Part shown: piece by piece, positions 1 through 64,000 of the stretch
How positions within the stretch are numbered: position 1 is the first letter of the stretch
Layout: each line of letters opens with the position of its first letter
Virus record (IMG/VR): IMGVR_UViG_3300037502_000519
Coordinates: 1-64,000 of that record
Source: a virus
DNA: 64,000 bases
Reading direction: 5' to 3' (one strand)
Program-made: the position numbers and the translations under genes
The notes under the pieces: model-generated
Database searches by the model: none
What the model saw: the letters and a program-made list of their open reading frames with translations, nothing else
What the model was told of the DNA's origin: nothing

Positions 1-676
1 CTGTCTGGCCCTGCCGCACACAGGTCTCGTGCTCGTCGTCCGTAAGCCAGCGCATAGGCTTGAAGAACAACTTTGGCGACTGTGCCTTGGTGTCGAACTT
101 CATCCGCGTCACGACCATATCAGGCCCGATGTTCTGGGCAATCAGCCAGCGTGAGTACGCCTGCAACGGGCGGTTGTCGCCCTCTTCCTTACCAAAGATC
201 GACTGCGCTGGCAGGGTAAGCTGAAGCACGTCGCCCTCGATGTCGTTTGCCAGCACTACAGCAACACGTTGTGAGAAACGGCAAGCACGGGATTCACCAG
301 CGCCAGAACCCTTGACGTTTTGTGGGCATGTGGCGCACGTGTCGGACTGCTTGCTCGTGGCAGTAGGATCGGGCTTGTCGCCATCGGCAGACCAGCAATC
401 AGGACCAGCCGGGGTATCGGGGTCGTACGCCTTCATGTAGAACGTGCGGCTGATCTTGGGTGCCGCGTTAACAATCACCACATCGAGGAACCGATCTTCG
501 ATAGCGGCAACTTCTTTGCCATCAGCAATCAGACGGAACACACCGCCCTTGATCGAGATGCGCTTGCCACCACCGCCACCACCTCCACCTGCCAGTGCTT
601 TAGCTACGGCTGATAACTCGCCCGTTTTCGCAAACGCCGGTACTTGCGATGGGTTGAACAATGCGACTTCTGACAT
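1..676 (-). CDS. Possible ssDNA-binding protein, partial (C-terminus outside window)
   Basis: The gene runs off the left edge; 225 codons are visible. The ATG at 676 follows an AAAGGAG box. The protein starts MSEVALFNPSQVPAFAKTGE, has seven consecutive Gly at residues 30-36, then a basic beta-rich stretch (GKRISIKGGVFRL). Cysteines C113-x2-C116 and C131, with C93 nearby, could bind zinc. It heads the replication block next to a helicase, nuclease and polymerase, and proteins in this position are often ssDNA-binding proteins. That function is inferred from context and general character, as I see no diagnostic motif. Confidence 0.6.
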   Translation of the reverse strand, partial: MSEVALFNPSQVPAFAKTGELSAVAKALAGGGGGGGGKRISIKGGVFRLIADGKEVAAIEDRFLDVVIVNAAPKISRTFYMKAYDPDTPAGPDCWSADGDKPDPTATSKQSDTCATCPQNVKGSGAGESRACRFSQRVAVVLANDIEGDVLQLTLPAQSIFGKEEGDNRPLQAYSRWLIAQNIGPDMVVTRMKFDTKAQSPKLFFKPMRWLTDDEHETCVRQGQT

Positions 677-689
677 AGTTACTTCTCCT

Positions 690-1094
690 TTACTTCGTGG
701 GTTTGCGGACGGTAATCGTTACTTCACTGTCCGAGTTAAGGCCCGGTGGTACAACGCCGGGGTTTTCTTCTAAGAACTGCTTCATGTTGCTTTGTGCGAT
801 GCGCTTCTCAAAAAGATCTAGCGCCTCATTGTCCAGCACGAACCGCTTGAACGAATCCCAGTCACTTGTGAAGTAACGTGTCTTTTGCCCAAGAATGATG
901 GTGCCTTCCGTTGTGCGCACGCTCGCCATACCTAGCGCTTGCATGCGGTCTTTAAGTTCGTTGGCAATTTCTTGCTGTTGAACTTTAAGCTCTTCAACCT
1001 GGGTCTCGTAGGTGGAGGTCAGGTCTTGAATCCTGGCGCGGATCTTTTGGTAGATCTTTGCCAGCTTGTCCATAGGGATGTCGTCTTCTTGCAT
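690..1094 (-). CDS. Conserved phage protein with N-terminal coiled coil
   Basis: A 134-residue protein. Residues about 8-50 (KLAKIYQKIRARIQDL onward, with repeated Glu/Lys/Gln) look like a long coiled-coil helix. The rest is a compact domain ending in a Val/Thr-rich strand before RKPTK. The start has a GGAG box (AAAGGAGAGTTCAACATG). It lies 13 bases upstream of the possible ssDNA-binding gene and 42 bases after the helicase, so it belongs to the replication operon. I do not recognise the family. The middle (TEGTIILGQKTRY, then FLEENPGVVPPG near the end) resembles small phage recombination-accessory proteins, but only loosely. Confidence 0.75.
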   Translation of the reverse strand: MQEDDIPMDKLAKIYQKIRARIQDLTSTYETQVEELKVQQQEIANELKDRMQALGMASVRTTEGTIILGQKTRYFTSDWDSFKRFVLDNEALDLFEKRIAQSNMKQFLEENPGVVPPGLNSDSEVTITVRKPTK

Positions 1095-1136
1095 GTTGAA
1101 CTCTCCTTTGTGTTTTTTGGTAGTTTGTCAAATATT

Positions 1137-2702
1137 TTACTTCTTGTCAAACAGGACTTCTTCGTACAACTTCACCAGCATGTTGTTGTCCTCCACCCGC
1201 TCCGCCAAGCGCTTGAACATCTTGCGCTCGATTTCGCTCCCCTGTAGGTGAATGACGGTTACCTTGTCGCTTGTCTGGCCTTTGCGATCGGAACGTGCGC
1301 AGCACTGAATGTAGGTCTCTGTCGACATCACTGGCCCCCAGAACACCACCGTGTCAGCGGCAGTCAACGTGACGCCATGCGCTGCGGCCTGGGGCTGTAT
1401 GACCAGCACACGCGGGTCGGCCTCTTCCTGAAACTGCTTAAAGATACGCGTGCGTTTGGCTGGCGATATGTCGCCGTGGATGACCTCAGCAGAAGTGTTG
1501 TGGCTGAGCAGGTGCTCCTGGATCGTGTCGATGCTGTGCCGGTAGGGAGCGAACACCAACACCTTGCGCTGCGTCTCTTCCAAGATCTCCATGAGCACGT
1601 TAAGCCTAGCGCTACAGTCAAACGAAATGATCTCGCTGTTGTCTGTGTACGCTGCCCCTGCACTTATCTGCAACAACTTATTGACTTCAGCTGCTGCGTT
1701 TATTGCGGTTATCGTCTCGCCTGCGGCTGCGACCACCATGCGCTCCTTGAGCATGTTGTAGTACTTCTTCTGCTGCGGGGTGAGCGGTACGTCGCGGGTC
1801 TCGGTGATGACAGGCGGCAGGTCAAGGCACTGTGCTTTTGTGAACCGTATTGCTGGCTGCAGCGCTGTGTGCACCTTGTCCTGCGCGTCGAGCTTTGGCA
1901 ACCACTTGAACATCGTGACCTTGTTCATGGTGGCGTCGCGCCATGCCGTGTAGAACTTCGGCACACCAGAGGGGTTGACTAGCTTAGCCAGCCCATACGC
2001 ATCAAGAGGCGACTGCGATGCCGGGGTACCGGTCATCATCCACAGCAGCGAGTCAGGCTTGAGGATCTTGTTCAGCCCTTTCCAGCGCTTAGTCGAGACG
2101 TTCTTGTAAGCGTTGGCCTCGTCCACGATGATCAGATCAAACCGCCCATCGTTCACGATCTCGTCTGCTATGAGGTTGAGTCCGTCGTAGTTTGTTATCA
2201 CGAACTCGTATGCACCCTGCACCATCTCGATACGGCGTGCTGCTTGCTGATGGTGGGCAACGATGGCGCTACGGTGGATGATGCTGTTCTGTAGGTCTGC
2301 CATCCATGCCGAGTGCATGATTGACACCGGGCAGAGGATAAGGCACCGCCGCACACGCTTGGCACGCATGAGATAGTCCGCAGTCCACAGCGCCGCCAGC
2401 GTCTTGCCAGTACCCGGCTCAGAGAAAACGAACGCACGCTTGTGCAACGTGAGAAACGCGGCGGTCTCGACTTGGTGCTTCATGGGCTTGAATCGCCCAG
2501 GCCAGTCGTAACGTGCAGTGATCGGGGAGGGGACGTTCTTTACTCCTAAGTTCTTTAGGACACGAATCTCGTCCAGCCCCCACCGCACTGCAATCTCGTA
2601 CACCCCATCTTGTTCACCTACAACTGCCGCCTTCGGAATGATGCTGTATTTGCTAGGGTCGCGCGTTCGCAAGACGAGCGCCTTGTTATCAACTATCTGC
2701 AT
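1137..2702 (-). CDS. Superfamily 2 DNA helicase (SNF2/DEAD-like)
   Basis: An ATP-dependent DNA helicase or translocase of 521 residues. Motif I is FSEPGTGKT (about 93-101), motif II is IIVDEAN (D194, E195), and motif III is MTGTPAS. The second RecA-like lobe has VLVFAPYRHSI, VIHGDISPAKR and CARSDRKGQ, the last being the motif VI arginine region. The order is typical of SSL2/SNF2-like phage helicases that act in replication or recombination. It overlaps the following 72-residue gene by 14 bases and shares the operon with a RecB-like nuclease and DNA polymerase. I see no extra accessory domain. Confidence 0.92.
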   Translation of the reverse strand: MQIVDNKALVLRTRDPSKYSIIPKAAVVGEQDGVYEIAVRWGLDEIRVLKNLGVKNVPSPITARYDWPGRFKPMKHQVETAAFLTLHKRAFVFSEPGTGKTLAALWTADYLMRAKRVRRCLILCPVSIMHSAWMADLQNSIIHRSAIVAHHQQAARRIEMVQGAYEFVITNYDGLNLIADEIVNDGRFDLIIVDEANAYKNVSTKRWKGLNKILKPDSLLWMMTGTPASQSPLDAYGLAKLVNPSGVPKFYTAWRDATMNKVTMFKWLPKLDAQDKVHTALQPAIRFTKAQCLDLPPVITETRDVPLTPQQKKYYNMLKERMVVAAAGETITAINAAAEVNKLLQISAGAAYTDNSEIISFDCSARLNVLMEILEETQRKVLVFAPYRHSIDTIQEHLLSHNTSAEVIHGDISPAKRTRIFKQFQEEADPRVLVIQPQAAAHGVTLTAADTVVFWGPVMSTETYIQCCARSDRKGQTSDKVTVIHLQGSEIERKMFKRLAERVEDNNMLVKLYEEVLFDKK

Positions 2703-2907
2703 ATTTCTCCTTCAGCCGGTAGACTTCTTCAAGTCCCGCCTTGTTATGTATTAGGTGGTACTCCAAGATACTGGCACGCATTAGCGTGTTGACGATCTTC
2801 TTCCACTCGTCGTCTTTGACCTCGCTAGACAACGCCCAGCCTTTACCAAACCGCAAGTACCACAGGTCCGTCAACTGCTGAATGTTTAGTTTATTTCCCG
2901 TTGTCAC
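2689..2907 (-). CDS. Hypothetical protein, 72 residues
   Basis: I chose the GTG at 2907 as start (V-T-T-G-N-K-L-N-I-Q-Q). Reading further upstream would lie inside the HNH gene and gives an unnatural basic, low-complexity leader. The protein is mostly alpha-helical, with WYLRFGKGWAL in the middle and the C-terminus EEVYRLKEKYADS. Its first 17 bases overlap the end of the HNH gene and its last 14 overlap the helicase start, suggesting translational coupling. No recognisable domain; the size and helical character would fit a helicase or nuclease accessory protein, but this is a guess. Confidence 0.6.
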   Translation of the reverse strand: MTTGNKLNIQQLTDLWYLRFGKGWALSSEVKDDEWKKIVNTLMRASILEYHLIHNKAGLEEVYRLKEKYADS

Positions 2908-3151
2908 TCTGATTTGCTTTCTTGCTACGGATGCGCAGGTTGCCCTGCGTTGATTTGCCGCCAGCACGGAGCGGTTTAATGTGGTCGATGTCTTTGCCCT
3001 CACGCTTATCGGCCTTACCATTACCGTTCTTGTCAGCGCCTGTCTTGTCTATTGCACGGCGTGCACGCTGGCGTTCGTGTTGCAAACTGCCGGGGCCAGA
3101 AATGCCGAGCTTCAACGCCTGCTGGTATTCTTTTTTGTAATCTCTTGCCAT
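2891..3151 (-). CDS. Small HNH-type nuclease
   Basis: An 86-residue basic protein. Its C-terminal half has the HNH core: KDIDHIKPLRAGGKS (D56-H57), then an Asn in GNLRIRS (N71) and a final Asn in KKANQS (N80). The zinc-knuckle cysteines of many HNH proteins are absent. It is much smaller than a typical homing endonuclease and sits in the replication operon rather than in an interrupted gene. It may act as a nicking enzyme in replication, recombination or packaging. The fold is supported by the DH...N...N pattern; the role is inferred. Confidence 0.75.
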   Translation of the reverse strand: MARDYKKEYQQALKLGISGPGSLQHERQRARRAIDKTGADKNGNGKADKREGKDIDHIKPLRAGGKSTQGNLRIRSKKANQSDNGK

Positions 3152-3160
3152 GATCTGCTC

Positions 3161-3826
3161 CTAGTGTTTGGGGTGAAATTCACATGAGCGGACTGGACAC
3201 CATCCGCATAACGGCGTTTGGTTTGGATGCCAAACGTTGTGCTCAAAAGACGCATAAAGTTTTGACACCCGAAGGCGATACTGCCACCACGCCGACTCCA
3301 CATCATCCCGCGTCATGCGATGTTTGACCATCGTTTCTTTCACAACAAACAACAGCGCTGAATCTACTTGGCGTATGTGCGGGAAGTGTGCAAACACCAT
3401 GAGAGACATCAGCACTAACTGGTCACGGTCTGGGTACTTGTCATTGCCGGTCTTGTAGTCAACGATTCTCGCCGTGAGGTTGTCGTCGTTTACTATCAGT
3501 AGGTCAGCAATACCACGCACCCAGACGTTCTCATCTTTAAAGCCGCAGGGTTTGAGGTCAACCGTCAACCCCATCTCATGCTCCGCGTACTTGCGCCCAG
3601 GCTTAGCAACGAGCGCATCTAGCGTTGGCTGTAGAAAGTCGAACTGCTTGGGCAGCGGTGTGCCCTCCTTCACGAACATCTCTGCGGCGGCGTGTAGTTC
3701 TTTACCGTAGCGGATCTGTTCTGTGTCTGGTTGTGGAAACTTCTTTAGAACTTTGACTTCGTAGTACCTGCGCCCACACCCTTCAAAGTCCTTCAGACCG
3801 CTGTGTGACCAAGTTAGTTTTTGCAT
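3161..3826 (-). CDS. RecB/Cas4-like PD-(D/E)XK exonuclease with probable Fe-S cluster
   Basis: A 221-residue nuclease. The active site is visible as H45 (GKELHAAAEMF), D108 (RGIADLLIV) and the D-x-K of IVDYKTG (D123, K125). One N-terminal cysteine (C17, FEGCGRRYY) and three C-terminal ones (C207, C210, C215) match the AddB/Cas4 arrangement that holds a 4Fe-4S cluster. Family members are 5'-3' or dual-polarity exonucleases used in recombination and end processing. There is no Cas1 or CRISPR array nearby, so this is a replication/recombination enzyme and not an adaptation module. It lies 2 bases from the next gene in the same operon. Confidence 0.88.
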   Translation of the reverse strand: MQKLTWSHSGLKDFEGCGRRYYEVKVLKKFPQPDTEQIRYGKELHAAAEMFVKEGTPLPKQFDFLQPTLDALVAKPGRKYAEHEMGLTVDLKPCGFKDENVWVRGIADLLIVNDDNLTARIVDYKTGNDKYPDRDQLVLMSLMVFAHFPHIRQVDSALLFVVKETMVKHRMTRDDVESAWWQYRLRVSKLYASFEHNVWHPNQTPLCGWCPVRSCEFHPKH

Positions 3827-3828
3827 TG

Positions 3829-4128
3829 TCAGAACTTTACAGAGTTGATGGCGTTGCTCAGCCGGTGTGAGAAGGCGGTAACAAACTTCTCGTTACGCGT
3901 CAGCTTGTGGTCCATATCAGAGAGTATGGCGTGGGTGACCTCATGCCAGAACGTCTCCTGCACATCTTCCTTGCGGTACTTCACGTCACGGGTATTGCTG
4001 TGGGTTGCAACGTTAATGGTGCTGTTGCGAAAGCTCGTACTACCCATAGCGCCGGGTTCATCCATCGTCTTGACCAGATTGACCTCGTACCACGTGTCAC
4101 CAACTTTGATTTTCTTAGGTAGCTTCAT
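3829..4128 (-). CDS. Small zincin metallopeptidase-like protein
   Basis: A 99-residue protein with a clear HExxH motif, FWHEVTHAIL (H62, E63, H66), in a helix, followed by a second helix. The N-terminal half is a small beta sheet, as in minimal zincins of the SprT/ImmA type. Its ATG overlaps the polymerase stop region by four bases, so it is translationally coupled. Targets are unknown. ImmA-like peptidases cleave regulators and SprT-like ones cleave DNA-protein crosslinks; its place between polymerase and nuclease fits the second idea slightly better. The third zinc ligand is not obvious. Confidence 0.8.
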   Translation of the reverse strand: MKLPKKIKVGDTWYEVNLVKTMDEPGAMGSTSFRNSTINVATHSNTRDVKYRKEDVQETFWHEVTHAILSDMDHKLTRNEKFVTAFSHRLSNAINSVKF

Positions 4129-6089
4129 TTTGCATCTCCATATCGTTTTGCGGAGTCGATCTCAGCCGCTAGTGGTATCCCCGGCATGTACTTCGGCTCC
4201 ATGACCATCTGCGCTAAAACCCAAGTTTTAGCGTCCTCTTCTTCTGTCTCAGGTACAAGACAGACAACCTCGTCGTGAACGGTCAACAAGCACGGGTACC
4301 TTTCTTGTATCCGTAGCATGCCGTCCGTCATGACGCACCTAGCCACTGCCTGAACAATGTTTTCAGTCAGTTTCCCCCCATATAGCTTCTTATGGGTTGG
4401 GCCGTACTCCCACTGCATGCGGCCTTTATCGTCCGCTTTTCCTAGGATGGGATTATATCGCAGGGCCATACCGCTTGGCAATACGATCCGCTCCTTCTCA
4501 AACTGGATGCACTTGTGTGCATACGTATGCCCCTCCACCAAACTTCTTTTGATTAAGTTCTGGCAGATCTCCCAGAACTGCACCACGGGCTGTGCGGCGT
4601 CCCGGTACTTGTCGATGATCTTCTTGGCAGACACGGCGTGTACCAACAACTCATCATCGGTACAGGTGTGAGGTATCTCTCTGAGCCGCTTGCCGTTCTC
4701 CTCCCACTCCAGAAACTTGGTGATGTACTCTGCGTTCACGCCAAGCTGTTTGGCAAACGCTTTGTCGTATCTTGTCGGAGGTGCGCCCAGGAACCCTGTC
4801 AACAACTGCGCCGCGAACGATGCCCACCCTAGCCCATAGCCTGCGCCTAGCAGGGCCGACTTGGCAGACTGACGGAGCGCTGGGTGACTCTCTTTGCTAA
4901 GCCCCGGTATGCCGAACATCTGCGCACCGAACATAGCGTAGGCATCCTGCCCTGACTTAAAGATGTTGAGCAGATCGTCGTAGTCAGCCAGCCACGCCAG
5001 CACACGCGGCTCGATCTGTGACAAGTCGCACACCACCAAGGTGTAGCCTGCCGGTGCCATGATCGCCCTGCGCAGGAACGACCCACGCTTGAGGTTCTGG
5101 AGGTTTAGCCCTGACCCCTTGCTGGCAGACCAGCGCCCTGTATGTGCGCCGTAATAGTTAAGGGGTACCGGTAGCGTGCCGCGTTGTGCAATGTCAAGGA
5201 ACCGCTGTGCGCGTGTACGTTCCAGTGTTGATTTAACTGCCAGCCGCGCTTCACAAAGGAGCGCCACATCCTCGTCATCGGCGTTGAGAAGCGCCTGGAA
5301 TAGTGCATCGTTCTTAGCAAGCGCAAGCGCCTTCTGACCCGTGGTCTTACTAATCTTAATCGGCGGCTCAACACCCAACTGGCGTAGCAGTTCGCCAAAC
5401 TGCGGGTTGCTTGCCAGGACTGCTTCTTCAACACCAAGACGTAGAAGAAGTGATTCACGCTTTGTTCTCTCTTCATCGATAGCCGCACTCAACATCTCCT
5501 TATCTAGTTCTAGTATCGGGTTGATGAACATCTTGAGCGTCATGTCTATCAGCCGTAGCTCTTTGGCAGGGTAGCCCTTGATGAGTCTCTTGAAAACTTC
5601 TTCGCACAGGAACGTGTCATGCGCACAGTAGTCGGCGAGTTCTTTCTCTATCTCTGGCGTCAGATCCTCCAGCCCGTCTGTGCTGTGCACGGCTTTGCCC
5701 TTGGGCGGCAGGCCGAACTCCTCAGATAGTTTTGCTAGGCTGTTGCCCACCTCCACACCGCGTAGCGCACGGGCCATAGACAGCGAGTCGAAGATGAAGC
5801 ACGGCTTCACCCCGTAGACCCACGACAGTATGGCGACATCGAACTGTGCGTTGTGCGCCAGCACCGCTGTCTCTGACCAGTCTATTGAGGAGAAGAGGTC
5901 TGGCAGTTCGGCGTGGCTGTACCAGCGTGTGTTGTCCTCGCCGTAGTCTTTAATGCAGGCACCGAACGCCTTGAACTTCTCGTTGCGTACGTACTGTTCG
6001 GTGGTTAGTTTGCTGAGCGTGTAGTCTTTACTAGACCAGCGCGTCTCAAAGTCGATTACTACTATGCGCTTGTATGGCTGCTTTGACAT
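4125..6089 (-). CDS. DNA polymerase I-like, family A, with 3'-5' exonuclease domain
   Basis: The replicative polymerase, 654 residues. The exonuclease domain shows Exo I VIDFETRW (D13, E15), Exo II HNAQFD (D84) and Exo III DYCAHDTF. The polymerase domain shows motif A VVCDLSQIEPR (D355), motif B (O helix) RQSAKSALLGAGYG with R406, K410 and Y418, and motif C TVHDEVV (H605, D606). The position matching E. coli Phe762 is Leu414. There is no 5'-3' exonuclease domain, as usual for phages. It overlaps the VRR-NUC gene by 44 bases and works with the helicase, nucleases and primase-helicase of this genome. Confidence 0.96.
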   Translation of the reverse strand: MSKQPYKRIVVIDFETRWSSKDYTLSKLTTEQYVRNEKFKAFGACIKDYGEDNTRWYSHAELPDLFSSIDWSETAVLAHNAQFDVAILSWVYGVKPCFIFDSLSMARALRGVEVGNSLAKLSEEFGLPPKGKAVHSTDGLEDLTPEIEKELADYCAHDTFLCEEVFKRLIKGYPAKELRLIDMTLKMFINPILELDKEMLSAAIDEERTKRESLLLRLGVEEAVLASNPQFGELLRQLGVEPPIKISKTTGQKALALAKNDALFQALLNADDEDVALLCEARLAVKSTLERTRAQRFLDIAQRGTLPVPLNYYGAHTGRWSASKGSGLNLQNLKRGSFLRRAIMAPAGYTLVVCDLSQIEPRVLAWLADYDDLLNIFKSGQDAYAMFGAQMFGIPGLSKESHPALRQSAKSALLGAGYGLGWASFAAQLLTGFLGAPPTRYDKAFAKQLGVNAEYITKFLEWEENGKRLREIPHTCTDDELLVHAVSAKKIIDKYRDAAQPVVQFWEICQNLIKRSLVEGHTYAHKCIQFEKERIVLPSGMALRYNPILGKADDKGRMQWEYGPTHKKLYGGKLTENIVQAVARCVMTDGMLRIQERYPCLLTVHDEVVCLVPETEEEDAKTWVLAQMVMEPKYMPGIPLAAEIDSAKRYGDAK

Positions 6090-6345
6090 ATTCTAGGTTC
6101 CCCTCATTAATAACAATGGCAACGCCACCTGCGCGGCGTATCTTCTCTAGTTCTCGTTCTTGTAGTTCTGTTGTCTTGTTGCTCCCCGCTTTGCACTCGA
6201 TGGCGAAGAAGCACCCCTGGTAGCAACCTATGATGTCTGGCACCCCGGCACGACCAAAACCCCCCATGAGGGGGAAGAAATGGTACGCGCCGAGTTCATC
6301 CAGAATCGCCTTGACCTTCTTCTTTACCTTGGCCTCCGGCGTCAT
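6046..6345 (-). CDS. VRR-NUC domain nuclease
   Basis: A 99-residue protein made almost entirely of the VRR-NUC fold of the PD-(D/E)XK superfamily. GRAGVPDIIG carries D37 and FFAIECKAG carries E50 and K52. The N-terminal helix is rich in Lys (MTPEAKVKKKVKAIL). Stand-alone viral VRR-NUC proteins are structure-specific nucleases or resolvase-like enzymes. The last 44 bases overlap the start of the polymerase gene, and its ATG overlaps the upstream stop (ATGA), so the three genes are co-translated. Confidence 0.92.
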   Translation of the reverse strand: MTPEAKVKKKVKAILDELGAYHFFPLMGGFGRAGVPDIIGCYQGCFFAIECKAGSNKTTELQERELEKIRRAGGVAIVINEGNLEYVKAAIQAHSSNRL

Positions 6346-6536
6346 AGCAGTGCCCTACCAATAGAAGTCAGGGGGTCTGGCGTCTGTGCTTTTCCCCACT
6401 TCGCCAGTTCGCTGGGGCGAACGCGGGTAAATGGATTCACGGGATAGGGCATGGATGCGGTCCAGGAGGGATCGTAGGTACTCGACCTCTCTAGCTCTTT
6501 CTTCAAGTCTACGCTGTAGGTTTTTGATAACTTCAT
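6342..6536 (-). CDS. Hypothetical protein, 64 residues
   Basis: The ATG at 6536 lies six bases after a GGAGG box, and the stop overlaps the VRR-NUC ATG (ATGA). Both favour this frame. The product begins MKLSKTYSVDLKKELE and is rich in Pro and Trp in the second half (PYPVNPFTRVRP, SELAKWGKAQ). A second open frame covers nearly the same DNA (6355-6549) and could encode a 64-residue coiled-coil peptide beginning MEDKDEVIKNLQ, but it lacks a ribosome binding site. No family recognised. Confidence 0.55.
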   Translation of the reverse strand: MKLSKTYSVDLKKELERSSTYDPSWTASMPYPVNPFTRVRPSELAKWGKAQTPDPLTSIGRALL

Positions 6537-6538
6537 CT

Positions 6539-6739
6539 TTATCCTCCATTGGGCCGCACGCTTTCTGCCCACACAAGTATGGCGCTGGACGCACGCACGA
6601 TGTTTTTACTAATGTTCTCGATCTCAAGAACGTCTTGTTCGCTTAGCCTTGGGTTTGCGCACAGGGCTTGCAGTCTTTCTGACGACTGCTTCAGGGTTAC
6701 TACTGAGTTCGCTGGGTCGTTGATTGCTGTTAATTGCAT
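6539..6739 (-). CDS. Hypothetical helical protein, 66 residues
   Basis: The ATG at 6739 follows TTGGAGGTGTTAC, a strong Shine-Dalgarno site that decides the start. The product (MQLTAINDPANSVVTLKQSS...) is almost all helix, with Leu/Ile periodicity suggesting a small two-helix bundle. It overlaps the 3' end of the DUF3310 gene by 116 bases in another frame, a long overlap even for this phage. Its stop codon lies in the ribosome binding site of the next gene. Function unknown. Confidence 0.6.
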   Translation of the reverse strand: MQLTAINDPANSVVTLKQSSERLQALCANPRLSEQDVLEIENISKNIVRASSAILVWAESVRPNGG

Positions 6740-6953
6740 GTAACACCTCCAAGAGTTTTTCAAGATAGTGGATGCCTTTGCTAATTTCCTGCGGGGATTC
6801 ATCCTTGGCCCCCATGCGCATGATGTACTTCAACGCGCCACCGCGATAATAACCAATACGTTGATCTTCAGGCCACGTGTCTACAACGTCCCACGGCTCA
6901 ACGCCCATAGCTTTGTAATGCGTGCCGCCAACTTGTTTGTCTCTAGCGCTCAT
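6624..6953 (-). CDS. DUF3310 protein
   Basis: A 109-residue protein. The N-terminal part has the DUF3310 signature: KQVGGTHYKAMGVEPWDVVDTW, then GYYRGGALKYIMRMGAK and a helix with HYLEKLLEVL. The family is widespread in phages and is sometimes annotated as nucleotide kinase without proof. The C-terminal tail from about residue 80 is basic (VRKPKAKRTRRS) and overlaps the next gene. The ATG at 6953 is placed five bases after AAGGAG; a GTG two codons upstream is less well placed. Confidence 0.88.
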   Translation of the reverse strand: MSARDKQVGGTHYKAMGVEPWDVVDTWPEDQRIGYYRGGALKYIMRMGAKDESPQEISKGIHYLEKLLEVLHAINSNQRPSELSSNPEAVVRKTASPVRKPKAKRTRRS

Positions 6954-6955
6954 GA

Positions 6956-7228
6956 TCACTCCTTCACAGGTTGTTTGTTAGCCCACAGATTCACACAGGT
7001 CTGCTCCAGATCTAACGACGGTGGGTTCGTCTTTAGTGCGTCCTTGATGCCCATGTTGTACGCCTGCACAACGTCCTTGGGCATAGTCAACTGGCTGGCA
7101 TCTGGCTGTGCAGTAAGTTTGTTGTAGACCAGAACAACCAACAGCATCACAAACATACCGAACATAGCGCCGATCCAGAAGCGCTCATCGTGATCGCGGT
7201 AGAACTTAGTTTCTTGTGTGTGGTTCAT
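6956..7228 (-). CDS. Single-pass membrane protein, 90 residues
   Basis: A charged N-terminus (MNHTQETKFYRDHDERF) is followed by one hydrophobic helix at about residues 18-36 (WIGAMFGMFVMLLVVLVY), then a soluble C-terminal domain of about 50 residues containing one Cys. The charge distribution does not settle the topology. The stop overlaps the next ribosome binding site and the ATG overlaps the upstream stop by four bases. It could anchor a soluble partner to the inner membrane or act as an accessory lysis or exclusion protein; nothing in the sequence decides this. Confidence 0.75.
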   Translation of the reverse strand: MNHTQETKFYRDHDERFWIGAMFGMFVMLLVVLVYNKLTAQPDASQLTMPKDVVQAYNMGIKDALKTNPPSLDLEQTCVNLWANKQPVKE

Positions 7229-7566
7229 GCTTTTTCTCCTTGATAAATTTTAGAATGCCATTTTGTGATGAGCCTTCCATGCACGTTGCGATCATTGGCT
7301 CTCACCCATCCTGCACCTTCTATGATGTTTTCTTTTATGGCTTGGCGTGGTATGGCACCCCATGCCCTAGTATCTGGTGGGAAGGGTAGATCGGGGTGCG
7401 AAAGACGGACTTCTTCTGTGGTAAAAAACTCGTGGGTCTTTGCATAAGATACGAACGCATCGAACGCTGTTCCTCGCCATGCCAATCCTGCATTATCAGC
7501 GGCAACTTCTGCCGCCCTGTGCCCAAGGGCAAGACCTTCGTGGATTTCTCGTTCTTGGTCGGTCAT
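7225..7566 (-). CDS. Conserved phage protein, 113 residues
   Basis: The N-terminal half is helical (EREIHEGLALGHRAAEVAADNAG). The second half (PPDTRAWGAIPRQAIKENII, then GWVRANDRNVHGRLITKWHSK) has the alternation of a winged-helix or similar small DNA-binding fold. Similar proteins occur in many proteobacterial prophages without known function. It overlaps both neighbours by four bases (ATGA), so it is coupled within the small-gene operon. A DNA-binding role is a guess based on the basic C-terminal half. Confidence 0.75.
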   Translation of the reverse strand: MTDQEREIHEGLALGHRAAEVAADNAGLAWRGTAFDAFVSYAKTHEFFTTEEVRLSHPDLPFPPDTRAWGAIPRQAIKENIIEGAGWVRANDRNVHGRLITKWHSKIYQGEKA

Positions 7567-7781
7567 GTGTTTTTCTCCTTTTCTGCGGTTTCGTAGCCCG
7601 CTACAAACCCCTTATGCCATGCTTTATGCCAGCATAGGCACCACATCTCGTAGTATCCCCGTTGTAGCGGAAATGAAAACTCTGGCTCTTTAAAATACTC
7701 CTTTACATCTTTGCGTTTAATAAACGCTTCCCATGCCTTGTCACGCTCTGGGTTTTTGACTGGTATGTTGTTTAGTTTCAT
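7563..7781 (-). CDS. Hypothetical protein, 72 residues
   Basis: The ATG at 7781 follows AAAGGAGAAGAATAC. The product MKLNNIPVKNPERDKAWEAF... has an aromatic, Cys/His-containing centre (GYYEMWCLCWHKAWHKG) and ends ETAEKEKNT. That EKEKNT ending resembles the KLKEKNT tail shared by several proteins just upstream. Small Trp-rich proteins of this type (AWEAF ... CWHKAW) are common in Betaproteobacteria phages. Function unknown. Confidence 0.68.
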   Translation of the reverse strand: MKLNNIPVKNPERDKAWEAFIKRKDVKEYFKEPEFSFPLQRGYYEMWCLCWHKAWHKGFVAGYETAEKEKNT

Positions 7782-7975
7782 GTATTCTTCTCCTTTAGTT
7801 TGGCTTCGATCTGGTCGAACAACTTGCGGGTATAGCCCTTGATAGGGGTCTCTCCCCACGGGCCGATGATTTCTTTGATCTCCTCGTCGGTCAGACCAAC
7901 CCATTGTTTGGCGTTCTCTCGTTCACACCCAGACCTCTTACAAAGACCACCGCAAGACGGGCATTGTCTATCCAT
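7778..7975 (-). CDS. Zinc-finger-like mosaic small protein A (WVGLTDEE family)
   Basis: A 65-residue protein. The N-terminus MDRQCPSCGGLCKRSGC has four Cys that may bind zinc. From residue 25 it carries the shared module WVGLTDEEIKEI ... FDQIEAKLKEKNT. The same two boxes appear at matching places in the next two upstream genes, whose N-termini are unrelated. The ATG overlaps the preceding reading frame, and an AAGGAG-like box (TAAAGGAGCGGAACA) precedes it. The function of the module is unknown; the arrangement suggests domain shuffling. Confidence 0.7.
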   Translation of the reverse strand: MDRQCPSCGGLCKRSGCERENAKQWVGLTDEEIKEIIGPWGETPIKGYTRKLFDQIEAKLKEKNT

Positions 7976-8282
7976 TGTTCCGCTCCTTTAGTTTGGCTTC
8001 GATAGCTCGGGCAAACTTCGCAATGTCTTTAGGCAGTGTCGGCTCCTCTGCTGGGTGGAAAGGCCAGAGTTGCTGATACTCCAGCCAAATTGCCTCATCC
8101 GTCAGCCCAACCCATTCACGGTCACGTGCTCTTATAAAAGCGGCTCGATAGTCGTACAGTTGATGGGTAAGCTGATGGTTTTCATCACGCAATTTCTCCA
8201 CCACACACAACAAACACTCGCCCTGAAAATCTTCATAGCCTTGCAAATGATCTTTGTGGCACACGACCGTAATCTTGTTCAT
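7968..8282 (-). CDS. Mosaic small protein B (WVGLTDEE family)
   Basis: A 104-residue protein. Residues 1-50 (MNKITVVCHKDHLQGYEDFQ, then CLLCVVEKLRDENHQL) contain a C-x2-C pair plus His and a short coiled coil. This is followed by REWVGLTDEAIWLEYQQLW and the shared tail FARAIEAKLKERNNG. Only the C-terminal module matches its neighbours. It overlaps genes on both sides by four to eight bases. The Cys/His-rich N-terminus may be a zinc-binding adaptor; function unknown. Confidence 0.72.
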   Translation of the reverse strand: MNKITVVCHKDHLQGYEDFQGECLLCVVEKLRDENHQLTHQLYDYRAAFIRARDREWVGLTDEAIWLEYQQLWPFHPAEEPTLPKDIAKFARAIEAKLKERNNG

Positions 8283-8902
8283 GTGTTCTTCTCCTTTAGT
8301 TTGGCTTCGATGGCAGGAAAAATGTCAGTCCAAAGCCTTCCTTCGTAATTTTTTAGCAAATCAACCATCTCACCATCCGTCAGCCCAACCCATTCTTTTG
8401 ATGGTGCGGGTAAATTAACCCTTGCAAACCTAACGCCAGCAAGAAAAGCAGCGTAGTTGTCGGACTGCTCTGCCGCAATTTCAACGTCACTTGATTCTGG
8501 CTCAAGCCAAAATAATTCTCCAATTTGCTCTGCCGTGTACTCAGTAAAATCGTTGCCGCCCCAATGGACAAGTGTTTTTCCAGAGGTAGAAGTAGCCCAT
8601 ACGGTGCAAAGTTCGTCAGTTTCAATACACCTCAAAAGGTTCCCACGGCGAAGTTTGATAGGCTCATGTCGATCTTTTGCCGTTTCATCGACACGTTCTT
8701 GCGATATGTCGCTGGCGTGTACAGGTGCGGTGTAAACATTCGTTTCGGAGTAATACAGTTTCCCTGCCATATCCAACCGCACTCTTATTTCTCCGTCTAC
8801 AAGCCACGCCACAGGCTCTTGCTTCTCTGCCTGCTCTGCATACTCTGGCGAAGCGCAGACGTAACATTCTTTAGACGTTAATCCATGTTCGCATTTAGGC
8901 AT
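8279..8902 (-). CDS. Mosaic protein C, 207 residues
   Basis: The ATG at 8902 follows a GGAG box (GCAAGGAGAAGAATCAATG). The N-terminus MPKCEHGLTSKECYVC is Cys/His-rich, as in a small zinc knuckle. Then comes the box YAEQAEKQEPVAWLVDG, which recurs in neighbouring genes; a beta-rich middle (RRGNLLRCIETDELCTVW, LVHWGGNDFTEY); and finally KEWVGLTDGEMVDLL with the tail IEAKLKEKNT. It thus joins two of the shared boxes in one protein. The -PVAW- stretch resembles a domain common in Betaproteobacteria phages. Function unknown. Confidence 0.75.
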   Translation of the reverse strand: MPKCEHGLTSKECYVCASPEYAEQAEKQEPVAWLVDGEIRVRLDMAGKLYYSETNVYTAPVHASDISQERVDETAKDRHEPIKLRRGNLLRCIETDELCTVWATSTSGKTLVHWGGNDFTEYTAEQIGELFWLEPESSDVEIAAEQSDNYAAFLAGVRFARVNLPAPSKEWVGLTDGEMVDLLKNYEGRLWTDIFPAIEAKLKEKNT

Positions 8903-9221
8903 TGATTCTTCTCCTTGCTCTGAAAATTCCACGCACATCAGGGTCGTTAACGCCAACGCACTTGTCACCCACTGAGTACTTGACGACCTTGAACTGCATC
9001 TCATGTACCAGACCGCAGTCGCAGCATTTCATGAAGTATTGCTCCGGGTCGGGGCAGACCCACTCTGACCAATCGCCCTCCTTCTCAACCTCATGCACGA
9101 TGAAGTCTTGCGGCAGACCTTCTTGCTTCTCTGCCTGCTCTAACTTTTGGCGCAACTCATCCCGCTGCGCTCGTATGCACTCGGGTCTGTCGCAGTAGTA
9201 ACTACAAGTATGTGTGTTCAT
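8895..9221 (-). CDS. Cys-rich mosaic protein D, 108 residues
   Basis: The N-terminus THTCSYYCDRPECIRAQRDE is closely related to that of the gene at 9992-10165, followed by the LEQAEKQE box. The C-terminal half has a second cysteine group (EWVCPDPEQYFMKCCDCG) suited to zinc binding. The ATG at 9221 overlaps the upstream gene by four bases. The homologous first 28 residues, joined to different ends, show recent modular exchange between these small genes. Biochemical role unknown. Confidence 0.75.
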   Translation of the reverse strand: MNTHTCSYYCDRPECIRAQRDELRQKLEQAEKQEGLPQDFIVHEVEKEGDWSEWVCPDPEQYFMKCCDCGLVHEMQFKVVKYSVGDKCVGVNDPDVRGIFRARRRINA

Positions 9222-9427
9222 TTCTCACCCCTTGCTCTGATTGCTTTTGCGATTCGGTTGCGCTCTTTGAGACATATTTTTAACGCCGTGTAAGACAACG
9301 GCTCACCCGTTCCTTCTTCACACACCTTCGCACACGCCTCACGCTCCTGCTCAATAGCCCACCTTATTGCGTCTCTAGTGCTGGTGTGACCTTGAATGGC
9401 TTGTTCTACGATCTCGTCTGTGCTCAT
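9218..9427 (-). CDS. Small helical phage protein, 69 residues
   Basis: It contains EQEREACAKVCEEGTG, a motif seen in many short phage proteins of Betaproteobacteria, followed by a basic helix (ICLKERNRIAKAIRARGEK). The stop overlaps the start of the next gene and the ATG overlaps the upstream stop, four bases each. The basic C-terminus could contact nucleic acid. No tested function is known to me. Confidence 0.72.
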   Translation of the reverse strand: MSTDEIVEQAIQGHTSTRDAIRWAIEQEREACAKVCEEGTGEPLSYTALKICLKERNRIAKAIRARGEK

Positions 9428-9741
9428 GTGTTCTTCTCCTTTATTGCTACTGCGATTAGGTCAAGACATCGCTGTGCAGCGTTAGTAATTGACAGGCCCG
9501 ATACAATCTCCTGTTGAATTTCAACCTTAGTTAATTGTCGAGTAATTGAGTGGTCTCCAATCCAAATATGCACACCCGCATACCCCACAGGCTCTTGCTT
9601 CTCTGCCTGCTCTATGGCTTGGCGTAGTGCGGTGATGGCTTCGTCTCCTTGACACCGTGTTTGCGGAATCATGACTCCAGCGGTGTGTTTCCTGTAATCT
9701 TCCAAAGCCCTTAATGCTTGCTTCATAGCTGAGATGCTCAT
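9424..9741 (-). CDS. Mosaic small protein E (EQAEKQEPV box), 105 residues
   Basis: The N-terminal half is a helix pair of the type MKQALRALEDYRKHTAG ... EAITALRQAIEQAEKQEPVGY, common in phage orphan genes. The C-terminal half ends LDLIAVAIKEKNT, a tail similar to the IEAKLKEKNT tail of the genes at 7.8-8.3 kb. It shares the AEKQEPV box with protein C. Overlaps of four bases on both sides show tight coupling. Function unknown. Confidence 0.72.
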   Translation of the reverse strand: MSISAMKQALRALEDYRKHTAGVMIPQTRCQGDEAITALRQAIEQAEKQEPVGYAGVHIWIGDHSITRQLTKVEIQQEIVSGLSITNAAQRCLDLIAVAIKEKNT

Positions 9742-9977
9742 ATCTCCCTCGCTTTCAGCATTGCGTCTGCAATCTCATAAGACCGAATCGCCAAATAATT
9801 GGCCGTCACGTCACGCGATTCAGCTACGCGGTCAAATGATTCTGCAAGCCCCTGCATTGCTTTAGCCGCAAAGTAATCACGCAGGGTCATTCCGTCTTGC
9901 TCTGGCAGCATCACCTCATAGCAGTTGGTATGACTCATTCTAGGAAAAGCGGCGTCGCCAGTTTTCTTGTTGTTCAT
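9738..9977 (-). CDS. Conserved phage protein, 79 residues
   Basis: It contains GMTLRDYFAAKAMQGL, a strongly conserved motif of short phage and prophage proteins, preceded by a variable stretch (KKTGDAAFPRMSHTNCYEV). The C-terminal helix is EIADAMLKAREI. The ATG at 9977 is preceded by GGGGTGAGAA as ribosome binding site. The family has no known function that I can name. Confidence 0.8.
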   Translation of the reverse strand: MNNKKTGDAAFPRMSHTNCYEVMLPEQDGMTLRDYFAAKAMQGLAESFDRVAESRDVTANYLAIRSYEIADAMLKAREI

Positions 9978-9991
9978 TTCTCACCCCTTGC

Positions 9992-10165
9992 TCACCAATT
10001 GTCATTGCGGTGTTGATCGTTATCGCGGTCAAGTTCCTCAACCAACTTGGCAACCGCCTCTCGCTCTGCTTGTATTACCTGCTCTAGCTTCTGGCGTAAC
10101 TCATCCCGCTGCGCTCGTACGCACTCAGGTCTCTCGCAGAAGTAACTACAGGTGTGAATGCTCAT
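9992..10165 (-). CDS. Cys-containing mosaic protein F, 57 residues
   Basis: A gene shorter than 60 codons. It translates to MSIHTCSYFCERPECVRAQR, a coiled coil (DELRQKLEQVIQAEREAVAK), and ends NDNW. Its first 29 residues are a paralogue of protein D (8895-9221), with three Cys conserved in spacing (C6, C10, C15). After LEQ the two diverge: here a short helix, there a second zinc-like domain. The ATG overlaps the stop of the LuxR-like gene (ATGA). Function unknown. Confidence 0.72.
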   Translation of the reverse strand: MSIHTCSYFCERPECVRAQRDELRQKLEQVIQAEREAVAKLVEELDRDNDQHRNDNW

Positions 10166-10494
10166 TTCCCTATCCCCTTTCTTATCGCCGCCCCACGGTC
10201 GTGGACACCGAACTTGTAGTAAATCCTCGCCATGTGCTTGCGTAGCGTCTCTACTGTCACCTGCACGATCTCCGCTACCTCATGCGTCTCTAGGCCTATG
10301 TTGTACAGATGTAGGATTAGCGCTTGCCTAGGCATGAGAGGCCACTTCTTCCGGGTCTGATACGTGCCCGGATTCTTCCACAACCTCGGCACCCTGCCCT
10401 TCGTTTTTCTGAAGGGATCGTGCCACCTTAGTTTTGTTAAACGGATCGTGCCAGTTTCGGTGTTCGTACTTTGGTTCGTAGTAGAGATACGCAT
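10162..10494 (-). CDS. LuxR/GerE-type helix-turn-helix protein
   Basis: A 110-residue probable transcription factor. The C-terminal half fits the LuxR helix-turn-helix: LYNIGLETHEVAEIVQVTVE, then RKHMARIYYKFGVHDRGAA. No response-regulator receiver domain is present. The ATG at 10494 follows AAAGGATC. The N-terminus contains RWHDPFRKTKG, nearly the same as NWHDPFNKTK in the overlapping upstream gene but in another reading frame. It probably regulates phage genes; its target is unknown. Confidence 0.78.
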   Translation of the reverse strand: MRISTTNQSTNTETGTIRLTKLRWHDPFRKTKGRVPRLWKNPGTYQTRKKWPLMPRQALILHLYNIGLETHEVAEIVQVTVETLRKHMARIYYKFGVHDRGAAIRKGIGK

Positions 10495-10609
10495 TGCTTG
10501 ATCCTTTCTGCCGCGCCAATGTACCCAAGGCAACCAGACGCTCTAACTGTTTACGGGCGGTCCGCTCAGAGATTTTTCTTTTCTTGGCATACTCCTTGAT
10601 GGTAGTCAT
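10328..10609 (-). CDS. Winged-helix DNA-binding protein, 93 residues
   Basis: The first 45 residues form an HTH (IKEYAKKRKISERTARKQLE) and wing (VALGTLARQKGSSNAYLYY) of MarR/Rrf2-like type. After that comes NWHDPFNKTK and an acidic tail. It overlaps the LuxR-like gene by 167 bases. The acidic tail past residue 60 is in the overlap and may be a by-product of that arrangement. The ATG overlaps the Rap1a-like gene stop by four bases. Likely a regulator. Confidence 0.72.
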   Translation of the reverse strand: MTTIKEYAKKRKISERTARKQLERLVALGTLARQKGSSNAYLYYEPKYEHRNWHDPFNKTKVARSLQKNEGQGAEVVEESGHVSDPEEVASHA

Positions 10610-10938
10610 GCGCCCTTCCCCCCTTTCGACTTATTCTTGCAAGGCCAGCGTTCTATCAACATCATGCCCACGAGAATGTCAGCAGGCAGGTTGCGGTTTT
10701 CAGCGTTCCTGCGTAGGTAGTCGATTGCCATGTCCTGTATCTGCCCTAGCGTGACATTAGACGGTATGCAGTGCGACACACTGTCACCATAGTCTGCAAG
10801 GCCAGCCAGATAGCCCAACCCATACATGCGTTTGCTAGTGCTCTCGCTAAGAAGGTCAGAGTACAGTTCATTGCCGGTGTGGAACCCTGCACTCGCCATC
10901 GCTGGTACGAACAACAAACTCAATAGTAGCTTTCTCAT
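10606..10938 (-). CDS. Exported Rap1a/Tai-family-like protein
   Basis: A 110-residue protein with a clear Sec signal peptide (MRKLLLSLLFVPAMASA, cleavage expected before GF), so it acts in the periplasm. The mature part fits the Rap1a/Tai pattern: NELYSDLLSESTSKRMYGLG, GYLAGLADYG, two Cys (CIPSNVTLGQ and RWPCKNK) likely to form a disulfide, and a helical region between. Rap1a/Tai proteins are immunity proteins against T6SS effectors or related periplasmic proteins. In a phage it might protect the infected cell or affect envelope enzymes (inference). AAAGGGGATCAT precedes the ATG at 10938. Confidence 0.75.
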   Translation of the reverse strand: MRKLLLSLLFVPAMASAGFHTGNELYSDLLSESTSKRMYGLGYLAGLADYGDSVSHCIPSNVTLGQIQDMAIDYLRRNAENRNLPADILVGMMLIERWPCKNKSKGGKGA

Positions 10939-11126
10939 ATGATCCCCTTTACGTATTTGTTCTTGACAGCAACGAAGACCTCCTTTGCCACGCCCTCTTT
11001 TATGAGTTCGTTCATCGCATGCAGGGCTGTGCTTTTGTGGCACGCCATACGTTCTGCGATCTGGGTAACTGTCAAGGGTGTCTTGCGTTGTGCCAAGTAA
11101 CGTTGCAGTTTCTCTTTTACTGTCAT
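10935..11126 (-). CDS. Small winged-helix regulator, 63 residues
   Basis: MTVKEKLQRYLAQRKTPLTV, then an HTH (TQIAERMACHKSTALHAMNE) and a short wing (AKEVFVAVKNKYVKG). Length and order fit a minimal MarR/IclR-type winged helix. It overlaps both neighbours by four bases. It is the third of four DNA-binding candidates encoded together here (10162-11425), a regulatory cluster. Confidence 0.75.
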   Translation of the reverse strand: MTVKEKLQRYLAQRKTPLTVTQIAERMACHKSTALHAMNELIKEGVAKEVFVAVKNKYVKGII

Positions 11127-11425
11127 TGTTTAGCGCCCTCCCATGCTTTGAGAAAGTCCATACCCGCCTGGGTCAGCATGATGAAACACTTGCGCCCGTC
11201 GTTGTCCTGCGGGTTCTTGGTTTCTTTGATCCACTTCTTTGCCTTTAGCGTGGCGATCTTCTTGTGCGTGGTGGCAGGTGTAGAGATCTTGTCATGGTGG
11301 CAGGCGTCGATAAGTTTCTGCGTGGGGATCATGCCCTGGAAATCACTGAGCACATCCAACACCCCTACGCATACAAGGTCAACGCCATGCTGTTGTTGTA
11401 AAGCTATTACACGAATCGGTCTCAT
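11123..11425 (-). CDS. Winged-helix (MarR-like) DNA-binding protein, 100 residues
   Basis: The ATG at 11425 is five bases after AAGGAG; a GTG two codons earlier is worse placed. The N-terminus MRPIRVIALQQQHG leads into helices, the HTH (IPTQKLIDACHHDKIS, TPATTHKKIATLK) and a wing (NDGRKCFIMLTQAG), with a final helix MDFLKAWEGAKQ. This matches winged-helix regulators of MarR type. Probably a transcription factor of the accessory region. Confidence 0.75.
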   Translation of the reverse strand: MRPIRVIALQQQHGVDLVCVGVLDVLSDFQGMIPTQKLIDACHHDKISTPATTHKKIATLKAKKWIKETKNPQDNDGRKCFIMLTQAGMDFLKAWEGAKQ

Positions 11426-11434
11426 ACTCACTCC

Positions 11435-12307
11435 TTAGAAATTAAAACGGTCTACGATGTCTGCCACCTGGGTGCGGATCTCTGTGCGTGCATCGACCTG
11501 CTTGCGCAGATCGTCTGTGTCCACGCTACGCAGGAGCTTCTCCAACTCCACCCGTGCGGCCTCGATGGTCATGTCATTGGTCACATTCAACGCCTTCAAG
11601 GCCTCGCACAACTCCAGCCCACCCTCGATCAACGAGGCGTGGATGCGCCCCTTCTTCTGCTTACCATTGACCTCCTCTACACGCAACTGCTTGAGCATAC
11701 GGTCTAGGTGCCCCTTGAGTCGGGCCTTGGCATCTGCCATAGCCGCCGACACGCGCTCGTCAGCGAGAGACGACAGCTTCTTCTGTAGCTCGGCCTGCGC
11801 CTCGTTGCCCACGTCCACACGGAAGTCACCGGCCTTGGGCACCGGCATGTAGTTCACACGGAACGAGAACTTACTGGCAACTTCTTGTGGGGCTGGGTAC
11901 TCGCTACGGTTAAACATGTCGCCCAGCGCCATAGCCTGCGCTGTGATCAACGAGGGGTAGACCTGCACGAACTCATTGACCATGCCCACGAACTCCTGCT
12001 CAAACTGCGTCATGCGCTGATTGAATGTCATAAAGTTCTTGGTAGGAAGCAGGCGGATGCCAGCGTCAGACCAGGGCAGGGTGTTCTCGTACACATAGGT
12101 ACGCGCCGCATTAACGTGTTGTTGTATGACCTCCAGTTCGTTACGACCTGCAAGCAGGTGCTTGTTGACCCGAGCGGCATCCTTCGCCGCCGCACGTTTG
12201 TTATGCACAACCTCATCAGTTGCCCCCTTGTCTAACTTGCGTGCGGTCCACATAGGTGCGCTGAACTCAACCAACATGGCGCAGGTATCAATATTGAATC
12301 GGCTCAT
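11435..12307 (-). CDS. DUF3150-like protein of the MoxR-VWA operon
   Basis: A 290-residue, strongly alpha-helical protein. N-terminus MSRFNIDTCAMLVEFSAPMW; the middle has LPWSDAGIRLLPTKNFMTFN, and long helices follow. In other phages and bacteria, helical proteins like this (DUF3150-type) lie beside a MoxR AAA ATPase and a VWA protein, as here. The assignment rests on that context and overall character rather than a catalytic motif. It is the last gene of the operon, 20 bases downstream of the 151-residue gene, with a GGAG site. Possibly a substrate or adaptor of the ATPase. Confidence 0.7.
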   Translation of the reverse strand: MSRFNIDTCAMLVEFSAPMWTARKLDKGATDEVVHNKRAAAKDAARVNKHLLAGRNELEVIQQHVNAARTYVYENTLPWSDAGIRLLPTKNFMTFNQRMTQFEQEFVGMVNEFVQVYPSLITAQAMALGDMFNRSEYPAPQEVASKFSFRVNYMPVPKAGDFRVDVGNEAQAELQKKLSSLADERVSAAMADAKARLKGHLDRMLKQLRVEEVNGKQKKGRIHASLIEGGLELCEALKALNVTNDMTIEAARVELEKLLRSVDTDDLRKQVDARTEIRTQVADIVDRFNF

Positions 12308-12326
12308 AGTTATCTCTCCTTTTTTA

Positions 12327-12782
12327 TTAAGACAAACGCAGAACTTCTATAGTGTTGTTATCTTCATCGATGGCGGTGAGTGACCCGCCCTTACCAAAGA
12401 CACGGTTTGCATACGACGATGTGGACGAACTAAGTTCTGCCGCCAGATATTTACCACCGGGTATGACGACATTCTGTCCGGGCTGAAGCGCATCAATAAA
12501 CGGGCGCACGTAGGCGGTCAGTTCCCCGTACTGGTACTTGAGGTTGCGCTTACGCATGTGCTTGACGGGCCTAACTTTTACGCGCAACGACTCACCGTGA
12601 CTGTGCTCATTGCCATCAGCGTCACGCACAAAGTACTCACAGCCCAGACTTGCCAGTACCCCCAACAACTCCGTCAGAGTTTTTTGTTTTAGTACGCTCG
12701 CTACTTTCACGCTTTTAATTGCGTCTAAGTTTTCTTTTGTAGGGGTGCGTTTTGTTTGTGTGAAAAGATTTTGCTGTTGCAT
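12327..12782 (-). CDS. Hypothetical protein of the MoxR-VWA operon, 151 residues
   Basis: The ATG at 12782 follows AAGGAGAACACC. The first 20 residues are polar (MQQQNLFTQTKRTPTKENLD). The centre has one Cys and acidic patches (GCEYFVRDADGNEHSHGES), then basic beta strands (LRVKVRPVKHMRKRNLKY) and a Ser-rich stretch (AAELSSSTSSYANRVFG). I do not recognise a family. The HTH-like region TELLGVLASLG ... LAAELSSSTSSYANRVFGKG could bind DNA, but this is weak. It sits between the VWA and DUF3150-like genes, so it is probably part of the same complex. Confidence 0.7.
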   Translation of the reverse strand: MQQQNLFTQTKRTPTKENLDAIKSVKVASVLKQKTLTELLGVLASLGCEYFVRDADGNEHSHGESLRVKVRPVKHMRKRNLKYQYGELTAYVRPFIDALQPGQNVVIPGGKYLAAELSSSTSSYANRVFGKGGSLTAIDEDNNTIEVLRLS

Positions 12783-12792
12783 GGTGTTCTCC

Positions 12793-13977
12793 TTAAGAGT
12801 AGATGCGCAGGGTTTTGCCGTGCGCGGGTTTGAAATGGTCATTGTTGATAACGCCCCACAACTCTTTACTGCACACCGATGATGGGCAGGCATCGATGTA
12901 TCCATCTGTCAGCCATATGGCCCCCGATGGTTTGTACTGCTTGGACTGCACATGCTGAACAACACACTGCGGAGATGTACCGCCGCCACCCTTCGGCGCC
13001 AGTTGTTGTGCGATGGCGTCGTACTGACCCTGCACAAACGTCTGCTCACCGCGCACCCGTGTGTCCCACCAGATGATGCGAACCAGCGTGGGGTTGATCT
13101 GCTTACAGATGTTGGCGATCTCACCGAAGATCACGGGATAGACACCAGCCATTGACCCGGATGTGTCGCAGTTGATGTGGATTTCCCCAGACGCCATGTC
13201 AAAGTGCGTGGGCATGATGATGCCGAGCGGCAGAAATCTACGGTTGGGTGGGTTGTAACGAGAATACTCGTCACCCGAAGAAACTTCTTCCCACCACTCC
13301 CGCAACGCGCTACGCCAGTCGGTCTCACGGTTTACACCAAACCCACTGAGAACATCACACTTGCCATCGGCACCAGCCAGTCGCTTCTGCACCATCTCGC
13401 CGTGGTTCATGGCGTCTTGTACTTCTTGGCGCAGTTCATCCATATCAGCATCGGCAGGCGCAGGCATGTGCGTATCCAACGTCTGTTGACTCTGGCTTTG
13501 ACTCTGGTCTTGGTTGTTGCGCAGGAGATCCTGCAACACATCGACAAACGACCGCCCGAAATACTTACTATTGACAAGGGGGGCAGGCGATGTGGGGCGC
13601 TCAACAAACGAGAACCCTGGGTCGGTCTGCTCGATGAACCCATTGACCACATAGTCCATCGCCTTGTTCGACTCGTTGGGATACTTCGCCACGATGTCGG
13701 CGTAGTCCAGGCAGTGACGCAGGCCAATGTGTAGCGCCTCGTGGATGTGCACATAGCGCAACTGCTTGCGTGTCTGTGCCAGGGCGAACGCCTCCCCGTA
13801 GAAAATATCCTTGCCATTGGTCGCGGCAGTCGGTATGTCCTTGACCTCCACGCCGCCCATCATCACTGCACCAGACAACACACTGAACTGTTTGTGATTA
13901 AGGATGTCAACGTTCACCGCCGTGATGCGTTGACGCGCAGTCATACGGTCCCACTGTGTCAGCATTTGGGTCGTCAT
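12793..13977 (-). CDS. VWA-like metallopeptidase-type protein (DUF2201 family)
   Basis: 394 residues. The N-terminal domain has an HExxH-type zinc motif, HIHEALHIGLRH (H79, E80, H83). A polar Gln/Ser linker (DQSQSQSQQ) follows. The C-terminal VWA domain has the MIDAS sequence CDTSGSMAG (D271-x-S-x-S275), a conserved Thr in GGGGTSPQC, and an Asp in WLTDGYID. DUF2201 proteins pair with MoxR ATPases and use the VWA domain to hold metal-dependent partners. The stop of the upstream AAA gene is 2 bases away, so both are co-translated. Confidence 0.92.
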   Translation of the reverse strand: MTTQMLTQWDRMTARQRITAVNVDILNHKQFSVLSGAVMMGGVEVKDIPTAATNGKDIFYGEAFALAQTRKQLRYVHIHEALHIGLRHCLDYADIVAKYPNESNKAMDYVVNGFIEQTDPGFSFVERPTSPAPLVNSKYFGRSFVDVLQDLLRNNQDQSQSQSQQTLDTHMPAPADADMDELRQEVQDAMNHGEMVQKRLAGADGKCDVLSGFGVNRETDWRSALREWWEEVSSGDEYSRYNPPNRRFLPLGIIMPTHFDMASGEIHINCDTSGSMAGVYPVIFGEIANICKQINPTLVRIIWWDTRVRGEQTFVQGQYDAIAQQLAPKGGGGTSPQCVVQHVQSKQYKPSGAIWLTDGYIDACPSSVCSKELWGVINNDHFKPAHGKTLRIYS

Positions 13978-13979
13978 GA

Positions 13980-15119
13980 TTACGCCTTGAAGAACAGACG
14001 GTTGTCGGTCAGCATCTCGCCAAACTTACTGACCGTGGTGTACAACCCCATCGACTCACTCTTGGACTCGGTCACACGGCGCAGGAACAACGACTGCACC
14101 TCCGGCTCAAGCCGTGCGATGTATGTTGTGTAGGCCTCGGCATCGTCACGCGTGCGTGTCTGGGCAATAGACCGGAACACGATGATCTGTTGTGCGATCT
14201 TGTTGCTTGGCACTGGCGCGTAGCCAGGATCGTGGAGCACCTCGGCATTGCGTGGCACCTGCGCACCGAACCGTATGAACGACATCAGGAGAGAGGCAAA
14301 TGCTTTGCCCACTGTGCCAGCAAGCGCTTGTTCAAGAGTGGTGCTATCGAATCCCCCCAGGGCGTAGGCATCGAGGATGTCAGAGGCCGCATGTAGGGTG
14401 CGCGGCGACGCATAGGCGTCTTGGACTTCTTGTGGATTGTAGATAGACGGGTTGTCTTTTGCTTGGTCTTTGCCTGCATATTTGCCTCCTGGTAGATAGT
14501 CAACGAACGAGTCCAACACCTGCGGGTTCTCCTCCACACAGGCGATCAGGATGGGGTTCAACCCCACGGGTATGGCAAAGTTATTGATCCACTCCTGGGC
14601 CGTAGACTTGCGCATCTTCACCACAAGCAACCTACTACGCAGGTGGGCGGCAAGGCTGTCACCTAGACCCTCGATGGCAAGGTTGGTCAGCCCGAACACC
14701 ACAGACCCCGTGGGCATGAAGAACGTACCGATACGGCGGTCATACATGATGGGCGCGATCATGTTCTTCACATACTGCGGCACCTTGGCAACCTCATCGA
14801 AGCAGACCAGCACAGGGCGCTCGCTGTCCCCGCCACGCTGGTTGGCAAAGCTCAGACCCATCCGCTCGTTAGGCAACTCACGAGACACCCCCCGCTCACG
14901 GTCGATGTCAGGCATGAAGAGCGAACCGTCAGACAACTGCGTGCAGTCGATGGGCGCGGGCTTGACGAAGTCTTTGAAGAACGGATCGGCGCTGAGCGTT
15001 TTGTGTAGCCATGTCTTGCCGGTGCCGTTCTCACCCATCACAAGGACGGTGCGCTTGTGGCCCACTGCCTTGATCAGATCGATAACTTGGTCGTGCGATA
15101 GGAAGTCTTTTGCATCCAT
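13980..15119 (-). CDS. MoxR-type AAA+ ATPase
   Basis: 379 residues. Walker A is MGENGTGKTWLHK (K35, T36), Walker B is RPVLVCFDEVAK (D108, E109), sensor I is in VVFGLTNLAI and an arginine-rich region follows (AAHLRSRLLVV). MoxR-family ATPases form hexamers that remodel or metallate partner proteins together with a VWA protein, here the next gene. It is the first gene of the operon, with an AAAGGAGAACACC ribosome binding site and a sigma70-like promoter 38-66 bases upstream of the ATG. Its role in phage growth is not known. Confidence 0.93.
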   Translation of the reverse strand: MDAKDFLSHDQVIDLIKAVGHKRTVLVMGENGTGKTWLHKTLSADPFFKDFVKPAPIDCTQLSDGSLFMPDIDRERGVSRELPNERMGLSFANQRGGDSERPVLVCFDEVAKVPQYVKNMIAPIMYDRRIGTFFMPTGSVVFGLTNLAIEGLGDSLAAHLRSRLLVVKMRKSTAQEWINNFAIPVGLNPILIACVEENPQVLDSFVDYLPGGKYAGKDQAKDNPSIYNPQEVQDAYASPRTLHAASDILDAYALGGFDSTTLEQALAGTVGKAFASLLMSFIRFGAQVPRNAEVLHDPGYAPVPSNKIAQQIIVFRSIAQTRTRDDAEAYTTYIARLEPEVQSLFLRRVTESKSESMGLYTTVSKFGEMLTDNRLFFKA

Positions 15120-15156
15120 GGTGTTCTCCTTTTTAGATTAACTGCACTGGTAAAAG

Positions 15157-15185
15157 ATTATAGAACAGAGTAAAACATTTGACAA
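15157..15185 (-). promoter_or_regulatory. Sigma70-type promoter of the MoxR-VWA operon
   Basis: On the minus strand, -35 TTGTCA (15185-15180), a 17-base spacer and a perfect -10 TATAAT (15162-15157). Transcription would start about 30 bases before the ATG at 15119. The -35 region lies within TTGTCAAA, a word that recurs in the divergent region at 21.25-21.42 kb. Confidence 0.8.
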
Positions 15186-15211
15186 GCAATATCTGAAACC
15201 TCCTTTCTTAT

Positions 15212-16240
15212 TTACAGTTTGTTGTAGATAGTGTCATCGTAGGCATAGCCCCCACCGTACGCAGACTCCACCGGCTCACCGAATAACTCAGCGCGTACCA
15301 GCATGACGAAGGTCTCTGGGTCGGTGTACGCCATGTCGTACATCTCGGCCTTGGTCATGTCGTACAGGGTATGGTCGTTACTGGCAGTTTGTTTGTCATA
15401 CGACTTGTAGAAGGTGGACCACTTGTCCTCCTTGTACTCCGTCACCGTGGGGTCTCGGTCAGTGGGCAGGTCGTCCCACTCGATAGCAAGGCAGGCGTCG
15501 CGTAGGTTGAAAAGGCTGGGCAGGTGTAGCGTCTCAGCCCCACTGTGCTCGTGGTCGTAGCCGCATGACAGGTTGGTGCACTCGGGGATGATGTCGGTGT
15601 AGTTTGCCGTGTCAGTAAACACACCGCTGTCGTCTGGCAGGTACATGTTGGCCTCGTTCGTATTGAGCGCATCGGCTAGGGCCTGGGCAAAGGCATCGGA
15701 ACAACACCGTGACCAGCCCTGGTGTGTGATGACATCGGTTGACCCACGCCTGTCGAACGCAATGGCACGGTTGAACTTGTAGAGAATGTCGCCGTACTTC
15801 TTGAAGATATGCGATGACCCCAGACCGCCGCACTCCTCGGCACGGTGGAAGAAGTAACACCCAGGCACACCGGCGTCGATCATCTCCAGCATGACCCACG
15901 CACCAGCCGCATCGTCAGCACCCAGAGGCTCACCGTCGGTCTTGTAGTAGGTCTGCTTGGTGCGGTCGTACTTGATGCGTTGCTTGCCCTCGTTGCGGTG
16001 CACGGTGTCGGTGTGGCAGGAGAAGAGCGTCTTGGGTTGGCGTCCATCTGCGTGAGGCACCGTGATGACGAGCGCCATGTCGTCAATGTTCAGAGGGTCA
16101 TACGGCATGATGAACCGCTCGATCCACTGGACCTCAGACTTCGACCCGTGTGGGCGCTTATACCTGAGCATCTCGTGCAGTCGTTCGTCGTAGTATTCGG
16201 TGGATGTGGGGGTGGTTGTCACTGTGTTTGCCTTTGTCAT
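15212..16240 (-). CDS. M20/M28-like zinc amidohydrolase/peptidase
   Basis: 342 residues. The metal-ligand pattern of di-zinc exopeptidases is visible in order: FSCHTDTVH (H76, D78), LGADDAAGAW (D109/D110), RAEECGGLGS (E135, E136), AFDRRG (D163) and GYDHEHSG (H230/H232). This fits the M20/M28/M42 clan, which cleaves peptides or acyl-amino acids. A C-terminal extension of about 90 residues is acidic and Tyr-rich. No signal peptide is seen, so it acts in the cytoplasm. Such enzymes are uncommon in phages; the substrate is unknown. Confidence 0.87.
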   Translation of the reverse strand: MTKANTVTTTPTSTEYYDERLHEMLRYKRPHGSKSEVQWIERFIMPYDPLNIDDMALVITVPHADGRQPKTLFSCHTDTVHRNEGKQRIKYDRTKQTYYKTDGEPLGADDAAGAWVMLEMIDAGVPGCYFFHRAEECGGLGSSHIFKKYGDILYKFNRAIAFDRRGSTDVITHQGWSRCCSDAFAQALADALNTNEANMYLPDDSGVFTDTANYTDIIPECTNLSCGYDHEHSGAETLHLPSLFNLRDACLAIEWDDLPTDRDPTVTEYKEDKWSTFYKSYDKQTASNDHTLYDMTKAEMYDMAYTDPETFVMLVRAELFGEPVESAYGGGYAYDDTIYNKL

Positions 16241-16265
16241 GTTGTTCTCCTAAGTGTGTTGGTGA

Positions 16266-18044
16266 TTAACGCAATGCCTGAAAGGTGGCGTGGTAGAAGT
16301 AATGAGTACGGAAGTTGGTCATATAACGGAACGCTCTGGATGCACCCTCCATGTCACCATACGAACGCACGAGATCCCGCAGGGTAACGAAGCCAACGAC
16401 ACGCTCGTTGCCGTAGTCATCCATGAACCGTGGTGCGTTGAGATACGCCTCGGCAAATAACTCCGGCATGTCATCACCCCACACGATTGTCTGGTAGGGG
16501 AACCCTTCGACAGTATCAGGCGCAACCACTACGACACCCACCGCACTGTCTGCGTCTGACTCGTGGAAGTACACCTGACCCTCGGCATTGTTGATCACCT
16601 CGACGGCGTCATCGGTACGCATCCAATTGCCATTGGGGTCTTGCACGCACTCATCGATATGCCGATAGTCACCGTCATGCTCGCAGTACACGATGTCGTA
16701 GTAGTCAAGGTACTGGTCATGATAGTACTCGCCGTCGGTCTCACAGAGCACGCATGAGTCGCTCTCGATATGGTCTTCGTTGCCACGCCGTGAGTGTGCC
16801 CACAGGTATTGATCAGAACAGCACGAACCGATGCGTATGCCGTGGTAGTCAGAGTAGTTCATCTCATCCTCGTCCTCATCTGTGTGACGCCCACACACCT
16901 CGCACATGCCACCTATGCGATCCGTCAGCCCGTTGGTATTGGTCGCACTGCTCCTGTGCTCACCGTCGGAGTTGGCAACCAGCCAGTACCGCCTGCCATC
17001 GATCCTATGTATGCTCACATGCTTGTCATTGCCATCGATGTAGGGCATGACATACTGCCCGTCGTCGTGCTCAACCACAAGCAGGCGTGGGTCGTATTGG
17101 TACACAGACTCTCGCCGGTAGTCACGCTCCAGCAACATATCGAGCAACGCGTTGGACTCATCACCGTAGACGCGAACGAAGTGCGCCTTGGCAGGATCAT
17201 CAGGGAACGCAACGATGGCACGCGCCACCACACGGTCGTCCATCACGCGGTCAGTCAGCCACGCCAGTGCAAAGTCACCAGACGCATAGACCCGCGCTGG
17301 ATGTATCTCACTGTCGAACGAGTACACATCGCCCTGCATACACGAGGCCAGACCACACTCATCCTCACGGATACTGTAGATAGCCTCGAAGTCATCCGCA
17401 TCCTTGGACATATGGAAGTCCAACTGCTTGACGCCATCGGCAAGAGAACGGATCTGGTTTTGTGTCAGCGTCTCACCGTAGAACTGTGTGAGGTAGCGTC
17501 CGACCTTTGTGCGCACCTGACGGTCACGCTTGCCGTACTCAGGCGATGGGGTATAGGCCACCATCGTGGGGTCTTCGGTTGATATGTGTGGGAAGTGCCA
17601 CCACAGGTGCGGGTTGTCCTTGCCTATCTTGCGTAGCGTTGCGAGAAACGCAGGGGGTTTGTAGTACTCCGTCACGAAGCGTGCGTTCTCACGCCACACC
17701 CAGAACGCAGACTCAGGCATCGCCTCACGCATATACGCAATGGTGTTAGCGATACGAAACGCCGACCGCTTGTCACTGTCGTCGATGTCGGAGCCAGACT
17801 GATACGCCTCGCTGAGTTTGCTTGCGAAGTCATACCCGTTGAACCTCGGTGCGTCAGCGCCGAACACCGGCTCGCCGTCGACCTGTATTTCGTGGATCAG
17901 CTTGCCATTGCCAGGTTCGTTGCGCACACCGCCGTCGTCGTACAGATTACATATGCGCGTGAGGTGGTAAAGCTCGTCAGTGGTAACGGTTTGCAACACT
18001 TGTAGCAAAGCATCTTTGGAATCTATTTTAGACATGATGTCCAT
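16266..18044 (-). CDS. Large Cys-rich protein with zinc-binding clusters, 592 residues
   Basis: I do not recognise a family. The N-terminal 350 residues are mixed alpha/beta and acidic. The region about 385-500 has repeated Cys pairs (GMCEVCGRH, IGSCCSDQY, DSCVLCETDGEYY, IVYCEHDGDY) like a row of zinc ribbons. The final 100 residues include FPYQTIVWGDDMPELFAEAYL. The ATG at 18044 follows AAGGAGAAACAAC. It follows the tiny membrane genes and precedes the peptidase. It may bind nucleic acid or host proteins, but nothing proves this. A copy of the 20-bp near-palindrome lies near its 5' end (17990-18009). Confidence 0.8.
   Translation of the reverse strand: MDIMSKIDSKDALLQVLQTVTTDELYHLTRICNLYDDGGVRNEPGNGKLIHEIQVDGEPVFGADAPRFNGYDFASKLSEAYQSGSDIDDSDKRSAFRIANTIAYMREAMPESAFWVWRENARFVTEYYKPPAFLATLRKIGKDNPHLWWHFPHISTEDPTMVAYTPSPEYGKRDRQVRTKVGRYLTQFYGETLTQNQIRSLADGVKQLDFHMSKDADDFEAIYSIREDECGLASCMQGDVYSFDSEIHPARVYASGDFALAWLTDRVMDDRVVARAIVAFPDDPAKAHFVRVYGDESNALLDMLLERDYRRESVYQYDPRLLVVEHDDGQYVMPYIDGNDKHVSIHRIDGRRYWLVANSDGEHRSSATNTNGLTDRIGGMCEVCGRHTDEDEDEMNYSDYHGIRIGSCCSDQYLWAHSRRGNEDHIESDSCVLCETDGEYYHDQYLDYYDIVYCEHDGDYRHIDECVQDPNGNWMRTDDAVEVINNAEGQVYFHESDADSAVGVVVVAPDTVEGFPYQTIVWGDDMPELFAEAYLNAPRFMDDYGNERVVGFVTLRDLVRSYGDMEGASRAFRYMTNFRTHYFYHATFQALR
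17990..18009 (+). repeat. 20-bp near-palindrome, copy in opposite orientation
   Basis: Reads TTTGCAACACTTGTAGCAAA on the plus strand, so its reverse complement is the consensus TTTGCTACANNTGTTGCAAA with centre AG. It lies inside the start of the 592-residue gene. Confidence 0.6.
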
Positions 18045-18069
18045 GTTGTTTCTCCTTGTGGTTAGTTTA

Positions 18070-18213
18070 TTAATACGACAGCATCATCAGGATGATGTAG
18101 AACAGGCCAAAGGCAAAGGCCAGCCCCATCACCCCCATGAAGTCTATGAACATGGCGCGTAACTCCTGCGCCCTGCGGATACGCCTACGGCGTTCGGTTG
18201 AGTTGACCCTCAT
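18070..18213 (-). CDS. Small membrane protein, 47 residues
   Basis: A very short gene starting MRVNSTERRRRIRRAQELRA, a positively charged N-terminus, followed by one long hydrophobic helix (FMGVMGLAFAFGLFYIILMM). The positive-inside rule predicts the basic N-terminus in the cytoplasm. The ATG overlaps the upstream stop (ATGA), which supports real translation. Possibly a lysis, superinfection-exclusion or membrane-remodelling peptide; not determined. Confidence 0.7.
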   Translation of the reverse strand: MRVNSTERRRRIRRAQELRAMFIDFMGVMGLAFAFGLFYIILMMLSY

Positions 18214-18431
18214 TTGATGTCCTTTCTCACAAGTTTGTCTGCGTCTCTGTAGGCTCTGTCGATGGTGTCAACGACGAACGAGATCAGAAGTTTCTTATCT
18301 GCGCCTGCCATCACACCCGCCAGCCCCAGCACCATCGCCGTGGCTGGCACAACATCGTCAAGGTCTGCACCCTCTAGCGTTGTGTGCAGTTTGTTTACAA
18401 CATCTAAGTACTCTTCATTGTTTGCGGTCAT
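18210..18431 (-). CDS. Hypothetical protein, 73 residues
   Basis: The ATG at 18431 lies seven bases after GGAGG, which decides the start. MTANNEEYLDVVNKLHTTLE is followed by a hydrophobic, Ala/Gly-rich helix (ATAMVLGLAGVMAGADKK) and an amphipathic helix (IDRAYRDADKLVRKDIK). It probably forms a small helical bundle, perhaps membrane-associated. Overlaps of four bases on each side. Confidence 0.7.
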   Translation of the reverse strand: MTANNEEYLDVVNKLHTTLEGADLDDVVPATAMVLGLAGVMAGADKKLLISFVVDTIDRAYRDADKLVRKDIK

Positions 18432-18754
18432 TTCAATTCCTCCGGTATCTCTACCTCGTCTCCGAGTTTGCTTGCCACATAGCACCGCATGGCGGCGATC
18501 AGGGGTGTTGGGCCGTATTGCCTTTGTAGTATCCTGCCCGCCTCATTGTAGGTTTGAGCAAGCCAAGTTTTATCTGTACCCCAAGGCTCCACCCCAATTC
18601 TCTCCCGTTCAATGATCGGTCCACCATGCTCCCACGAGGTTGATGGGATAAAGAGCACCACTTCCTTGTCTGATTCGTACCAGACTCCGCCGTTACCTTC
18701 TATTTCAGACACTGCCCAGTCCAGGGCTGGCCCCTGTAGTTCACTCGTTTTCAT
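18428..18754 (-). CDS. DUF2591-like phage protein, 108 residues
   Basis: The family pattern is clear: MKTSELQGPALDWAVSEIEG at the start, then STSWEHGGPIIERERIGVEP and AAMRCYVASKLGDEVEIPEE at the end. DUF2591 proteins are short, common in prophages of Gram-negative bacteria and of unknown function. It supports the host assignment. The ATG overlaps the four-base region before the 27-residue membrane gene. Confidence 0.88.
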   Translation of the reverse strand: MKTSELQGPALDWAVSEIEGNGGVWYESDKEVVLFIPSTSWEHGGPIIERERIGVEPWGTDKTWLAQTYNEAGRILQRQYGPTPLIAAMRCYVASKLGDEVEIPEELK

Positions 18755-18755
18755 C

Positions 18756-18839
18756 TCACACCCCCCACATATTTAAAAGAATCAGCCCACCGCATACGGT
18801 GAGCACTAGGAAATAAAACACAAAGATCATCTGTCCCAT
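18756..18839 (-). CDS. Tiny membrane peptide, 27 residues
   Basis: ATG at 18839 with a strong site AAAGGAGAAACAACC. The product is MGQMIFVFYFLVLTVCGGLI plus seven residues (LLNMWGV), a single hydrophobic helix. The same leader AAAGGAGAAACAACC precedes the next gene (19020), suggesting duplication of the leader. Too short for family assignment; could be a regulatory or toxic membrane peptide. Confidence 0.55.
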   Translation of the reverse strand: MGQMIFVFYFLVLTVCGGLILLNMWGV

Positions 18840-18852
18840 GGTTGTTTCTCCT

Positions 18853-19020
18853 TTACTGTGGTTTCTTTACATACGGCACGAGTGGTGCGCCTTGATATAA
18901 CTCATGCAAGATCGCCGCAAGCTCCTCGGGATCGTCGGTCTTGTAGAGCAACTGCTCGTCGGCATACAACTCGTAATAGTCATCATTGGTCCGCTTGATG
19001 ATCATTTTTTCTACGGTCAT
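18853..19020 (-). CDS. Hypothetical protein, 55 residues
   Basis: ATG at 19020, immediately after AAAGGAGAAACAACC. MTVEKMIIKRTNDDYYELYA is followed by an acidic helix (DDPEELAAILHELYQGAP) and a Lys tail (YVKKPQ). It looks like a small beta-alpha protein. No known family. Confidence 0.65.
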   Translation of the reverse strand: MTVEKMIIKRTNDDYYELYADEQLLYKTDDPEELAAILHELYQGAPLVPYVKKPQ

Positions 19021-19113
19021 GGTTGTTTCTCCTTTGGTTGTGCGGCAGAAGTAGACACTTGAACAGAGCCGCCTGCCGCGTGCGGTCTGTCGGTACAAAT
19101 TAAGAGCGTGAGG

Positions 19114-19764
19114 TTATGCGGCGCGTTGGTCTGGTTCTTCGTCTCTGTGCTCAATCGGCACGCGCATGGCTCCGAAAATATCCACGACATACACCTGTTT
19201 TGGCGCCGCAATCCTGTAAAACTTTGACAGAATTTCAGACGCATCGTCTTCTTTAATTAGTTTTTGCCAGCATACGGGCGCGGCTCGCGCCGTGCGCTTT
19301 AGCTCTTTCATCCGTACGAGCATCAATGTCGTTTGCCCTAAACAAGTTTCTAGGAAGTTTTTTATCTCCGGCGTTGGCGCTTTTTTAAGTCTGCGGTTTA
19401 TCGTGCGGCTAAGGTTTTTTAGTTCGGATATGACCGGCACAAATTGAGGTGCTCTCCGGATACGCAAGGCGCGTATCGCTCCAGCCTTTAACTTTGCCTT
19501 GCCGTGTTCAACACGGCTCTTGACTAGCTCCTCGATGATGAGCGGATGCACCCCCTCGTTTACGAGCTTCTTTCGGTATTCGCCAGGGGATAGGTCTTTG
19601 GAATGCCGCGCGTGCTGTTTGCTACAGGTGTTGCAAAACGATCCGACATACTCCATGCGACGCGTAGCGTCGGGGTTTCGGAGCCATGCGCGGGTTTGCG
19701 CAAGGGTGGCTACACGGCGGAAATCTTTGGTTTCTTTTTCAGTTTCACAGTTTGGGCATAGCAT
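19114..19764 (-). CDS. Zinc-ribbon protein, 216 residues
   Basis: The start MLCPNCETEKETKDFRRVAT has C3-x2-C6; SFCNTCSKQ gives C44-x2-C47, completing a zinc ribbon. The rest is basic and helical (RALRIRRAPQF, SRTINRRLKK), ending in an acidic tail. The composition fits a nucleic-acid-binding protein. The ATG is four bases after GAGGTAG. The codons for FCNTCSK coincide with a copy of the 20-bp near-palindrome (19618-19637). First gene after the control region, so possibly an early gene. Function unknown. Confidence 0.75.
   Translation of the reverse strand: MLCPNCETEKETKDFRRVATLAQTRAWLRNPDATRRMEYVGSFCNTCSKQHARHSKDLSPGEYRKKLVNEGVHPLIIEELVKSRVEHGKAKLKAGAIRALRIRRAPQFVPVISELKNLSRTINRRLKKAPTPEIKNFLETCLGQTTLMLVRMKELKRTARAAPVCWQKLIKEDDASEILSKFYRIAAPKQVYVVDIFGAMRVPIEHRDEEPDQRAA
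19618..19637 (+). repeat. 20-bp near-palindrome, intragenic copy
   Basis: TTTGCTACAGGTGTTGCAAA. On the minus strand it encodes FCNTCSK of the zinc-ribbon protein, so it may be partly constrained by coding. Arms are identical to the other copies. Confidence 0.65.
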
Positions 19765-20165
19765 GTGTCTACCTCGTTTAAAAACGCGTCCTGGGATTGT
19801 CGCTGTTGTCATGTGTAGGTGGGAGGCCGCGAAACCGCACCAGCACTGCATTGTAGTCTTCAGTGTCCGAAATGTCCACGAAAAATAACAGAGAAAGCCT
19901 CAAAGCCTGAGAATGTTTTTTATTCTTTGTCGGTGTCAACTTGTCCACCCCCTCATATATATATATAAAACTATTTAAAAATATAGTTATATAGGACGCT
20001 TCGTGGACGCAGGACGGCGGCAAGCCGTTTGCGCGTGTCCAGGTAGTGCGCCAAAGCACACCAACCCAGGACATTTGTCCGAGGGTCTTTTTTGACCCCT
20101 CCTTACTGCCAGTAAGTTTGTGATACGCAAAGCAAGGAGGGGGTTTGCTACATCTGTTGCAAAGC
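19765..20165 (-). other. Intergenic control region, AT-rich
   Basis: About 400 bases without a well-supported gene. It holds an alternating T/A tract at 19945-19995 (a run of ATATAT followed by AT-rich sequence), a TTGACA hexamer on the minus strand near 19940, and an inverted repeat 20095-20104 / 20134-20144 (ACCCCTCCTT with AAGGAGGGGT). At 20144-20163 lies one copy of the near-palindrome TTTGCTACA-NN-TGTTGCAAA. A short minus frame (19778-20074) crosses it but has no ribosome binding site. Candidate promoter or origin for the gene at 19114-19764. Confidence 0.5.
20144..20163 (+). repeat. 20-bp near-palindrome, intergenic copy
   Basis: TTTGCTACATCTGTTGCAAA. It lies just downstream (minus strand) of the 55-residue gene at 20166-20333 and beside an inverted repeat. 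Confidence 0.75.
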
Positions 20166-20333
20166 TCAATCGTCGGCCCCTAGGCGGTGCTCTAAGCCGC
20201 TCTTCCAGGTGGGATCTAGGCGGTACTGCTCTTTGAGTCTCTTCCGCTTGTAGGCCTGAATAGGGGCCTTGCTGGGCTTGTCGGTTTTGACGAGGTTGCG
20301 GGTGGTGCGTGAGTCTTTGAAGGTTTTGGACAT
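20166..20333 (-). CDS. Basic protein, 55 residues
   Basis: ATG at 20333 after AAGGAGATTCAACC. MSKTFKDSRTTRNLVKTDKP is followed by AYKRKRLKEQYRLDP and ends HRLGADD. Very basic and polar, so possibly a nucleic-acid-binding or unstructured peptide. Shares the leader AGGAGATTCAACC with the next gene upstream, which supports real translation. Confidence 0.65.
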   Translation of the reverse strand: MSKTFKDSRTTRNLVKTDKPSKAPIQAYKRKRLKEQYRLDPTWKSGLEHRLGADD

Positions 20334-20360
20334 GGTTGAATCTCCTTAGATGGTTGCGAG

Positions 20361-20537
20361 TTAGATCCATTCGCCGTTGATGCGAACGAGTGCGCCGTAC
20401 TTGGCTTTGTGCTCAGCCTTCAGGCGGTGCAGGGTTTGGAGGGCTTCGCCAATGTCGGCGTCATTTCCCCAGTGGCTTGCATTGAGGTAGTTAGCATAAG
20501 CGGTGGTAATGGCGCGGATAGAGTCTTGGTAGTTCAT
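20361..20537 (-). CDS. Hypothetical protein, 58 residues
   Basis: ATG at 20537 after AGGAGATTCAACC. MNYQDSIRAITTAYANYLNA, then a helical part with His (ALQTLHRLKAEHKAKYG) and VRINGEWI at the end. A near-palindrome lies just before the ribosome binding site, so it is probably regulated there. The MNY-start and leader are also seen in the 129-residue gene. No known family. Confidence 0.65.
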   Translation of the reverse strand: MNYQDSIRAITTAYANYLNASHWGNDADIGEALQTLHRLKAEHKAKYGALVRINGEWI

Positions 20538-20560
20538 GGTTGAATCTCCTAGTGGTTTGT

Positions 20561-20580
20561 TTTGCTACAGGTGTTGCAAA
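20561..20580 (+). repeat. 20-bp near-palindrome in the leader of the 58-residue gene
   Basis: TTTGCTACAGGTGTTGCAAA, 24 bases before the ATG at 20537 on the minus strand, between gene end and ribosome binding site. This is the position of an operator. Confidence 0.78.
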
Positions 20581-20593
20581 GAGGTTTGGAATA

Positions 20594-20613
20594 GGCGCGA
20601 AGCATCCCGCGCC
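20594..20613. other. GC-rich hairpin between small genes
   Basis: GGCGCG and CGCGCC arms separated by AAGCATCC. It lies downstream of the 129-residue gene on the minus strand. No T-run follows in either direction, so it is an RNA structure or processing signal rather than a proven terminator. Confidence 0.4.
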
Positions 20614-20639
20614 ACTCGTGAGCCGCACAATCTTGTCAA

Positions 20640-21029
20640 TTACTTGATGCGAGCGAGGAAATCTGCGCGTTGTTTTGCGGTGAGATCCCAAAAGCCTGCT
20701 ACCAATTCACTGACAGGATCTTTGCGGTTGACATCGCGCGCACCGCCTCGGTTACTGCGAACGCGTTTGTGATACGGGTCAACCATTCGGCCCCATTGCA
20801 TCTGCGCGGCGGCGTGCCGCTCGCCTTGCGCATCCTTAAACTTCCACGCGCCGTCTTTGTTTTGTTCCACCGTGCATGAGTAGGCGAGCGCGTGCTCTTG
20901 TGCCAATGCCTCCACGAGTGCGTCAGGTAGTGAACCGTCTTTGCCTAGATGCTTTGTGATCATGTCGCGTACGGCTGAGCCACTGTTAAGAAAGGTGCGA
21001 TAGGTCTTGCGCTCTGTTGCGTAGTTCAT
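20640..21029 (-). CDS. Hypothetical protein, 129 residues
   Basis: ATG at 21029 after AGGAGAAACAAC. The N-terminus MNYATERKTYRTFLNSGSAV has a polar helix, the centre is acidic and basic alternating (EQNKDGAWKFKDAQGERHAA), and the C-terminus ends WDLTAKQRADFLARIK, a short helix. It is the first minus-strand gene after the divergent control region, so it is likely expressed early. No recognisable domain. The near-palindrome at 21049-21068 lies in its leader and may act as an operator. Confidence 0.72.
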   Translation of the reverse strand: MNYATERKTYRTFLNSGSAVRDMITKHLGKDGSLPDALVEALAQEHALAYSCTVEQNKDGAWKFKDAQGERHAAAQMQWGRMVDPYHKRVRSNRGGARDVNRKDPVSELVAGFWDLTAKQRADFLARIK

Positions 21030-21048
21030 TGTTGTTTCTCCTAGTAAG

Positions 21049-21068
21049 TTTGCTACATGTGTTGCAAA
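21049..21068 (+). repeat. 20-bp near-palindrome in the leader of the 129-residue gene
   Basis: TTTGCTACATGTGTTGCAAA, 20 bases before the ATG at 21029 on the minus strand. It is followed by ACTAGGAGAAAC, the ribosome binding site, the same arrangement as at 20561-20580. Confidence 0.78.
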
Positions 21069-21120
21069 GCCAAGCGGCGATGCAGTCATCGGGCCAGCCC
21101 CAATGACAACTACATTCTAA

Positions 21121-21171
21121 CATAATAGGTTTTTTTGCCCTGGCTCTGCCGAGGCATTTTAGGTTTTTTGC
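21121..21171. repeat. Pair of direct repeats with T-run
   Basis: CATAATAGGTTTTTTTGC (21121-21138) and CATTTTAGGTTTTTTGC (21155-21171), copies starting 34 bases apart. On the minus strand they read GCAAAAAACCTAAAATG-like. They lie upstream of the first minus-strand gene and could be promoter or operator sites. Confidence 0.5.
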
Positions 21172-21364
21172 GACCCTACCCCAGGGTGGCCCCCCAATTG
21201 TGTGACGGTGCAGCGGCGCGGCAAGAACAGTGTTTCGCAACCACGCTCCACACTTTGTCAAATTTCTATCCAATACCGCTGCGCAAATCCCCCTTGCCAA
21301 TCACCGGCAAAAATCCACCCCACCCCCTCGTCCCACGCTAAATACAGCAAAGGAGGAAACGCCA

Positions 21365-21421
21365 ATGCTAAAAATATTTGTAAAAATAAAAATAGTTATT
21401 GTCAAATCTTTGACAAAGTAG
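21365..21421 (+). CDS. Possible leader peptide, 18 residues
   Basis: An AAGGAGGAAACGCCA ribosome binding site, one of the best in the window, precedes ATG at 21365. The product is MLKIFVKIKIVIVKSLTK, an amphipathic, Lys/Ile-rich helix like a membrane-active peptide or translational leader. The last codons overlap the perfect dyad. Too short to be sure, but the strong site argues for translation. Confidence 0.45.
   Translation: MLKIFVKIKIVIVKSLTK
21399..21416. promoter_or_regulatory. Perfect 18-bp dyad (operator-like)
   Basis: TTGTCAAATCTTTGACAA: arms TTGTCAAA and TTTGACAA around TC. Either strand contains a TTGTCA or TTGACA -35-like hexamer. The half-site TTGTCAAA also appears at about 21256 and at the promoter of the MoxR operon. 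Candidate operator, or an RNA hairpin at the end of the leader peptide. Confidence 0.55.
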
Positions 21422-21584
21422 CTTAAAAAAATCCCCCGGAGCAGTAGAGGGGGTAGCTCGACGGGGGGAAGACTGAGCGCACTCAGCCGAAGGAGAGACA
21501 ACATGAAGCCCCTTGCGAGACCACACGCCTAGAGTATACACTCACCCCCACTAGGTACAACCCTATGCTTCGGGAGACCCCCGC

Positions 21585-22181
21585 GTGTTAGAACATTTGT
21601 TGGAGATCGAGTACGAACCCGAGGTGCTGACTGCACCCAGAGAATCCTTTACGCCTGAGAAAAAGCTCTCGGCAACAGATCTGCTGCAAGGGCAGATAGA
21701 AACGACGGACTGGTTAGAAGAGTTAGGCGCGCGTACGGATGAAGAGGTGCTCCAGACAGCGCAAGAGAATCAGGCCCGTGATGCGTTTAAGGCATTGGTG
21801 GCAACACCAGCCGAGGCAAAGAACGCGGTGGCGAAAGTCACTGTACCCCCGGCGGTTAAGAAGCTGGTTGGGATGCTGACCGCCTATGACTGGGCGTTTG
21901 TTGAGCAGGCTAAAGAGATCCGGGGTATGGCGGTGGCTAAGATTTTGGAGGAGACCGACCACCCAGACGCCAGAATCCGTCTAAAGGCGCTAGAGTTGCT
22001 AGGCCGCGTGACGGAGGTAGGGCTGTTTACGGACAGGATTGAGGTGAAGAAGACAGAATTGTCTGATTCAGAGTTAGACGCCAAGATTAAAGAGAAGCTC
22101 CTAGCTATACAGAATACGATTGACGCGCCGAAAGACGACGAGAACGTCACAGACGTAGAAGAAAATGAACCGTCTGAGTGA
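21585..22181 (+). CDS. terS: Terminase small subunit
   Basis: 198 residues, GTG start at 21585 with GGGAG upstream. It directly precedes and overlaps the large terminase by 17 bases. The middle is helical (ILEETDHPDARIRLKALELL), followed by GRVTEVGLFTDRIEVKK and an acidic C-terminus, as in DNA-recognition subunits that form rings and interact with TerL. No strong HTH is visible at the N-terminus, so the assignment rests partly on position. Confidence 0.8.
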   Translation: MLEHLLEIEYEPEVLTAPRESFTPEKKLSATDLLQGQIETTDWLEELGARTDEEVLQTAQENQARDAFKALVATPAEAKNAVAKVTVPPAVKKLVGMLTAYDWAFVEQAKEIRGMAVAKILEETDHPDARIRLKALELLGRVTEVGLFTDRIEVKKTELSDSELDAKIKEKLLAIQNTIDAPKDDENVTDVEENEPSE

Positions 22182-23685
22182 CGCGGAGATCCAGAATCTG
22201 CTGGCAGGCATGACGCCACAGCAGAAGTACGAGTTTTTAGAGGAGTTGGAGGAGCAACAGAGGCGTCTGCGGTTAAAAAACGCCCGTGGGGACATGATTT
22301 CCTTTGCCAAGGAGGTCTATCCAGGGTTCAAAGAGGGGGCACACCACAGGAAACTGGCGAAAATCTTCGCAGATGTGGCCTCGGGTAAGAAAAAACGCGT
22401 GATTATCAACATCGCGCCCCGTATGGGTAAGTCAGAGTTCTCCTCTTACCTGTTTCCTGCATGGTTTCTGGGGCAATACCCAGAGAAGAAGATCATTATG
22501 GCGACCCACACGGCGGGGTTGTCGGAGGATTTTGGTAGGCGGGTACGAAATCTGATCGAGGGGGAGGACTATCGCAATGTATTCCCAGGAACTCTTGTGG
22601 CAGATGACCAAAAAGCGGCAGGGAAATGGTCTACATCGGCTGGCGGTCAGTATTACGCCGTCGGTGTGGGCGGCGCTCTCGCAGGTCGCGGTGCTGATCT
22701 CTTTGTTATTGACGATCCTCATTCAGAACAGGACATAAAGGCGAACTCCAGGGCTACGTTTGATAATGCGTGGTCGTGGTTCCAGACTGGTCCGTTACAG
22801 CGTCTGATGCCAGGGGGTGCGATTCTGGTGATTATGACGAGGTGGTCGTTGGTGGACCTGACGGGTAGGCTTTTGACGTTTCAGGCGAGAAACCCAGACG
22901 CAGATCCGTGGGAGATCGTAGAACTGCCAGCTATATTGTTTGAGAACACGGAGCGGGAGAAGTCGCTCTGGCCCGAGCAGTGGCCCGTGGAGCAGCTAAA
23001 GCAGAAAAAAGCTGCGATGGACCCGAGGTATTGGAACGCCCAGTATATGCAGCAGCCCACGGCAGACTCGGCTGCGTTTATTAAGAGACAGCATTGGAGA
23101 ATTTGGGAGCACGACGATCCACCGCCATGCGAGTTTATTATTCAGTCCTGGGATACGGCGCACGAAGCCAAGACCACCGCTGACTATACGGCGTGTACAA
23201 CCTGGGGTGTCTGGTATAACGAGGAAGAGGGTAACAGGCCAAGTCTGATGTTGCTCGATGCGTTTAAAGACCGGATGGAGTTTCCAGAGTTAAAGGAAGT
23301 GGCGTATAAACAGTGGAAAGAATGGAACCCAGACGCGTTTTTGGTGGAGAAGAAGGCGGCAGGTGCGCCGTTAATACAAGAACTGCGTAGGATGGGGATA
23401 CCGGTTGATGAGTTCACACCAAGCCGGGGTAATGACAAGATAGCGCGGGTCAACGCGGTAGCAGATCTTTTTGCAAGCGGGTCGGTCTGGGCACCAGATA
23501 GGCGGTGGGCCAGAGATGTGATCGAGGAAGTGGTTGCGTTCCCAGTCGGGGAGCACGATGACTACGTGGACACGATGACGCAGGCACTGTTACGCTTTAG
23601 AAATGGTGGGTTCATTACGTTGCCTAGCGATGAACCAGACGAACCCAGATTCTTTAAATCAGGCCGCAGAGCGGCGTATTACTAG
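22165..23685 (+). CDS. terL: Terminase large subunit
   Basis: The packaging motor, 506 residues. ATPase domain: Walker A-like INIAPRMGKSE (residues 82-91), Walker B LFVIDDPHSE (VIDD at 181-184) and coupling motif IMTRWS. Nuclease domain (RNase H-like): QSWDTAHEAK (D330) and YVDTMTQAL near the end, with LVEKKAAG in between. These match the TerL families of lambdoid and P22-like phages. It cuts concatemers and drives DNA through the portal encoded next. Confidence 0.97.
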   Translation: MNRLSDAEIQNLLAGMTPQQKYEFLEELEEQQRRLRLKNARGDMISFAKEVYPGFKEGAHHRKLAKIFADVASGKKKRVIINIAPRMGKSEFSSYLFPAWFLGQYPEKKIIMATHTAGLSEDFGRRVRNLIEGEDYRNVFPGTLVADDQKAAGKWSTSAGGQYYAVGVGGALAGRGADLFVIDDPHSEQDIKANSRATFDNAWSWFQTGPLQRLMPGGAILVIMTRWSLVDLTGRLLTFQARNPDADPWEIVELPAILFENTEREKSLWPEQWPVEQLKQKKAAMDPRYWNAQYMQQPTADSAAFIKRQHWRIWEHDDPPPCEFIIQSWDTAHEAKTTADYTACTTWGVWYNEEEGNRPSLMLLDAFKDRMEFPELKEVAYKQWKEWNPDAFLVEKKAAGAPLIQELRRMGIPVDEFTPSRGNDKIARVNAVADLFASGSVWAPDRRWARDVIEEVVAFPVGEHDDYVDTMTQALLRFRNGGFITLPSDEPDEPRFFKSGRRAAYY

Positions 23686-23693
23686 GAGCCATT

Positions 23694-26183
23694 ATGGCGG
23701 TCGAGAAAAGTCTGTACCAAGCCCCCCGTGGGATTATCGAAGACGTAGAAGATACGTTGGGCGAACCGGATATTGAGATTGAGATCGAAGACCCGGAAGA
23801 AGTAAAGATCCGCGCTGGTGGTCTGGAGATTGAAATCGAGCCAGAAGAAGAGGCAGATTTTTATACCAATCTGGCAGAAGAGATTAGTGAAGATGACCTT
23901 CAGCTTATTGGTAGTGAACTGCTAGAAGATATTAAAAGTGACCTCGACTCCCGCAAAGACTGGGAGAAGACGTACAAAGAAGGTCTGACGCTGCTTGGGT
24001 TGCAGTACGAGGAAAGAACAGAACCGTGGGACGGCGCGTGTGGCGTGTTCCACCCCATGATTACAGAAGCCGTTGTGCGCTTCCAGTCCGAAACAATCAT
24101 GGAGACATTCCCTGCCCAGGGACCGGTGAAGACAAAGATTCTGGGTAAAGAGACGCGGGAGAAAGAAGATGCTGCCGCGCGGGTCAAACACGACATGAAC
24201 TACGAGTTAACCGAGCGCATGCCGGAGTTTCGTACCGAGCACGAGCGGATGTTGTGGAACCTGCCAGCTACCGGGTCTGCGTTTAAGAAGGTGTATTACG
24301 ATCCGTCGCTCCAGCGTCAGACATCGATCTTTGTGCCTGCCGAAGATGTGATCGTGCCCTACGGCGCGGCGTCTCTAAATACTGCGGAGCGTGCGACGCA
24401 CCGTATGTATAAGACCAAAAATGAGATTCGCAAGCTCCAGGTGGCTGGGTTCTATCGGGACATCGAGCTTGGCGATCCGCCGAAAACAAAGAACGAGATA
24501 CAAGAGAAGAAAGACAAAGAGACTGGCATCAACAGTCTGAACGATGATCGGTTCCTGCTGTATGAATCCCACGTCAACTTGGATCTGGAAGGGTACGAAG
24601 ACGAGGAAGATGGCGAGCCGACAGGCATAGCCATACCGTATGTAGTCACAATACTGGCGCATACAGGCGATGTATTGTCCATACGGCGTAACTTCTACGA
24701 AGATGACGAGACAAAAGAGAAGCGCGATCACTTCGTTCACTACGTCTACATCCCTGGGTTTGGGTTCTATGGGTTCGGTCTCTTCCACCTGATTGGTGGA
24801 TTTGCCAAGTCGGCAACGTCGATCATTCGGCAGTTGGTGGACGCCGGTACGTTATCGAACCTTCCTGGTGGTCTGAAGGCTAGGGGCTTGCGGATCAAAG
24901 GCGACGACACGCCGATTGCTCCGGGCGAGTTCCGAGATGTAGATATTGGTTCTGGTGCGCTGCGGGATAACATTCTGCCCCTGCCGTACAAGGAGCCGAG
25001 TGCCACGTTGTATCAGTTGCTTGGCACAATTGTGGAAGAAGGCCGACGGTTTGCCGCAACGGCAGACATGAAGATCTCCGACATGAGTGCGCAGGCACCG
25101 GTCGGTACGACGCTTGCCCTCTTGGAGCGCATGCTCAAGGTGATGTCGGCTGTTCAGGCGCGCGTGCACTACGCGTTCAAGCAAGAGTTGCAGTTGTTGG
25201 CAAACATCATCCGTGACTACACCGACGATACGTATGACTACGACCCGGTAGAAGGCACGCGGCAGGCGAAGAAGGCTGACTACGACATGGTGGAGATTAT
25301 CCCCGTGTCAGACCCCAATGCCGCCACGATGTCTCAGCGGGTTGTGCAGTATCAAGCAGTGATCCAGTTGTCACAGACTGCGCCACAGATCTACAACCTG
25401 CCCGAGTTGCATCGCCAGATGTTAGAAGTGCTGGGGATCAAGAACGCTGCCAAGCTGGTGCCGGTGGAAGATGATCAGAAACCCACAGATCCTGTCACGG
25501 AGAACATGGAAGTGATGAAGGGCAAACCTGTGAAGGCGTTCATATATCAGGACCACGATGCCCACATCGCCGTACATACTGCTGCACTGCAAGATCCACA
25601 GATGGCAGCGCTCATGGGGCAGAACCCCAAGGCACAGATGATGTTTGCTGCGATGCAAGCACATATTGCCGAGCACGCAGGGTTCGCATATCGCCGTCAG
25701 ATCGAAGAGCAGTTGGGTATACCGTTGCCCTCGCCTGAAGATGAGATGCCCAAAGAGCTTGAGTTGCAGGTCTCGCGTCTTACGGCAGAAGCCGCCAAGC
25801 GTGTGTTGGCAAACAACCAGGCTAAAGCTGCGCAGCAACAAGCCCAACAGCAGGCACAAGATCCGCTCATCCAGATGCAGCAGCAAGAGTTGGCGCTTAA
25901 ACAGGCAGAAATCCAACGCAAAGCCCAGAAAGATATGGTCGATGCGCAGACAAAACAGGCAGAACTTGCGATTAAAGAGAAGGAACTCATCGTCAACGCC
26001 ACGGCAAAAGTCGATGAGATGGAGCTTAAAAACCGTGAACTCTTGGCGCGTACAGCCCAAGCTGTTGACGAGCTATCGTTAAAAGGCGAGCTAGAAGGTA
26101 TGAAGCTCGGTACATCTGTCGCACAAAGCCGTGCGCAAATGCGTCAACAAAGCAGTAAACCCCAAGGAGGTAACACCCAGTGA
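23694..26183 (+). CDS. Portal protein
   Basis: 829 residues, large for a portal. The N-terminus is acidic (IEIEIEDPEEVKIRAGG). Then comes the conserved portal core, with WDGACGVFHPMITEAVVRFQ, SLNTAERATHRMYKTKNEI and the barrel region (APVGTTLALLERMLKVMSAV). The last 140 residues are Gln/Ala/Lys-rich and alpha-helical (AKAAQQQAQQQAQDPLIQMQ), forming the barrel or internal extension. Its place right after terL supports the call. It joins head and tail and is the channel for DNA packaging and ejection. Confidence 0.93.
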   Translation: MAVEKSLYQAPRGIIEDVEDTLGEPDIEIEIEDPEEVKIRAGGLEIEIEPEEEADFYTNLAEEISEDDLQLIGSELLEDIKSDLDSRKDWEKTYKEGLTLLGLQYEERTEPWDGACGVFHPMITEAVVRFQSETIMETFPAQGPVKTKILGKETREKEDAAARVKHDMNYELTERMPEFRTEHERMLWNLPATGSAFKKVYYDPSLQRQTSIFVPAEDVIVPYGAASLNTAERATHRMYKTKNEIRKLQVAGFYRDIELGDPPKTKNEIQEKKDKETGINSLNDDRFLLYESHVNLDLEGYEDEEDGEPTGIAIPYVVTILAHTGDVLSIRRNFYEDDETKEKRDHFVHYVYIPGFGFYGFGLFHLIGGFAKSATSIIRQLVDAGTLSNLPGGLKARGLRIKGDDTPIAPGEFRDVDIGSGALRDNILPLPYKEPSATLYQLLGTIVEEGRRFAATADMKISDMSAQAPVGTTLALLERMLKVMSAVQARVHYAFKQELQLLANIIRDYTDDTYDYDPVEGTRQAKKADYDMVEIIPVSDPNAATMSQRVVQYQAVIQLSQTAPQIYNLPELHRQMLEVLGIKNAAKLVPVEDDQKPTDPVTENMEVMKGKPVKAFIYQDHDAHIAVHTAALQDPQMAALMGQNPKAQMMFAAMQAHIAEHAGFAYRRQIEEQLGIPLPSPEDEMPKELELQVSRLTAEAAKRVLANNQAKAAQQQAQQQAQDPLIQMQQQELALKQAEIQRKAQKDMVDAQTKQAELAIKEKELIVNATAKVDEMELKNRELLARTAQAVDELSLKGELEGMKLGTSVAQSRAQMRQQSSKPQGGNTQ

Positions 26184-26374
26184 TAGAAGCCTTCGCAGAA
26201 CATCTGCGCAAACGTATCCGTGAGGATATGAACAACTACGCCGACGATCTCGCCGGTGGAGCGTGCCAAAGTTTTGAGCAGTACCAAAAACTCTGTGGTG
26301 TTATTCAAGGTCTAGCCATTGCAGAGTCCTATCTTTTAGACCTTGCCAAGAAAGTTGAGGAAGCAAATGACTGA
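26180..26374 (+). CDS. Small helical head protein, 64 residues
   Basis: GTG start at 26180 after AAGGAGGTAACACCCA. MIEAFAEHLRKRIREDMNNY is followed by QSFEQYQKLCGVIQGLAIAE and a helix. Overlaps the portal stop by four bases and the GroES-like start by eight. Similar small proteins occur between portal and chaperonin in related phages, possibly as a head-assembly accessory. Function unproven. Confidence 0.75.
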   Translation: MIEAFAEHLRKRIREDMNNYADDLAGGACQSFEQYQKLCGVIQGLAIAESYLLDLAKKVEEAND

Positions 26375-26729
26375 AGAAGCACAAGAACCGCAAGCAACCC
26401 AGTTACCCAAACCAAGAGGTTGGAAGTTGTTATGCGCGATACCGGAAGTTGAAGACAAGTTCTCAGGAACCGACCTTCTAAAACCGGATTCGGTAACAAA
26501 GATAGAAGAGCACAGTACGACCGTGCTGTTTGTGGTGGATGTAGGCGACGATGCCTACGCAGATGCAGCTAAGTTTCCTAACGGCCCGTGGTGTAAGAAG
26601 GGTGACTTTGTGTTAGTTAGGGCTTACTCTGGAACTCGTTTCAAAATTCACGGCAGAGAGTTCCGCTTGATTAATGACGATCAGGTAGAAGCCGTTGTTG
26701 AAGATCCACGTGGCTATACACGCGCTTAA
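26367..26729 (+). CDS. GroES-like co-chaperonin (Cpn10 fold)
   Basis: 120 residues starting at ATG 26367 (MTEEAQEPQATQLPKPRGWK). The beta barrel of Cpn10 is seen in GWKLLCAIPEVEDKF, TTVLFVVDVGDDAYADA, GPWCKKGDFVLVRAYSGTRF and FRLINDDQVEAVVEDP, matching the order of GroES strands with the dome loop. Phage GroES homologues (T4 gp31 type) help host GroEL fold the capsid protein, and it lies in the capsid gene cluster. The mobile-loop contact residues cannot be confirmed by eye. Confidence 0.83.
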   Translation: MTEEAQEPQATQLPKPRGWKLLCAIPEVEDKFSGTDLLKPDSVTKIEEHSTTVLFVVDVGDDAYADAAKFPNGPWCKKGDFVLVRAYSGTRFKIHGREFRLINDDQVEAVVEDPRGYTRA

Positions 26730-26741
26730 TAGGAGCTAGAA

Positions 26742-27689
26742 ATGCCAGAAGCATATAAATTTCCCGATGAACAAGAGCAGCAAGGGCAGGACGAAGAAGT
26801 AGAAGTTCGTACCGAAGAAGACGATATTGAGCTAGAGGTTGTAGACGATACGCCGGAAGAAGATCGGGGCCGTAAGCCTCTTGATCGTGATGTCAATGAT
26901 CCGACCGATGAAGAAGTTGCGGAATATAGCGACAAGGTTCAGAAGCGGATGCGTGAATTAACCCACGCACGGCACGACGAGAGACGGGCGAAAGAAGCCG
27001 CTTTAAGAGAAAGAGAAGAAGCAGCGCGTGTTGCTGAGCAGTTATTGGCAGAAAACAAGCGTCTGCGTGACCAGTTCCAGGCAGGGGCCGAGACATATAC
27101 AAAAGTGGTTCAGTCTCAGGCTGATATGGAACTGCAAATGGCTCGGCAGAAACTAAAAGCGGCGCAGGAGTCTTACGACACTGATGCGATTATTGCAGCG
27201 CAAGAAGAGTTGGCTGCGGCAAAATATCGTTCTGAAGCGGCAAAGGCATATCGCCCTCCCGCTTTACAACAACCAGAAAAAGAGGTATATGTAACACCTA
27301 CGCAGCAACAACCTGCTGTTCAACTGACTGATACCGATATTAAATGGCAAGCGCGGAATCAGTGGTTTGGGCAGGATGATGAGATGACCGCTCTCGCGTA
27401 TGCTGTGCATAAGAAGTTGGTCACAAACGGTGTCCGTGCAGGAACACCTGAATATTACGAGCGGGTAGACGCTCGCATGCGTGAAGTGTTTCCCGATTTT
27501 TTCGGTGAGACGAAGAAGGAAACGAGAGAAGTTAAACGTCCGGCAACCGTTGTTGCTGCTCCTACCCGTACTGCGGCTAAGAAAACGCAAGTTACGTTGA
27601 CTAAATCGCAAGAAGCGATTGCTCGACGGCTTGGTCTTACCAATAAACAGTATGCAACCGAAGTATTAAAACTTAACTCGGAGTCCTAA
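26742..27689 (+). CDS. Scaffolding protein
   Basis: 315 residues. An acidic N-terminus (KFPDEQEQQGQDEEVEVRTE), a central coiled coil rich in Arg/Glu/Ala (KEAALREREEAARVAEQLLA), a Gln/Pro-rich linker and a basic C-terminus (TKSQEAIARRLGLTNKQYA). This is the layout of scaffolds that guide capsid assembly; they are often located just upstream of the capsid gene. The ATG follows a GGAGCTAGAA site. Confidence comes from composition and position. Confidence 0.82.
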   Translation: MPEAYKFPDEQEQQGQDEEVEVRTEEDDIELEVVDDTPEEDRGRKPLDRDVNDPTDEEVAEYSDKVQKRMRELTHARHDERRAKEAALREREEAARVAEQLLAENKRLRDQFQAGAETYTKVVQSQADMELQMARQKLKAAQESYDTDAIIAAQEELAAAKYRSEAAKAYRPPALQQPEKEVYVTPTQQQPAVQLTDTDIKWQARNQWFGQDDEMTALAYAVHKKLVTNGVRAGTPEYYERVDARMREVFPDFFGETKKETREVKRPATVVAAPTRTAAKKTQVTLTKSQEAIARRLGLTNKQYATEVLKLNSES

Positions 27690-27690
27690 T

Positions 27691-28164
27691 ATGTCTGAAC
27701 GAATTAGTCGTGACGGTACGCAAGAGCGTACGCCTAGAAACCTTCAAACACGTGAGAGTGCTGCCCGTATGGTCTATCAGCCTGCGAGCACGCTTCCAGA
27801 GCCAACTCCACAACCCGGATGGCGGTTTAAGTGGGTTGGCATAGAACTTTTGGGCCAGGCAACTCCCCAGAACGTATCCAAACGGACACGGGAAGGATGG
27901 GAGCCTGTACGCGCAGAAGATCACCCCGAGCTACAGCTCGCTGGCAACAAAAATGGTAACGTTGAACTCGGTGGTTTGATGCTATGCAAGATGCCGCAGG
28001 AGTTGGCAGATTCGCGTAACAACTACTATCAAGGTCAAAACAAGGCGCAGATGGAGGCTGTGGATAACAACTTCCTGCGAAACAATGACCCGCGCATGCC
28101 CCTGTTTAGCGAGAAGAAAAGCTCGACGACCAGAGGTGTTGGGTTTGGGTCTGGTTCTAAATAA
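27691..28164 (+). CDS. Conserved protein upstream of capsid gene, 157 residues
   Basis: Starts 1 base after the scaffold stop. Beta-rich centre (RFKWVGIELLGQATPQNVSK, REGWEPVRAEDHPELQL), then a polar region ending STTRGVGFGSGSK. Similar proteins between scaffold and capsid occur in marine and freshwater phages and are probably structural. No known domain. Confidence 0.75.
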   Translation: MSERISRDGTQERTPRNLQTRESAARMVYQPASTLPEPTPQPGWRFKWVGIELLGQATPQNVSKRTREGWEPVRAEDHPELQLAGNKNGNVELGGLMLCKMPQELADSRNNYYQGQNKAQMEAVDNNFLRNNDPRMPLFSEKKSSTTRGVGFGSGSK

Positions 28165-28183
28165 CTTTTATTGAGAGGTTAAT

Positions 28184-28840
28184 ATGGCATATCCTGCTGT
28201 TTCAGCCCCTTACGGGCTAATCCCGATCAATTTGATCGGCGGTCAGGTGTTTGCTGGTGCAACTCGCCTAATTCCTATCGCTTCTAACTATGACACTTCC
28301 ATTTTTTATGGTGATGTCGTGCGTATTAGCAGCGACGGCGTTCTGGTGAAAGAAACCGGTACCACCACCATCACTGCCACCGGTATTGTCGGTGTTTTCT
28401 TGGGTTGCACGTACACGAACCCCAACACCAAACAACCCCTGTTTTCCCAATACTATCCCGCCAACACGGTTGCGTCGGATATTCAGGCTTATGTAGCTGA
28501 CGATCCTGACCAGTTGTTCAAAGTGGCTATCTGCTCGTCTGGTACCACTATTGGCACCGTTGGTCGTACGGCTGTTGGTCAGAACACCGCCCTCATTCAG
28601 AACTCTGGTAGCACAACTACCGGTAACTCTGGTGTGGCTGCGGATGATTCCACCTCGGCTGTTGCGTCTCGCCCCCTTCGCATTGTCGATGTGGTGCCTG
28701 CAACTGCTACTGGCGCTGATGCGTTCACTGAAGTTATTGTTAAGTGGAACGCCCCGTACGTCGCTACTACGTTTGTCGATCCCGACTACATTAGTACTGT
28801 GACCGGCGGACATCAGTATCTCAACCCGACTGGCGTATAA
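28184..28840 (+). CDS. Head decoration-type structural protein, 218 residues
   Basis: MAYPAVSAPYGLIPINLIGG begins a beta-rich protein with many Thr/Ser/Gly. Repeated short strands (TTTITATGIVGVFLGCTYTN, VDVVPATATGADAFTEVIVK) suggest a virion surface protein. Located immediately before the capsid gene with a GGAGCAAACTAA site between. It may stabilise or decorate the capsid. No catalytic motif. Confidence 0.8.
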   Translation: MAYPAVSAPYGLIPINLIGGQVFAGATRLIPIASNYDTSIFYGDVVRISSDGVLVKETGTTTITATGIVGVFLGCTYTNPNTKQPLFSQYYPANTVASDIQAYVADDPDQLFKVAICSSGTTIGTVGRTAVGQNTALIQNSGSTTTGNSGVAADDSTSAVASRPLRIVDVVPATATGADAFTEVIVKWNAPYVATTFVDPDYISTVTGGHQYLNPTGV

Positions 28841-28852
28841 GGAGCAAACTAA

Positions 28853-29761
28853 ATGGCTATTTCACGCGCCCAACTACTCAAGGAACTCCTGCCCGGTCTG
28901 AACGCATTGTTCGGTCTTGAATATGCTCGTTATGGCGAAGAGCATAAGGAGATTTACGAAACCGAAACCTCCGAGCGTTCGTTTGAAGAGGAAACCAAAC
29001 TGTCTGGCTTCTCCGCCGCCCCGGTGAAGAACGAAGGCAGTGCGATTGCCTACGATAACGCGCAAGAGGCTTTTACATCGCGCTACACGCACGAGACCAT
29101 TGCCCTTGGCTTCTCCGTTACGGAAGAGGCCATCGAGGACAACCTGTACGACAGCCTGTCGTCCCGGTATACCAAGGCTCTGGCCCGTGCTATGGCGTAC
29201 ACCAAGCAAGTCAAGGCTGCTTCGGTTCTGAACAACGGCTTTAGCTCGTCCTACCCCGGTGGTGACGGTGTTGCCCTGTTCGATACCCAGCACCCCCTGA
29301 TTTCTGGTGGTGTAAACTCCAACGAGCCTGCTACTCCGGCTGACCTGAACGAGACTTCTCTTGAAGCCGCCGTTATTCAGATCGCCGCGTGGACGGATGA
29401 GCGTGGTCTCCTGATCGCTGCTCGCCCCCGCAAGCTGATTATTCCTCCTGCGCTGCAATTCGTTGCAACCCGTCTGTTGGAAACGGAACTCCGTACCGCT
29501 ACGGCTGACAACGACATTAACGCCATTCGGAATAATGGCTCGATCCCCGAGGGTTATGCCATTAACCACTTCCTGACCGACCCGGATGCCTGGTTCCTCA
29601 CCACGGACGTTCCTAACGGTCTGAAGCACTTTGTGCGTACGCCGATGCAGACGTCAATGGATGGTGACTTCGATACAGGCAACGTACGTTACAAAGCTCG
29701 TGAGCGGTACAGCTTTGGCTGGAGTGACCCTCTCGGTATGTTTGGATCTCCTGGCGCTTAA
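28853..29761 (+). CDS. Major capsid protein
   Basis: 302 residues. Pattern of Mu gpT/HK97-like capsid proteins: MAISRAQLLKELLPGLNALF, then SGFSAAPVKNEGSAIAYDNA, HPLISGGVNSNEPATPADLN, and a C-terminal arm with FVRTPMQTSMDGDFDTGNVR and ERYSFGWSDPLGMFGSPGA. A strong terminator follows, as usual for the most expressed gene of the head operon. Confidence 0.9.
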   Translation: MAISRAQLLKELLPGLNALFGLEYARYGEEHKEIYETETSERSFEEETKLSGFSAAPVKNEGSAIAYDNAQEAFTSRYTHETIALGFSVTEEAIEDNLYDSLSSRYTKALARAMAYTKQVKAASVLNNGFSSSYPGGDGVALFDTQHPLISGGVNSNEPATPADLNETSLEAAVIQIAAWTDERGLLIAARPRKLIIPPALQFVATRLLETELRTATADNDINAIRNNGSIPEGYAINHFLTDPDAWFLTTDVPNGLKHFVRTPMQTSMDGDFDTGNVRYKARERYSFGWSDPLGMFGSPGA

Positions 29762-29793
29762 GCCTTATAAATCAAGCCTTTGGGCTAGATTGG

Positions 29794-29820
29794 AACCCCG
29801 CCTTGCGCGGGGTTTTTTAT
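29794..29820 (+). terminator. Rho-independent terminator after the capsid gene
   Basis: Stem AACCCCGC / GCGGGGTT (29794-29801, 29807-29814) with loop CTTGC, followed by TTTTAT. It lies 33 bases after the capsid stop. A classic terminator that would limit read-through into the HNH gene and downstream structural genes. Confidence 0.92.
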
Positions 29821-29860
29821 TGTTGTATGATTTCCCGTATCGTAACCAAAGGAGGAAATC

Positions 29861-30469
29861 ATGGAGTATCCAAAGAACCGCGCAGAGGCAAAAGCACAAG
29901 GTGCAACGCACTACTTCACAGGCTTGCCATGCTCTAGGGGGCATATAGCCTTACGCAAAACCAAGGGTGTATGCGTTGAGTGCATGAAGGAAGACTGGGT
30001 AGTAGATAACGAGAAGCGTAAGGAGAAGCCGAAGTCTGAAGCGGCTAGGGCCGCAGGGAGACGCTACTACCAGAAGAATCGTGAGGCTGTTATTGCGCGC
30101 GCGGCAGCTAGACCTTCTGAAGAAAGACAAAAAGCGCGGAACAGACATAAAGCCGCCAACCCAGAACTTTACAAAGCGCTAACCAGCGTGCGTAAACGGC
30201 GTCATAGAAACGCCACACCGTCTTGGGTCGGTGCTGCTGAGAAAAAAGCTATTCGCCAGCTATACCTAGAAGCGCAGAGACTTACCAGACTTACTGGCGA
30301 ACGCTACGTGGTGGACCACATTTACCCGTTAATCAGCGAAGAGGTTTGTGGGCTACACGTTTTAAAGAATTTGCGGGTGATGACGCAAGCCGAAAACTTA
30401 GCCAAGTCCAACAAAATGCCGGATCTGCTAGAGACGTGGAAACACCTTGACGCCCCCACAAATACCTGA
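29861..30469 (+). CDS. HNH homing-type endonuclease
   Basis: 202 residues. N-terminal Cys-containing part (GLPCSRGHIALRKTKGVCVE) with C-H-C-C ligands for zinc, a basic helical middle, and the HNH core near the C-terminus: YVVDHIYPLISEEVCGLHVL (D-H), then Asn residues in KNLRVMTQAENLAKSNKMP. Free-standing HNH genes of this size are intron-less homing endonucleases and often sit between structural genes. The good AAAGGAGGAAATC site gives its own start after the terminator. Confidence 0.87.
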   Translation: MEYPKNRAEAKAQGATHYFTGLPCSRGHIALRKTKGVCVECMKEDWVVDNEKRKEKPKSEAARAAGRRYYQKNREAVIARAAARPSEERQKARNRHKAANPELYKALTSVRKRRHRNATPSWVGAAEKKAIRQLYLEAQRLTRLTGERYVVDHIYPLISEEVCGLHVLKNLRVMTQAENLAKSNKMPDLLETWKHLDAPTNT

Positions 30470-30567
30470 TACAAAGAGAACAAGTCTAGGATTTTTACTC
30501 ATATCGACTGACCTAGCAGACTTAGTAGAGACGATATGGGGATGTGCTACTACACAAGGAGTCTCTA

Positions 30568-30987
30568 ATGGCACGTACGACCTTTAATGGCCCAGTCGTA
30601 TCCCAAAACGGGTTTATTGACGGGCACCAAGTTGAATCCGCCAACGCAATTAACGCAACTGCTACTGCCACACCGGCTCAAGTTGCTTCTGGCTACATCA
30701 CTTCTACTTCTGCTTCGGCAACCACTATTACGCTTCCCACAGGTACGGATCTTGGTAGCGCTATCGGTGCAACTAAAGGTACGGTTCTTGACCTTTACAT
30801 CGACAACACTGGTGGATCAAGCACGGTAACTATTGCGGTAAACACCAATGCTATTCTTTCTACCGCCGCTGCTGACACCGCTGGTTCGTTTGGTGATCTG
30901 ACAGTTGCGTCCGGTGCTACTGGCCTTGCGCGTTACACGCTGATGTTCTCTAGCCCCACGGCATACGTCTTCACGCGTACCGCTTAA
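30568..30987 (+). CDS. Structural protein, 139 residues
   Basis: ATG at 30568 after AAGGAGTCTCTA. Ala/Thr/Ser-rich beta protein (MARTTFNGPVVSQNGF, then ATPAQVASGYITSTSASATT). Such proteins are head-fibre or surface beta-sandwich proteins in aquatic phages. Ends FSSPTAYVFTRTA. No known domain. Confidence 0.75.
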   Translation: MARTTFNGPVVSQNGFIDGHQVESANAINATATATPAQVASGYITSTSASATTITLPTGTDLGSAIGATKGTVLDLYIDNTGGSSTVTIAVNTNAILSTAAADTAGSFGDLTVASGATGLARYTLMFSSPTAYVFTRTA

Positions 30988-31000
30988 TTAGGAGGCTCAA

Positions 31001-31312
31001 ATGCCTACTATGCAATATGACGTACTAGCGACTAAGCCGCTAGAGTCAACCGGTAACTTTTTAGACCAAAACAACAATGCCATTCAACGGTCGCGGATTA
31101 AGACTATCTATGCTGTTAATGGCGCTAGTGCTGGGTCTGTGGTTATTCGTGAAGGCGGTGCTAGTGGAAAAATCCTTATAACGGTCAATACCGCTGCTAG
31201 TACAACCGCTGGTTACACGATTATCCCGATGCCCGGCGAAGGTATTCTGTGCGAGTCTGGTCTGCACGGTACTGTCACCAACACCACTTCGATGACTCTG
31301 ATCTATGGCTAA
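31001..31312 (+). CDS. Structural protein, 103 residues
   Basis: MPTMQYDVLATKPLESTGNF at the start, then beta-strand-rich sequence (GSVVIREGGASGKILITVNT) and TSMTLIYG at the end. Similar to small virion surface proteins. Overlaps the next gene by eight bases; an AGGAGGCTCAA site precedes the ATG. Confidence 0.75.
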   Translation: MPTMQYDVLATKPLESTGNFLDQNNNAIQRSRIKTIYAVNGASAGSVVIREGGASGKILITVNTAASTTAGYTIIPMPGEGILCESGLHGTVTNTTSMTLIYG

Positions 31313-31559
31313 GACTCCAGCATGGCAGCGTAAAGAGGGCAAGAACCCTAAAGGGGGTCTTAACGCCAAGGGCCGAGCTTCTTATAACGCTGCCAACCCT
31401 GGAAAGCCGGGGTTAAAAGCCCCGCAGCCTGAAGGCGGTCCTAGGCGGGATTCGTTCTGTGCCCGTATGAAAGGCATGAAGAAGAAGCTGACATCTGCCA
31501 AGACAGCTAAAGATCCGAACTCTCGTATCAATAAATCGTTGAGAGCATGGAACTGCTAA
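31305..31559 (+). CDS. Small basic virion-type protein, 84 residues
   Basis: MAKTPAWQRKEGKNPKGGLN is followed by KGRASYNAANPGKPGLKAPQ and ends SLRAWNC. Strongly basic, Gly/Pro/Lys-rich. Related small proteins occur in many aquatic phages beside connector genes and are probably packaged structural or DNA-contact proteins (I recall a DUF6321-type family, not confirmed). Confidence 0.75.
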   Translation: MAKTPAWQRKEGKNPKGGLNAKGRASYNAANPGKPGLKAPQPEGGPRRDSFCARMKGMKKKLTSAKTAKDPNSRINKSLRAWNC

Positions 31560-31805
31560 ATGGAGATGATGCTTTGGAACGTCGTGTTGAGCGCGATAGT
31601 GGCGGTTATGGGTATGCTGCTTAAGGGCAAGTTCGATGAACTACAGCGGATCAGCATTTTGCTGAACCGTACGCGGGAAGAAGTGGCGCGGGAGCACATT
31701 ACCCGCGCAGAAGTACGGGCCGATCTGGATAAGATTCGGGAACATTTTGATGATGGGTTCAAGCGTCTGGAAGCCAAGATAGACGCGTTAGGCCAACGTA
31801 ATTAG
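31560..31805 (+). CDS. Membrane-anchored coiled-coil protein, 81 residues
   Basis: One N-terminal hydrophobic helix (MMLWNVVLSAIVAVMGMLLK), then an amphipathic coiled coil with LQRISILLNRTREEVAREH and DDGFKRLEAKIDALGQ. Starts with an ATG overlapping the previous stop region. Could be a lysis regulator (spanin-like) or a structural coiled coil; the short length and lack of a lipobox do not fit a true o-spanin. Confidence 0.7.
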   Translation: MEMMLWNVVLSAIVAVMGMLLKGKFDELQRISILLNRTREEVAREHITRAEVRADLDKIREHFDDGFKRLEAKIDALGQRN

Positions 31806-31819
31806 GAAAAGGAACTGCT

Positions 31820-31981
31820 ATGAAAAAGATGACTGGTATGGGTGCCACCAAGATGGGCGCTGTTAAGACTGCCGCCCCGAGCCGTGACGGTGTTGCTACC
31901 AAAGGCAAAACCAAGGGCAAGATGATCGCCATGATGAATGGCGGTATGCCGAAGACCAAGATGACCAAGGCTAAGTGCTAA
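31820..31981 (+). CDS. Met/Lys-rich small protein, 53 residues
   Basis: A gene below 60 codons, ATG at 31820 after AAAGGAACTGCT. MKKMTGMGATKMGAVKTAAP, then KGKTKGKMIAMMNGGMPKTK and AKC at the end. About nine Met and twelve Lys, no strong acidic side, likely unstructured and DNA-binding or internal to the virion. Its stop is immediately followed by the next ATG. Confidence 0.7.
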   Translation: MKKMTGMGATKMGAVKTAAPSRDGVATKGKTKGKMIAMMNGGMPKTKMTKAKC

Positions 31982-32266
31982 ATGTTGCCGAGTCGCGGGA
32001 TGGGCGCAGTGCGCTCATCCAAAATGCCAAAAGCTAAAACGGGACGCCGTAAAGATGGTGACACGTTTCAGACGTTCAAAGATGGCGGCGAGACTAAATC
32101 GCGTGTCAATGAAGCAGGCACTTATACGAAGCCTTCAATGCGTAAGCGTCTTTTTGAACAGGTTAAGGCAGCGGCTACACATGGCACCAAAGCTGGTCAG
32201 TGGTCAGCACGCAAGGCGCAACTCCTGGCTAAGAAGTATCGAGCCGCCGGAGGTGGGTATAAGTGA
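31982..32266 (+). CDS. DUF5872-like small basic protein, 94 residues
   Basis: KAKTGRRKDGDTFQTFKDGG, TYTKPSMRKRLFEQVKAAAT and AGQWSARKAQLLAKKYRAAG form a basic helical protein typical of the DUF5872-like family seen in aquatic phages. Starts directly after the preceding stop and overlaps the next gene by four bases. Probably a virion-associated protein of unknown function. Confidence 0.78.
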   Translation: MLPSRGMGAVRSSKMPKAKTGRRKDGDTFQTFKDGGETKSRVNEAGTYTKPSMRKRLFEQVKAAATHGTKAGQWSARKAQLLAKKYRAAGGGYK

Positions 32267-32427
32267 TTTCTCCGCCCGTGTACGACCCCAAACGGGACGG
32301 CAATGTGTTTTCGTGGGTTTTAAAAGCTGCACAGGTGTTCCGGGAGCGGAGAAAGACTGAAGTAGATGCCACTAAAGAAGCCGCAGCAGAGCTTAAAAGA
32401 CTGGACCAGCCAAAAGTGGAGAACTAA
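32263..32427 (+). CDS. Small protein, 54 residues
   Basis: GTG start at 32263, preceded by GGAGGTGGGTATAA. MISPPVYDPKRDGNVFSWVL is followed by an amphipathic helix with FRERRKTEVDATKEAAAELK. Overlaps the previous gene by four bases and the next by 62. The strong ribosome binding site supports it. Function unknown. Confidence 0.65.
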   Translation: MISPPVYDPKRDGNVFSWVLKAAQVFRERRKTEVDATKEAAAELKRLDQPKVEN

Positions 32428-32605
32428 AAGTGGGAAACCGTCTTCCGTTACTGGCGAACGTTACCTCCCAGAGAAGGCGATCAACGCACTATCTCCAGCT
32501 GAGTATGCAGCGACGACTAGAGCGAAAAGAACTGGTAAAGCTGCTGGAAAACAATTTGTTAAACAACCAAAGTCAGTTGCAGCAAAGACAGCGAGGTTTC
32601 GATAA
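32366..32605 (+). CDS. Small basic virion-type protein, 79 residues
   Basis: MPLKKPQQSLKDWTSQKWRT, then SSVTGERYLPEKAINALSPA, EYAATTRAKRTGKAAGKQF and KSVAAKTARFR. Very basic and well conserved in related phages as far as I recall. The overlap of 62 bases with the previous gene is in another frame. Possibly internal virion or DNA-associated. Confidence 0.78.
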   Translation: MPLKKPQQSLKDWTSQKWRTKSGKPSSVTGERYLPEKAINALSPAEYAATTRAKRTGKAAGKQFVKQPKSVAAKTARFR

Positions 32606-32865
32606 TGGCGAAGACATTTCCAGATCTGAATAAAGACGGCGAAGTCACCAAGGCCGACGTGCTAATGGGACGTGGGGTTGTTGAGAAAAAGGCTGGCGGA
32701 TGGATACAAAAGGCGATCAAAAAACCCGGCGCTTTACGAAAATCGCTTGGTGTGAAAAAAGGCGAAACAATCCCAGAAAAGAAATTAGTCGCCGCCTCCA
32801 AGAAGCCTGGAAAACTAGGCCAACGTGCGCGTCTTGCCCGTACGCTAAAAGGGATGAGTAAGTGA
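32605..32865 (+). CDS. EF-hand-containing basic protein, 86 residues
   Basis: DLNKDGEVTKADVL is a canonical EF-hand/dockerin-like loop (D-x-N-x-D-G-x-V-x-x-x-D) at residues 7-18. The rest is basic (GWIQKAIKKPGALRKSLGVK, KLGQRARLARTLKGMSK). It probably binds calcium in the virion. A one-base overlap joins it to the upstream gene, and its end overlaps the connector gene by four bases. Confidence 0.82.
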   Translation: MAKTFPDLNKDGEVTKADVLMGRGVVEKKAGGWIQKAIKKPGALRKSLGVKKGETIPEKKLVAASKKPGKLGQRARLARTLKGMSK

Positions 32866-33581
32866 CAACCTCTGGCACCGCCACCTTCAACCTCGATCTT
32901 AACGAGCTTGTAGAAGAAGCGTTTGAGCGCTGTGGCGCAGAGTTGCGTACGGGCTATGACCTTCGTACGGCGCGGCGCAGCATGAACCTGCTGTTTGCCG
33001 ATTGGGCAAACCGAGGTATCAATCTGTGGACGGTAGAGCAGGGCCAGATCGTTCTGGTGCCTGGGCAAGCCACTTACGCGCTTCCCGTGGACACGGTGGA
33101 TCTTTTAGAGCATGTGATCCGTACACAAGCCGGTAGCGTGCCCAATCAGGCGGATCTGACGATTACGCGGATCAGTGTCTCGACCTACGCTACGATCCCT
33201 AACAAGCTGGCACAGGGCAGGCCCATCCAGGTCTGGATCAACCGGCAGAGCGGTGCTACGACCCCCACAGGCGTCAACGCGCCTACGATCAATGTCTGGC
33301 CTACCCCTGATACTTCGACGACCTATACGTTCGTTTACTGGCGTATGCGGCGTATCCAAGATGCTGGGGCTGGCGGGGTGCACACCCAAGATATTCCGTT
33401 CCGTTTTCTTAACTGCTTGACAGCAGGGCTTGCGTACTACCTAGCGTTAAAAATTCCTGAAGCATACAACCGTCTGGCTGACCTAAAGGTTATGTATGAC
33501 GAGGCGTGGGAGTTGGCGGCAGGTGAGGATCGTGAGAAGGCGGCGGACAGGCTTGTTCCCCGCAGAATGTATATAACGTGA
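32862..33581 (+). CDS. Head-tail connector / tail accessory protein, 239 residues
   Basis: Start GTG at 32862. NLDLNELVEEAFERCGAEL at the N-terminus and LLFADWANRGINLWTVEQGQ are the repeated features of P22 gp4-like/T7 gp11-like connector proteins, followed by a beta-rich centre and C-terminal helices (NRLADLKVMYDEAWELAAG). It likely plugs or extends the portal. Not a perfect match, so the exact family is open. Confidence 0.78.
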   Translation: MTTSGTATFNLDLNELVEEAFERCGAELRTGYDLRTARRSMNLLFADWANRGINLWTVEQGQIVLVPGQATYALPVDTVDLLEHVIRTQAGSVPNQADLTITRISVSTYATIPNKLAQGRPIQVWINRQSGATTPTGVNAPTINVWPTPDTSTTYTFVYWRMRRIQDAGAGGVHTQDIPFRFLNCLTAGLAYYLALKIPEAYNRLADLKVMYDEAWELAAGEDREKAADRLVPRRMYIT

Positions 33582-33582
33582 T

Positions 33583-34005
33583 ATGGGTAACAGGTTTGCG
33601 TCAGGCAAGATTGCGATCTCGGAGTGTGATCGCTGTGGGTTTCAGTACCGCCTGAAAGAGTTACGAACGCTCATAATCAAGACAAAGAACGTCAATCTGC
33701 TGGTCTGCCGTGAATGTTGGGAAGAAGATCAGCCGCAGTTGCAGTTAGGGATGTACCCTGTAGATGACCCGCAAGGGCTGCGTAATCCGCGTCCTGATAC
33801 AACGTATATAACGGCGGGTACCACAGGGTTACAAGTAACGTCAGGGGCGGGTCCATTAGGTGACGGGACACCCTCTGGGGGTAGTAGAATTATCCAATGG
33901 GGTTGGGCACCGGTGGGTGGCTCTCGGGCCAACGATGATGGGCTGACACCAAACAATCTAGCGCTGAGCATCACGCTTGGCGCTGTAACTGTAGCGACTG
34001 TATAG
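33583..34005 (+). CDS. Zinc-ribbon structural protein, 140 residues
   Basis: ISECDRCGFQYRLKELRTLI has a C-x2-C pair, and NLLVCRECWEEDQPQLQLG the second, giving a four-Cys zinc ribbon. After residue 70 the sequence becomes Pro/Gly/Thr-rich and beta-like, as in virion proteins. Located among connector genes. Probably a structural protein that binds zinc. Confidence 0.78.
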   Translation: MGNRFASGKIAISECDRCGFQYRLKELRTLIIKTKNVNLLVCRECWEEDQPQLQLGMYPVDDPQGLRNPRPDTTYITAGTTGLQVTSGAGPLGDGTPSGGSRIIQWGWAPVGGSRANDDGLTPNNLALSITLGAVTVATV

Positions 34006-34013
34006 GAGGTTGT

Positions 34014-34187
34014 ATGAAAGACGCAGCTAAGAAGGCGGTTCACAAGCACGAGAAAACCATGCACCCCGGCAAGCCCCTGACAAAGCTCAAAAAGGGCGGT
34101 TCGCCTATGGAGTCTATGCTGGAGAAGAAGATGGGCAAGGGCATGGCGAAAGTCATGATGCAGAAAAAAGCTGGAAGGGGTCGATAA
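34014..34187 (+). CDS. Met/Lys-rich small protein, 57 residues
   Basis: ATG at 34014 after AGGAGGTTGT. MKDAAKKAVHKHEKTMHPGK, then KKGGSPMESMLEKKMGKGMA and KKAGRGR. Eight Met and about fifteen Lys. It resembles the 53-residue protein at 31820 in composition, though not in detail. The stop overlaps the next ATG by one base. Likely a virion-associated basic peptide. Confidence 0.68.
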   Translation: MKDAAKKAVHKHEKTMHPGKPLTKLKKGGSPMESMLEKKMGKGMAKVMMQKKAGRGR

Positions 34188-34327
34188 TGCAGACGAAACA
34201 ACCTAAACCGGTTCCGGTTCCCAATACCTGCGGGTATCCCAACAACGTGCCTAATACGCAGACCGTGCGTACGCGTGGCTGTGGCGCTGCAACAAAAGGC
34301 TGCAACTCTAGCAAGAAGCTGGGATAA
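34187..34327 (+). CDS. Cys-containing small protein, 46 residues
   Basis: ATG at 34187. MQTKQPKPVPVPNTCGYPNN, then RTRGCGAATKGCNSSKKLG. Three Cys and a Pro-rich start, so it may bind zinc or form disulfides. One-base overlap with the previous stop and immediate start of the next gene suggest coupling. Confidence 0.62.
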   Translation: MQTKQPKPVPVPNTCGYPNNVPNTQTVRTRGCGAATKGCNSSKKLG

Positions 34328-35044
34328 ATGAACTACGCAACTCTGTTTGAGACGATTAAGGGGTATGTCGAAAATGACTTCCCCAATACACAGTACTCAG
34401 ATTCGTCTGGTACTTTGGTTAATTACACGTCTAAAGAACAGATTGACACCTTCATCCAGCAAGCTGAGCAGCGGATCTACAACAGCGTTCAGTTTCCTTC
34501 GATACGGAAAAACGTAACTGGCACGACATATCCGTCTAACCCATATCTATCCTCACCTCTTGATTTTTTAGCCGTGTATTCGTTAGCTGTTATCGACGGT
34601 AGTGGTAACTACGAATATTTGCTAAACAAAGACGTTAACTTTTTACGCGCTGCTTATCCAAACCCTACGTCAACAGGTATTCCTAAGTATTACGCGCTAT
34701 TTGGCCCTACAACGACTAACACTTCTCCGCCCGTCATAACAAACGAGTTGAGTTTTATGTTGGCTCCTACGCCAGATACCGCGTATACGGTGGAGCTTCA
34801 CTATTACTACTACCCAGAGTCGATTGTTACGGCTAATACGACATGGCTTGGAGATAATTTTGACTCCGCGTTGTTATACGGCGCACTGATCGAAGCCTAC
34901 ACATTTATGAAGGGTGAGGCTGATGTTATTGCTGGGTACAACAAGCGCTACGAAGAGGCGATGAATCTGGCTAAACGCCTTGGTGATGGCATGGAGCGTC
35001 AGGACGCGTATCGTTCTGGGCAGGTAAGGTATCCGGTGAGATAA
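34328..35044 (+). CDS. Phage adaptor protein (connector, DUF6682-like)
   Basis: 238 residues. MNYATLFETIKGYVENDFP, then FIQQAEQRIYNSVQFPSIRK, PSNPYLSSPLDFLAVYSLAV, LHYYYYPESIVTANTTWLGD and GALIEAYTFMKGEADVIAGY match the adaptor family found beside the portal in aquatic podovirus/siphovirus-type phages. It forms a ring connecting portal and tail. Confidence 0.85.
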   Translation: MNYATLFETIKGYVENDFPNTQYSDSSGTLVNYTSKEQIDTFIQQAEQRIYNSVQFPSIRKNVTGTTYPSNPYLSSPLDFLAVYSLAVIDGSGNYEYLLNKDVNFLRAAYPNPTSTGIPKYYALFGPTTTNTSPPVITNELSFMLAPTPDTAYTVELHYYYYPESIVTANTTWLGDNFDSALLYGALIEAYTFMKGEADVIAGYNKRYEEAMNLAKRLGDGMERQDAYRSGQVRYPVR

Positions 35045-35455
35045 ATGGCGTTTACTGGCAACTACACTTGCAACTCTTTTAAGAACGGTCTTTTAGAGGG
35101 CGCGTTTAATTTTGACTCGGGTACTTTCCGTATCGCGCTCTATAACAATACAGCAACGCTAAATGCTGATACTAGCGCCTACACCACAACAGGTGAGGTT
35201 GTTGCTTCTGGATATACGGCTGGTGGTCAAATACTGACGCCAACCCAAAGCATTTCAAACGGCGTGGCTTTTGTGTCGTTTGGTTCAGTGTCGTGGTCTG
35301 GGGCGTTTACCGCAAGGGGCGCATTGATCTACAAGGCAGGTGACAACGGGGCTATTTGTGTTTTAGATTTTGGTTCAGATAAGACCTCGACTACGACATT
35401 CACGGTGACATTCCCTACAGCATCCAGCACGGATGCGTTAATTCGACTTTCGTAA
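35045..35455 (+). CDS. Virion structural beta-protein, 136 residues
   Basis: MAFTGNYTCNSFKNGLLEGA, then FDSGTFRIALYNNTATLNAD, TTGEVVASGYTAGGQILTPT and VSFGSVSWSGAFTARGALIY. A recurrent protein in aquatic phage tail clusters; beta-sandwich expected. Starts directly after the adaptor stop. Exact location in the virion unknown. Confidence 0.8.
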   Translation: MAFTGNYTCNSFKNGLLEGAFNFDSGTFRIALYNNTATLNADTSAYTTTGEVVASGYTAGGQILTPTQSISNGVAFVSFGSVSWSGAFTARGALIYKAGDNGAICVLDFGSDKTSTTTFTVTFPTASSTDALIRLS

Positions 35456-35466
35456 AGGAGTTTAAG

Positions 35467-36042
35467 ATGCAAGTTAAAGCTAAAAGCACTGACCTAGTTG
35501 CTGGGTCTGTCGCCGCAAATAAAGGTTTTGGCGAAGGCGCTGCTGGCGGTGGCGTGTTTCATTTCAAGTGCTATGACAAAGATGGCAACCTGAAGTGGGA
35601 AGACACGGCTAAAAACCTCGTGGTCAATACCGGTCTGCAAGACATGAACACCAAGTATTTTAAGGGCGTTACTTACACAGCCGCTTGGTATATTGGTCTT
35701 GTAAGCAATTCCGGGTTTAGCGCATATGCGGCTGGTGACACCCTTGCTTCTCACGCTGGCTGGACTGAGACTACAGCATATTCTGGCGGTAACCGGGCAA
35801 CAGCTACGTTTGGTACTGCGACAACGGCTGATCCGTCAGTTATCAATAACTCTGGTTCTCCCGCTGCATTTAGCATCACAGGTACGGTAACGGTAAAAGG
35901 CGCTTTCCTTTGCAACGTACAAGACAACACAAATAATACGGGCCTTCTGTTCTCTGTCTCCAACTTTACTGGTGGAGATCGGTCTGTAGTGAACGGTGAC
36001 ACGTTGAACGTAACCTATGAATTCAGCCTTGATGCTGCTTAA
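35467..36042 (+). CDS. Tail/baseplate-type structural protein, 191 residues
   Basis: FHFKCYDKDGNLKWEDTAKN LVVNTGLQDM is a pattern common in phage tail-associated proteins, followed by YFKGVTYTAAWYIGLVSNSG and a beta-rich C-terminal half. Ribosome binding site AAAGGAGTTTAAG. No catalytic motif. Probably a tail or fibre-attachment protein. Confidence 0.8.
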   Translation: MQVKAKSTDLVAGSVAANKGFGEGAAGGGVFHFKCYDKDGNLKWEDTAKNLVVNTGLQDMNTKYFKGVTYTAAWYIGLVSNSGFSAYAAGDTLASHAGWTETTAYSGGNRATATFGTATTADPSVINNSGSPAAFSITGTVTVKGAFLCNVQDNTNNTGLLFSVSNFTGGDRSVVNGDTLNVTYEFSLDAA

Positions 36043-36052
36043 AGGATAAAAA

Positions 36053-36232
36053 ATGGCTACGACATTTACAAAGAATCAGACTGTCCGTCTTAAAGTCACG
36101 GTTCCGCAGGGGCCAATTGATGCTCTTCGTATGGATGAGAACGGTACGGTTTTTTATCGTGTTTCTTGGGTTGACGCCGATGGCAATACACAGTCACGGT
36201 GGTTTGCTGAGAGCGAATTAGAAACCGTCTAG
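36053..36232 (+). CDS. Small structural protein, 59 residues
   Basis: ATG at 36053, after AAAGGATAAAAA. MATTFTKNQTVRLKVTVPQG, then LRMDENGTVFYRVSWVDADG, and ends WFAESELETV. An SH3-like or small beta barrel is plausible. Similar short proteins accompany tail fibre genes in related phages. Confidence 0.7.
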   Translation: MATTFTKNQTVRLKVTVPQGPIDALRMDENGTVFYRVSWVDADGNTQSRWFAESELETV

Positions 36233-36241
36233 AGGTAATAC

Positions 36242-37270
36242 TTGTTTGGGTACGCTACTTTTGCCGAAGCACCATTTGCCGCTCTTGCAGAGGCAGGGAA
36301 CATTTTCTCAGTTTCTATTGCGGAATCAAGCACTCTAGCAGATACCGTTTCTAGTTCTATTTTTATTTCTAGTTTACTTTCTGAGTCTATAACTGCTGCT
36401 GATAGTGTTTCTGAAAATGTTATACGTTCTGGCTTAATCGCAGAAACAGTTACTATTTTAGACTCAACAGATAGTGTTATTAATGTTCTAGTTAGTACCA
36501 CAGAATCAGTTAGCGCATCAGATTCTGTAAGTGGGGAATTTATATTTGCAAATTCTATATCAGAAACTGTTTCAGCTTTTGACGCAGTATCCCCATCAGG
36601 ACAATTTGGTATTACTGTAGCTGAAAGTGCTGTTGGCGCAGACAGTACCATATCTATAGCAGTTTTTAATTCTACCGCTACAGAAACTGTTTCTATACTA
36701 GAACAAAACAACGCAGTTTTAACTGCGGTAGCGACAGTACAAGAAACTACAACCGCTCAAGAATTTACATTTGTAGTAGCCACTAGAGTAGGGGCGATAA
36801 CAGAAACGGTAACAGCGGTTGATGCTTTTGGTTCAATTTTGACTGCTGTGGCTAGTATTTCTGAAACAGCTACCGGGTCAGACGCTGTAAGCATGACTTT
36901 AGTCGTAGGCGGGTTAATTAACGAGTCTTCTACAGGTTCTGATTCGTTAGTTGCACAGGTAGATTTTGCTGTGTCTATAACAGAGTCCGGTACCGCCTTA
37001 GATTCTGTTACATCGATTTTGACCGCTGTAGCTTCCGTATCTGAGTCAAGTTTTGCAGCGGATAGCGTAAGTTCTCTTGGCGTGTTTAACAGCAGTGTTG
37101 CTGAAATAGTTACTGTTTCTGATGAATTTGCTAAACGCCTTTTATGGGAAATAATTGACACGTATGAAGCTGGATCTTGGACTAATATAAATACAAGTAC
37201 GACTTCTTCATGGTCACAAATTAATACGTATCAGCCTACAAACTGGCAAAATATTAAGACCGTAAACTAA
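36242..37270 (+). CDS. Tail repeat protein with fourteen 20-residue repeats
   Basis: 342 residues, TTG start at 36242 with AGAGGTAATAC upstream. After 23 residues (MFGYATFAEAPFAALAEAGN) there are fourteen uninterrupted units of exactly 20 residues, pattern (I/V)xES-x-T-x-x-D-S-V. Examples are SLLSESITAADSVSENVIRS and VSITESGTALDSVTSILTAV. Repeats differ strongly in sequence, so they are structural, not recent slippage. The C-terminus has three shorter W-x-x-INT copies (SWTNINT, SWSQINT, NWQNIKT). Likely an elongated fibre or shaft. Confidence 0.85.
   Translation: MFGYATFAEAPFAALAEAGNIFSVSIAESSTLADTVSSSIFISSLLSESITAADSVSENVIRSGLIAETVTILDSTDSVINVLVSTTESVSASDSVSGEFIFANSISETVSAFDAVSPSGQFGITVAESAVGADSTISIAVFNSTATETVSILEQNNAVLTAVATVQETTTAQEFTFVVATRVGAITETVTAVDAFGSILTAVASISETATGSDAVSMTLVVGGLINESSTGSDSLVAQVDFAVSITESGTALDSVTSILTAVASVSESSFAADSVSSLGVFNSSVAEIVTVSDEFAKRLLWEIIDTYEAGSWTNINTSTTSSWSQINTYQPTNWQNIKTVN
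36311..37150 (+). repeat. 14 x 60-bp repeat array in the tail repeat gene
   Basis: Codons 24-303 of the TTG-start gene: fourteen in-frame 60-base units. DNA identity between units is low while the period is exact, so selection keeps the protein repeat length. Confidence 0.85.
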
Positions 37271-37279
37271 GGGGCAATT

Positions 37280-38011
37280 ATGGCGCTTGTAGTTAAGGAT
37301 AGAGTCAAAGAGACGACAACCACGACCAGCACTGGAACATATACGCTTGCCGGGGCCGTAACGGGATTTCAGGCTTTTTCGGTGATTGGCGATGGCAACA
37401 CAACCTACTACTCCATAACAAACGGAACAGACTGGGAAGTTGGTATCGGAACCTATACGGCTTCTGGTACGACCCTCAGCCGAGACACAATCTTAGAGTC
37501 TTCAAACTCTGGTAATGCTGTCAACTGGGGTGCTGGGACCAAGGATATTTTTGTCACCTATCCGGCAGAACGGTCTATGTACGTTAATGGCACAACGATC
37601 ACACCTGCTATATCGGCTAGGCTTGGGTTTGCCAATCTTGCCCAAGGATCTGCTCTCTCCGTGTTAGGTGTTACGGGCAACGCTACAGCAGACGTAGCCA
37701 GCATTGCGGCAGGCACAGACCATCAAGTTCTTCGCCGTTCAGGTACTTCTTTAGCGTTTGGTGCGGTCAACCTTGCTCAATCAACAGCGATTACGGGAAC
37801 TTTGCCCGTTGGAAATGGTGGTACAGGAGCAACAACACTCACAGCAAACAACGTAATATTGGGCAACGGCACCTCGGCTGTTCAGTTTGTGGCCCCAGGT
37901 ACAAATGGGAACGTACTGACTTCAAATGGTACAACGTGGACGAGTGCAGCACCCGCAGCGGCTGGCGCAAGTAAAGCGCAAGCAGTAATGTACGCAATGA
38001 TCTTTGGATAG
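37280..38011 (+). CDS. Tail fibre protein, 243 residues
   Basis: MALVVKDRVKETTTTTSTGT, then FSVIGDGNTTYYSITNGTDW, a Gly/Thr-rich shaft (PVGNGGTGATTLTANNVILG) and a C-terminus with PGTNGNVLTSNGTTWTSAA. The G-N-G-G-T-G-A-T-T-L motif is widely used in tail fibres. It probably carries a chaperone-dependent C-terminal tip from a neighbouring gene. 9 bases after the repeat gene. Confidence 0.85.
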   Translation: MALVVKDRVKETTTTTSTGTYTLAGAVTGFQAFSVIGDGNTTYYSITNGTDWEVGIGTYTASGTTLSRDTILESSNSGNAVNWGAGTKDIFVTYPAERSMYVNGTTITPAISARLGFANLAQGSALSVLGVTGNATADVASIAAGTDHQVLRRSGTSLAFGAVNLAQSTAITGTLPVGNGGTGATTLTANNVILGNGTSAVQFVAPGTNGNVLTSNGTTWTSAAPAAAGASKAQAVMYAMIFG

Positions 38012-38020
38012 GAGTTTTAA

Positions 38021-38395
38021 ATGGCAGCGCCAAATATTGCAAGCCCAACGACTATTACCGGCAAAACAGCGGTGGTCGATCTAAGCACAACAAATGCCAC
38101 GGCTGTAGTAAGCAATGCTGCAAGCTCCGGCAAAGTTTTTAAGATTAACTCTCTGTACGTGTCTAACGTAGATGGCTCTAACGCCGCAGATATTACCGTC
38201 AGTCTGTATTCACAAGATGACATAGGTGGGACGGCAACTCAGATCATAAGTACCGGGACTGTACCTGCTGACGCTACGTTGGTAGTGATTGACAAAGATA
38301 GCTACATCTACCTTGAAGAAGACAAATCTATCGGGGCCACCGCATCAGCGGCTAGTGATCTTAAAGTGGTCTGCTCGTATGAGGAAATAAGCTAA
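38021..38395 (+). CDS. Tail/virion structural protein, 124 residues
   Basis: MAAPNIASPTTITGKTAVVD, then FKINSLYVSNVDGSNAADIT, IISTGTVPADATLVVIDKDS and YIYLEEDKSIGATASAASDL. Beta-sandwich virion protein frequently placed near fibre genes in aquatic phages. ATG preceded by GGAGTTTTAA. The stop overlaps the next gene by one base. Confidence 0.8.
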   Translation: MAAPNIASPTTITGKTAVVDLSTTNATAVVSNAASSGKVFKINSLYVSNVDGSNAADITVSLYSQDDIGGTATQIISTGTVPADATLVVIDKDSYIYLEEDKSIGATASAASDLKVVCSYEEIS

Positions 38396-40050
38396 TGAGC
38401 ATCCGTGACAACGGAAGTGTTTTAGGCAAACAAAACACACCGACAGCTTTAGTAGCAAGCGGTATATGGTCGATGAGTGCGTTGTATTACGCTATGCAAA
38501 GCGGTGTGTGGCCTGGTAAGGGATATACAGTTGTTCAAACCTTTACCGCATCTGGCACATGGACTTGCCCTACTGGTGTCTCTAATGTTGAATACCTTGT
38601 TGTTGCTGGAGGCGGTGGTGGCGGTGCTGGTGCTGGTGGCGGAGGAGGTGCTGGAGGTTTTAGAACTGGTACTGGTTTTTCGGTTACAGCGGGTACTGAT
38701 TACACAATCACGGTAGGTGCTGGAGGCGCTTCAGTTACACCGAACACCGCTGGTAATAATGGATCAAATTCTGTATTTTCAACAATAACTGCTAATGGTG
38801 GCGGTGGTGGAGGAACTTATTCTCCTTCCACTGCTGGTAAAAACGGCGGCTCTGGTGGTGGCGGTGCTGGTGAATCAGGGTCTGCTGGTGGTTCTGGAAA
38901 CACACCTTCTACAAGTCCGTCTCAAGGAAGTAATGGTGGTGCTGGTTTGGCAGGCAGCGGTGGCGGCGGTGGCGGTGGTGGTGGTGCTACTTCTGCTGGA
39001 GCAACAGCGACTAGCGCAACTGGCGGTGCTGGTGGTTCTGGTACAGCATCTTCTATATCAGGGACATCAGTAACATATGCAGGAGGCGGTGGTGGTGGCT
39101 CTTCTTCTGGTGCTGGGGGTGCTGGAGGCAGTGGAGGAGGAGGTACTGGTGGTTCTGGCTCTGGAGACGGAGTTGCAGGTACAGTAAACACTGGAGGCGG
39201 AGGCGGTGGTGGATGGGCAGACGCAGCAGGAGTAGATAGTGGGGCCGGTGGTTCAGGTATCGTAATACTTAAATACTCGGCTCCAAACCAGAGCGTATTT
39301 GTGTTTAAGTCTTCTGCCAAGTGGACTTGCCCGACAGGGGTAAGTTCTGTTGACTACCTTGTTGTTGCTGGAGGTGGTGGTGGTGGAGGGGCTTCAGGCG
39401 GCGGTGGTGGTCGTGGTGGTGGCGGTGCAGGAGGATACAGAACAGGAACAAGTTTTGCTGTTAGCGCAGGTACTGAATACACAATAACGGTAGGCGGCGG
39501 CGGTGCTGGTGGCCCAGCATCAGAAGCTAATGGTGTAAAAGGATCTGATTCAGTCTTTAGCACAATAACATCTACTGGTGGTGGTCTTGGAAACGGTTAC
39601 GTTTCTCCTTACACGGGAGGCTCTGGTGGATCTGGTGGTGGGTCATCACAAGGTGATCTAAGTAATGGTGGCGCTGGAAACACACCAAATACCTCTCCAA
39701 GTCAAGGAAATAATGGCGGTGCTGGAGGATCTGCTTCTGGTGGCGGCGGTGGAGGGGCTAGTGCAACAGGAAGTGCTGGAAGCGGAAGCAACGGCGGCAA
39801 CGGTGGCAATGGTACAGCCTCATCAATTACAGGAACTTCTGTAACTAGAGCAGGTGGTGGTGGTGGCGCAGGCTATTCAACAGGTACAGATGGTACAGGC
39901 GGTACAGGGGGTGGTGGTGATGGTAAACATTCCACAGGAAGCGCAACCGCTGGAACTGCAAATACCGGTGGTGGCGGTGGTGGTGGCGGTCAAGGATTAG
40001 CTGGTGCTGCCGGTGGCTCTGGAATCGTAATTATTAAGACAAATCAATAA
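38395..40050 (+). CDS. Glycine-rich receptor-binding tail tip, two domains
   Basis: 551 residues. A short N-terminal adaptor (MSIRDNGSVLGKQNTPTALV) leads to two tandem domains. Each begins with TWTCPTGVSNVEYLVVAG or KWTCPTGVSSVDYLVVAG, continues with poly-Gly blocks and -YTITVG- strands, and ends GIVILKY or GIVIIKT. This matches polyglycine type II sandwich adhesins such as the phage S16 gp38 tip. Variable loops between Gly runs bind the host receptor. The tandem duplication is unusual. Confidence 0.85.
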   Translation: MSIRDNGSVLGKQNTPTALVASGIWSMSALYYAMQSGVWPGKGYTVVQTFTASGTWTCPTGVSNVEYLVVAGGGGGGAGAGGGGGAGGFRTGTGFSVTAGTDYTITVGAGGASVTPNTAGNNGSNSVFSTITANGGGGGGTYSPSTAGKNGGSGGGGAGESGSAGGSGNTPSTSPSQGSNGGAGLAGSGGGGGGGGGATSAGATATSATGGAGGSGTASSISGTSVTYAGGGGGGSSSGAGGAGGSGGGGTGGSGSGDGVAGTVNTGGGGGGGWADAAGVDSGAGGSGIVILKYSAPNQSVFVFKSSAKWTCPTGVSSVDYLVVAGGGGGGGASGGGGGRGGGGAGGYRTGTSFAVSAGTEYTITVGGGGAGGPASEANGVKGSDSVFSTITSTGGGLGNGYVSPYTGGSGGSGGGSSQGDLSNGGAGNTPNTSPSQGNNGGAGGSASGGGGGGASATGSAGSGSNGGNGGNGTASSITGTSVTRAGGGGGAGYSTGTDGTGGTGGGGDGKHSTGSATAGTANTGGGGGGGGQGLAGAAGGSGIVIIKTNQ

Positions 40051-40313
40051 TGGACACAAAAATCTATAGACTTGTTGGGCTGGACATGGCAATGCACTTA
40101 CTTCGTCCTGGTGCTAAATGGGAATGGACAGGCGGTATTGGTTTTACTCGGTGGGAAGATCCTAGACCGCAGCCCACAAAAGAAGAAATTGATCAGACCA
40201 TAGACAAGATCAAAGCCTTTGAAGATTCTATCAACACCCTCTGGTTGCCTGAACAGATTGAAGAGATCACAGGCCAACAAAAGATAATTGAGGAAGCAAT
40301 TGCAAATTCATAA
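40050..40313 (+). CDS. Fibre-associated helical protein, 87 residues
   Basis: MDTKIYRLVGLDMAMHLLRP, then KWEWTGGIGFTRWEDPRPQP and a long amphipathic helix with IDQTIDKIKAFEDSINTLWL. XkdW-like or tail fibre assembly chaperone by context and size. The stop overlaps the oxygenase by 14 bases, so they are coupled. Function inferred. Confidence 0.72.
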   Translation: MDTKIYRLVGLDMAMHLLRPGAKWEWTGGIGFTRWEDPRPQPTKEEIDQTIDKIKAFEDSINTLWLPEQIEEITGQQKIIEEAIANS

Positions 40314-40899
40314 TCTGTTTCCAACAGCGTTAGGTATGTTTGATCTTGGGCGAGACTTTACCCATACAGAGATTGCGTTTATCAAAAACCAAGAGAAGCG
40401 CAATAACATGGGTAACACGACGAGCGCAGATAACACGATCCTGAAGAATCCTGAATTAAAGGGCGTAAAGGATTTTATAGAGCAGTCTATAGCCGAGTAT
40501 TTCAAGTCAGTCTATGCACCTAAGAATGAGACTACCCTACGCATCACGCAGTCTTGGTGCAACTACACCGAGCCAGGACAGTTTCACCATAAACACGCTC
40601 ACCCTAACAGCTTCATCTCTGGTGTTCTGTACCCCCAGGCCGACAAAGAGACGGACAAGATTTACTTCTACCGTGATGGGTATCAGCAGCTAAAGACACC
40701 GACAAAAGACTGGAACGTGTATAACTCTGAGTCTTGGTGGATGGAAGCATATACTGGTAGGTTATTTATATTTCCATCCAATCTAGTTCATATGGTTGAA
40801 ACAGTGCATGGTAAAGATACACGGATCTCGCTGTCGTTTAACACCTTTCCTGTAGGTAATTTTGGTGATCGTGAATCTTTAACAGGTTTAGATTTTTAA
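40300..40899 (+). CDS. 2-oxoglutarate/Fe(II)-dependent oxygenase
   Basis: 199 residues from TTG at 40300, six bases after GAGG. Iron and 2OG residues: FHHKHAHPNSFISGVLY (H99 and H101), H164 in LVHMVETVH and R175 in DTRISLSFN. The layout matches the phage/bacterial 2OG-Fe(II) oxygenase family TIGR02466-type. The protein could hydroxylate a fibre protein, a nucleic acid base or a host protein. Placed directly between fibre genes, which favours a virion-protein substrate (inference). Confidence 0.85.
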   Translation: MQIHNLFPTALGMFDLGRDFTHTEIAFIKNQEKRNNMGNTTSADNTILKNPELKGVKDFIEQSIAEYFKSVYAPKNETTLRITQSWCNYTEPGQFHHKHAHPNSFISGVLYPQADKETDKIYFYRDGYQQLKTPTKDWNVYNSESWWMEAYTGRLFIFPSNLVHMVETVHGKDTRISLSFNTFPVGNFGDRESLTGLDF

Positions 40900-40908
40900 A
40901 GGATAGAC

Positions 40909-41277
40909 ATGGCTCATTTTGCACGTATTGACGAAAACAATATCGTCACCCAGGTTATCGTTGTCGATAACAAAGACTGTTCAGATGCCGCTGGCGTTGA
41001 GAAAGAATACATTGGCGCTGCCTTTTGTGAGCGTTTATTTAGGGGAACCTGGAAACAGACCAGCTACAACGGCAACCTCCGCAAGAACTATGCTGGTATC
41101 GGGTATACATACGATGCCAACTTGGATGCGTTCGTACCGCCCAAACCCTTCCCGTCCTGGGTCTTAAATGAGACAATTGCTAACTGGCAAGCCCCTGTAG
41201 AGATGCCTAATGACGGCGGTCAATATTTGTGGGATGAAGCCACAACCTCTTGGGTAGCTACCAATCAACCGGAGTAA
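40909..41277 (+). CDS. Conserved tail-region protein, 122 residues
   Basis: MAHFARIDENNIVTQVIVVD, then EYIGAAFCERLFRGTWKQTS, YNGNLRKNYAGIGYTYDANL and PFPSWVLNETIANWQAPVEM. The NYAGIGYTYD motif is characteristic of a widespread cyanophage/myovirus protein, probably a structural or assembly protein. ATG follows AAAGGATAGAC. Confidence 0.85.
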   Translation: MAHFARIDENNIVTQVIVVDNKDCSDAAGVEKEYIGAAFCERLFRGTWKQTSYNGNLRKNYAGIGYTYDANLDAFVPPKPFPSWVLNETIANWQAPVEMPNDGGQYLWDEATTSWVATNQPE

Positions 41278-41280
41278 ATC

Positions 41281-43023
41281 ATGGCAAGTACGTACAGCCC
41301 ACTTAAGATCGAACTCATTGGCACTGGCGAACAGGCTGGTACCTGGGGAACGACGACCAACACAAACCTAGGCACTGCGCTGGAAGAAGCCATCACAGGT
41401 CGGGCTACGGCTACGTTTCCATCAGATGCCAACTACACGCTAACCTATACCGACAGTAATAGCTCACAGGTCTTTCGGAATCTGGTTCTCAACGTTACGT
41501 CTTCTGGCAATCTTTCTGCCACACGGGATCTGATTATCCCTGCTATTGAGAAACAGTACATTGTAGAAAACAACACATCTGGTAGTCAGAGCATCCGGGT
41601 TAAGACCTCTGCTGGTAACGGTGTCACGATCCCAAACGGGCGTGTTGCTAATGTGTTTTGCGATGGTACAAACACACGGTTTGCTGATGACTACGTTGCG
41701 TTAAATGCTGGTACTGTTGGGTTACCAAGCCTAACTACGACTTCTGACACCGACACCGGTCTGTACTTCCCAGCCGCTAACCAAGTAGCGTTAACAGCAA
41801 ACGGTACCCAGGTATTGCGGGTTAGTCACAATGGTACTACGGGGGCTACAACAGCTACCGGGGACGTTTCTATAAGTGGGTCTGTAACAAGTGTTCTAAA
41901 AATTACTGACGGAAGTGTAAGCGCACCGGCTCTCGCTGCGGCGTCTGATACCAACACCGGGATTTATTTTCCTTCAGATCTTGATACAAACGTAGCTATT
42001 TCTTTAAACGGCGAAAAAGCATTTGAGATTGAAAGTCTTGTGTATCTTGGTGAAACAATCATGGGGTCGCAAACGTTTGGTTTGTTGGCTTCAGCCCCAG
42101 ACGAAAAGGGGCTAATTACGTGCGGTCGATATGACAGCGTGTATGGAGGTTCGGCGTACAACACTTCTGGGGGCGCAACGTTCATGGCCCTCCAGATCGA
42201 AGACACCGAAAAGATGCGTATCCAATCTAACGGAGATGTGGGTGTTGGTCTAACAAACCCAACATCAAGGATGCACATTTTTAACTCTGGCGCTGATGCT
42301 TTTTATAATTCCACAAGCAACTCTATATCTTGTTCACTTGGTGCAAGCAACGCCGGTCAGGTGTTATTTACAGGTGCGCCGTCGTCAAATATGGCGATTG
42401 GTACCACAAACGAAAAAGCCTTAAGTTTTGCCACAAATGGAACTGTTAGGATAAATATAAGTTCTGCCGGAAGTGTGGCAATTGCTACAAGTACATCTGC
42501 TACTGAACGTTTTATTGTTAACGGACTTGGATCTACATCATCTACGTCTGCCGCATGGATTCGGAATAGCAGTGTTACTGAACTGTTTCGTGTGCGAGAT
42601 GATGGTGTTTTTTACACTGGAGCGGCTGCTCTTTCTCCCTACAACAACACCACAGGTTCGGCTGCAAACGTGTTTGTTGGTGCAAGCGGGGATTTGTACC
42701 GTTCTACATCTTCTATCCGATACAAAAAAGATGTCACGGACTACGATAAGGGTTTAAACGTGGTAATGGCGTTGCGCCCGGTTTACTACAAAGATAATCG
42801 CACAGATGAAAATAAAGTCGCTGGTGATCAAACTTACGCTGGTCTAATAGCAGAAGAAATTCACGCCGCTGGTTTGCAAGAATTTGTGCAGTACAACGCT
42901 AAAAATGAACCAGATGCGTTGTCGTATGGGAATATGGTTGCGCTGCTTATCAAGGCCATACAGGAACTAAAGGCAGAACTAGACGCTGTTAAGGCCGAGC
43001 TTGCGGCTATGAAAGGTAATTAA
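41281..43023 (+). CDS. Tail fibre with S74 intramolecular chaperone domain
   Basis: 580 residues. N-terminus KIELIGTGEQAGTWGTTTNT, long beta-rich shaft, and a C-terminal S74 peptidase domain starting SSIRYKKDVTDYDKGLNVVM. It has the S-x-R-x-K catalytic Ser-Lys dyad, then AGLIAEEIHAAGLQEFV and a coiled coil (IQELKAELDAVKAELAAMKG). The domain trimerises and cuts itself off when the fibre is folded. This is likely one of the receptor-binding fibres. Confidence 0.9.
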   Translation: MASTYSPLKIELIGTGEQAGTWGTTTNTNLGTALEEAITGRATATFPSDANYTLTYTDSNSSQVFRNLVLNVTSSGNLSATRDLIIPAIEKQYIVENNTSGSQSIRVKTSAGNGVTIPNGRVANVFCDGTNTRFADDYVALNAGTVGLPSLTTTSDTDTGLYFPAANQVALTANGTQVLRVSHNGTTGATTATGDVSISGSVTSVLKITDGSVSAPALAAASDTNTGIYFPSDLDTNVAISLNGEKAFEIESLVYLGETIMGSQTFGLLASAPDEKGLITCGRYDSVYGGSAYNTSGGATFMALQIEDTEKMRIQSNGDVGVGLTNPTSRMHIFNSGADAFYNSTSNSISCSLGASNAGQVLFTGAPSSNMAIGTTNEKALSFATNGTVRINISSAGSVAIATSTSATERFIVNGLGSTSSTSAAWIRNSSVTELFRVRDDGVFYTGAAALSPYNNTTGSAANVFVGASGDLYRSTSSIRYKKDVTDYDKGLNVVMALRPVYYKDNRTDENKVAGDQTYAGLIAEEIHAAGLQEFVQYNAKNEPDALSYGNMVALLIKAIQELKAELDAVKAELAAMKGN

Positions 43024-43024
43024 C

Positions 43025-43351
43025 ATGGCGATCCAATACCGCTGGGAGTTTCCTAGCCTTGGCGTGACATACCATGAAGGTATGCTGACTAATGTCATAT
43101 CGACCTCGTACTTCAATCTGATTGCTGAAGAAGACGGCGTGTCTGTTTATGTGCCTGGGTCGATAAACTTAGCTGCGCCAAACCCGGCGTCTTTTACGCC
43201 CTACGATCAGGTAACGCAAGAACAAGTGCAAGCCTGGACAGAAGAGGCTATTGGCCCAGCAAAAGTGACCATATACAAAGAGAAATTGGCTGCTCAGCTA
43301 CAACAAAAGATAAATCCGACTAGCGGGTCTATGACGCCTCCGTGGGGGTAA
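43025..43351 (+). CDS. Hypothetical tail-region protein, 108 residues
   Basis: MAIQYRWEFPSLGVTYHEGM, then ISTSYFNLIAEEDGVSVYVP and a polar C-terminus with EEAIGPAKVTIYKEKLAAQL. One base after the fibre stop. May be a fibre assembly chaperone or a small structural protein. Confidence 0.72.
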   Translation: MAIQYRWEFPSLGVTYHEGMLTNVISTSYFNLIAEEDGVSVYVPGSINLAAPNPASFTPYDQVTQEQVQAWTEEAIGPAKVTIYKEKLAAQLQQKINPTSGSMTPPWG

Positions 43352-43370
43352 AAGATGAACAGGGAACGCT

Positions 43371-43838
43371 ATGCTATTAGAACTTGCAGCCGCCAATGCG
43401 GCCTTTGCAGTTATTAAGGAAGCGGTTGCCAACTCTGGGGAGATCATTCAGGCAGGCAAAGCAGTCTTTGAATACTTCGACAACAAGTCAAAGATTCAAC
43501 AAAAGGTAGCAGAAACACCGGATCACAAGCGCTCAGACCTAGAAGAGTTTTTTGCGCTAGAAGAGTTAAAGAAGCAGGAGCAGGAACTAAAAGAGATGTT
43601 TATCTACCAGGGTCGCCCTGGGTTGTGGGATGACTGGCAAAAGTTTCAGGTGCAGGCCAGGCATCGACGAGAAGAAGCAGCACGGGAAGAAGCTCGGTTA
43701 GCGCAGGAAAAGAAGGCGCGACGTAACAGGATATTTGAGCAGATTCTTCTTGGATTCTGGTTGTTTATGGCAGGGTCGATATTTTTAGGTATGTTGATTG
43801 GGGCCATCTGGTTGTACACAATCAGGGGCAAGTTTTGA
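43371..43838 (+). CDS. Coiled-coil membrane protein, 155 residues
   Basis: ATG 43371 after GGGAACGCT. An N-terminal Ala-rich helix (LLELAAANAAFAVIKEAVAN), a charged coiled coil (KKQEQELKEMFIYQGRPGLW, EEARLAQEKKARRNRIFEQI), and one C-terminal hydrophobic helix (FWLFMAGSIFLGMLIGAIWL). Structure is consistent with a lysis accessory or signal-anchor protein. It starts the lysis cluster, four bases before the next frame. No known family. Confidence 0.75.
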   Translation: MLLELAAANAAFAVIKEAVANSGEIIQAGKAVFEYFDNKSKIQQKVAETPDHKRSDLEEFFALEELKKQEQELKEMFIYQGRPGLWDDWQKFQVQARHRREEAAREEARLAQEKKARRNRIFEQILLGFWLFMAGSIFLGMLIGAIWLYTIRGKF

Positions 43839-43879
43839 CAGACAAGCGACGGTTCTGGGCGATTCTCAAGGGTACGAAG

Positions 43880-44113
43880 ATGAAATACACCGCAGAAGAG
43901 ATTCAAACGATGGTCTGGGCCATAGTGGTCATAGGCGTCCTCTCCCTGCTGGTTATCTCCACCGTTGGGATCATTTTGAGCGTTTTGTTTGTAGACCACG
44001 ATCTAACCCAAATGGCGCCCATAGACCAGAAGTTTCTTGAGATCTTGAAGGAAATTATGCTGGTGGCTATTGGCGTGATCTCCGGTGTTGCCAGTACGAA
44101 GATAGGAAAATAA
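43880..44113 (+). CDS. Holin-like membrane protein, 77 residues
   Basis: I prefer ATG 43880 (MKYTAEEIQTMVWAIVVIGV); TTG 43835 in frame is a possible alternative. Two hydrophobic helices: WAIVVIGVLSLLVISTVGII and the C-terminal LVAIGVISGVASTKIG. It precedes the larger holin and endolysin and would form pores or act with the main holin. The overlap of one base links it to the next gene. Confidence 0.7.
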   Translation: MKYTAEEIQTMVWAIVVIGVLSLLVISTVGIILSVLFVDHDLTQMAPIDQKFLEILKEIMLVAIGVISGVASTKIGK

Positions 44114-44511
44114 TGTTACCCATCGCCGCTCTTCTATCCATCGGGGAAAAGGTTCTTGATAAGGTCATCCCCGACCCTGCCGCCAAAGCAGAAGCACAGG
44201 CCAAACTCATGGAGATGGCCCAGAAGGGTGAACTTGCCCAGTTAAACGCCGACATGAACGAGCAAGACAACCTGACAGAACGAGCCAAGGCAGATATGGC
44301 GTCCGACTCCTGGTTGTCTAAGAACATCCGACCCATGACCTTGATCTTTATTCTGGTGGTTTATACCGTCTTTGCCATGATGTCTGCCTACGGATACAAC
44401 GCCAATGAGTCTTATGTAACCCTGCTTGGGCAGTGGGGGATGCTGATTATGAGCTTCTACTTTGGTGGTCGGACTCTTGAGAAGATCTTGGCTATGAAAG
44501 GTAAGCAATGA
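44113..44511 (+). CDS. Holin, GTA_holin_3TM-like
   Basis: 132 residues. AALLSIGEKVLDKVIPDPAA and EAQAKLMEMAQKGELAQLNA, then SWLSKNIRPMTLIFILVVYT and two further membrane helices up to GGRTLEKILAMKGKQ. This is the layout of the GTA_holin_3TM family (helical domain plus membrane helices). It times lysis by opening the inner membrane for the endolysin encoded next. Confidence 0.9.
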   Translation: MLPIAALLSIGEKVLDKVIPDPAAKAEAQAKLMEMAQKGELAQLNADMNEQDNLTERAKADMASDSWLSKNIRPMTLIFILVVYTVFAMMSAYGYNANESYVTLLGQWGMLIMSFYFGGRTLEKILAMKGKQ

Positions 44512-44975
44512 CCCAACTGACCAAGAACTTTTCCCTTGCCGAGATGGTTAAGTCTGAGACTGCCTTGCGGCACGGCATGGAGAATAACCCCGGCCCGGAC
44601 GAACTTAACAATCTTTTAGTGCTTTGCGCCAATGTTCTCCAGCCTATCCGTGACCACTACCAGAAGGGTGTGAAGGTCAACTCGGGCTATCGCTCGCCGG
44701 ATGTAAATGCTAAAGTTGGGGGGTCAAGAACCTCAGACCATACGCGGGGTATGGCGGCTGACATAGAGATCCCAGGGGTGCCAAATGCAGATCTTGCTTC
44801 TTATATACGAGACAATCTTCAGTTCACTCAACTCATTCTTGAATTTTATACTCCTGGTGTACCTGATTCTGGTTGGGTTCATGTTAGTTATGATGGCGAA
44901 AATCTAAAGAAGCAGGTGCTAACTGCCACAAGAAAAGATGGCAAGACTGTCTACCTACCAGGATTGGTTGCCTAA
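44508..44975 (+). CDS. Endolysin, M15 D-Ala peptidase
   Basis: 155 residues. Zinc ligands H78 and D85 (TSDHTRGMAADIE) and H125 (GWVHVSYDG) with the S-x-H-x-x-G-x-A-x-D pattern of M15/VanY peptidases. No signal peptide, so it needs the holin. It cleaves peptide cross-bridges of peptidoglycan. The overlap of four bases with the holin is typical of lysis cassettes. Confidence 0.93.
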   Translation: MTQLTKNFSLAEMVKSETALRHGMENNPGPDELNNLLVLCANVLQPIRDHYQKGVKVNSGYRSPDVNAKVGGSRTSDHTRGMAADIEIPGVPNADLASYIRDNLQFTQLILEFYTPGVPDSGWVHVSYDGENLKKQVLTATRKDGKTVYLPGLVA

Positions 44976-47114
44976 ATGTCCTTCATAAAACTAATATTCA
45001 AGCCCGGTATAAACCGAGATACAACCAACTATGCTAACGAGGGTGGTTGGTATGAGTGCGACAAGGTTAGGTTTTATTCTGGTTATCCACAAAAGCTAGG
45101 TGGTTGGATTAAGTATGCCCCCGAACCTTTTATCGGCGTCTGCCGCCAGATGTGGAATTGGTTTACGTCTTATACAGACGATCTGTTAGCAATTGGTACG
45201 GATAAAAAGCTTTACATTGAGACCGGCGCACAGTTTTACGACATTACGCCCATCCGTACAACACTGACTACGCCTGCTACCGATAACTGCATAGAGACTG
45301 GGTTTACTGGTACCGGCAGTATTACAGGTGATGTATTAACAATATCAGCGGTTACTTCTGGCGCTCTTGCTATTGGTAGTGTGATAACGACCGGCGCTGC
45401 GGCAGGTACAACTGTTGTTCAGTTTTTAACAGGTCTGGGCGGTACAGGTACATATGAAGTAAGTATTTCTCAGACTGTAGGCTCTACTACTATTGCTGTG
45501 GCTGCATCCACCACAGTTACATTTGGCATTACGGCGCATGGCTGTTTGGTCGGTGATTACATAACTGTTTCTGGCGTTACCGGCGATGTAGGTGATGTAC
45601 CAGATGCTGACCTCAATAAAGAACTTGTAGTCACGCAGGTCATAGATGCTAACAACTTTACCGTTGTGGTCGATAACGCTTCCACTTCTGTTGCTACGGG
45701 CGGCGGCACGGCAATAACAATCGTTTGCCAGATCCACACGGGCTTTACAGAACAAACCGCTGGCTACGGTTGGGGTACCGGTGGGTGGGGTGATGAACCT
45801 TGGAGCCTTTCGTCTGCTCAGCCGGTCTATCTACCGCAACGGGATTGGTACTTTGACAACTTTAACAACGATCTCGTTGCTAATATCCGTGCTAATACAG
45901 CCGGGACTGGCGCTGCCATCGGTGGGCCTATCTATTATTGGGAACGCGGCACTAACGTAAGCCCGACTACTGCGCTGGGAACCCCTGCCGTTTTATTGTC
46001 TTCTTTGTCTGGCGCTGATTCTGTACCGGAAGAGGCCAGCCAGATTCTTGTTTCTCAGAATGACAAGCACTTATTGGCGTTTGGTTGCACTCCATATTAC
46101 GTTTCCCCCGACCCAAAACCTGCGTTTGATCCTCTTCTCATCCGTTGGGCGAGTCAAGATGAGCCGCAATATTGGAACCCGCTAGGTACGACGCCTAATA
46201 GTTTGCCTAGTTCTGCTGGTTTCTTACGTGTATCCCGTGGCTCACGGATCATACGGGCTATCCCCACCCGCCAAGAGACAGTAGTTTTTACCGACACGCA
46301 CGTTTATTCGTTGCAGTTCTTAGGTACTACAGAAGTCTTTGGTCTACAAGAACTCTCTGACAGCATTTCAATCATATCGCCCCGTGCGCCTACGTCTGTT
46401 AATAACGTGGTGTTCTGGATGGGTACGGATAAGTTTTACATGTACGATGGTCGGGTACAGGTACTCCCCTGCACTATTCGTGAGTACATCTTTAAAGACA
46501 TCAACCTTAATCAAGCCGAACAGATTATTTCTGGCACTAATGAAAGCTACAACGAGGTCTGGTGGTATTACTGTAGTGCTGACTCAAATGCTATTGATCG
46601 TTATGCTGTCTACAACTACCTAGAAGGGATTTGGTATTACGGCACTCTTGAGCGCACGGCGTGGTTGGATAAAGCATCTTCTGGTAAACCCTTGGCTACT
46701 GAATACGCCGCAGATACAGGGCTTTCCTATCTCTATCAACACGAGACCGGAGTAGATGCTGACGGTGCGCCGATGGAGACATTTATCCAGTCTTCAGACT
46801 TTGACATCGGTGACGGCGAGAAATTCATGCTTACCCGCCGTATGATCCCGGACATCAACTTTGTGTCTTCAACGGCAGCGAATCCAGAGATAGATCTCAC
46901 GGTGCGCCCAAGAAACTGGCCTGGGTCAAACTTTACCAACGACCCATCTGACACCCAGCGGGTTATCCAGACCTCGGTCAGCCAATACACAAATCAGATT
47001 TTCATTCGGGCACGGGCTAGACAGTTGGCAATTAAGGTTGCCTCGGACGATCTAGGTGTGTTCTGGCAGTTGGGTGCCTTGCGTCTGGATGCTAGAGAGG
47101 ATGGTAAACAGTAA
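44976..47114 (+). CDS. Large tail hub / P22 gp10-like stabilisation protein
   Basis: 712 residues. [20 protein letters not shown] and [20 protein letters not shown] start a conserved protein of aquatic podoviruses. A beta-rich inserted domain (about residues 108-250) contains [20 protein letters not shown] and [20 protein letters not shown]. The second half has [20 protein letters not shown] and [20 protein letters not shown], then [20 protein letters not shown]. This resembles gp10/tail tube B-type proteins that close the packaged head or form the tail nozzle. Assignment moderate. Confidence 0.75.
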
Positions 47115-47788
47115 TGGGGATGATCAAGTTTAAGTCCCCTGCCCTACCGCTCCCCCGTGAGTTGTATAACCGGCAGTATTTTGATCAGTTCATTCGCGTA
47201 CTAACTCTTTACTTCAACCAGCTAGACTCCACTACCCCGCTAGAGGCAGAATACTTTTTAGGTGGTGGCTGGGCGTTAACAAACCCACACATCGCCGCAT
47301 CTGACAGCACAGACCAGATTGCTGGGGGCAACAATACGCCTACGGTCGTTAACTGGAATACACTGGACTCTGGGTTTGGTTGGACTTTAGCCGCACCGGG
47401 TACTGCTACAGCAGAGTACGCTGGGGTGTACAAAATTACGTTTAGTTTGCAATTCATCAATACCGCTAATGCTGTTCATTACGCTACCGTGTGGTTGAAG
47501 GTTAACGGCAGTGATGTAGCTAATTCAGCCACAATCTTCACAGTACCGGCTCGTAAAAGTTCTAGCCCTGGTGAAGAAGGGTACTTGGCGGCGTATTCAG
47601 AAATAACGTTTACGGTAAATGCTGGAGACGATATTGAGCTTTACTGGGCTACAGACTTAGCGGGTAATCCAACTACACCGACTGATGGGGTGTATATCTT
47701 CCACGATGCCGCACAGACTAGCCCTTACGCCCGACCCGCCATACCGTCAGCCATAGGGTCGATTACTTTTGTGTCGGCTATTCCCTGA
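47114..47788 (+). CDS. Virion surface beta-protein (C1q-like fold), 224 residues
   Basis: [19 protein letters not shown] and QFIRVLTLYFNQLDSTTPLE, then GVYKITFSLQFINTANAVHY, ATVWLKVNGSDVANSATIFT and EITFTVNAGDDIELYWATD. Trimeric jelly-roll appearance, as in C1q/TNF-like virion proteins. Follows the tail hub with a one-base overlap. Likely tail-surface or attachment protein. Confidence 0.78.
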   Translation: MGMIKFKSPALPLPRELYNRQYFDQFIRVLTLYFNQLDSTTPLEAEYFLGGGWALTNPHIAASDSTDQIAGGNNTPTVVNWNTLDSGFGWTLAAPGTATAEYAGVYKITFSLQFINTANAVHYATVWLKVNGSDVANSATIFTVPARKSSSPGEEGYLAAYSEITFTVNAGDDIELYWATDLAGNPTTPTDGVYIFHDAAQTSPYARPAIPSAIGSITFVSAIP

Positions 47789-47815
47789 ACCTTGATTAAA
47801 CCTTAAAATACTGCT

Positions 47816-49510
47816 ATGAACGGACTCCCAGCCATTGCCAGCAATCTTGCCTCCTACGGTCGCAACGGCGACTCGATGCTCGTCCACATGACCCCAGGAG
47901 AAGTCAATGGCCTCCAAGCCCTAGCGCTTGCGCATGGTGGGTCACTTAGCATTAACCCTGATACTGGGTTAGTAGAAGCTAACTTCTTAAAACGTATTCT
48001 CCCCGCGCTGGCTGGGGCTGCATTAACAATCGGATCTGGTGGCGTAATTAACCCATTTACCGCTGGCATGATCGTTGGCGGGGTAGAAACTGCGCGTACC
48101 GGTGATATTGGCAAGGGCTTTCTGGCTGGCTTGGGTGCGTATGGTGGCGCGGGTCTGGGTGCTGGGGTAAGCGCGGCTGGCGCAACGGCTGCACCTACTA
48201 CAGCGGTACCCGCTGTAGATCCGACTGTAGCGGCGGCACAAACTGGTACGGAAGCGACCATAGCCTCTCAACCTGCCGCTAGTTACGCAGGCGGCAATCT
48301 TGCTGGCACCACTACCACAACCGCTGCTACAGCACCGACATCGTCTGTTGGGGCTAACTTTGCACAAGCAGGTCGTGGTTTTGAGGCTCTGGGTACAGAA
48401 ACGGGCCGCACGGCTTTTATCGGCACACCAGCCCAAGCAGCAACACCTACTACAGCGGCTGCACCGTCAACGGGGGTGGGTGGGTATTCTGGGCTTGCTA
48501 AGTCCACGATGGCTGCGGCTGCACCGGCTATGATTGAAGAACCCGCTCCCCCACCAGCGCCAGAAGATCCATACGCCAACTACAAAGGCCCGGTTAAACC
48601 TTCTGAGCGTGCAATCATGTACCCAGATGATGACCGTCGTCGCCGTGGCGTTACAAGTGAGTTTACGTACTTCACCCCGTCTAACCCCATCCCCTACGCT
48701 GATGGTGGTGCGGTGTCGCCCCAGGCACAGGTTATGCAGAACATCGCCAACGTGCAGCAGATGGCAGGTATCCCAGCGTTAGGGGCACCGTTCATGGGCA
48801 CACCTCCTGCGGCAGCGCCTGCTGCCCCCCGTGAAGGGTTAGTCTACAACCCCATCCCCACCAACCGCACTGAGATGATCTATAACCCCGTGGCGTATAA
48901 AAACGTAGCCATCCCTGCACGGGAGTCCGGGTATGGGTTTAAACCCATTGAAGTCACAGGTATGCCAGATGATTTAGATGAGCTATACCAAGATGGAAAC
49001 GTGTTTGCACGGATGGCAAGAAAAATGATGCCTGGTGGGGGCAATATACCTGGCCCACGCGTGCAGTACGAATATGATGCTATAACACAGACATTGCGCC
49101 CTACACAAGCGTATCTTGACGCTATCGAAGCACGTCGCCAAGAAAAAGCCGCAGAAGAAGCAGCCGCCGCTGATGCTGCGGCAGCAAGCACTTCTATGGG
49201 TGGATTTAACCAAGGCGGTTCAGTCCCCACGCTAGAAGAAGGTGGGTTTGTGCTCACCAAAAAAGCTGTCGATGGGCTGGGTAAAGGCAACAACAAGAAG
49301 GGCCAGAAAGCCGCCCAGGCTGGTCTAGGCGCTATCCCCATCAAAGGTAAAGGTACCGGTACCAGCGATTCGATCCGCACCACCATTGCAGGCAGACAAC
49401 CCGCGCTGGTCTCTAACGGCGAAGCCTATGTCCCCGCTAGGAAGGTAAAAGAAAACGGCGGTGCCAAGGCGTTCTATGCGCTGATGCGTCGTGCTGAGAA
49501 AGCCGCGTAG
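47816..49510 (+). CDS. Internal virion protein candidate, 564 residues
   Basis: The N-terminus has the conserved GDSMLVHMTPGEVNGLQALA ... GGSLSINPDTGLVEANFLKR motif of aquatic phage virion proteins. A hydrophobic Ala/Gly-rich region (LPALAGAALTIGSGGVINPF) and a Pro/Thr/Ala-rich linker follow. The C-terminus has GGFVLTKKAVDGLGKGNNKK and NGEAYVPARKVKENGGAKAF. The A/G-rich segments may cross the host membrane during ejection. Position before gp13/14-type proteins supports an internal role. Confidence 0.72.
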   Translation: MNGLPAIASNLASYGRNGDSMLVHMTPGEVNGLQALALAHGGSLSINPDTGLVEANFLKRILPALAGAALTIGSGGVINPFTAGMIVGGVETARTGDIGKGFLAGLGAYGGAGLGAGVSAAGATAAPTTAVPAVDPTVAAAQTGTEATIASQPAASYAGGNLAGTTTTTAATAPTSSVGANFAQAGRGFEALGTETGRTAFIGTPAQAATPTTAAAPSTGVGGYSGLAKSTMAAAAPAMIEEPAPPPAPEDPYANYKGPVKPSERAIMYPDDDRRRRGVTSEFTYFTPSNPIPYADGGAVSPQAQVMQNIANVQQMAGIPALGAPFMGTPPAAAPAAPREGLVYNPIPTNRTEMIYNPVAYKNVAIPARESGYGFKPIEVTGMPDDLDELYQDGNVFARMARKMMPGGGNIPGPRVQYEYDAITQTLRPTQAYLDAIEARRQEKAAEEAAAADAAAASTSMGGFNQGGSVPTLEEGGFVLTKKAVDGLGKGNNKKGQKAAQAGLGAIPIKGKGTGTSDSIRTTIAGRQPALVSNGEAYVPARKVKENGGAKAFYALMRRAEKAA

Positions 49511-50409
49511 TGGAACTACAGATAAACACGTTGTGGATTGAGAGACTTTTAAAGAAGCCTTTCCACAAGCACTGTCTGTTGGGTGATAAGCGGTTTTTTG
49601 ACCCCTACTACTTTCCTGTTGCTAAAGAACTGGAAAATAACTTTGCAGTAGTACAGGCTGAACTTAAAGAAATTCTAAAGCGTTACGATGACTTTGCGCC
49701 GTTTCAAAGTATTTCGCCAGATCAAACGTATATCTCTAACGATGACAAGTGGCGAATGTTCTTTTTTAAAGCGGCTGGCGTAAATTTTGGGCGTAATCAA
49801 GATTTTGCTCCTGAGACGTTTAAGATTCTGAATAAGCACAAAGATGTCATATCTGCGTACATTTCTGTTCTAGGACCAAAAAAGATGTTGATGCCCCATG
49901 AAGGTCCGTGGTCTGGCATCCTGCGTATGCACTTAGGAGTTGTTATCCCAGGTGATAGACAGTGCACATTGGTAAACGGCGGCGAAAAATACCATTGGCA
50001 AGAAGGTAAGACGGTTTTGTTTGACGATACCTATGAGCACATTGCCGTAAACGAGACAGATACAATCCGTGCAATACTGTTTTTAGATGTAATGCGCCCG
50101 TTGCCCCAACCCTGGAAGTTCATAAATTGGGCAGTGTTGCGTACGTCTGTTCTGTTTCCATATATTTGGGTACCGTACTTTCGACATAAACGCTGGGAAA
50201 AGAAATTTTACGGAGAAGGCAAATGCAATGCACTATGGTCCCCCGCGACTTTGTTCATCAAGTTTGGGAACAAGTTAAAGAGTATCTTGCGGGGGCTGCG
50301 GAATACACTCATGGGCGTTACGATGTGGATGACATCTATGATGCAATCATGGACTACGACCACACGCTTTGGGTTGCGTTTACCGAACAAGGGATCAAAG
50401 GGGCCGTAG
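49510..50409 (+). CDS. Aspartyl/asparaginyl beta-hydroxylase-like (LpxO-type) dioxygenase
   Basis: 299 residues, GTG start overlapping the previous stop by one base. 2OG-Fe(II) family AspH/LpxO: PHEGPWSGILRMHLGVVIPG (H130, H141), WQEGKTVLFDDTYEHIAVNE (H177) and DTIRAILFLDVMRPLP (R187). H141 and H177 match the iron ligands and R187 the 2OG-binding Arg. The last 60 residues overlap the next gene by 187 bases and lack family features, so the ancestral end is probably near residue 240. LpxO hydroxylates lipid A; AspH acts on proteins. Substrate here unknown. Confidence 0.85.
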   Translation: MELQINTLWIERLLKKPFHKHCLLGDKRFFDPYYFPVAKELENNFAVVQAELKEILKRYDDFAPFQSISPDQTYISNDDKWRMFFFKAAGVNFGRNQDFAPETFKILNKHKDVISAYISVLGPKKMLMPHEGPWSGILRMHLGVVIPGDRQCTLVNGGEKYHWQEGKTVLFDDTYEHIAVNETDTIRAILFLDVMRPLPQPWKFINWAVLRTSVLFPYIWVPYFRHKRWEKKFYGEGKCNALWSPATLFIKFGNKLKSILRGLRNTLMGVTMWMTSMMQSWTTTTRFGLRLPNKGSKGP

Positions 50410-50654
50410 TAACAAACATCATGCACTATCCAAAGAAGAAGTATTTGGTTATGGTTTTTTGTGGTGGAGTTGAACTAGATACGTGGAAAGACCCGATGCT
50501 TAAATTGCTACAGCATTACGCACATGACACACAATGTGATGGGGTTGAAGCCACAGCGCGGTTAGGATGGACAAAAATTTTTAGGAACGATGGGCATGTT
50601 CCTTTGTGGCAAACTTTTCAGTTACCTGCGGCTGACGCAGGGTTAGGGGCATAA
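50223..50654 (+). CDS. GNAT-fold internal protein (T7 gp13-like)
   Basis: 143 residues, starting with ATG after GGAGAAGGCAA. MQCTMVPRDFVHQVWEQVKE, then LWVAFTEQGIKGAVVTNIMH and KKYLVMVFCGGVELDTWKDP give GNAT-like strand/helix order, as in T7 gp13, which lies just before the internal virion proteins. Acetyl-CoA binding residues are not evident, so it may be structural only. It overlaps the hydroxylase by 187 bases in another frame. Confidence 0.78.
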   Translation: MQCTMVPRDFVHQVWEQVKEYLAGAAEYTHGRYDVDDIYDAIMDYDHTLWVAFTEQGIKGAVVTNIMHYPKKKYLVMVFCGGVELDTWKDPMLKLLQHYAHDTQCDGVEATARLGWTKIFRNDGHVPLWQTFQLPAADAGLGA

Positions 50655-50655
50655 A

Positions 50656-51858
50656 ATGGGTAAAGGTGGCGGCGGCGGAGCGCCTGCGCAACAAACAGTA
50701 ACGCAGACTAACCTACCAGAATACGCACGTCCGTATTTTGAAAATCTCCTTGAGCGTGCGCAGGCTGAATCGTATCGTGGCTACACGCCGTACGAAGGCG
50801 AGCGGTTGCAAGGCTTTACGCCAGCGCAGCTTGCTGTTCAACAAGAAACAATGGGGATGCAGACACCCGGTCAATACGGGGTCGGTACCGGCTTAGCCGG
50901 ATCTGGGGGGATAGGTTCCCTGGCTATGGGCCAACAAGCCGCACAGACTGGTATGGGTGGTCTAGGGTACGGTGCTATGGGGGCCGGATACGGTGCGCAG
51001 GGTGCTGGTATGGGGCAGGAAGGCGCTATGTACGGCGGTATGGGTGCAGGGATTGGCGCACAGGCTGCAAACATTGGTACAGATTATTTCGGGGCGGCAA
51101 CCAGTCCCGCTGCCATCCAAGCCCTAGCATCGCCATATATGCAGGGTGTTGTAGATATTCAGCAACGTAAAGCCATTGACGCGCAACGGCAAGCTCAATT
51201 AGGTGCAAACCTTGGTGCCGCACGCACGGGTACATATGGTGGTGCTCGACAGGCGGTACTACAAGGCACACGTGAAGCAGGGCTGCGTCAGCAGCTTGGT
51301 GACATCCAAGCGCAGGGGCTACAGTCTGCCTACGATCAGGCTATGAAAAGCCTACAGTTTGGTTCCGAACTTGGGTTGCGGGGGTACCAGACGGGTATTC
51401 AAGGTGCACAGACAGGTATTGCTGGATCTCAGGCTGGTATGGAAGGTGCGCGGGTGGGTATCCAAGGCGCACAGGCGGGGATGCAAGGAATTCAGACGGG
51501 TTTACAAGGACTCCAAACGGGACTTCAGGGCGCACAGCAAGCCACGCAAGCTGGCACTGCCCTGGCTAATATTGGTACAGCAGAACAAGAGTCTAACCTT
51601 CGTCGCCTGCAAGCGCAGTCTGCGGTGGGTGCCGAACAGCGTGCGCTGGAGCAACAGATTCTTGACCAACAGTATGCAGACTTCTTGCGTCAGCGCGACT
51701 ATCCGATGGAACAGCTTGGGTACTACAGTAACCTGATGCGTGGTATGCCGATCCAGTTGGGTTCGACTGCTACAACATATCAACAACCGCCATCTGCTTT
51801 ATCACAGGTTGGTGGTGCAGGACTAAGCCTGTTGGCACTTCAAAAGTTATTGGGGTAA
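50656..51858 (+). CDS. Internal virion protein with 7-residue repeats, 400 residues
   Basis: MGKGGGGGAPAQQTVTQTNL, Gly/Met-rich segment (GGLGYGAMGAGYGAQGAGMG), then the conserved SPYMQGVVDIQQRKAIDAQR ... GANLGAARTGTYGGARQAVL. A run of seven 7-residue repeats (pattern G-x-Q-x-G-x-Q) occupies residues 243-291. The C-terminus has long helices (ALEQQILDQQYADFLRQRDY). This fits podovirus ejection proteins that form a transmembrane or periplasmic channel. ATG follows GGGGCATAAA. Confidence 0.8.
   Translation: MGKGGGGGAPAQQTVTQTNLPEYARPYFENLLERAQAESYRGYTPYEGERLQGFTPAQLAVQQETMGMQTPGQYGVGTGLAGSGGIGSLAMGQQAAQTGMGGLGYGAMGAGYGAQGAGMGQEGAMYGGMGAGIGAQAANIGTDYFGAATSPAAIQALASPYMQGVVDIQQRKAIDAQRQAQLGANLGAARTGTYGGARQAVLQGTREAGLRQQLGDIQAQGLQSAYDQAMKSLQFGSELGLRGYQTGIQGAQTGIAGSQAGMEGARVGIQGAQAGMQGIQTGLQGLQTGLQGAQQATQAGTALANIGTAEQESNLRRLQAQSAVGAEQRALEQQILDQQYADFLRQRDYPMEQLGYYSNLMRGMPIQLGSTATTYQQPPSALSQVGGAGLSLLALQKLLG
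51382..51528 (+). repeat. Seven 21-bp (7-residue) repeats
   Basis: Residues 243-291 of the internal virion protein: GYQTGIQ, GAQTGIA, GSQAGME, GARVGIQ, GAQAGMQ, GIQTGLQ, GLQTGLQ. Gly every 4/3 residues with a hydrophobic partner suggests a tightly packed helix or rod. Confidence 0.85.
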
Positions 51859-51861
51859 ATC

Positions 51862-53496
51862 ATGGGTCCAAACATAATTCAGCAAGAAAACCGTATGCGT
51901 CGTATTGAGGACGATGCTTTAGTTCAGAAACTTAGGCAAATGACCCAAATGGGGCAGGTTGGTACCCTAGATTATCTGATGACTGCCGGTGAGATCCAGT
52001 CACGCAAAGATGCGCGTGCAAAGGCTGCGGTAGGGCAAGGTAACCCCACACCTGTTATTGCTGACTTGTTGACCGGTGGCGCTATGCCTCCGCAGATGCC
52101 GATGCTGCCCGAGAACGCTGGTGGTGTCGCTGCCCTCCCCGCTCCCAACATGGACAACGTGGCTGAGATGGCGGCTGGTGGACTGGTGGCGTTTGAAAAA
52201 GGTGGGATAACGCTGTCTGACGTTATGCGGCAAGCTACTATGGACGAGCGTCGTTACTATCAACAGACAGGGCAGCTACCTAGTCGCCTTCAACAAATGC
52301 TTCGCGGAGAAACCGAACCTCCTGCTGCGCCCACCGGTCCCGGTAGGCAGACGTCATTTGTGGATGGCCTAGATCTACCCCCCGCACGGTTCTCGGATAC
52401 GCAGCGGTTTTATCCTGGGATAGCGCCGCTTGTACAGCGGCAGCAAAATGAACCAACGTTTACACCATCCGTTACAGGCATGCCAACTGGCACCGCTGAT
52501 TTTCGCGCACAGATGCGGCAAGCCGACAATGCAGGGTTAGCTGCGTTAGCTCAACAGGCAGGCCCACAACAAGCGGGAGCACAGCAGGCTGGAGCGCAAC
52601 AAGGACAACCGCAAGTACAGCCAGCAGGTGTTGCACCTGGTATGGCGGCTGTACCGCCACTCAGCGTTAGTGGAGCGCTTGACCAAGGTGTTGCAGCGGC
52701 AAAAGGACTTATGGGAGAAGCGCCCAAAGTTCCTGAAAAAGCGAGTCTTGAAGACATCAAGAAAGCCTACACAGACGAGCAGCAGCTTTTCAAGGACTTA
52801 GGTATTGCCGACCCGACGCAGATGCGGCGTGATCAACTAGAAAAAGAGATCGCAAGCGCTAAATCTGACAAAGAACAAGCAGGGTGGATGCGGCTTGCCG
52901 AGTTTGGTTTTAACTGGGCGTCGCAGAACGGACCCGCATTACAGGCAGCGGCAAAAGCAGGTGCAGCAGTTATGCCGGGGCTAATGTCTGATCTTAAAGA
53001 CCTTCGTAAAGTTGAACGTGACCAGCAGAAAGAACTGGCGGGTATTGCCGCGCTGGATGCCCAGTCTAAACGTGATATGACTGCCAAAGCCAGAGATCGG
53101 TTAAATTCTGAGCGCGCACGGGCAGAAGATCGTCTTGATAACTACAACAAACAACTTGCTACTATTGGCGCTTCTCTTGGCGGTCAGGCATTAAACAGTC
53201 AGACCCAGAGGGATATTGCAAATCTGCAAGCATCTACGCAACGTGATATTGCCGGTATGCAAGCCAGTGCGCTTAAAGACGAGCGTGAGTTGGCCCGTAA
53301 AGATGCCCGTGCCAAAGTGGCGTTGGAATCCGCAGAAGAAGCTGCACGAGACATTACAGATCCGACTGAGAAATCGCAGGCAATTAAGCGATACTTCCGT
53401 GAGTTCTACTCAGCCGCATATGGAGGCGGTGCTACGGCGGCACCTAGGGCACAGGGTAAAGTTGTTAACGGAGTCTACGTACCGGCAGGTAATTAA
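51862..53496 (+). CDS. Internal virion protein candidate, 544 residues
   Basis: MGPNIIQQENRMRRIEDDAL, then GGLVAFEKGGITLSDVMRQ, a Gln/Ala-rich spacer (GPQQAGAQQAGAQQGQPQVQ), and a long coiled-coil half with DLKDLRKVERDQQKELAGI and REFYSAAYGGGA near the end. Alternating helical and low-complexity parts are typical of podovirus ejection proteins. It directly precedes the giant protein. Confidence 0.75.
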   Translation: MGPNIIQQENRMRRIEDDALVQKLRQMTQMGQVGTLDYLMTAGEIQSRKDARAKAAVGQGNPTPVIADLLTGGAMPPQMPMLPENAGGVAALPAPNMDNVAEMAAGGLVAFEKGGITLSDVMRQATMDERRYYQQTGQLPSRLQQMLRGETEPPAAPTGPGRQTSFVDGLDLPPARFSDTQRFYPGIAPLVQRQQNEPTFTPSVTGMPTGTADFRAQMRQADNAGLAALAQQAGPQQAGAQQAGAQQGQPQVQPAGVAPGMAAVPPLSVSGALDQGVAAAKGLMGEAPKVPEKASLEDIKKAYTDEQQLFKDLGIADPTQMRRDQLEKEIASAKSDKEQAGWMRLAEFGFNWASQNGPALQAAAKAGAAVMPGLMSDLKDLRKVERDQQKELAGIAALDAQSKRDMTAKARDRLNSERARAEDRLDNYNKQLATIGASLGGQALNSQTQRDIANLQASTQRDIAGMQASALKDERELARKDARAKVALESAEEAARDITDPTEKSQAIKRYFREFYSAAYGGGATAAPRAQGKVVNGVYVPAGN

Positions 53497-56400
53497 ATGC
53501 GCACAATTCAAGTTCCTGGCTACGGCCCAGTTAAGTTCCCGGAAAGCATGTCAGATGAGGAAATTGCGCTTGCAATTGAAGAAGACATACTGCCGAACAT
53601 AAAACCGCCCAAGGAAGGTATTGGGGCTGCGTTTACCGGTGGCCTAAAGCGGATGGCGTCAACAGCGGGTACTGGCCTAGAAGCGCTACTGTCCCCTGAA
53701 GAAGCAGCTAAACAAGGTCTTGCTAGATCTGAAGCCATTGGACGAGAGTACGCCCCCGGTGCTAGTTTAGATGCGGTAAAGAAAGCATACGCTGAACGTG
53801 GGCTGCTAGGTGGTGCTGGTGAAGTTATTAGTCAGATCCCCACTGCCCTGGCTGAGCAGGTTCCGCAGATTGCTGCCACGTTAGGTAGCGCCAAGCTCGG
53901 CGCTATGGCTGGTACGGCGGTCATGCCTGGTGTTGGTACGCTCATCGGCGGTGGTATTGGTGCTGTTGCGCCATCCCTGTTACAGCTTTTTGGTTCCAAC
54001 ATTGAGCGTCAAGCCGCAGAAGGTGCGCCTGAGATTTCTCGTGGGGCTGCTGCCGCTGCTGCTATTCCTGGTGCCGCGCTTGAAGCCGCATCAACTTTTG
54101 TGCCGTTGGGCAAATCTATAGTAGGGAAACTACTAGGGCCAGCCGCAGAAGAGTACTTTAAACGTGGGGCAACGGAAGCCACCGAAGCGGTGGCCCAAGA
54201 AAGCCTGAAGAAAGTTTTAGCAAAAGGCGCGGCAGTCGGTGCTGCCGTAGAGATCCCCACAGAGATTACCCAGCAGATGCTAGAGCGTCTACAAGCGGGA
54301 CTACCCCTTACTACTGATGATGCGTTAGCAGAATACGGTGAAGCCGCGTATGGCGCTGGGCTTGTGGGCGCTCCGTTTGGTGCGGCTGGTCGTGCAGGCC
54401 AGCGGTCTATTGCTCGTGGCGAGATTGAGGCAGAAGAAGAGAAGGTTAGGTCAGAAGCGCTTGCCCGTGAAGCCGAAGAAGAAAAAGCACGGCTCGTATC
54501 GCCGGAGTACCGGCAAGAGTTGAACGCCCAGATGGTAGAGAAGAAAGACCAACTTCGGCAGTTGGAAGCGCTTCTTAAAGACAAGACCGTAGACGAAGAC
54601 GTACGGACAGAAGCCAAAGATACTGCAAAGACGTTGCGCAGAGAGCTTGGTGAACTCGACGCAAAGATGAAAGCGTCGATGAAAGAAGCCGGTATAGCCC
54701 CGACTATGGAAGGCACGCTGGCACGTAAACAGCGTGTAGAAGCCCAAGAACAAACCGTCACAGACGAGTTTGGCAATATTGTCAAGGTTAAAGGCAAACC
54801 CATTACCGCAGAAGAAGAGGCGGAAGGGTACGAGCGGCAATCCGAAGCTGTGCTTGCAGACTTTAGGGAGCGTGAAGAAGCCCTTGAGCGTTTACGGGAG
54901 AAGGAACGCCAAGAAAAAATCAAGAAAGACGAAGAACTCCAGGCTGGCGTAAAGACTTTCTTACAACAAACAGAGGAGATGGCGGAACTAGAACCCGGCG
55001 CTGCTGTTGCTACCCGTGAGTTGGCAGAAAAAAGGCGTACAGAAAAAGATCAAGCCGCCGCCCAAGAGATGACGCTGAATCGTATCCAGCTTGTTCTGGA
55101 TAAGTTTGGTTTACGCGCTGCTGGTGTGCCGCAAGAACAGCGTCTGGACATTGAAAACAAGATAAACGAAGGCCGGGTAGACCGGACTGTTACTAACGTA
55201 CTTGGAATAAAAGGTTTAGGTGGGCGTACTGTCTCGGCGACTGATGCACTGCCAAACATTCAAACGCGTATCCAAGAGTTAGAAGACCGGCGGCAAAAAG
55301 CGATTACCACCAAAGACCCGTTGATGTTGGATAACGGACAGCTTACGGACAAAGGGTATGACCTTGTTGCAACAGAAGCAAAACTCAACGAGCTTCGCCG
55401 TTTACAGACTGTTGCGCAGTCCCAGGCCCCCACAGAAACGCCTACTGAAACCGGTATGGTTGGGCAGTTAGAAGCTGCTACCCAGGCCAAGGCAGAGGCT
55501 TTGGCAGTACCAGAAGCGCAGGGGCTACCCAAGTCAGCCTACGCAGGTCGTATAGATGGCGCTAACAAAGCGGCGGGGCGTGCGTTTACCGACCTTCTGT
55601 CCTATATGGACGACTACAGAGCCGGTCGGTTCTTTGGCGAGGGCGCTGCTCCTGGGCAGCTTGGGCTGGCAAGTTCTACGCGTGAGGGTTTACTGACCCA
55701 ATCTAATGAGATGCGTAAGAACGTTGTTGACGCAGTGATCCAAGAAGCCGCGCTCATGCGTGGACAGCAGGGTTTACGCCCTCTTACCCGTGACGAAGCC
55801 ATTGGCCTTGGTGTTAGGGTTGATGAGATTCTGCAAGAGATCATTACGCGCAGTACCGCGTTACCCAGCCGCGCGTCTCTAAAAGAAGTCACGATCTCCC
55901 CTGCACAGATGCGGGGTACAGAGATCATTAAGTCTGCCAAAACTGCTTTGGTTGACCCGCGCCCCCTGGCTGAGCGCCAGTTTGGCAACCCACGCCGTGC
56001 TATTGAGGTGCTTGCAGAGGCCATTAAACAGGCAAAAGAGCAGACCGTAGCGGAAGGCAAACGCACTGTTCGGGCTGAGCGCCCAGTTCTGCGTCAACAA
56101 TTCCAGGGGTACCAGCCAGCAGAAAGCCGGTTTGCCCAGGGCGACCGTCTTGTAGATCAAATTGCCCAGATTCTTCGTACGGCTGATGCCGATTCTGCAT
56201 TTGCTAAGACGCTTGATGATGCGGCAACCCTGATTGCTAACGAAGATGTGAACCCCACATTTTTAAATACCGTAGATGAACAGGTGGGCCGCATCCTACG
56301 TGGCACCGATAAGCCTGATGATTCTGCTGCGCTGATTGCCGACATCCAAAAAGACATGGACCAGCAGCGTGCGCTACGTGCGTATGTTGAAGATACTGGT

Positions 56401-59400
56401 GCCCAGGCCGAGATGTTCCCTGAGACAAAAGGCACCATACGCGCCACCCCCGCGCAGTTCCAGCGTTTGCAGAAGTCTGCCAAGGTCGAGAAAGAACGCG
56501 CTGCGATTGCCCGAGAAAAGGGTGCGGCGGCACAAACACGCAAGGCGATGATTGAGGCTAAGCGTGAGGTTGACAAAGAAGCTGCGGCAATGGATGACAA
56601 GATCGCAGACAAAGAGCGGTCGATTCTGAAGAAGATTAATGACGCCATTCTTGAGATGGCAGGCCCAGAAACAAAGGGCAGCTTTAGCGCCAAACAAGAA
56701 GAAGTGACGCGTGCACTACAGTTCTTGACCCGTGATGAGTCTGCTACGGCTGCTAAGTTAGCCGCTGCTGACAAAGACATCCAGGCAGAAATCAACGAAC
56801 TGAACAAGATGCGTGAGCGTGCTGCGCAATCAAAGCGTGGGTCGTTAGATCAGCGTGTTGCTGCCACCAACATACAGAAGCAGCGCGGCATGATTGCCAA
56901 GGCCAAAGCCGCCCTTAAAGACGCTAAAGAAAAGTCTGACAAGGTCAAGCGTGAGCGTGAGGAAATGATCCAACGCGGCGCGCGGCTGGAAGGCCAGCGG
57001 TTTATCAAGAAATCACGGGAAGAGCTACTAAAAGAATTGCTTGCCGCTAGGAAAGCTAAGAAACCTGGCGAAAAGATTAAGCGCCCATCGTTGTACAAAA
57101 TTGTTCCCATAAAGAACCAGGCCGATTTAGAAGAAGAACTTCGGCAACAACACCTAGATGAGATCAAAGGTCGGCGGGCGCGTGCAATGTCTCCTGGCGA
57201 AGTTATGCTCAAGACGCGGACGGAAGAAGAACAGGCCCGTCGAGAAGCACGCGATGCTACCACTCGCCTAAACAAGTTTACAAAAGACGTACAGTCCGGC
57301 AAAGAACCGCAGGATTTTGCTAAGTACAAAGAACTTAGTCAGGCTGTGGACCGTGCACGCGCTAAGTTAAAAGACCTGCGCGACAACATCAAGCTGATGA
57401 AGGCGGTGGACTACGATCCAGATAACGTCCCGCGTAACGCCCCGATCCGCACAACAAAAGGCCCGGTAAAAGAAACTGAACGGCGCTACACAACCGACCA
57501 GATCTTTGACCTCATGGGTGAGCGTGGGCGGATGACAGGCGGCAAGTCGTACTCTGTCGATGATGTGCCTGACTTGCGTGTGGGGGATACAGAACCGACT
57601 GGTGAGATTGACGTTGCTGCGGCTAAAAAGTATCTGGCAGACGTCAAGAAAAAGGCCACAGAACGCGGGATAAAGTTTAACTACTACCCGCTAACCGAAG
57701 TGTTGCCGCCCCAGATCCGGCAGGCCATTGAGGCGCTGGGACCATACGCCAAGTACGCTAAAGGCGGCGTCATGCCCAATGGTGAAGTCTTTGTTATCAT
57801 CGACGGGCATAGCACGCTGAAAGAACTAGAAGGCACCGTTGCACACGAGCTTATCGGGCACGTTGGCTTTGAAGGTTTTGTTGGCGAGCAGGGCATGAAA
57901 GATCTTCTTAAGAAGGTCGAAAATGCTTTTGGCAGCGTGTTTAAGATGGCGGATGCTATCGGCGTTGGGCGTCAGGCAGAAGACGCCGCAGTTGCTTTGT
58001 GGAAAATTGGCGCTGACAACGACCGTGCAAAACTGCAAGCGCTACGCGAAGCCATTGCCTACACGATGGAGAAGCGGGTTGACCAGTCGTTCTTAGAAAA
58101 AGCTAAGCGCTGGATGCAGGAGCTTGTTGGCGCGTTCCGGTCTGCGTTGAAGAAGCTGGGGTTAGCTGACACGTCTAAGATGACGACGTCCGACTTGTTC
58201 TACCTGATGAAACAGGCAGACGCTAACTTCAAAGCCAACAAGCCTATCGCTACGTTTACCCCTGATGGGTATGCGTCGTTTAGCGTTAAAAATGTTGACA
58301 ACAAAGGCATAGCATCCCTGATTGCCCAGCGTGGTACGGCGTTTGATAAAGCCAAATCTTTCGGCATGGGTATCACCGGCTTGCCGGGGCGTGTGCGTTT
58401 CCTAGATCGGTTTGCGGCTTTGGATGCCCTCGTCAAACAAGGCGTGACAAGGGGGATCATCTCCTCCCTAAAAGCAATGGACGTCATGTACTTCAACCGC
58501 ATGGCAGACCAGCGTAACAACTTTGTTGCCCAGTTTGCTACAAGTGGGGTTGGCAAGATCACCAGCAAAAACGGTGAGCTTATGTATGATGGCGGTGAAG
58601 GGCCGGGTCTGCGTGATGTATCTGCGGCGCTTGCTAAATCTGGTCTGCCGTCTGACAAAGTGGAAGCTGAATTTACCTCCTACTTGGTTGCCCTCCGTGC
58701 AGATCGGGTTGGCGTTAACAAGCTGGACTTTACGGGTAAGCGCGTTACTGAGAAAGAAGTTAAAGAGACGATTGCCAAATACTCTGGCAGCGACCCCGCC
58801 AGCCTAGCGTTCAAAGAAGCACGGAAACTGTACCAGCAGTACAACGACAACTTGGTAGATTTTGTGGTCTCATCTGGCGCTCTGTCTGCGGAAAAGGGTG
58901 CGGAACTAAAGAGCTACAAAGACTACGTTCCGTTCTACCGTAAGCGTGGCAATGAAGTCACGATGGAGATCCTAGGTGAAGGCTTCATCCGTATTGGCGA
59001 CCTGAAGAACCAGCCCTACCTACAAGAACTGGTCGGTGGCAAGACAGAAATCCTGCCGGTGTTCACCAGTGCGCTGACCAACACGTCGACTTTGGTAGAT
59101 ATGGCGCTGAAGAATATGGCTACGCGCAACACCGCGTACGTCATGCAGGATCTTGGCATTGCCCGAGTCTACGAAAAAGCTGGCAACGCCAGCCCTAACG
59201 TCCTTCGGTTTAAGCGCAATGGGAAAGAGTTCCACGCCACCATAGACACCGAGGCTATGGAGAAGTTGTTTGGCGACATTCCCGTCGAGTCGGTTATCCA
59301 GGGGCTAGAAGGCACGAAGGCGGTTGTCAACGCAGGCGTGAAGCTGTTGGGTTTGCCTGCCAACTGGCTGCGCAAGTTCGTCACACGTGACCCCCGCTAC

Positions 59401-60837
59401 GCAATTCGTCAGATCTTCCGGGATTCTATGGCGGCAGTTATGACCACAGGCGCTGACTTTGTGCCGGTGGTACAGACGCTAAAAGATATGTCCACCATGA
59501 AGAAGACGGGCGCAATGGAGACATTGCAGAAACGTGGCGTTTTGGGTGGGCAGGTTATCGTTGGTGCCACCGACGATATGAGTAAGATCATGCAGCAGCT
59601 TGCGTCTGGTAAACCTGGTTGGGATATGGCGATGGCGAAGCTCGATGAGTTCGCCATGATGGGTGACGCGGCAACGCGTGTCTCTATGTACAACTCGTTC
59701 TTAAAACAGGGGTTGTCGGAGCGCGAAGCAACGTTTGCCACGCTGGAAGCCATGAACTTTAGCCGCCGTGGTACGTCACCCACCGTGCTGTACGCCAACA
59801 CCTTGATACCGTTCTTTAACGCTGGCTTGCAGGGCTTGGATGTTATGTACCGGGCCTTTAAGGGCGACATGCCTGCTAGTGAGCGGTTGAAGGTAAAGCA
59901 GAAATTGCTTGCCCGTGGCGGCATGATGGCGCTCTTGACCCTTGCATACGCCGCCATGATGGACGATGACGAGACGTACGAGAACGCAAACCCAGAAGAG
60001 CGCTATGGCAACTGGTTTGTACCTACGCCGTTTGGCACGTTCCGGGTACCGATTCCGTTTGATCTCGGCCTAATCTTCAAGGCGTTGCCAGAAGGCGTCT
60101 ATCGCGCTATGTTTACTGACGACAAGGCGTCTGATGTTGCTGGTGCATTGAAGTCTCTTGCCGCACGCAGTATCCCTATCGACATTCCGACGGCTATAAA
60201 ACCGGCAATAGAACTAGCGCTCAACAAGTCGTTCTTTATGGACCGCCCAATTGTTGACCCCAGTATGGAAGGCATAGACGCACAGTATCAAGTTAAGCCC
60301 AAGACGCCGGAGATCATTAAGCTGTTTGGGCAGATTGGGTTGTCGCCTGTGCAGGTGGAGTACGCCCTGCGCGGCTATACGGGTAGTTTGTTAGTCAGTA
60401 CGCTCAGGTTATTTGACCCTGTGTTGGGCGGTGAGCTTGTGAAGCCGGGCCAGAAGTTGCCAGACTTCCCGATTCTTGGCGGTCTGTTCCAGCCCAAGGA
60501 TGCCACGGGCATCATCAACTCTGCCTACGAGACTGCCAAACAGATACAAAACGCCCAACGTACGTATGCTAGGTTAAAGATCGAAGACCCGGATGAAGCG
60601 AAAGCCTTCTACGCCGAGAGCCGGTCTGATATAGAAGGCGCACGGGCGGCTGGTCGGTTCCGTCAGAGAATGGGTGAGTTCACCAAGGAAGAGCGGCTAG
60701 TCCGGGCACAGCGTAGTCTGACCAATGACGAGAAGGCCGAGCGCCTAGATAAGATTCGGCAGCGGAAAATCGACTACGCCAAAGACTTCAAGAAGCGGAT
60801 GGACGAAAGAAGAGAACGCCCAGCCGCCCTTGCCTGA
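53497..60837 (+). CDS. Giant internal/ejection protein with metallopeptidase (polyvalent-protein type)
   Basis: 2446 residues. N-terminus MRTIQVPGYGPVKFPESMSD, the EEIALAIEEDI motif common in phage internal proteins, then Gly/Ala hydrophobic helices (KLGAMAGTAVMPGVGTLIGG). Long coiled coils fill residues about 310-500 and 1000-1270. At 1450-1454 TVAHELIGHVGFEGF holds an HExxH zinc motif followed by a Gly-rich loop, as in metallopeptidases of large polyvalent proteins. The C-terminal third contains RFLDRFAALDALVKQGVTRG, SRRGTSPTVLYANTLIPFFN and LIFKALPEGVYRAMF, matching LPD38-like segments. It is likely packaged and ejected with the genome. Confidence 0.87.
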   Translation: MRTIQVPGYGPVKFPESMSDEEIALAIEEDILPNIKPPKEGIGAAFTGGLKRMASTAGTGLEALLSPEEAAKQGLARSEAIGREYAPGASLDAVKKAYAERGLLGGAGEVISQIPTALAEQVPQIAATLGSAKLGAMAGTAVMPGVGTLIGGGIGAVAPSLLQLFGSNIERQAAEGAPEISRGAAAAAAIPGAALEAASTFVPLGKSIVGKLLGPAAEEYFKRGATEATEAVAQESLKKVLAKGAAVGAAVEIPTEITQQMLERLQAGLPLTTDDALAEYGEAAYGAGLVGAPFGAAGRAGQRSIARGEIEAEEEKVRSEALAREAEEEKARLVSPEYRQELNAQMVEKKDQLRQLEALLKDKTVDEDVRTEAKDTAKTLRRELGELDAKMKASMKEAGIAPTMEGTLARKQRVEAQEQTVTDEFGNIVKVKGKPITAEEEAEGYERQSEAVLADFREREEALERLREKERQEKIKKDEELQAGVKTFLQQTEEMAELEPGAAVATRELAEKRRTEKDQAAAQEMTLNRIQLVLDKFGLRAAGVPQEQRLDIENKINEGRVDRTVTNVLGIKGLGGRTVSATDALPNIQTRIQELEDRRQKAITTKDPLMLDNGQLTDKGYDLVATEAKLNELRRLQTVAQSQAPTETPTETGMVGQLEAATQAKAEALAVPEAQGLPKSAYAGRIDGANKAAGRAFTDLLSYMDDYRAGRFFGEGAAPGQLGLASSTREGLLTQSNEMRKNVVDAVIQEAALMRGQQGLRPLTRDEAIGLGVRVDEILQEIITRSTALPSRASLKEVTISPAQMRGTEIIKSAKTALVDPRPLAERQFGNPRRAIEVLAEAIKQAKEQTVAEGKRTVRAERPVLRQQFQGYQPAESRFAQGDRLVDQIAQILRTADADSAFAKTLDDAATLIANEDVNPTFLNTVDEQVGRILRGTDKPDDSAALIADIQKDMDQQRALRAYVEDTGAQAEMFPETKGTIRATPAQFQRLQKSAKVEKERAAIAREKGAAAQTRKAMIEAKREVDKEAAAMDDKIADKERSILKKINDAILEMAGPETKGSFSAKQEEVTRALQFLTRDESATAAKLAAADKDIQAEINELNKMRERAAQSKRGSLDQRVAATNIQKQRGMIAKAKAALKDAKEKSDKVKREREEMIQRGARLEGQRFIKKSREELLKELLAARKAKKPGEKIKRPSLYKIVPIKNQADLEEELRQQHLDEIKGRRARAMSPGEVMLKTRTEEEQARREARDATTRLNKFTKDVQSGKEPQDFAKYKELSQAVDRARAKLKDLRDNIKLMKAVDYDPDNVPRNAPIRTTKGPVKETERRYTTDQIFDLMGERGRMTGGKSYSVDDVPDLRVGDTEPTGEIDVAAAKKYLADVKKKATERGIKFNYYPLTEVLPPQIRQAIEALGPYAKYAKGGVMPNGEVFVIIDGHSTLKELEGTVAHELIGHVGFEGFVGEQGMKDLLKKVENAFGSVFKMADAIGVGRQAEDAAVALWKIGADNDRAKLQALREAIAYTMEKRVDQSFLEKAKRWMQELVGAFRSALKKLGLADTSKMTTSDLFYLMKQADANFKANKPIATFTPDGYASFSVKNVDNKGIASLIAQRGTAFDKAKSFGMGITGLPGRVRFLDRFAALDALVKQGVTRGIISSLKAMDVMYFNRMADQRNNFVAQFATSGVGKITSKNGELMYDGGEGPGLRDVSAALAKSGLPSDKVEAEFTSYLVALRADRVGVNKLDFTGKRVTEKEVKETIAKYSGSDPASLAFKEARKLYQQYNDNLVDFVVSSGALSAEKGAELKSYKDYVPFYRKRGNEVTMEILGEGFIRIGDLKNQPYLQELVGGKTEILPVFTSALTNTSTLVDMALKNMATRNTAYVMQDLGIARVYEKAGNASPNVLRFKRNGKEFHATIDTEAMEKLFGDIPVESVIQGLEGTKAVVNAGVKLLGLPANWLRKFVTRDPRYAIRQIFRDSMAAVMTTGADFVPVVQTLKDMSTMKKTGAMETLQKRGVLGGQVIVGATDDMSKIMQQLASGKPGWDMAMAKLDEFAMMGDAATRVSMYNSFLKQGLSEREATFATLEAMNFSRRGTSPTVLYANTLIPFFNAGLQGLDVMYRAFKGDMPASERLKVKQKLLARGGMMALLTLAYAAMMDDDETYENANPEERYGNWFVPTPFGTFRVPIPFDLGLIFKALPEGVYRAMFTDDKASDVAGALKSLAARSIPIDIPTAIKPAIELALNKSFFMDRPIVDPSMEGIDAQYQVKPKTPEIIKLFGQIGLSPVQVEYALRGYTGSLLVSTLRLFDPVLGGELVKPGQKLPDFPILGGLFQPKDATGIINSAYETAKQIQNAQRTYARLKIEDPDEAKAFYAESRSDIEGARAAGRFRQRMGEFTKEERLVRAQRSLTNDEKAERLDKIRQRKIDYAKDFKKRMDERRERPAALA

Positions 60838-60916
60838 CGCCTACTAGCGCTTTGGCATCCAGTACACGGTTGCCTAGCGCGGCGTTCAGGCCAGCCATTC
60901 TGACCTTTTCTGTGTC

Positions 60917-60945
60917 GAGGCAGGGGATAAAAAACCCCTGACCTC
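60917..60945. terminator. Hairpin between convergent operons
   Basis: Arms GAGGCAGGGG and CCCCTGACCTC around ATAAAAAA (one bulged A). It separates the plus giant gene from the minus primase-helicase and could stop both transcripts; the T-run is in the loop rather than after the stem, so efficiency is uncertain. Confidence 0.6.
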
Positions 60946-63824
60946 TATGCAGCTTTGTCCAGGGGAACAGGGTCTTCTTCAACTTTCCGTGAGATCCGCA
61001 TCGCATTGACCCGCATCTGTGGGCCTTTGGTCTTGCTCATAAGATCTTTCTTGCTGTAGGAGATGTGGTACATCAACTCCATCTGCTTTCTGAAGTCCGC
61101 GTACCCAAAGCTCATACTGGAGCAGTACTTCTTCAGCAGTTGCTCCTCGATGTAGAAGTCCACATGCCCTGGGGTCACGCCGTGCTCCACCCGCCCTGCG
61201 ATCTCACTACGCGTGATGCTCTGGTCAATGATGCCGTTCTCGCCAATCGATGCGGCTAACGCCCCGTCAAGAGCTTTCACCACAACAAACTTGCCATAGA
61301 ACTCCCGGACGTACGAGTTCAGCACATCCTCCGCTGTCCGTACATTGTCCTTCACCAGCTTGCGTGCGCTGTCCACCATGTCTTTCAAGACCGCGATGAT
61401 GTTCTTTATAGGGTATTCCACTAGCCCAGCCTTGGCGGCGAGCATGGCACCGGCAACCAGCGCCGTACATCCTGCGTGCCAGTAGCGCTCGTCGTCTTTG
61501 AACTTGAACTCTGCCTTGACCTTCTTGTGCACGTTGCGCACAAGCTCTTTGACTTCTTCTAAGTTGTCTACAAGATACTGTACATAGATCGGACCAGCCA
61601 CACCGTAGTTCTGCTTGATCAACTCCACAGACTCTAGTTCGTCTGGTTCCCAGGATATGACGTTGTTAAGGGTTAACTCTAATACCCGGCGGATCTCCCC
61701 TTCCGATGAGTGCTTGCGTGCGCCTGTGAGGTAGTCCATCACGTGCGTGTTGGAGGACAGGAGCGCCATCGATTTCCAGTAGGTGTTGTTCTCCCGCTCT
61801 TTGTTGGCACCAGACTCCATCCGCTCCTTGCCCTGGCCTTCTGACACGTCGAAGATGAACCCAGGCATCCACTCAAAGTCTTTGCGGTTCTTGCTGGTGA
61901 TCTCGTCAGATATGAGCGGCAGGCTGTGTAGCAGACCTAGGCGCTGTTGCATGGCGACATCTGAGGTGGACTTGTTGACCCGGTATTGTGTGGGGTGACC
62001 CCATACTGAAGACGCTAGTTCTAGCGTTAGGGTTTTCCCTGTACCAGACTCCGTAGATCCCAGGTGGAACGTGATGCCGTCATAGCCCGTGAACCGCATC
62101 AACGGTGTGCCGAAACCCACCAGACTCAGGGACAGCACTTCGTACAACTGCTTGTTGATAAGTGCCGTGACGACTTTGCGCCAGTTATCCAAGCTACCGG
62201 AGGGGGTGCAGACCTTGTTGATATTGACTAGGTGCCGCATCGGGACGTGGCGTGGTTGCTGTCCCGCCGAGAAGATGCTCTCGGCATATACGAAGGTGTC
62301 GTCCTTCTGCCAGCCGTAGTTGTCTGGCACCTTTACTGCACGCTGTGCGACCGACGCTTCTTCTACACAAGACCGTACATATTCAAAAAGGTTCTTGTCA
62401 TTCCACCCACCAGCCGCAAGGATATTCTGCTCGGCTAGATTCTTCAGCGTCTCGTCCTTCGACACCACCGCGCGCTGGTTCAGCGTGATCTCAAACGCTC
62501 CCTCTGGACGTGTTGCCAGCATGTGAACGATGTGTTCACCTTTGTGCTGGAGGATGTTTACTACAAACAAACTATACGGAAGGATCATGACCTGCTTGTT
62601 GGTCTCGTTCCCGTCTGCGTCTTCTACCTTCGTGTCTCTGAACACCGCTCCGTTCTTGCCATAGGAGAAACCCCTAGGTGCGGCTGGACGGTGGATCGTC
62701 TTTTGAGCCTGCGTTGGTGTGGCGTCATCTGTCAGTTCCAGGGCGATTTCTTTTGCCGCCGTCTCCGTGATGATCTGCCTGCCCAGCGCTAGGGGGTTCG
62801 TGATCTTGCTGAAGTGTGGGCAGTTGGTGCAGATACCAGGGTTTTCACTGTCGAACTTTAGGCATGGGTACGGGCCTTTGATCTCCCGTAGTTTCTGCGT
62901 CATGCGTTCGGGTTCGTAGGGATGCAGCTTGCTCAACCAGATCGCCGCTTTGCCCCCGTCATCGCACTTCTGGGCTATAGACAACCACCCACGCCATATC
63001 GGCTCCATGCCGTCGTTCTCAGCGTTCTCGATGTAGTGCTCAAGTTGGGCGCACCCTGTGCCCTGTTGCGTTCTCTCTAAGATGTTTTTGAATAACGTAC
63101 TACTGTTTTCTATTAACTTCTTTACCGTGCTGTTTTCTACAGCCTTGGGTCGCTTACCCGGCAGATTGACCGTGGTCGTCTCGTAGGTCGGTACTACCAA
63201 CTTACTTTTAATAAACTGGTCGATCTCAAAGAGCGTGAATGCTTTACTCGCTACGGTGTGGACCTCGACCAGACGGGGGGTATCTTTCTTGTAGTTGTAC
63301 GTACCCGGTACGCGCAGGACACGCGCGGCGTCTGCCGTGCAGTTGTTGTCGATGATGAGATTCTCTTGGGCGCACAGGCGCTTGAAGTTCTCTGCCACCG
63401 GCTTCCACTGGTCGATAGAAACGTCTTCATCAAAAGGCCAGTAGATGTGCCACCCGCCGCCAGACGACAAGATGTAGGGCTGGCCTAGATCCGCCATGCC
63501 CGTCTTCTGCATGAACTCGTTGAACGCTTGCAGGGCGATGTCCTGCGAGGCGTAGCATGTCACCCCCTTCGACACTAGATCAATGTCCATGAACAACGAC
63601 TTCATGTACATGGCATTGCTGGCGTAGCGATTTTCGTTTGTCTTGTAGGTCGCTAGGCCAAAGTACGCATTGGACTTCTGTTTAGACATGCGGTCGGCAA
63701 CAGCCGGTATGTCCGCGATGTCGGTTACAAAAACGTGCTCCTTCTTCGGTGTGGTGAACTCCGCCACACAGTAGTAATTACCAGAAGACGGGAGCACCGC
63801 CGCAAGAAAATCAAGCGGTTGCAT
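60945..63824 (-). CDS. Primase-helicase (AEP/PrimPol plus DUF927-type helicase)
   Basis: 959 residues. The N-terminal primase has KSLFMDIDLVSKG (D80-x-D82 metal pair), SSGGGWHIYWPF (H126) and ARVLRVPGTYNYKKD, as in archaeo-eukaryotic primases. A Cys-rich linker follows (GICTNCPHFSKITNPL). The C-terminal SF3/AAA-like helicase, DUF927 type, has LGSTESGTGKTLTLEL (K597), PLISDEITSKN as Walker B, and an Asn sensor in LLSSNTHVMDYL. It would prime and unwind DNA for the family A polymerase. ATG 63824 is preceded by GAGGGGGGTCT. Confidence 0.88.
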   Translation of the reverse strand: MQPLDFLAAVLPSSGNYYCVAEFTTPKKEHVFVTDIADIPAVADRMSKQKSNAYFGLATYKTNENRYASNAMYMKSLFMDIDLVSKGVTCYASQDIALQAFNEFMQKTGMADLGQPYILSSGGGWHIYWPFDEDVSIDQWKPVAENFKRLCAQENLIIDNNCTADAARVLRVPGTYNYKKDTPRLVEVHTVASKAFTLFEIDQFIKSKLVVPTYETTTVNLPGKRPKAVENSTVKKLIENSSTLFKNILERTQQGTGCAQLEHYIENAENDGMEPIWRGWLSIAQKCDDGGKAAIWLSKLHPYEPERMTQKLREIKGPYPCLKFDSENPGICTNCPHFSKITNPLALGRQIITETAAKEIALELTDDATPTQAQKTIHRPAAPRGFSYGKNGAVFRDTKVEDADGNETNKQVMILPYSLFVVNILQHKGEHIVHMLATRPEGAFEITLNQRAVVSKDETLKNLAEQNILAAGGWNDKNLFEYVRSCVEEASVAQRAVKVPDNYGWQKDDTFVYAESIFSAGQQPRHVPMRHLVNINKVCTPSGSLDNWRKVVTALINKQLYEVLSLSLVGFGTPLMRFTGYDGITFHLGSTESGTGKTLTLELASSVWGHPTQYRVNKSTSDVAMQQRLGLLHSLPLISDEITSKNRKDFEWMPGFIFDVSEGQGKERMESGANKERENNTYWKSMALLSSNTHVMDYLTGARKHSSEGEIRRVLELTLNNVISWEPDELESVELIKQNYGVAGPIYVQYLVDNLEEVKELVRNVHKKVKAEFKFKDDERYWHAGCTALVAGAMLAAKAGLVEYPIKNIIAVLKDMVDSARKLVKDNVRTAEDVLNSYVREFYGKFVVVKALDGALAASIGENGIIDQSITRSEIAGRVEHGVTPGHVDFYIEEQLLKKYCSSMSFGYADFRKQMELMYHISYSKKDLMSKTKGPQMRVNAMRISRKVEEDPVPLDKAA

Positions 63825-63839
63825 AGACCCCCCTCTGGT

Positions 63840-63995
63840 TTATTTTTTGGTTTCTGCCAGCTTCTCTAGCGCTTCTTCGTACCGCGCCAAGAGATCTTCC
63901 TGCCAAGTTTTTGGCAAGTTATTTGTGATAAGTATCTGGTAGCAAGTCCGGGCGAACTCTGCATCGGTCAGAGTTTTAGGTTGAATGTCGTACAT
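63840..63995 (-). CDS. Hypothetical protein, 51 residues
   Basis: MYDIQPKTLTDAEFARTCYQ, then TWQEDLLARYEEALEKLAET and KK. A small helical protein upstream of the primase-helicase on the same strand. The ATG at 63995 is close to the window end, so an earlier in-frame start or missing leader is possible. Function unknown. Confidence 0.6.
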   Translation of the reverse strand: MYDIQPKTLTDAEFARTCYQILITNNLPKTWQEDLLARYEEALEKLAETKK

Positions 63996-64000
63996 AGAAT

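What the first reader, a model, noticed from the sequence alone, without database searches (positions are those of the whole stretch)
11435..15185. Phage-borne MoxR ATPase / VWA metallopeptidase operon with its own sigma70 promoter
A complete AAA+ ATPase (Walker A K35, Walker B D108-E109), a VWA protein with both HExxH (79-83) and MIDAS (271-275), a helical DUF3150-like protein and a 151-residue unknown are co-directional and nearly contiguous, behind TTGTCA-17-TATAAT. In bacteria MoxR-VWA pairs act as chaperones or maturation machines. A phage keeping all parts must gain from it, for example by activating a virion or host enzyme, or as defence or counter-defence.
Basis: partly seen in the sequence, partly recalled or inferred. 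Interest (0 to 1): 0.7.

Follow-up and report, generated by a model that had tools for sequence, protein, structure and literature searches.

The report
Phage AAA-ATPase, VWA-peptidase, DUF3150 machine
This virus carries a three-gene protein-remodelling machine (an ATP-driven motor, a metal-binding adaptor that is also a probable protease, and a third protein of unknown shape) that travels as a fixed set through phages, plasmids and some bacterial genomes; its job is untested, but the fixed trio with its own switchable promoter makes it testable.

Summary
The operon is real and as described. AAA+ (13980-15119), HExxH+VWA (12793-13977), a 151-aa protein (12327-12782) and DUF3150 (11435-12307) run co-directionally behind TTGTCA-17-TATAAT. 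Catalytic residues are invariant: HExxH plus D108 and full MIDAS in 30/30 VWA relatives, Walker A/B and sensor 1 in 27/27 ATPases. A phage MoxR/VWA-metallopeptidase pair is not new (N4 gp24/gp25; group 2.2 jumbo phages). Beyond that: DUF3150 is a fixed third partner. All 56 loci found through a DUF3150 query with enough flank carry the trio on one strand, in shuffled gene orders, across phages, Burkholderiales plasmids and several bacterial phyla; more distant DUF3150 proteins lack it. The 151-aa gene is not core: seen in about 35 viral loci only, fastest-evolving, swapped as a cassette in a near-identical phage. The promoter overlaps a conserved dyad, TTGTCAAA-NN-TTTGACAA, also present at the phage's divergent control region, so it is probably a regulated early/middle promoter. 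The module lies in the replication arm, upstream of PolA. Best reading: an AAA+/VWA/zincin remodelling-or-cleavage machine acting early on a DNA-metabolism or host client, with DUF3150 as adaptor or client. Function is untested.

The parts
13980..15119 (-). AAA+ ATPase (MoxR-like, N4 gp24-like, PHROG 1297)
   Evidence: Walker A/B, sensor 1 and R240 invariant in 27 relatives; PHROG 1297 at 8e-33; hhalign 94.7% to RavA
12793..13977 (-). zincin-like HExxH domain + VWA/MIDAS domain (DUF2201_N + DUF2201; N4 gp25-like, PHROG 1314)
   Evidence: Pfam above cut-off; active residues invariant in 30/30; model pLDDT 81 with VWA and selecase fold matches
11435..12307 (-). DUF3150 protein, the fixed third partner; predicted long helices with a few strands
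   Evidence: Pfam DUF3150 above cut-off; trio in 56/56 loci; model pLDDT 73, no PDB match at E<=0.001, 8 viral relatives by fold
12327..12782 (-). 151-aa accessory protein; optional, fast-evolving, swapped as a cassette
   Evidence: about 35 viral loci, none of 15 plasmid/genome loci; 81.7% nt against ~98% flanks in the nearest relative
15157..15185 (-). promoter TTGTCA-17-TATAAT
   Evidence: same or similar hexamers in L003, L013, L015, L016, L018, L023
15168..15185 (-). half-degenerate copy (3 mismatches) of the dyad TTGTCAAA-NN-TTTGACAA overlapping the -35
   Evidence: 20 sites (<=3 mismatches) in 6.3 kb of module-upstream DNA against 34 in 479 kb elsewhere, 30 non-redundant loci
21399..21416 (.). 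perfect copy of the same dyad in the divergent control region between the two arms
1125..1142 (.). third copy of the dyad (3 mismatches), upstream of ORF 690-1094

Best explanation
A mobile three-protein remodelling machine. Inferred mechanism: the AAA+ protein forms a ring that is docked to its target by the VWA protein, whose MIDAS metal is completed by an acidic residue of the client or partner; ATP hydrolysis remodels the client, and the fused zincin-like HExxH domain may cut it. DUF3150 is the constant adaptor or the client itself. The set is expressed early or middle from a sigma70-type promoter overlapped by an operator shared with the phage's central control region, and acts on a replication/recombination or host takeover protein rather than in virion assembly. 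Shown here: gene set, intact catalytic residues, fixed linkage, co-divergence, promoter/dyad conservation, location. Inferred: complex formation, protease activity, client, timing, regulator.
For: Trio complete in 56/56 loci with >=3.5 kb on both sides of DUF3150, always one strand, shuffled gene orders; the same trio on Burkholderiales plasmids and in Dechloromonas, Desulfosarcina, Armatimonadota, Cloacimonadota and Tannerella MAG contigs, and on pCAR1 as CbbQ-type AAA, DUF3150, and VWA with an aligned HExxH. Pairwise divergences of the three proteins correlate after removing PolA divergence (partial r 0.61-0.72; with the 151-aa protein about 0 or negative). Catalytic residues invariant. PolA downstream on the same strand in 47/49 loci; Hjc-like endonuclease, PD-(D/E)XK exonuclease and SNF2 helicase nearby; terminase and portal on the opposite strand. 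N4 gp24/gp25 are middle transcripts (PMC4193335). MoxR-VWA pairs remodel or activate clients: RavA-ViaA (PMC10585395), NorQD (PMC13036017), CbbQO (PMC4660213) (abstracts).
Against: No biochemical test. The client is unknown and gene position does not prove a role. More distant DUF3150 proteins in Desulfobacterota and Tunturi_3 phage have no VWA found beside them and, where an ATPase was tested, a classic AAA (PF00004), so DUF3150 is not bound to this machine throughout its family. N4-like phages carry the AAA/VWA pair with no detectable DUF3150. The DUF3150 fold is unresolved (pTM 0.43). Most of the 56 loci are related phages and all were found through DUF3150, so the count is not 56 independent events. 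hhalign of our DUF3150 and VWA profiles to the pCAR1 proteins is weak (15.6%, 13.6%).
Confidence: 0.5

Rival explanations
1. Virion assembly/processing chaperone-protease, as proposed for group 2.2 jumbo phages (PMC7824862): the AAA/VWA pair assembles tail or head proteins and the metallopeptidase trims them.
For: Same architecture proposed for this by PMC7824862, which cites the ATV tail chaperone pair; a second structural module lies near gp24/gp25 homologues in RPP1 (PMC4193335).
Against: Here the module is in the replication arm, opposite to terminase, portal and structural genes, with PolA downstream in 47/49 loci; the trio also occurs on conjugative plasmids that build no virion.
Confidence: 0.2
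2. CobS/CobT-type cobaltochelatase subunits that boost host cobalamin synthesis (PMC8651126).
For: AAA + VWA/MIDAS pairs of tailed viruses are read this way in PMC8651126.
Against: No Pfam CobT or CobN match in the 65-kb record; the VWA protein matches DUF2201 instead; the fused HExxH domain and the DUF3150 partner are unexplained by chelation. CobN could be host-encoded.
Confidence: 0.07
3. Defence or counter-defence module, with the variable 151-aa protein giving specificity.
For: 151-aa gene swapped as a cassette; module shared by phages and conjugative plasmids, which both meet host defences; MoxR-vWA conflict systems exist (PMC7159879).
Against: Only weak generic ATPase hits in PADLOC; the core proteins are under purifying selection (dN/dS 0.02-0.22 against L013 and L003); the 151-aa gene is absent from many trios, and its dN/dS of 0.33 fits recombination rather than positive selection.
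Confidence: 0.18

Closest known systems
N4 gp24/gp25 of Schitoviridae (PHROG 1297/1314)
   Same: Homologous AAA+ and HExxH-VWA pair, adjacent or nearly so, near replication genes, middle-expressed in N4
   Different: No DUF3150 detectable in the N4-like loci read; about 24-28% identity
MoxR-vWA/metallopeptidase pair of group 2.2 jumbo phages (PMC7824862)
   Same: AAA+ plus VWA with N-terminal metallopeptidase
   Different: Described as a pair for virion assembly; no DUF3150 partner mentioned in the passage read; no sequence comparison made here
pCAR1 ORF101-103 (IncP-7 plasmid; PMC2642839 says ORF100-103 genes are conserved in R478, Rts1, SXT, R391)
   Same: AAA, DUF3150, VWA in one row; VWA protein also has an aligned N-terminal HExxH
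   Different: AAA is CbbQ/NorQ-type with CbbQ_C; VWA protein is 604 aa; hhalign to our DUF3150 and VWA weak
RavA-ViaA of E. coli
   Same: AAA+ core aligns at 94.7% probability; VWA MIDAS region aligns, weakly
   Different: Alignment covers only the ATPase core and the VWA domain; the HExxH domain did not align and there is no DUF3150 gene beside them

Membership tests
MoxR AAA+ family | Walker A, Walker B, sensor 1 intact | tested here: met
MoxR AAA+ family | match to Pfam AAA_3 (MoxR) profile | tested here: not met
   no match at E<=1 in own record, while the profile gives matches in 14/14 control genomes
MoxR AAA+ family | profile similarity to an established member over the ATPase core | tested here: met
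   RavA 94.7%, pCAR1 CbbQ-type 95.2%; other AAA+ clades were not compared, so this shows AAA+ kinship more than subfamily
MoxR AAA+ family | VWA partner gene adjacent | tested here: met
VWA/MIDAS protein | DxSxS, T, D and VWA fold | tested here: met
Zincin-type metallopeptidase (DUF2201_N) | HExxH plus conserved third acidic residue | tested here: met
   H79/E80/H83/D108 30/30; Pfam above cut-off; that D108 is the third ligand is inferred
Zincin-type metallopeptidase (DUF2201_N) | proteolytic activity | not testable with these tools
   needs biochemistry
DUF3150 | Pfam PF11348 above gathering score | tested here: met
   25.7 against 24.9 bits, a narrow margin
CobS/CobT cobaltochelatase | CobT profile in the VWA partner; CobN in record | tested here: not met
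   CobN may be host-encoded
Known anti-phage defence system (PADLOC) | match to a defence profile | tested here: not met
   only weak generic ATPase hits

The most novel reading that the evidence does not exclude
DUF3150 is a dedicated, previously unrecognised adaptor or substrate of AAA+ machines: its gene is fixed beside an AAA+/VWA-zincin pair across phages, plasmids and several bacterial phyla, and more distant members occur near classic AAA ATPases, so the trio would be a general mobile-element remodelling protease controlling replication or establishment of incoming DNA.
Probability: 0.3. Interest if true: 0.75.

Novelty: new variant of a known kind. Interest (0 to 1): 0.5.

Why it matters
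AAA+/VWA pairs in phages have been given incompatible roles (virion chaperone, cobalt chelatase) in the papers read, without a test. A fixed third component, a shared operator-like dyad and a swappable fourth gene give a defined, testable unit that also sits on conjugative plasmid backbones. No paper in the held library mentions DUF3150; that is a limit of this library, not proof that nothing is published.

Tried and rejected
Strict MoxR (AAA_3) and CobT/CobN membership: no match. Defence by profile: none. PDB relatives by sequence profile: none useful for VWA or DUF3150; hits of the 151-aa family are designed helical proteins over about 30 residues and were discarded. DUF3150 fold match in the PDB: none at E<=0.001. 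The 151-aa protein as a core part: rejected. Its diversification by positive selection: dN/dS 0.33 does not show it. DUF3150 in N4-like phages: not detected with the session profile. A 271-aa HExxH ORF beside a remote DUF3150 (L119) as a VWA relative: rejected (hhalign 0.2%). PHROG 1314's label 'HNH endonuclease' does not fit HExxH-VWA and was not followed. Scans with mixed-distance alignments failed for lack of conserved stretches.

Full report
WHAT IS THERE. The window is 64,000 bases of a 65,038-base IMG/VR virus record. On the minus strand lie an AAA+ ATPase (379 aa), a protein with an HExxH domain and a VWA/MIDAS domain (394 aa), a 151-aa protein and a DUF3150 protein (290 aa), separated by 2, 10 and 19 bases. 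Pfam places the second in DUF2201_N and DUF2201 and the fourth in DUF3150, all above cut-off, the last narrowly. The ATPase has no Pfam match above cut-off but matches PHROG 1297 over its length. The VWA model (pLDDT 81) resembles solved VWA domains, Midasin MIDAS among them, and one small metallopeptidase, selecase.

THE PAIR IS KNOWN. Homologues occur in 243 (VWA) and 224 (ATPase) phage records, including relatives of N4 gp24/gp25, which N4 transcribes as middle genes (PMC4193335; PMC2784036). A MoxR/vWA-metallopeptidase pair was described in group 2.2 jumbo phages with a proposed virion role (PMC7824862), and AAA/VWA pairs of tailed viruses were read as CobS/CobT (PMC8651126).

DUF3150 IS THE FIXED THIRD PARTNER. 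A DUF3150 scan of IMG/VR found 228 relatives, 80 fetched; a genome scan found 11. With four plasmid loci and three other phage loci, all 56 loci with at least 3.5 kb on both sides have the trio on one strand; over all 86 complete loci the orders count 33, 26, 26 and 1. These loci were found through DUF3150 and many are related, so this is strong linkage but not 56 independent events. Pairwise divergences of the three proteins correlate after PolA is removed (0.61-0.72), those of the 151-aa protein do not. The same row of three is on plasmid pCAR1 with a CbbQ-type ATPase, and its VWA protein also carries an HExxH aligned to ours, though with low overall probability. Counter-example: distant DUF3150 proteins in Desulfobacterota (6 of 197 sampled genomes besides the Desulfosarcina found before) lack MoxR and VWA neighbours; where an ATPase lies nearby and was tested it is a classic AAA. 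None was found in 273 other genomes of the class of Dechloromonas, so the gene is rare in chromosomes there.

THE 151-AA GENE. It belongs to a family seen in about 35 viral loci and none of 15 plasmid or genome loci. Between this phage and its nearest relative the operon is about 98% identical except in this gene, 81.7%, with borders close to the gene ends. This is best read as exchange of an allele; no function is indicated.

PROMOTER AND OPERATOR. TTGTCA-17-TATAAT or a close variant recurs upstream of the module in relatives, even where the upstream gene differs. It overlaps a dyad, TTGTCAAA-NN-TTTGACAA. In 30 non-redundant loci there are 20 sites (<=3 mismatches) in 6.3 kb around the module start and 34 in 479 kb elsewhere; the Fisher p-value there is not independent because the phages are related. 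The window's own copy is half-degenerate, but a perfect copy lies in the divergent control region. A regulated early or middle promoter is inferred; no regulator was identified.

LOCATION. PolA lies downstream on the same strand in 47 of 49 loci with room; SNF2 helicase, PD-(D/E)XK exonuclease and Hjc-like endonuclease are near. Terminase, portal and structural genes are on the other strand.

HOW IT LIKELY WORKS. By analogy with RavA-ViaA, NorQD and CbbQO, an AAA+ ring remodels a client presented by the VWA protein through its MIDAS; the fused zincin may cleave it; DUF3150 is adaptor or client. Complex, cleavage and client are inferred. Position argues for a role in replication or host takeover over virion assembly; plasmid carriage argues the same way. 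Chelatase membership failed, strict MoxR profile membership failed though similarity to the RavA ATPase core holds, defence profiles failed.

VERDICT. A known kind of pair, in a variant with a fixed third partner and a shared operator-like dyad, function open.

Noticed in passing
window 12327-12782 versus L011/L013: 151-aa gene is a sharply bounded divergent cassette (81.7% nt) inside an otherwise ~98% identical operon.
   Followed up: yes
window 21399-21416, 15168-15185, 1125-1142: Dispersed dyad TTGTCAAA-NN-TTTGACAA, a likely phage-wide operator; the regulator was not identified.
   Followed up: partly
window 15212-18044 (-): M28-like peptidase and a 592-aa unknown protein directly upstream, found in only 5 of 82 related loci; 59 of the loci carry a different 326-aa unknown family upstream of the module.
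   Followed up: partly
window 8895-9221 and 9992-10165 (-): Two small ORFs with alike starts (HTCSYxCxRPECxRAQRDELRQKLEQ), apparent paralogues, in a hypervariable stretch.
   Followed up: no
window 53497-60837 (+): 2,446-aa protein with an LPD38 domain (E 2.8e-27) and a weak virion RNA polymerase domain match below cut-off.
   Followed up: no
window 10606-11043 (-): ORF matching Rap1a immunity proteins (E 6e-15).
   Followed up: no
PHROG 1314 (window 12793-13977): Family labelled 'HNH endonuclease' that matches an HExxH-VWA protein; the same label stands in many phage records.
   Followed up: partly
L119-L122: Distant DUF3150 proteins in Desulfobacterota lie near a classic AAA ATPase rather than MoxR/VWA.
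   Followed up: partly
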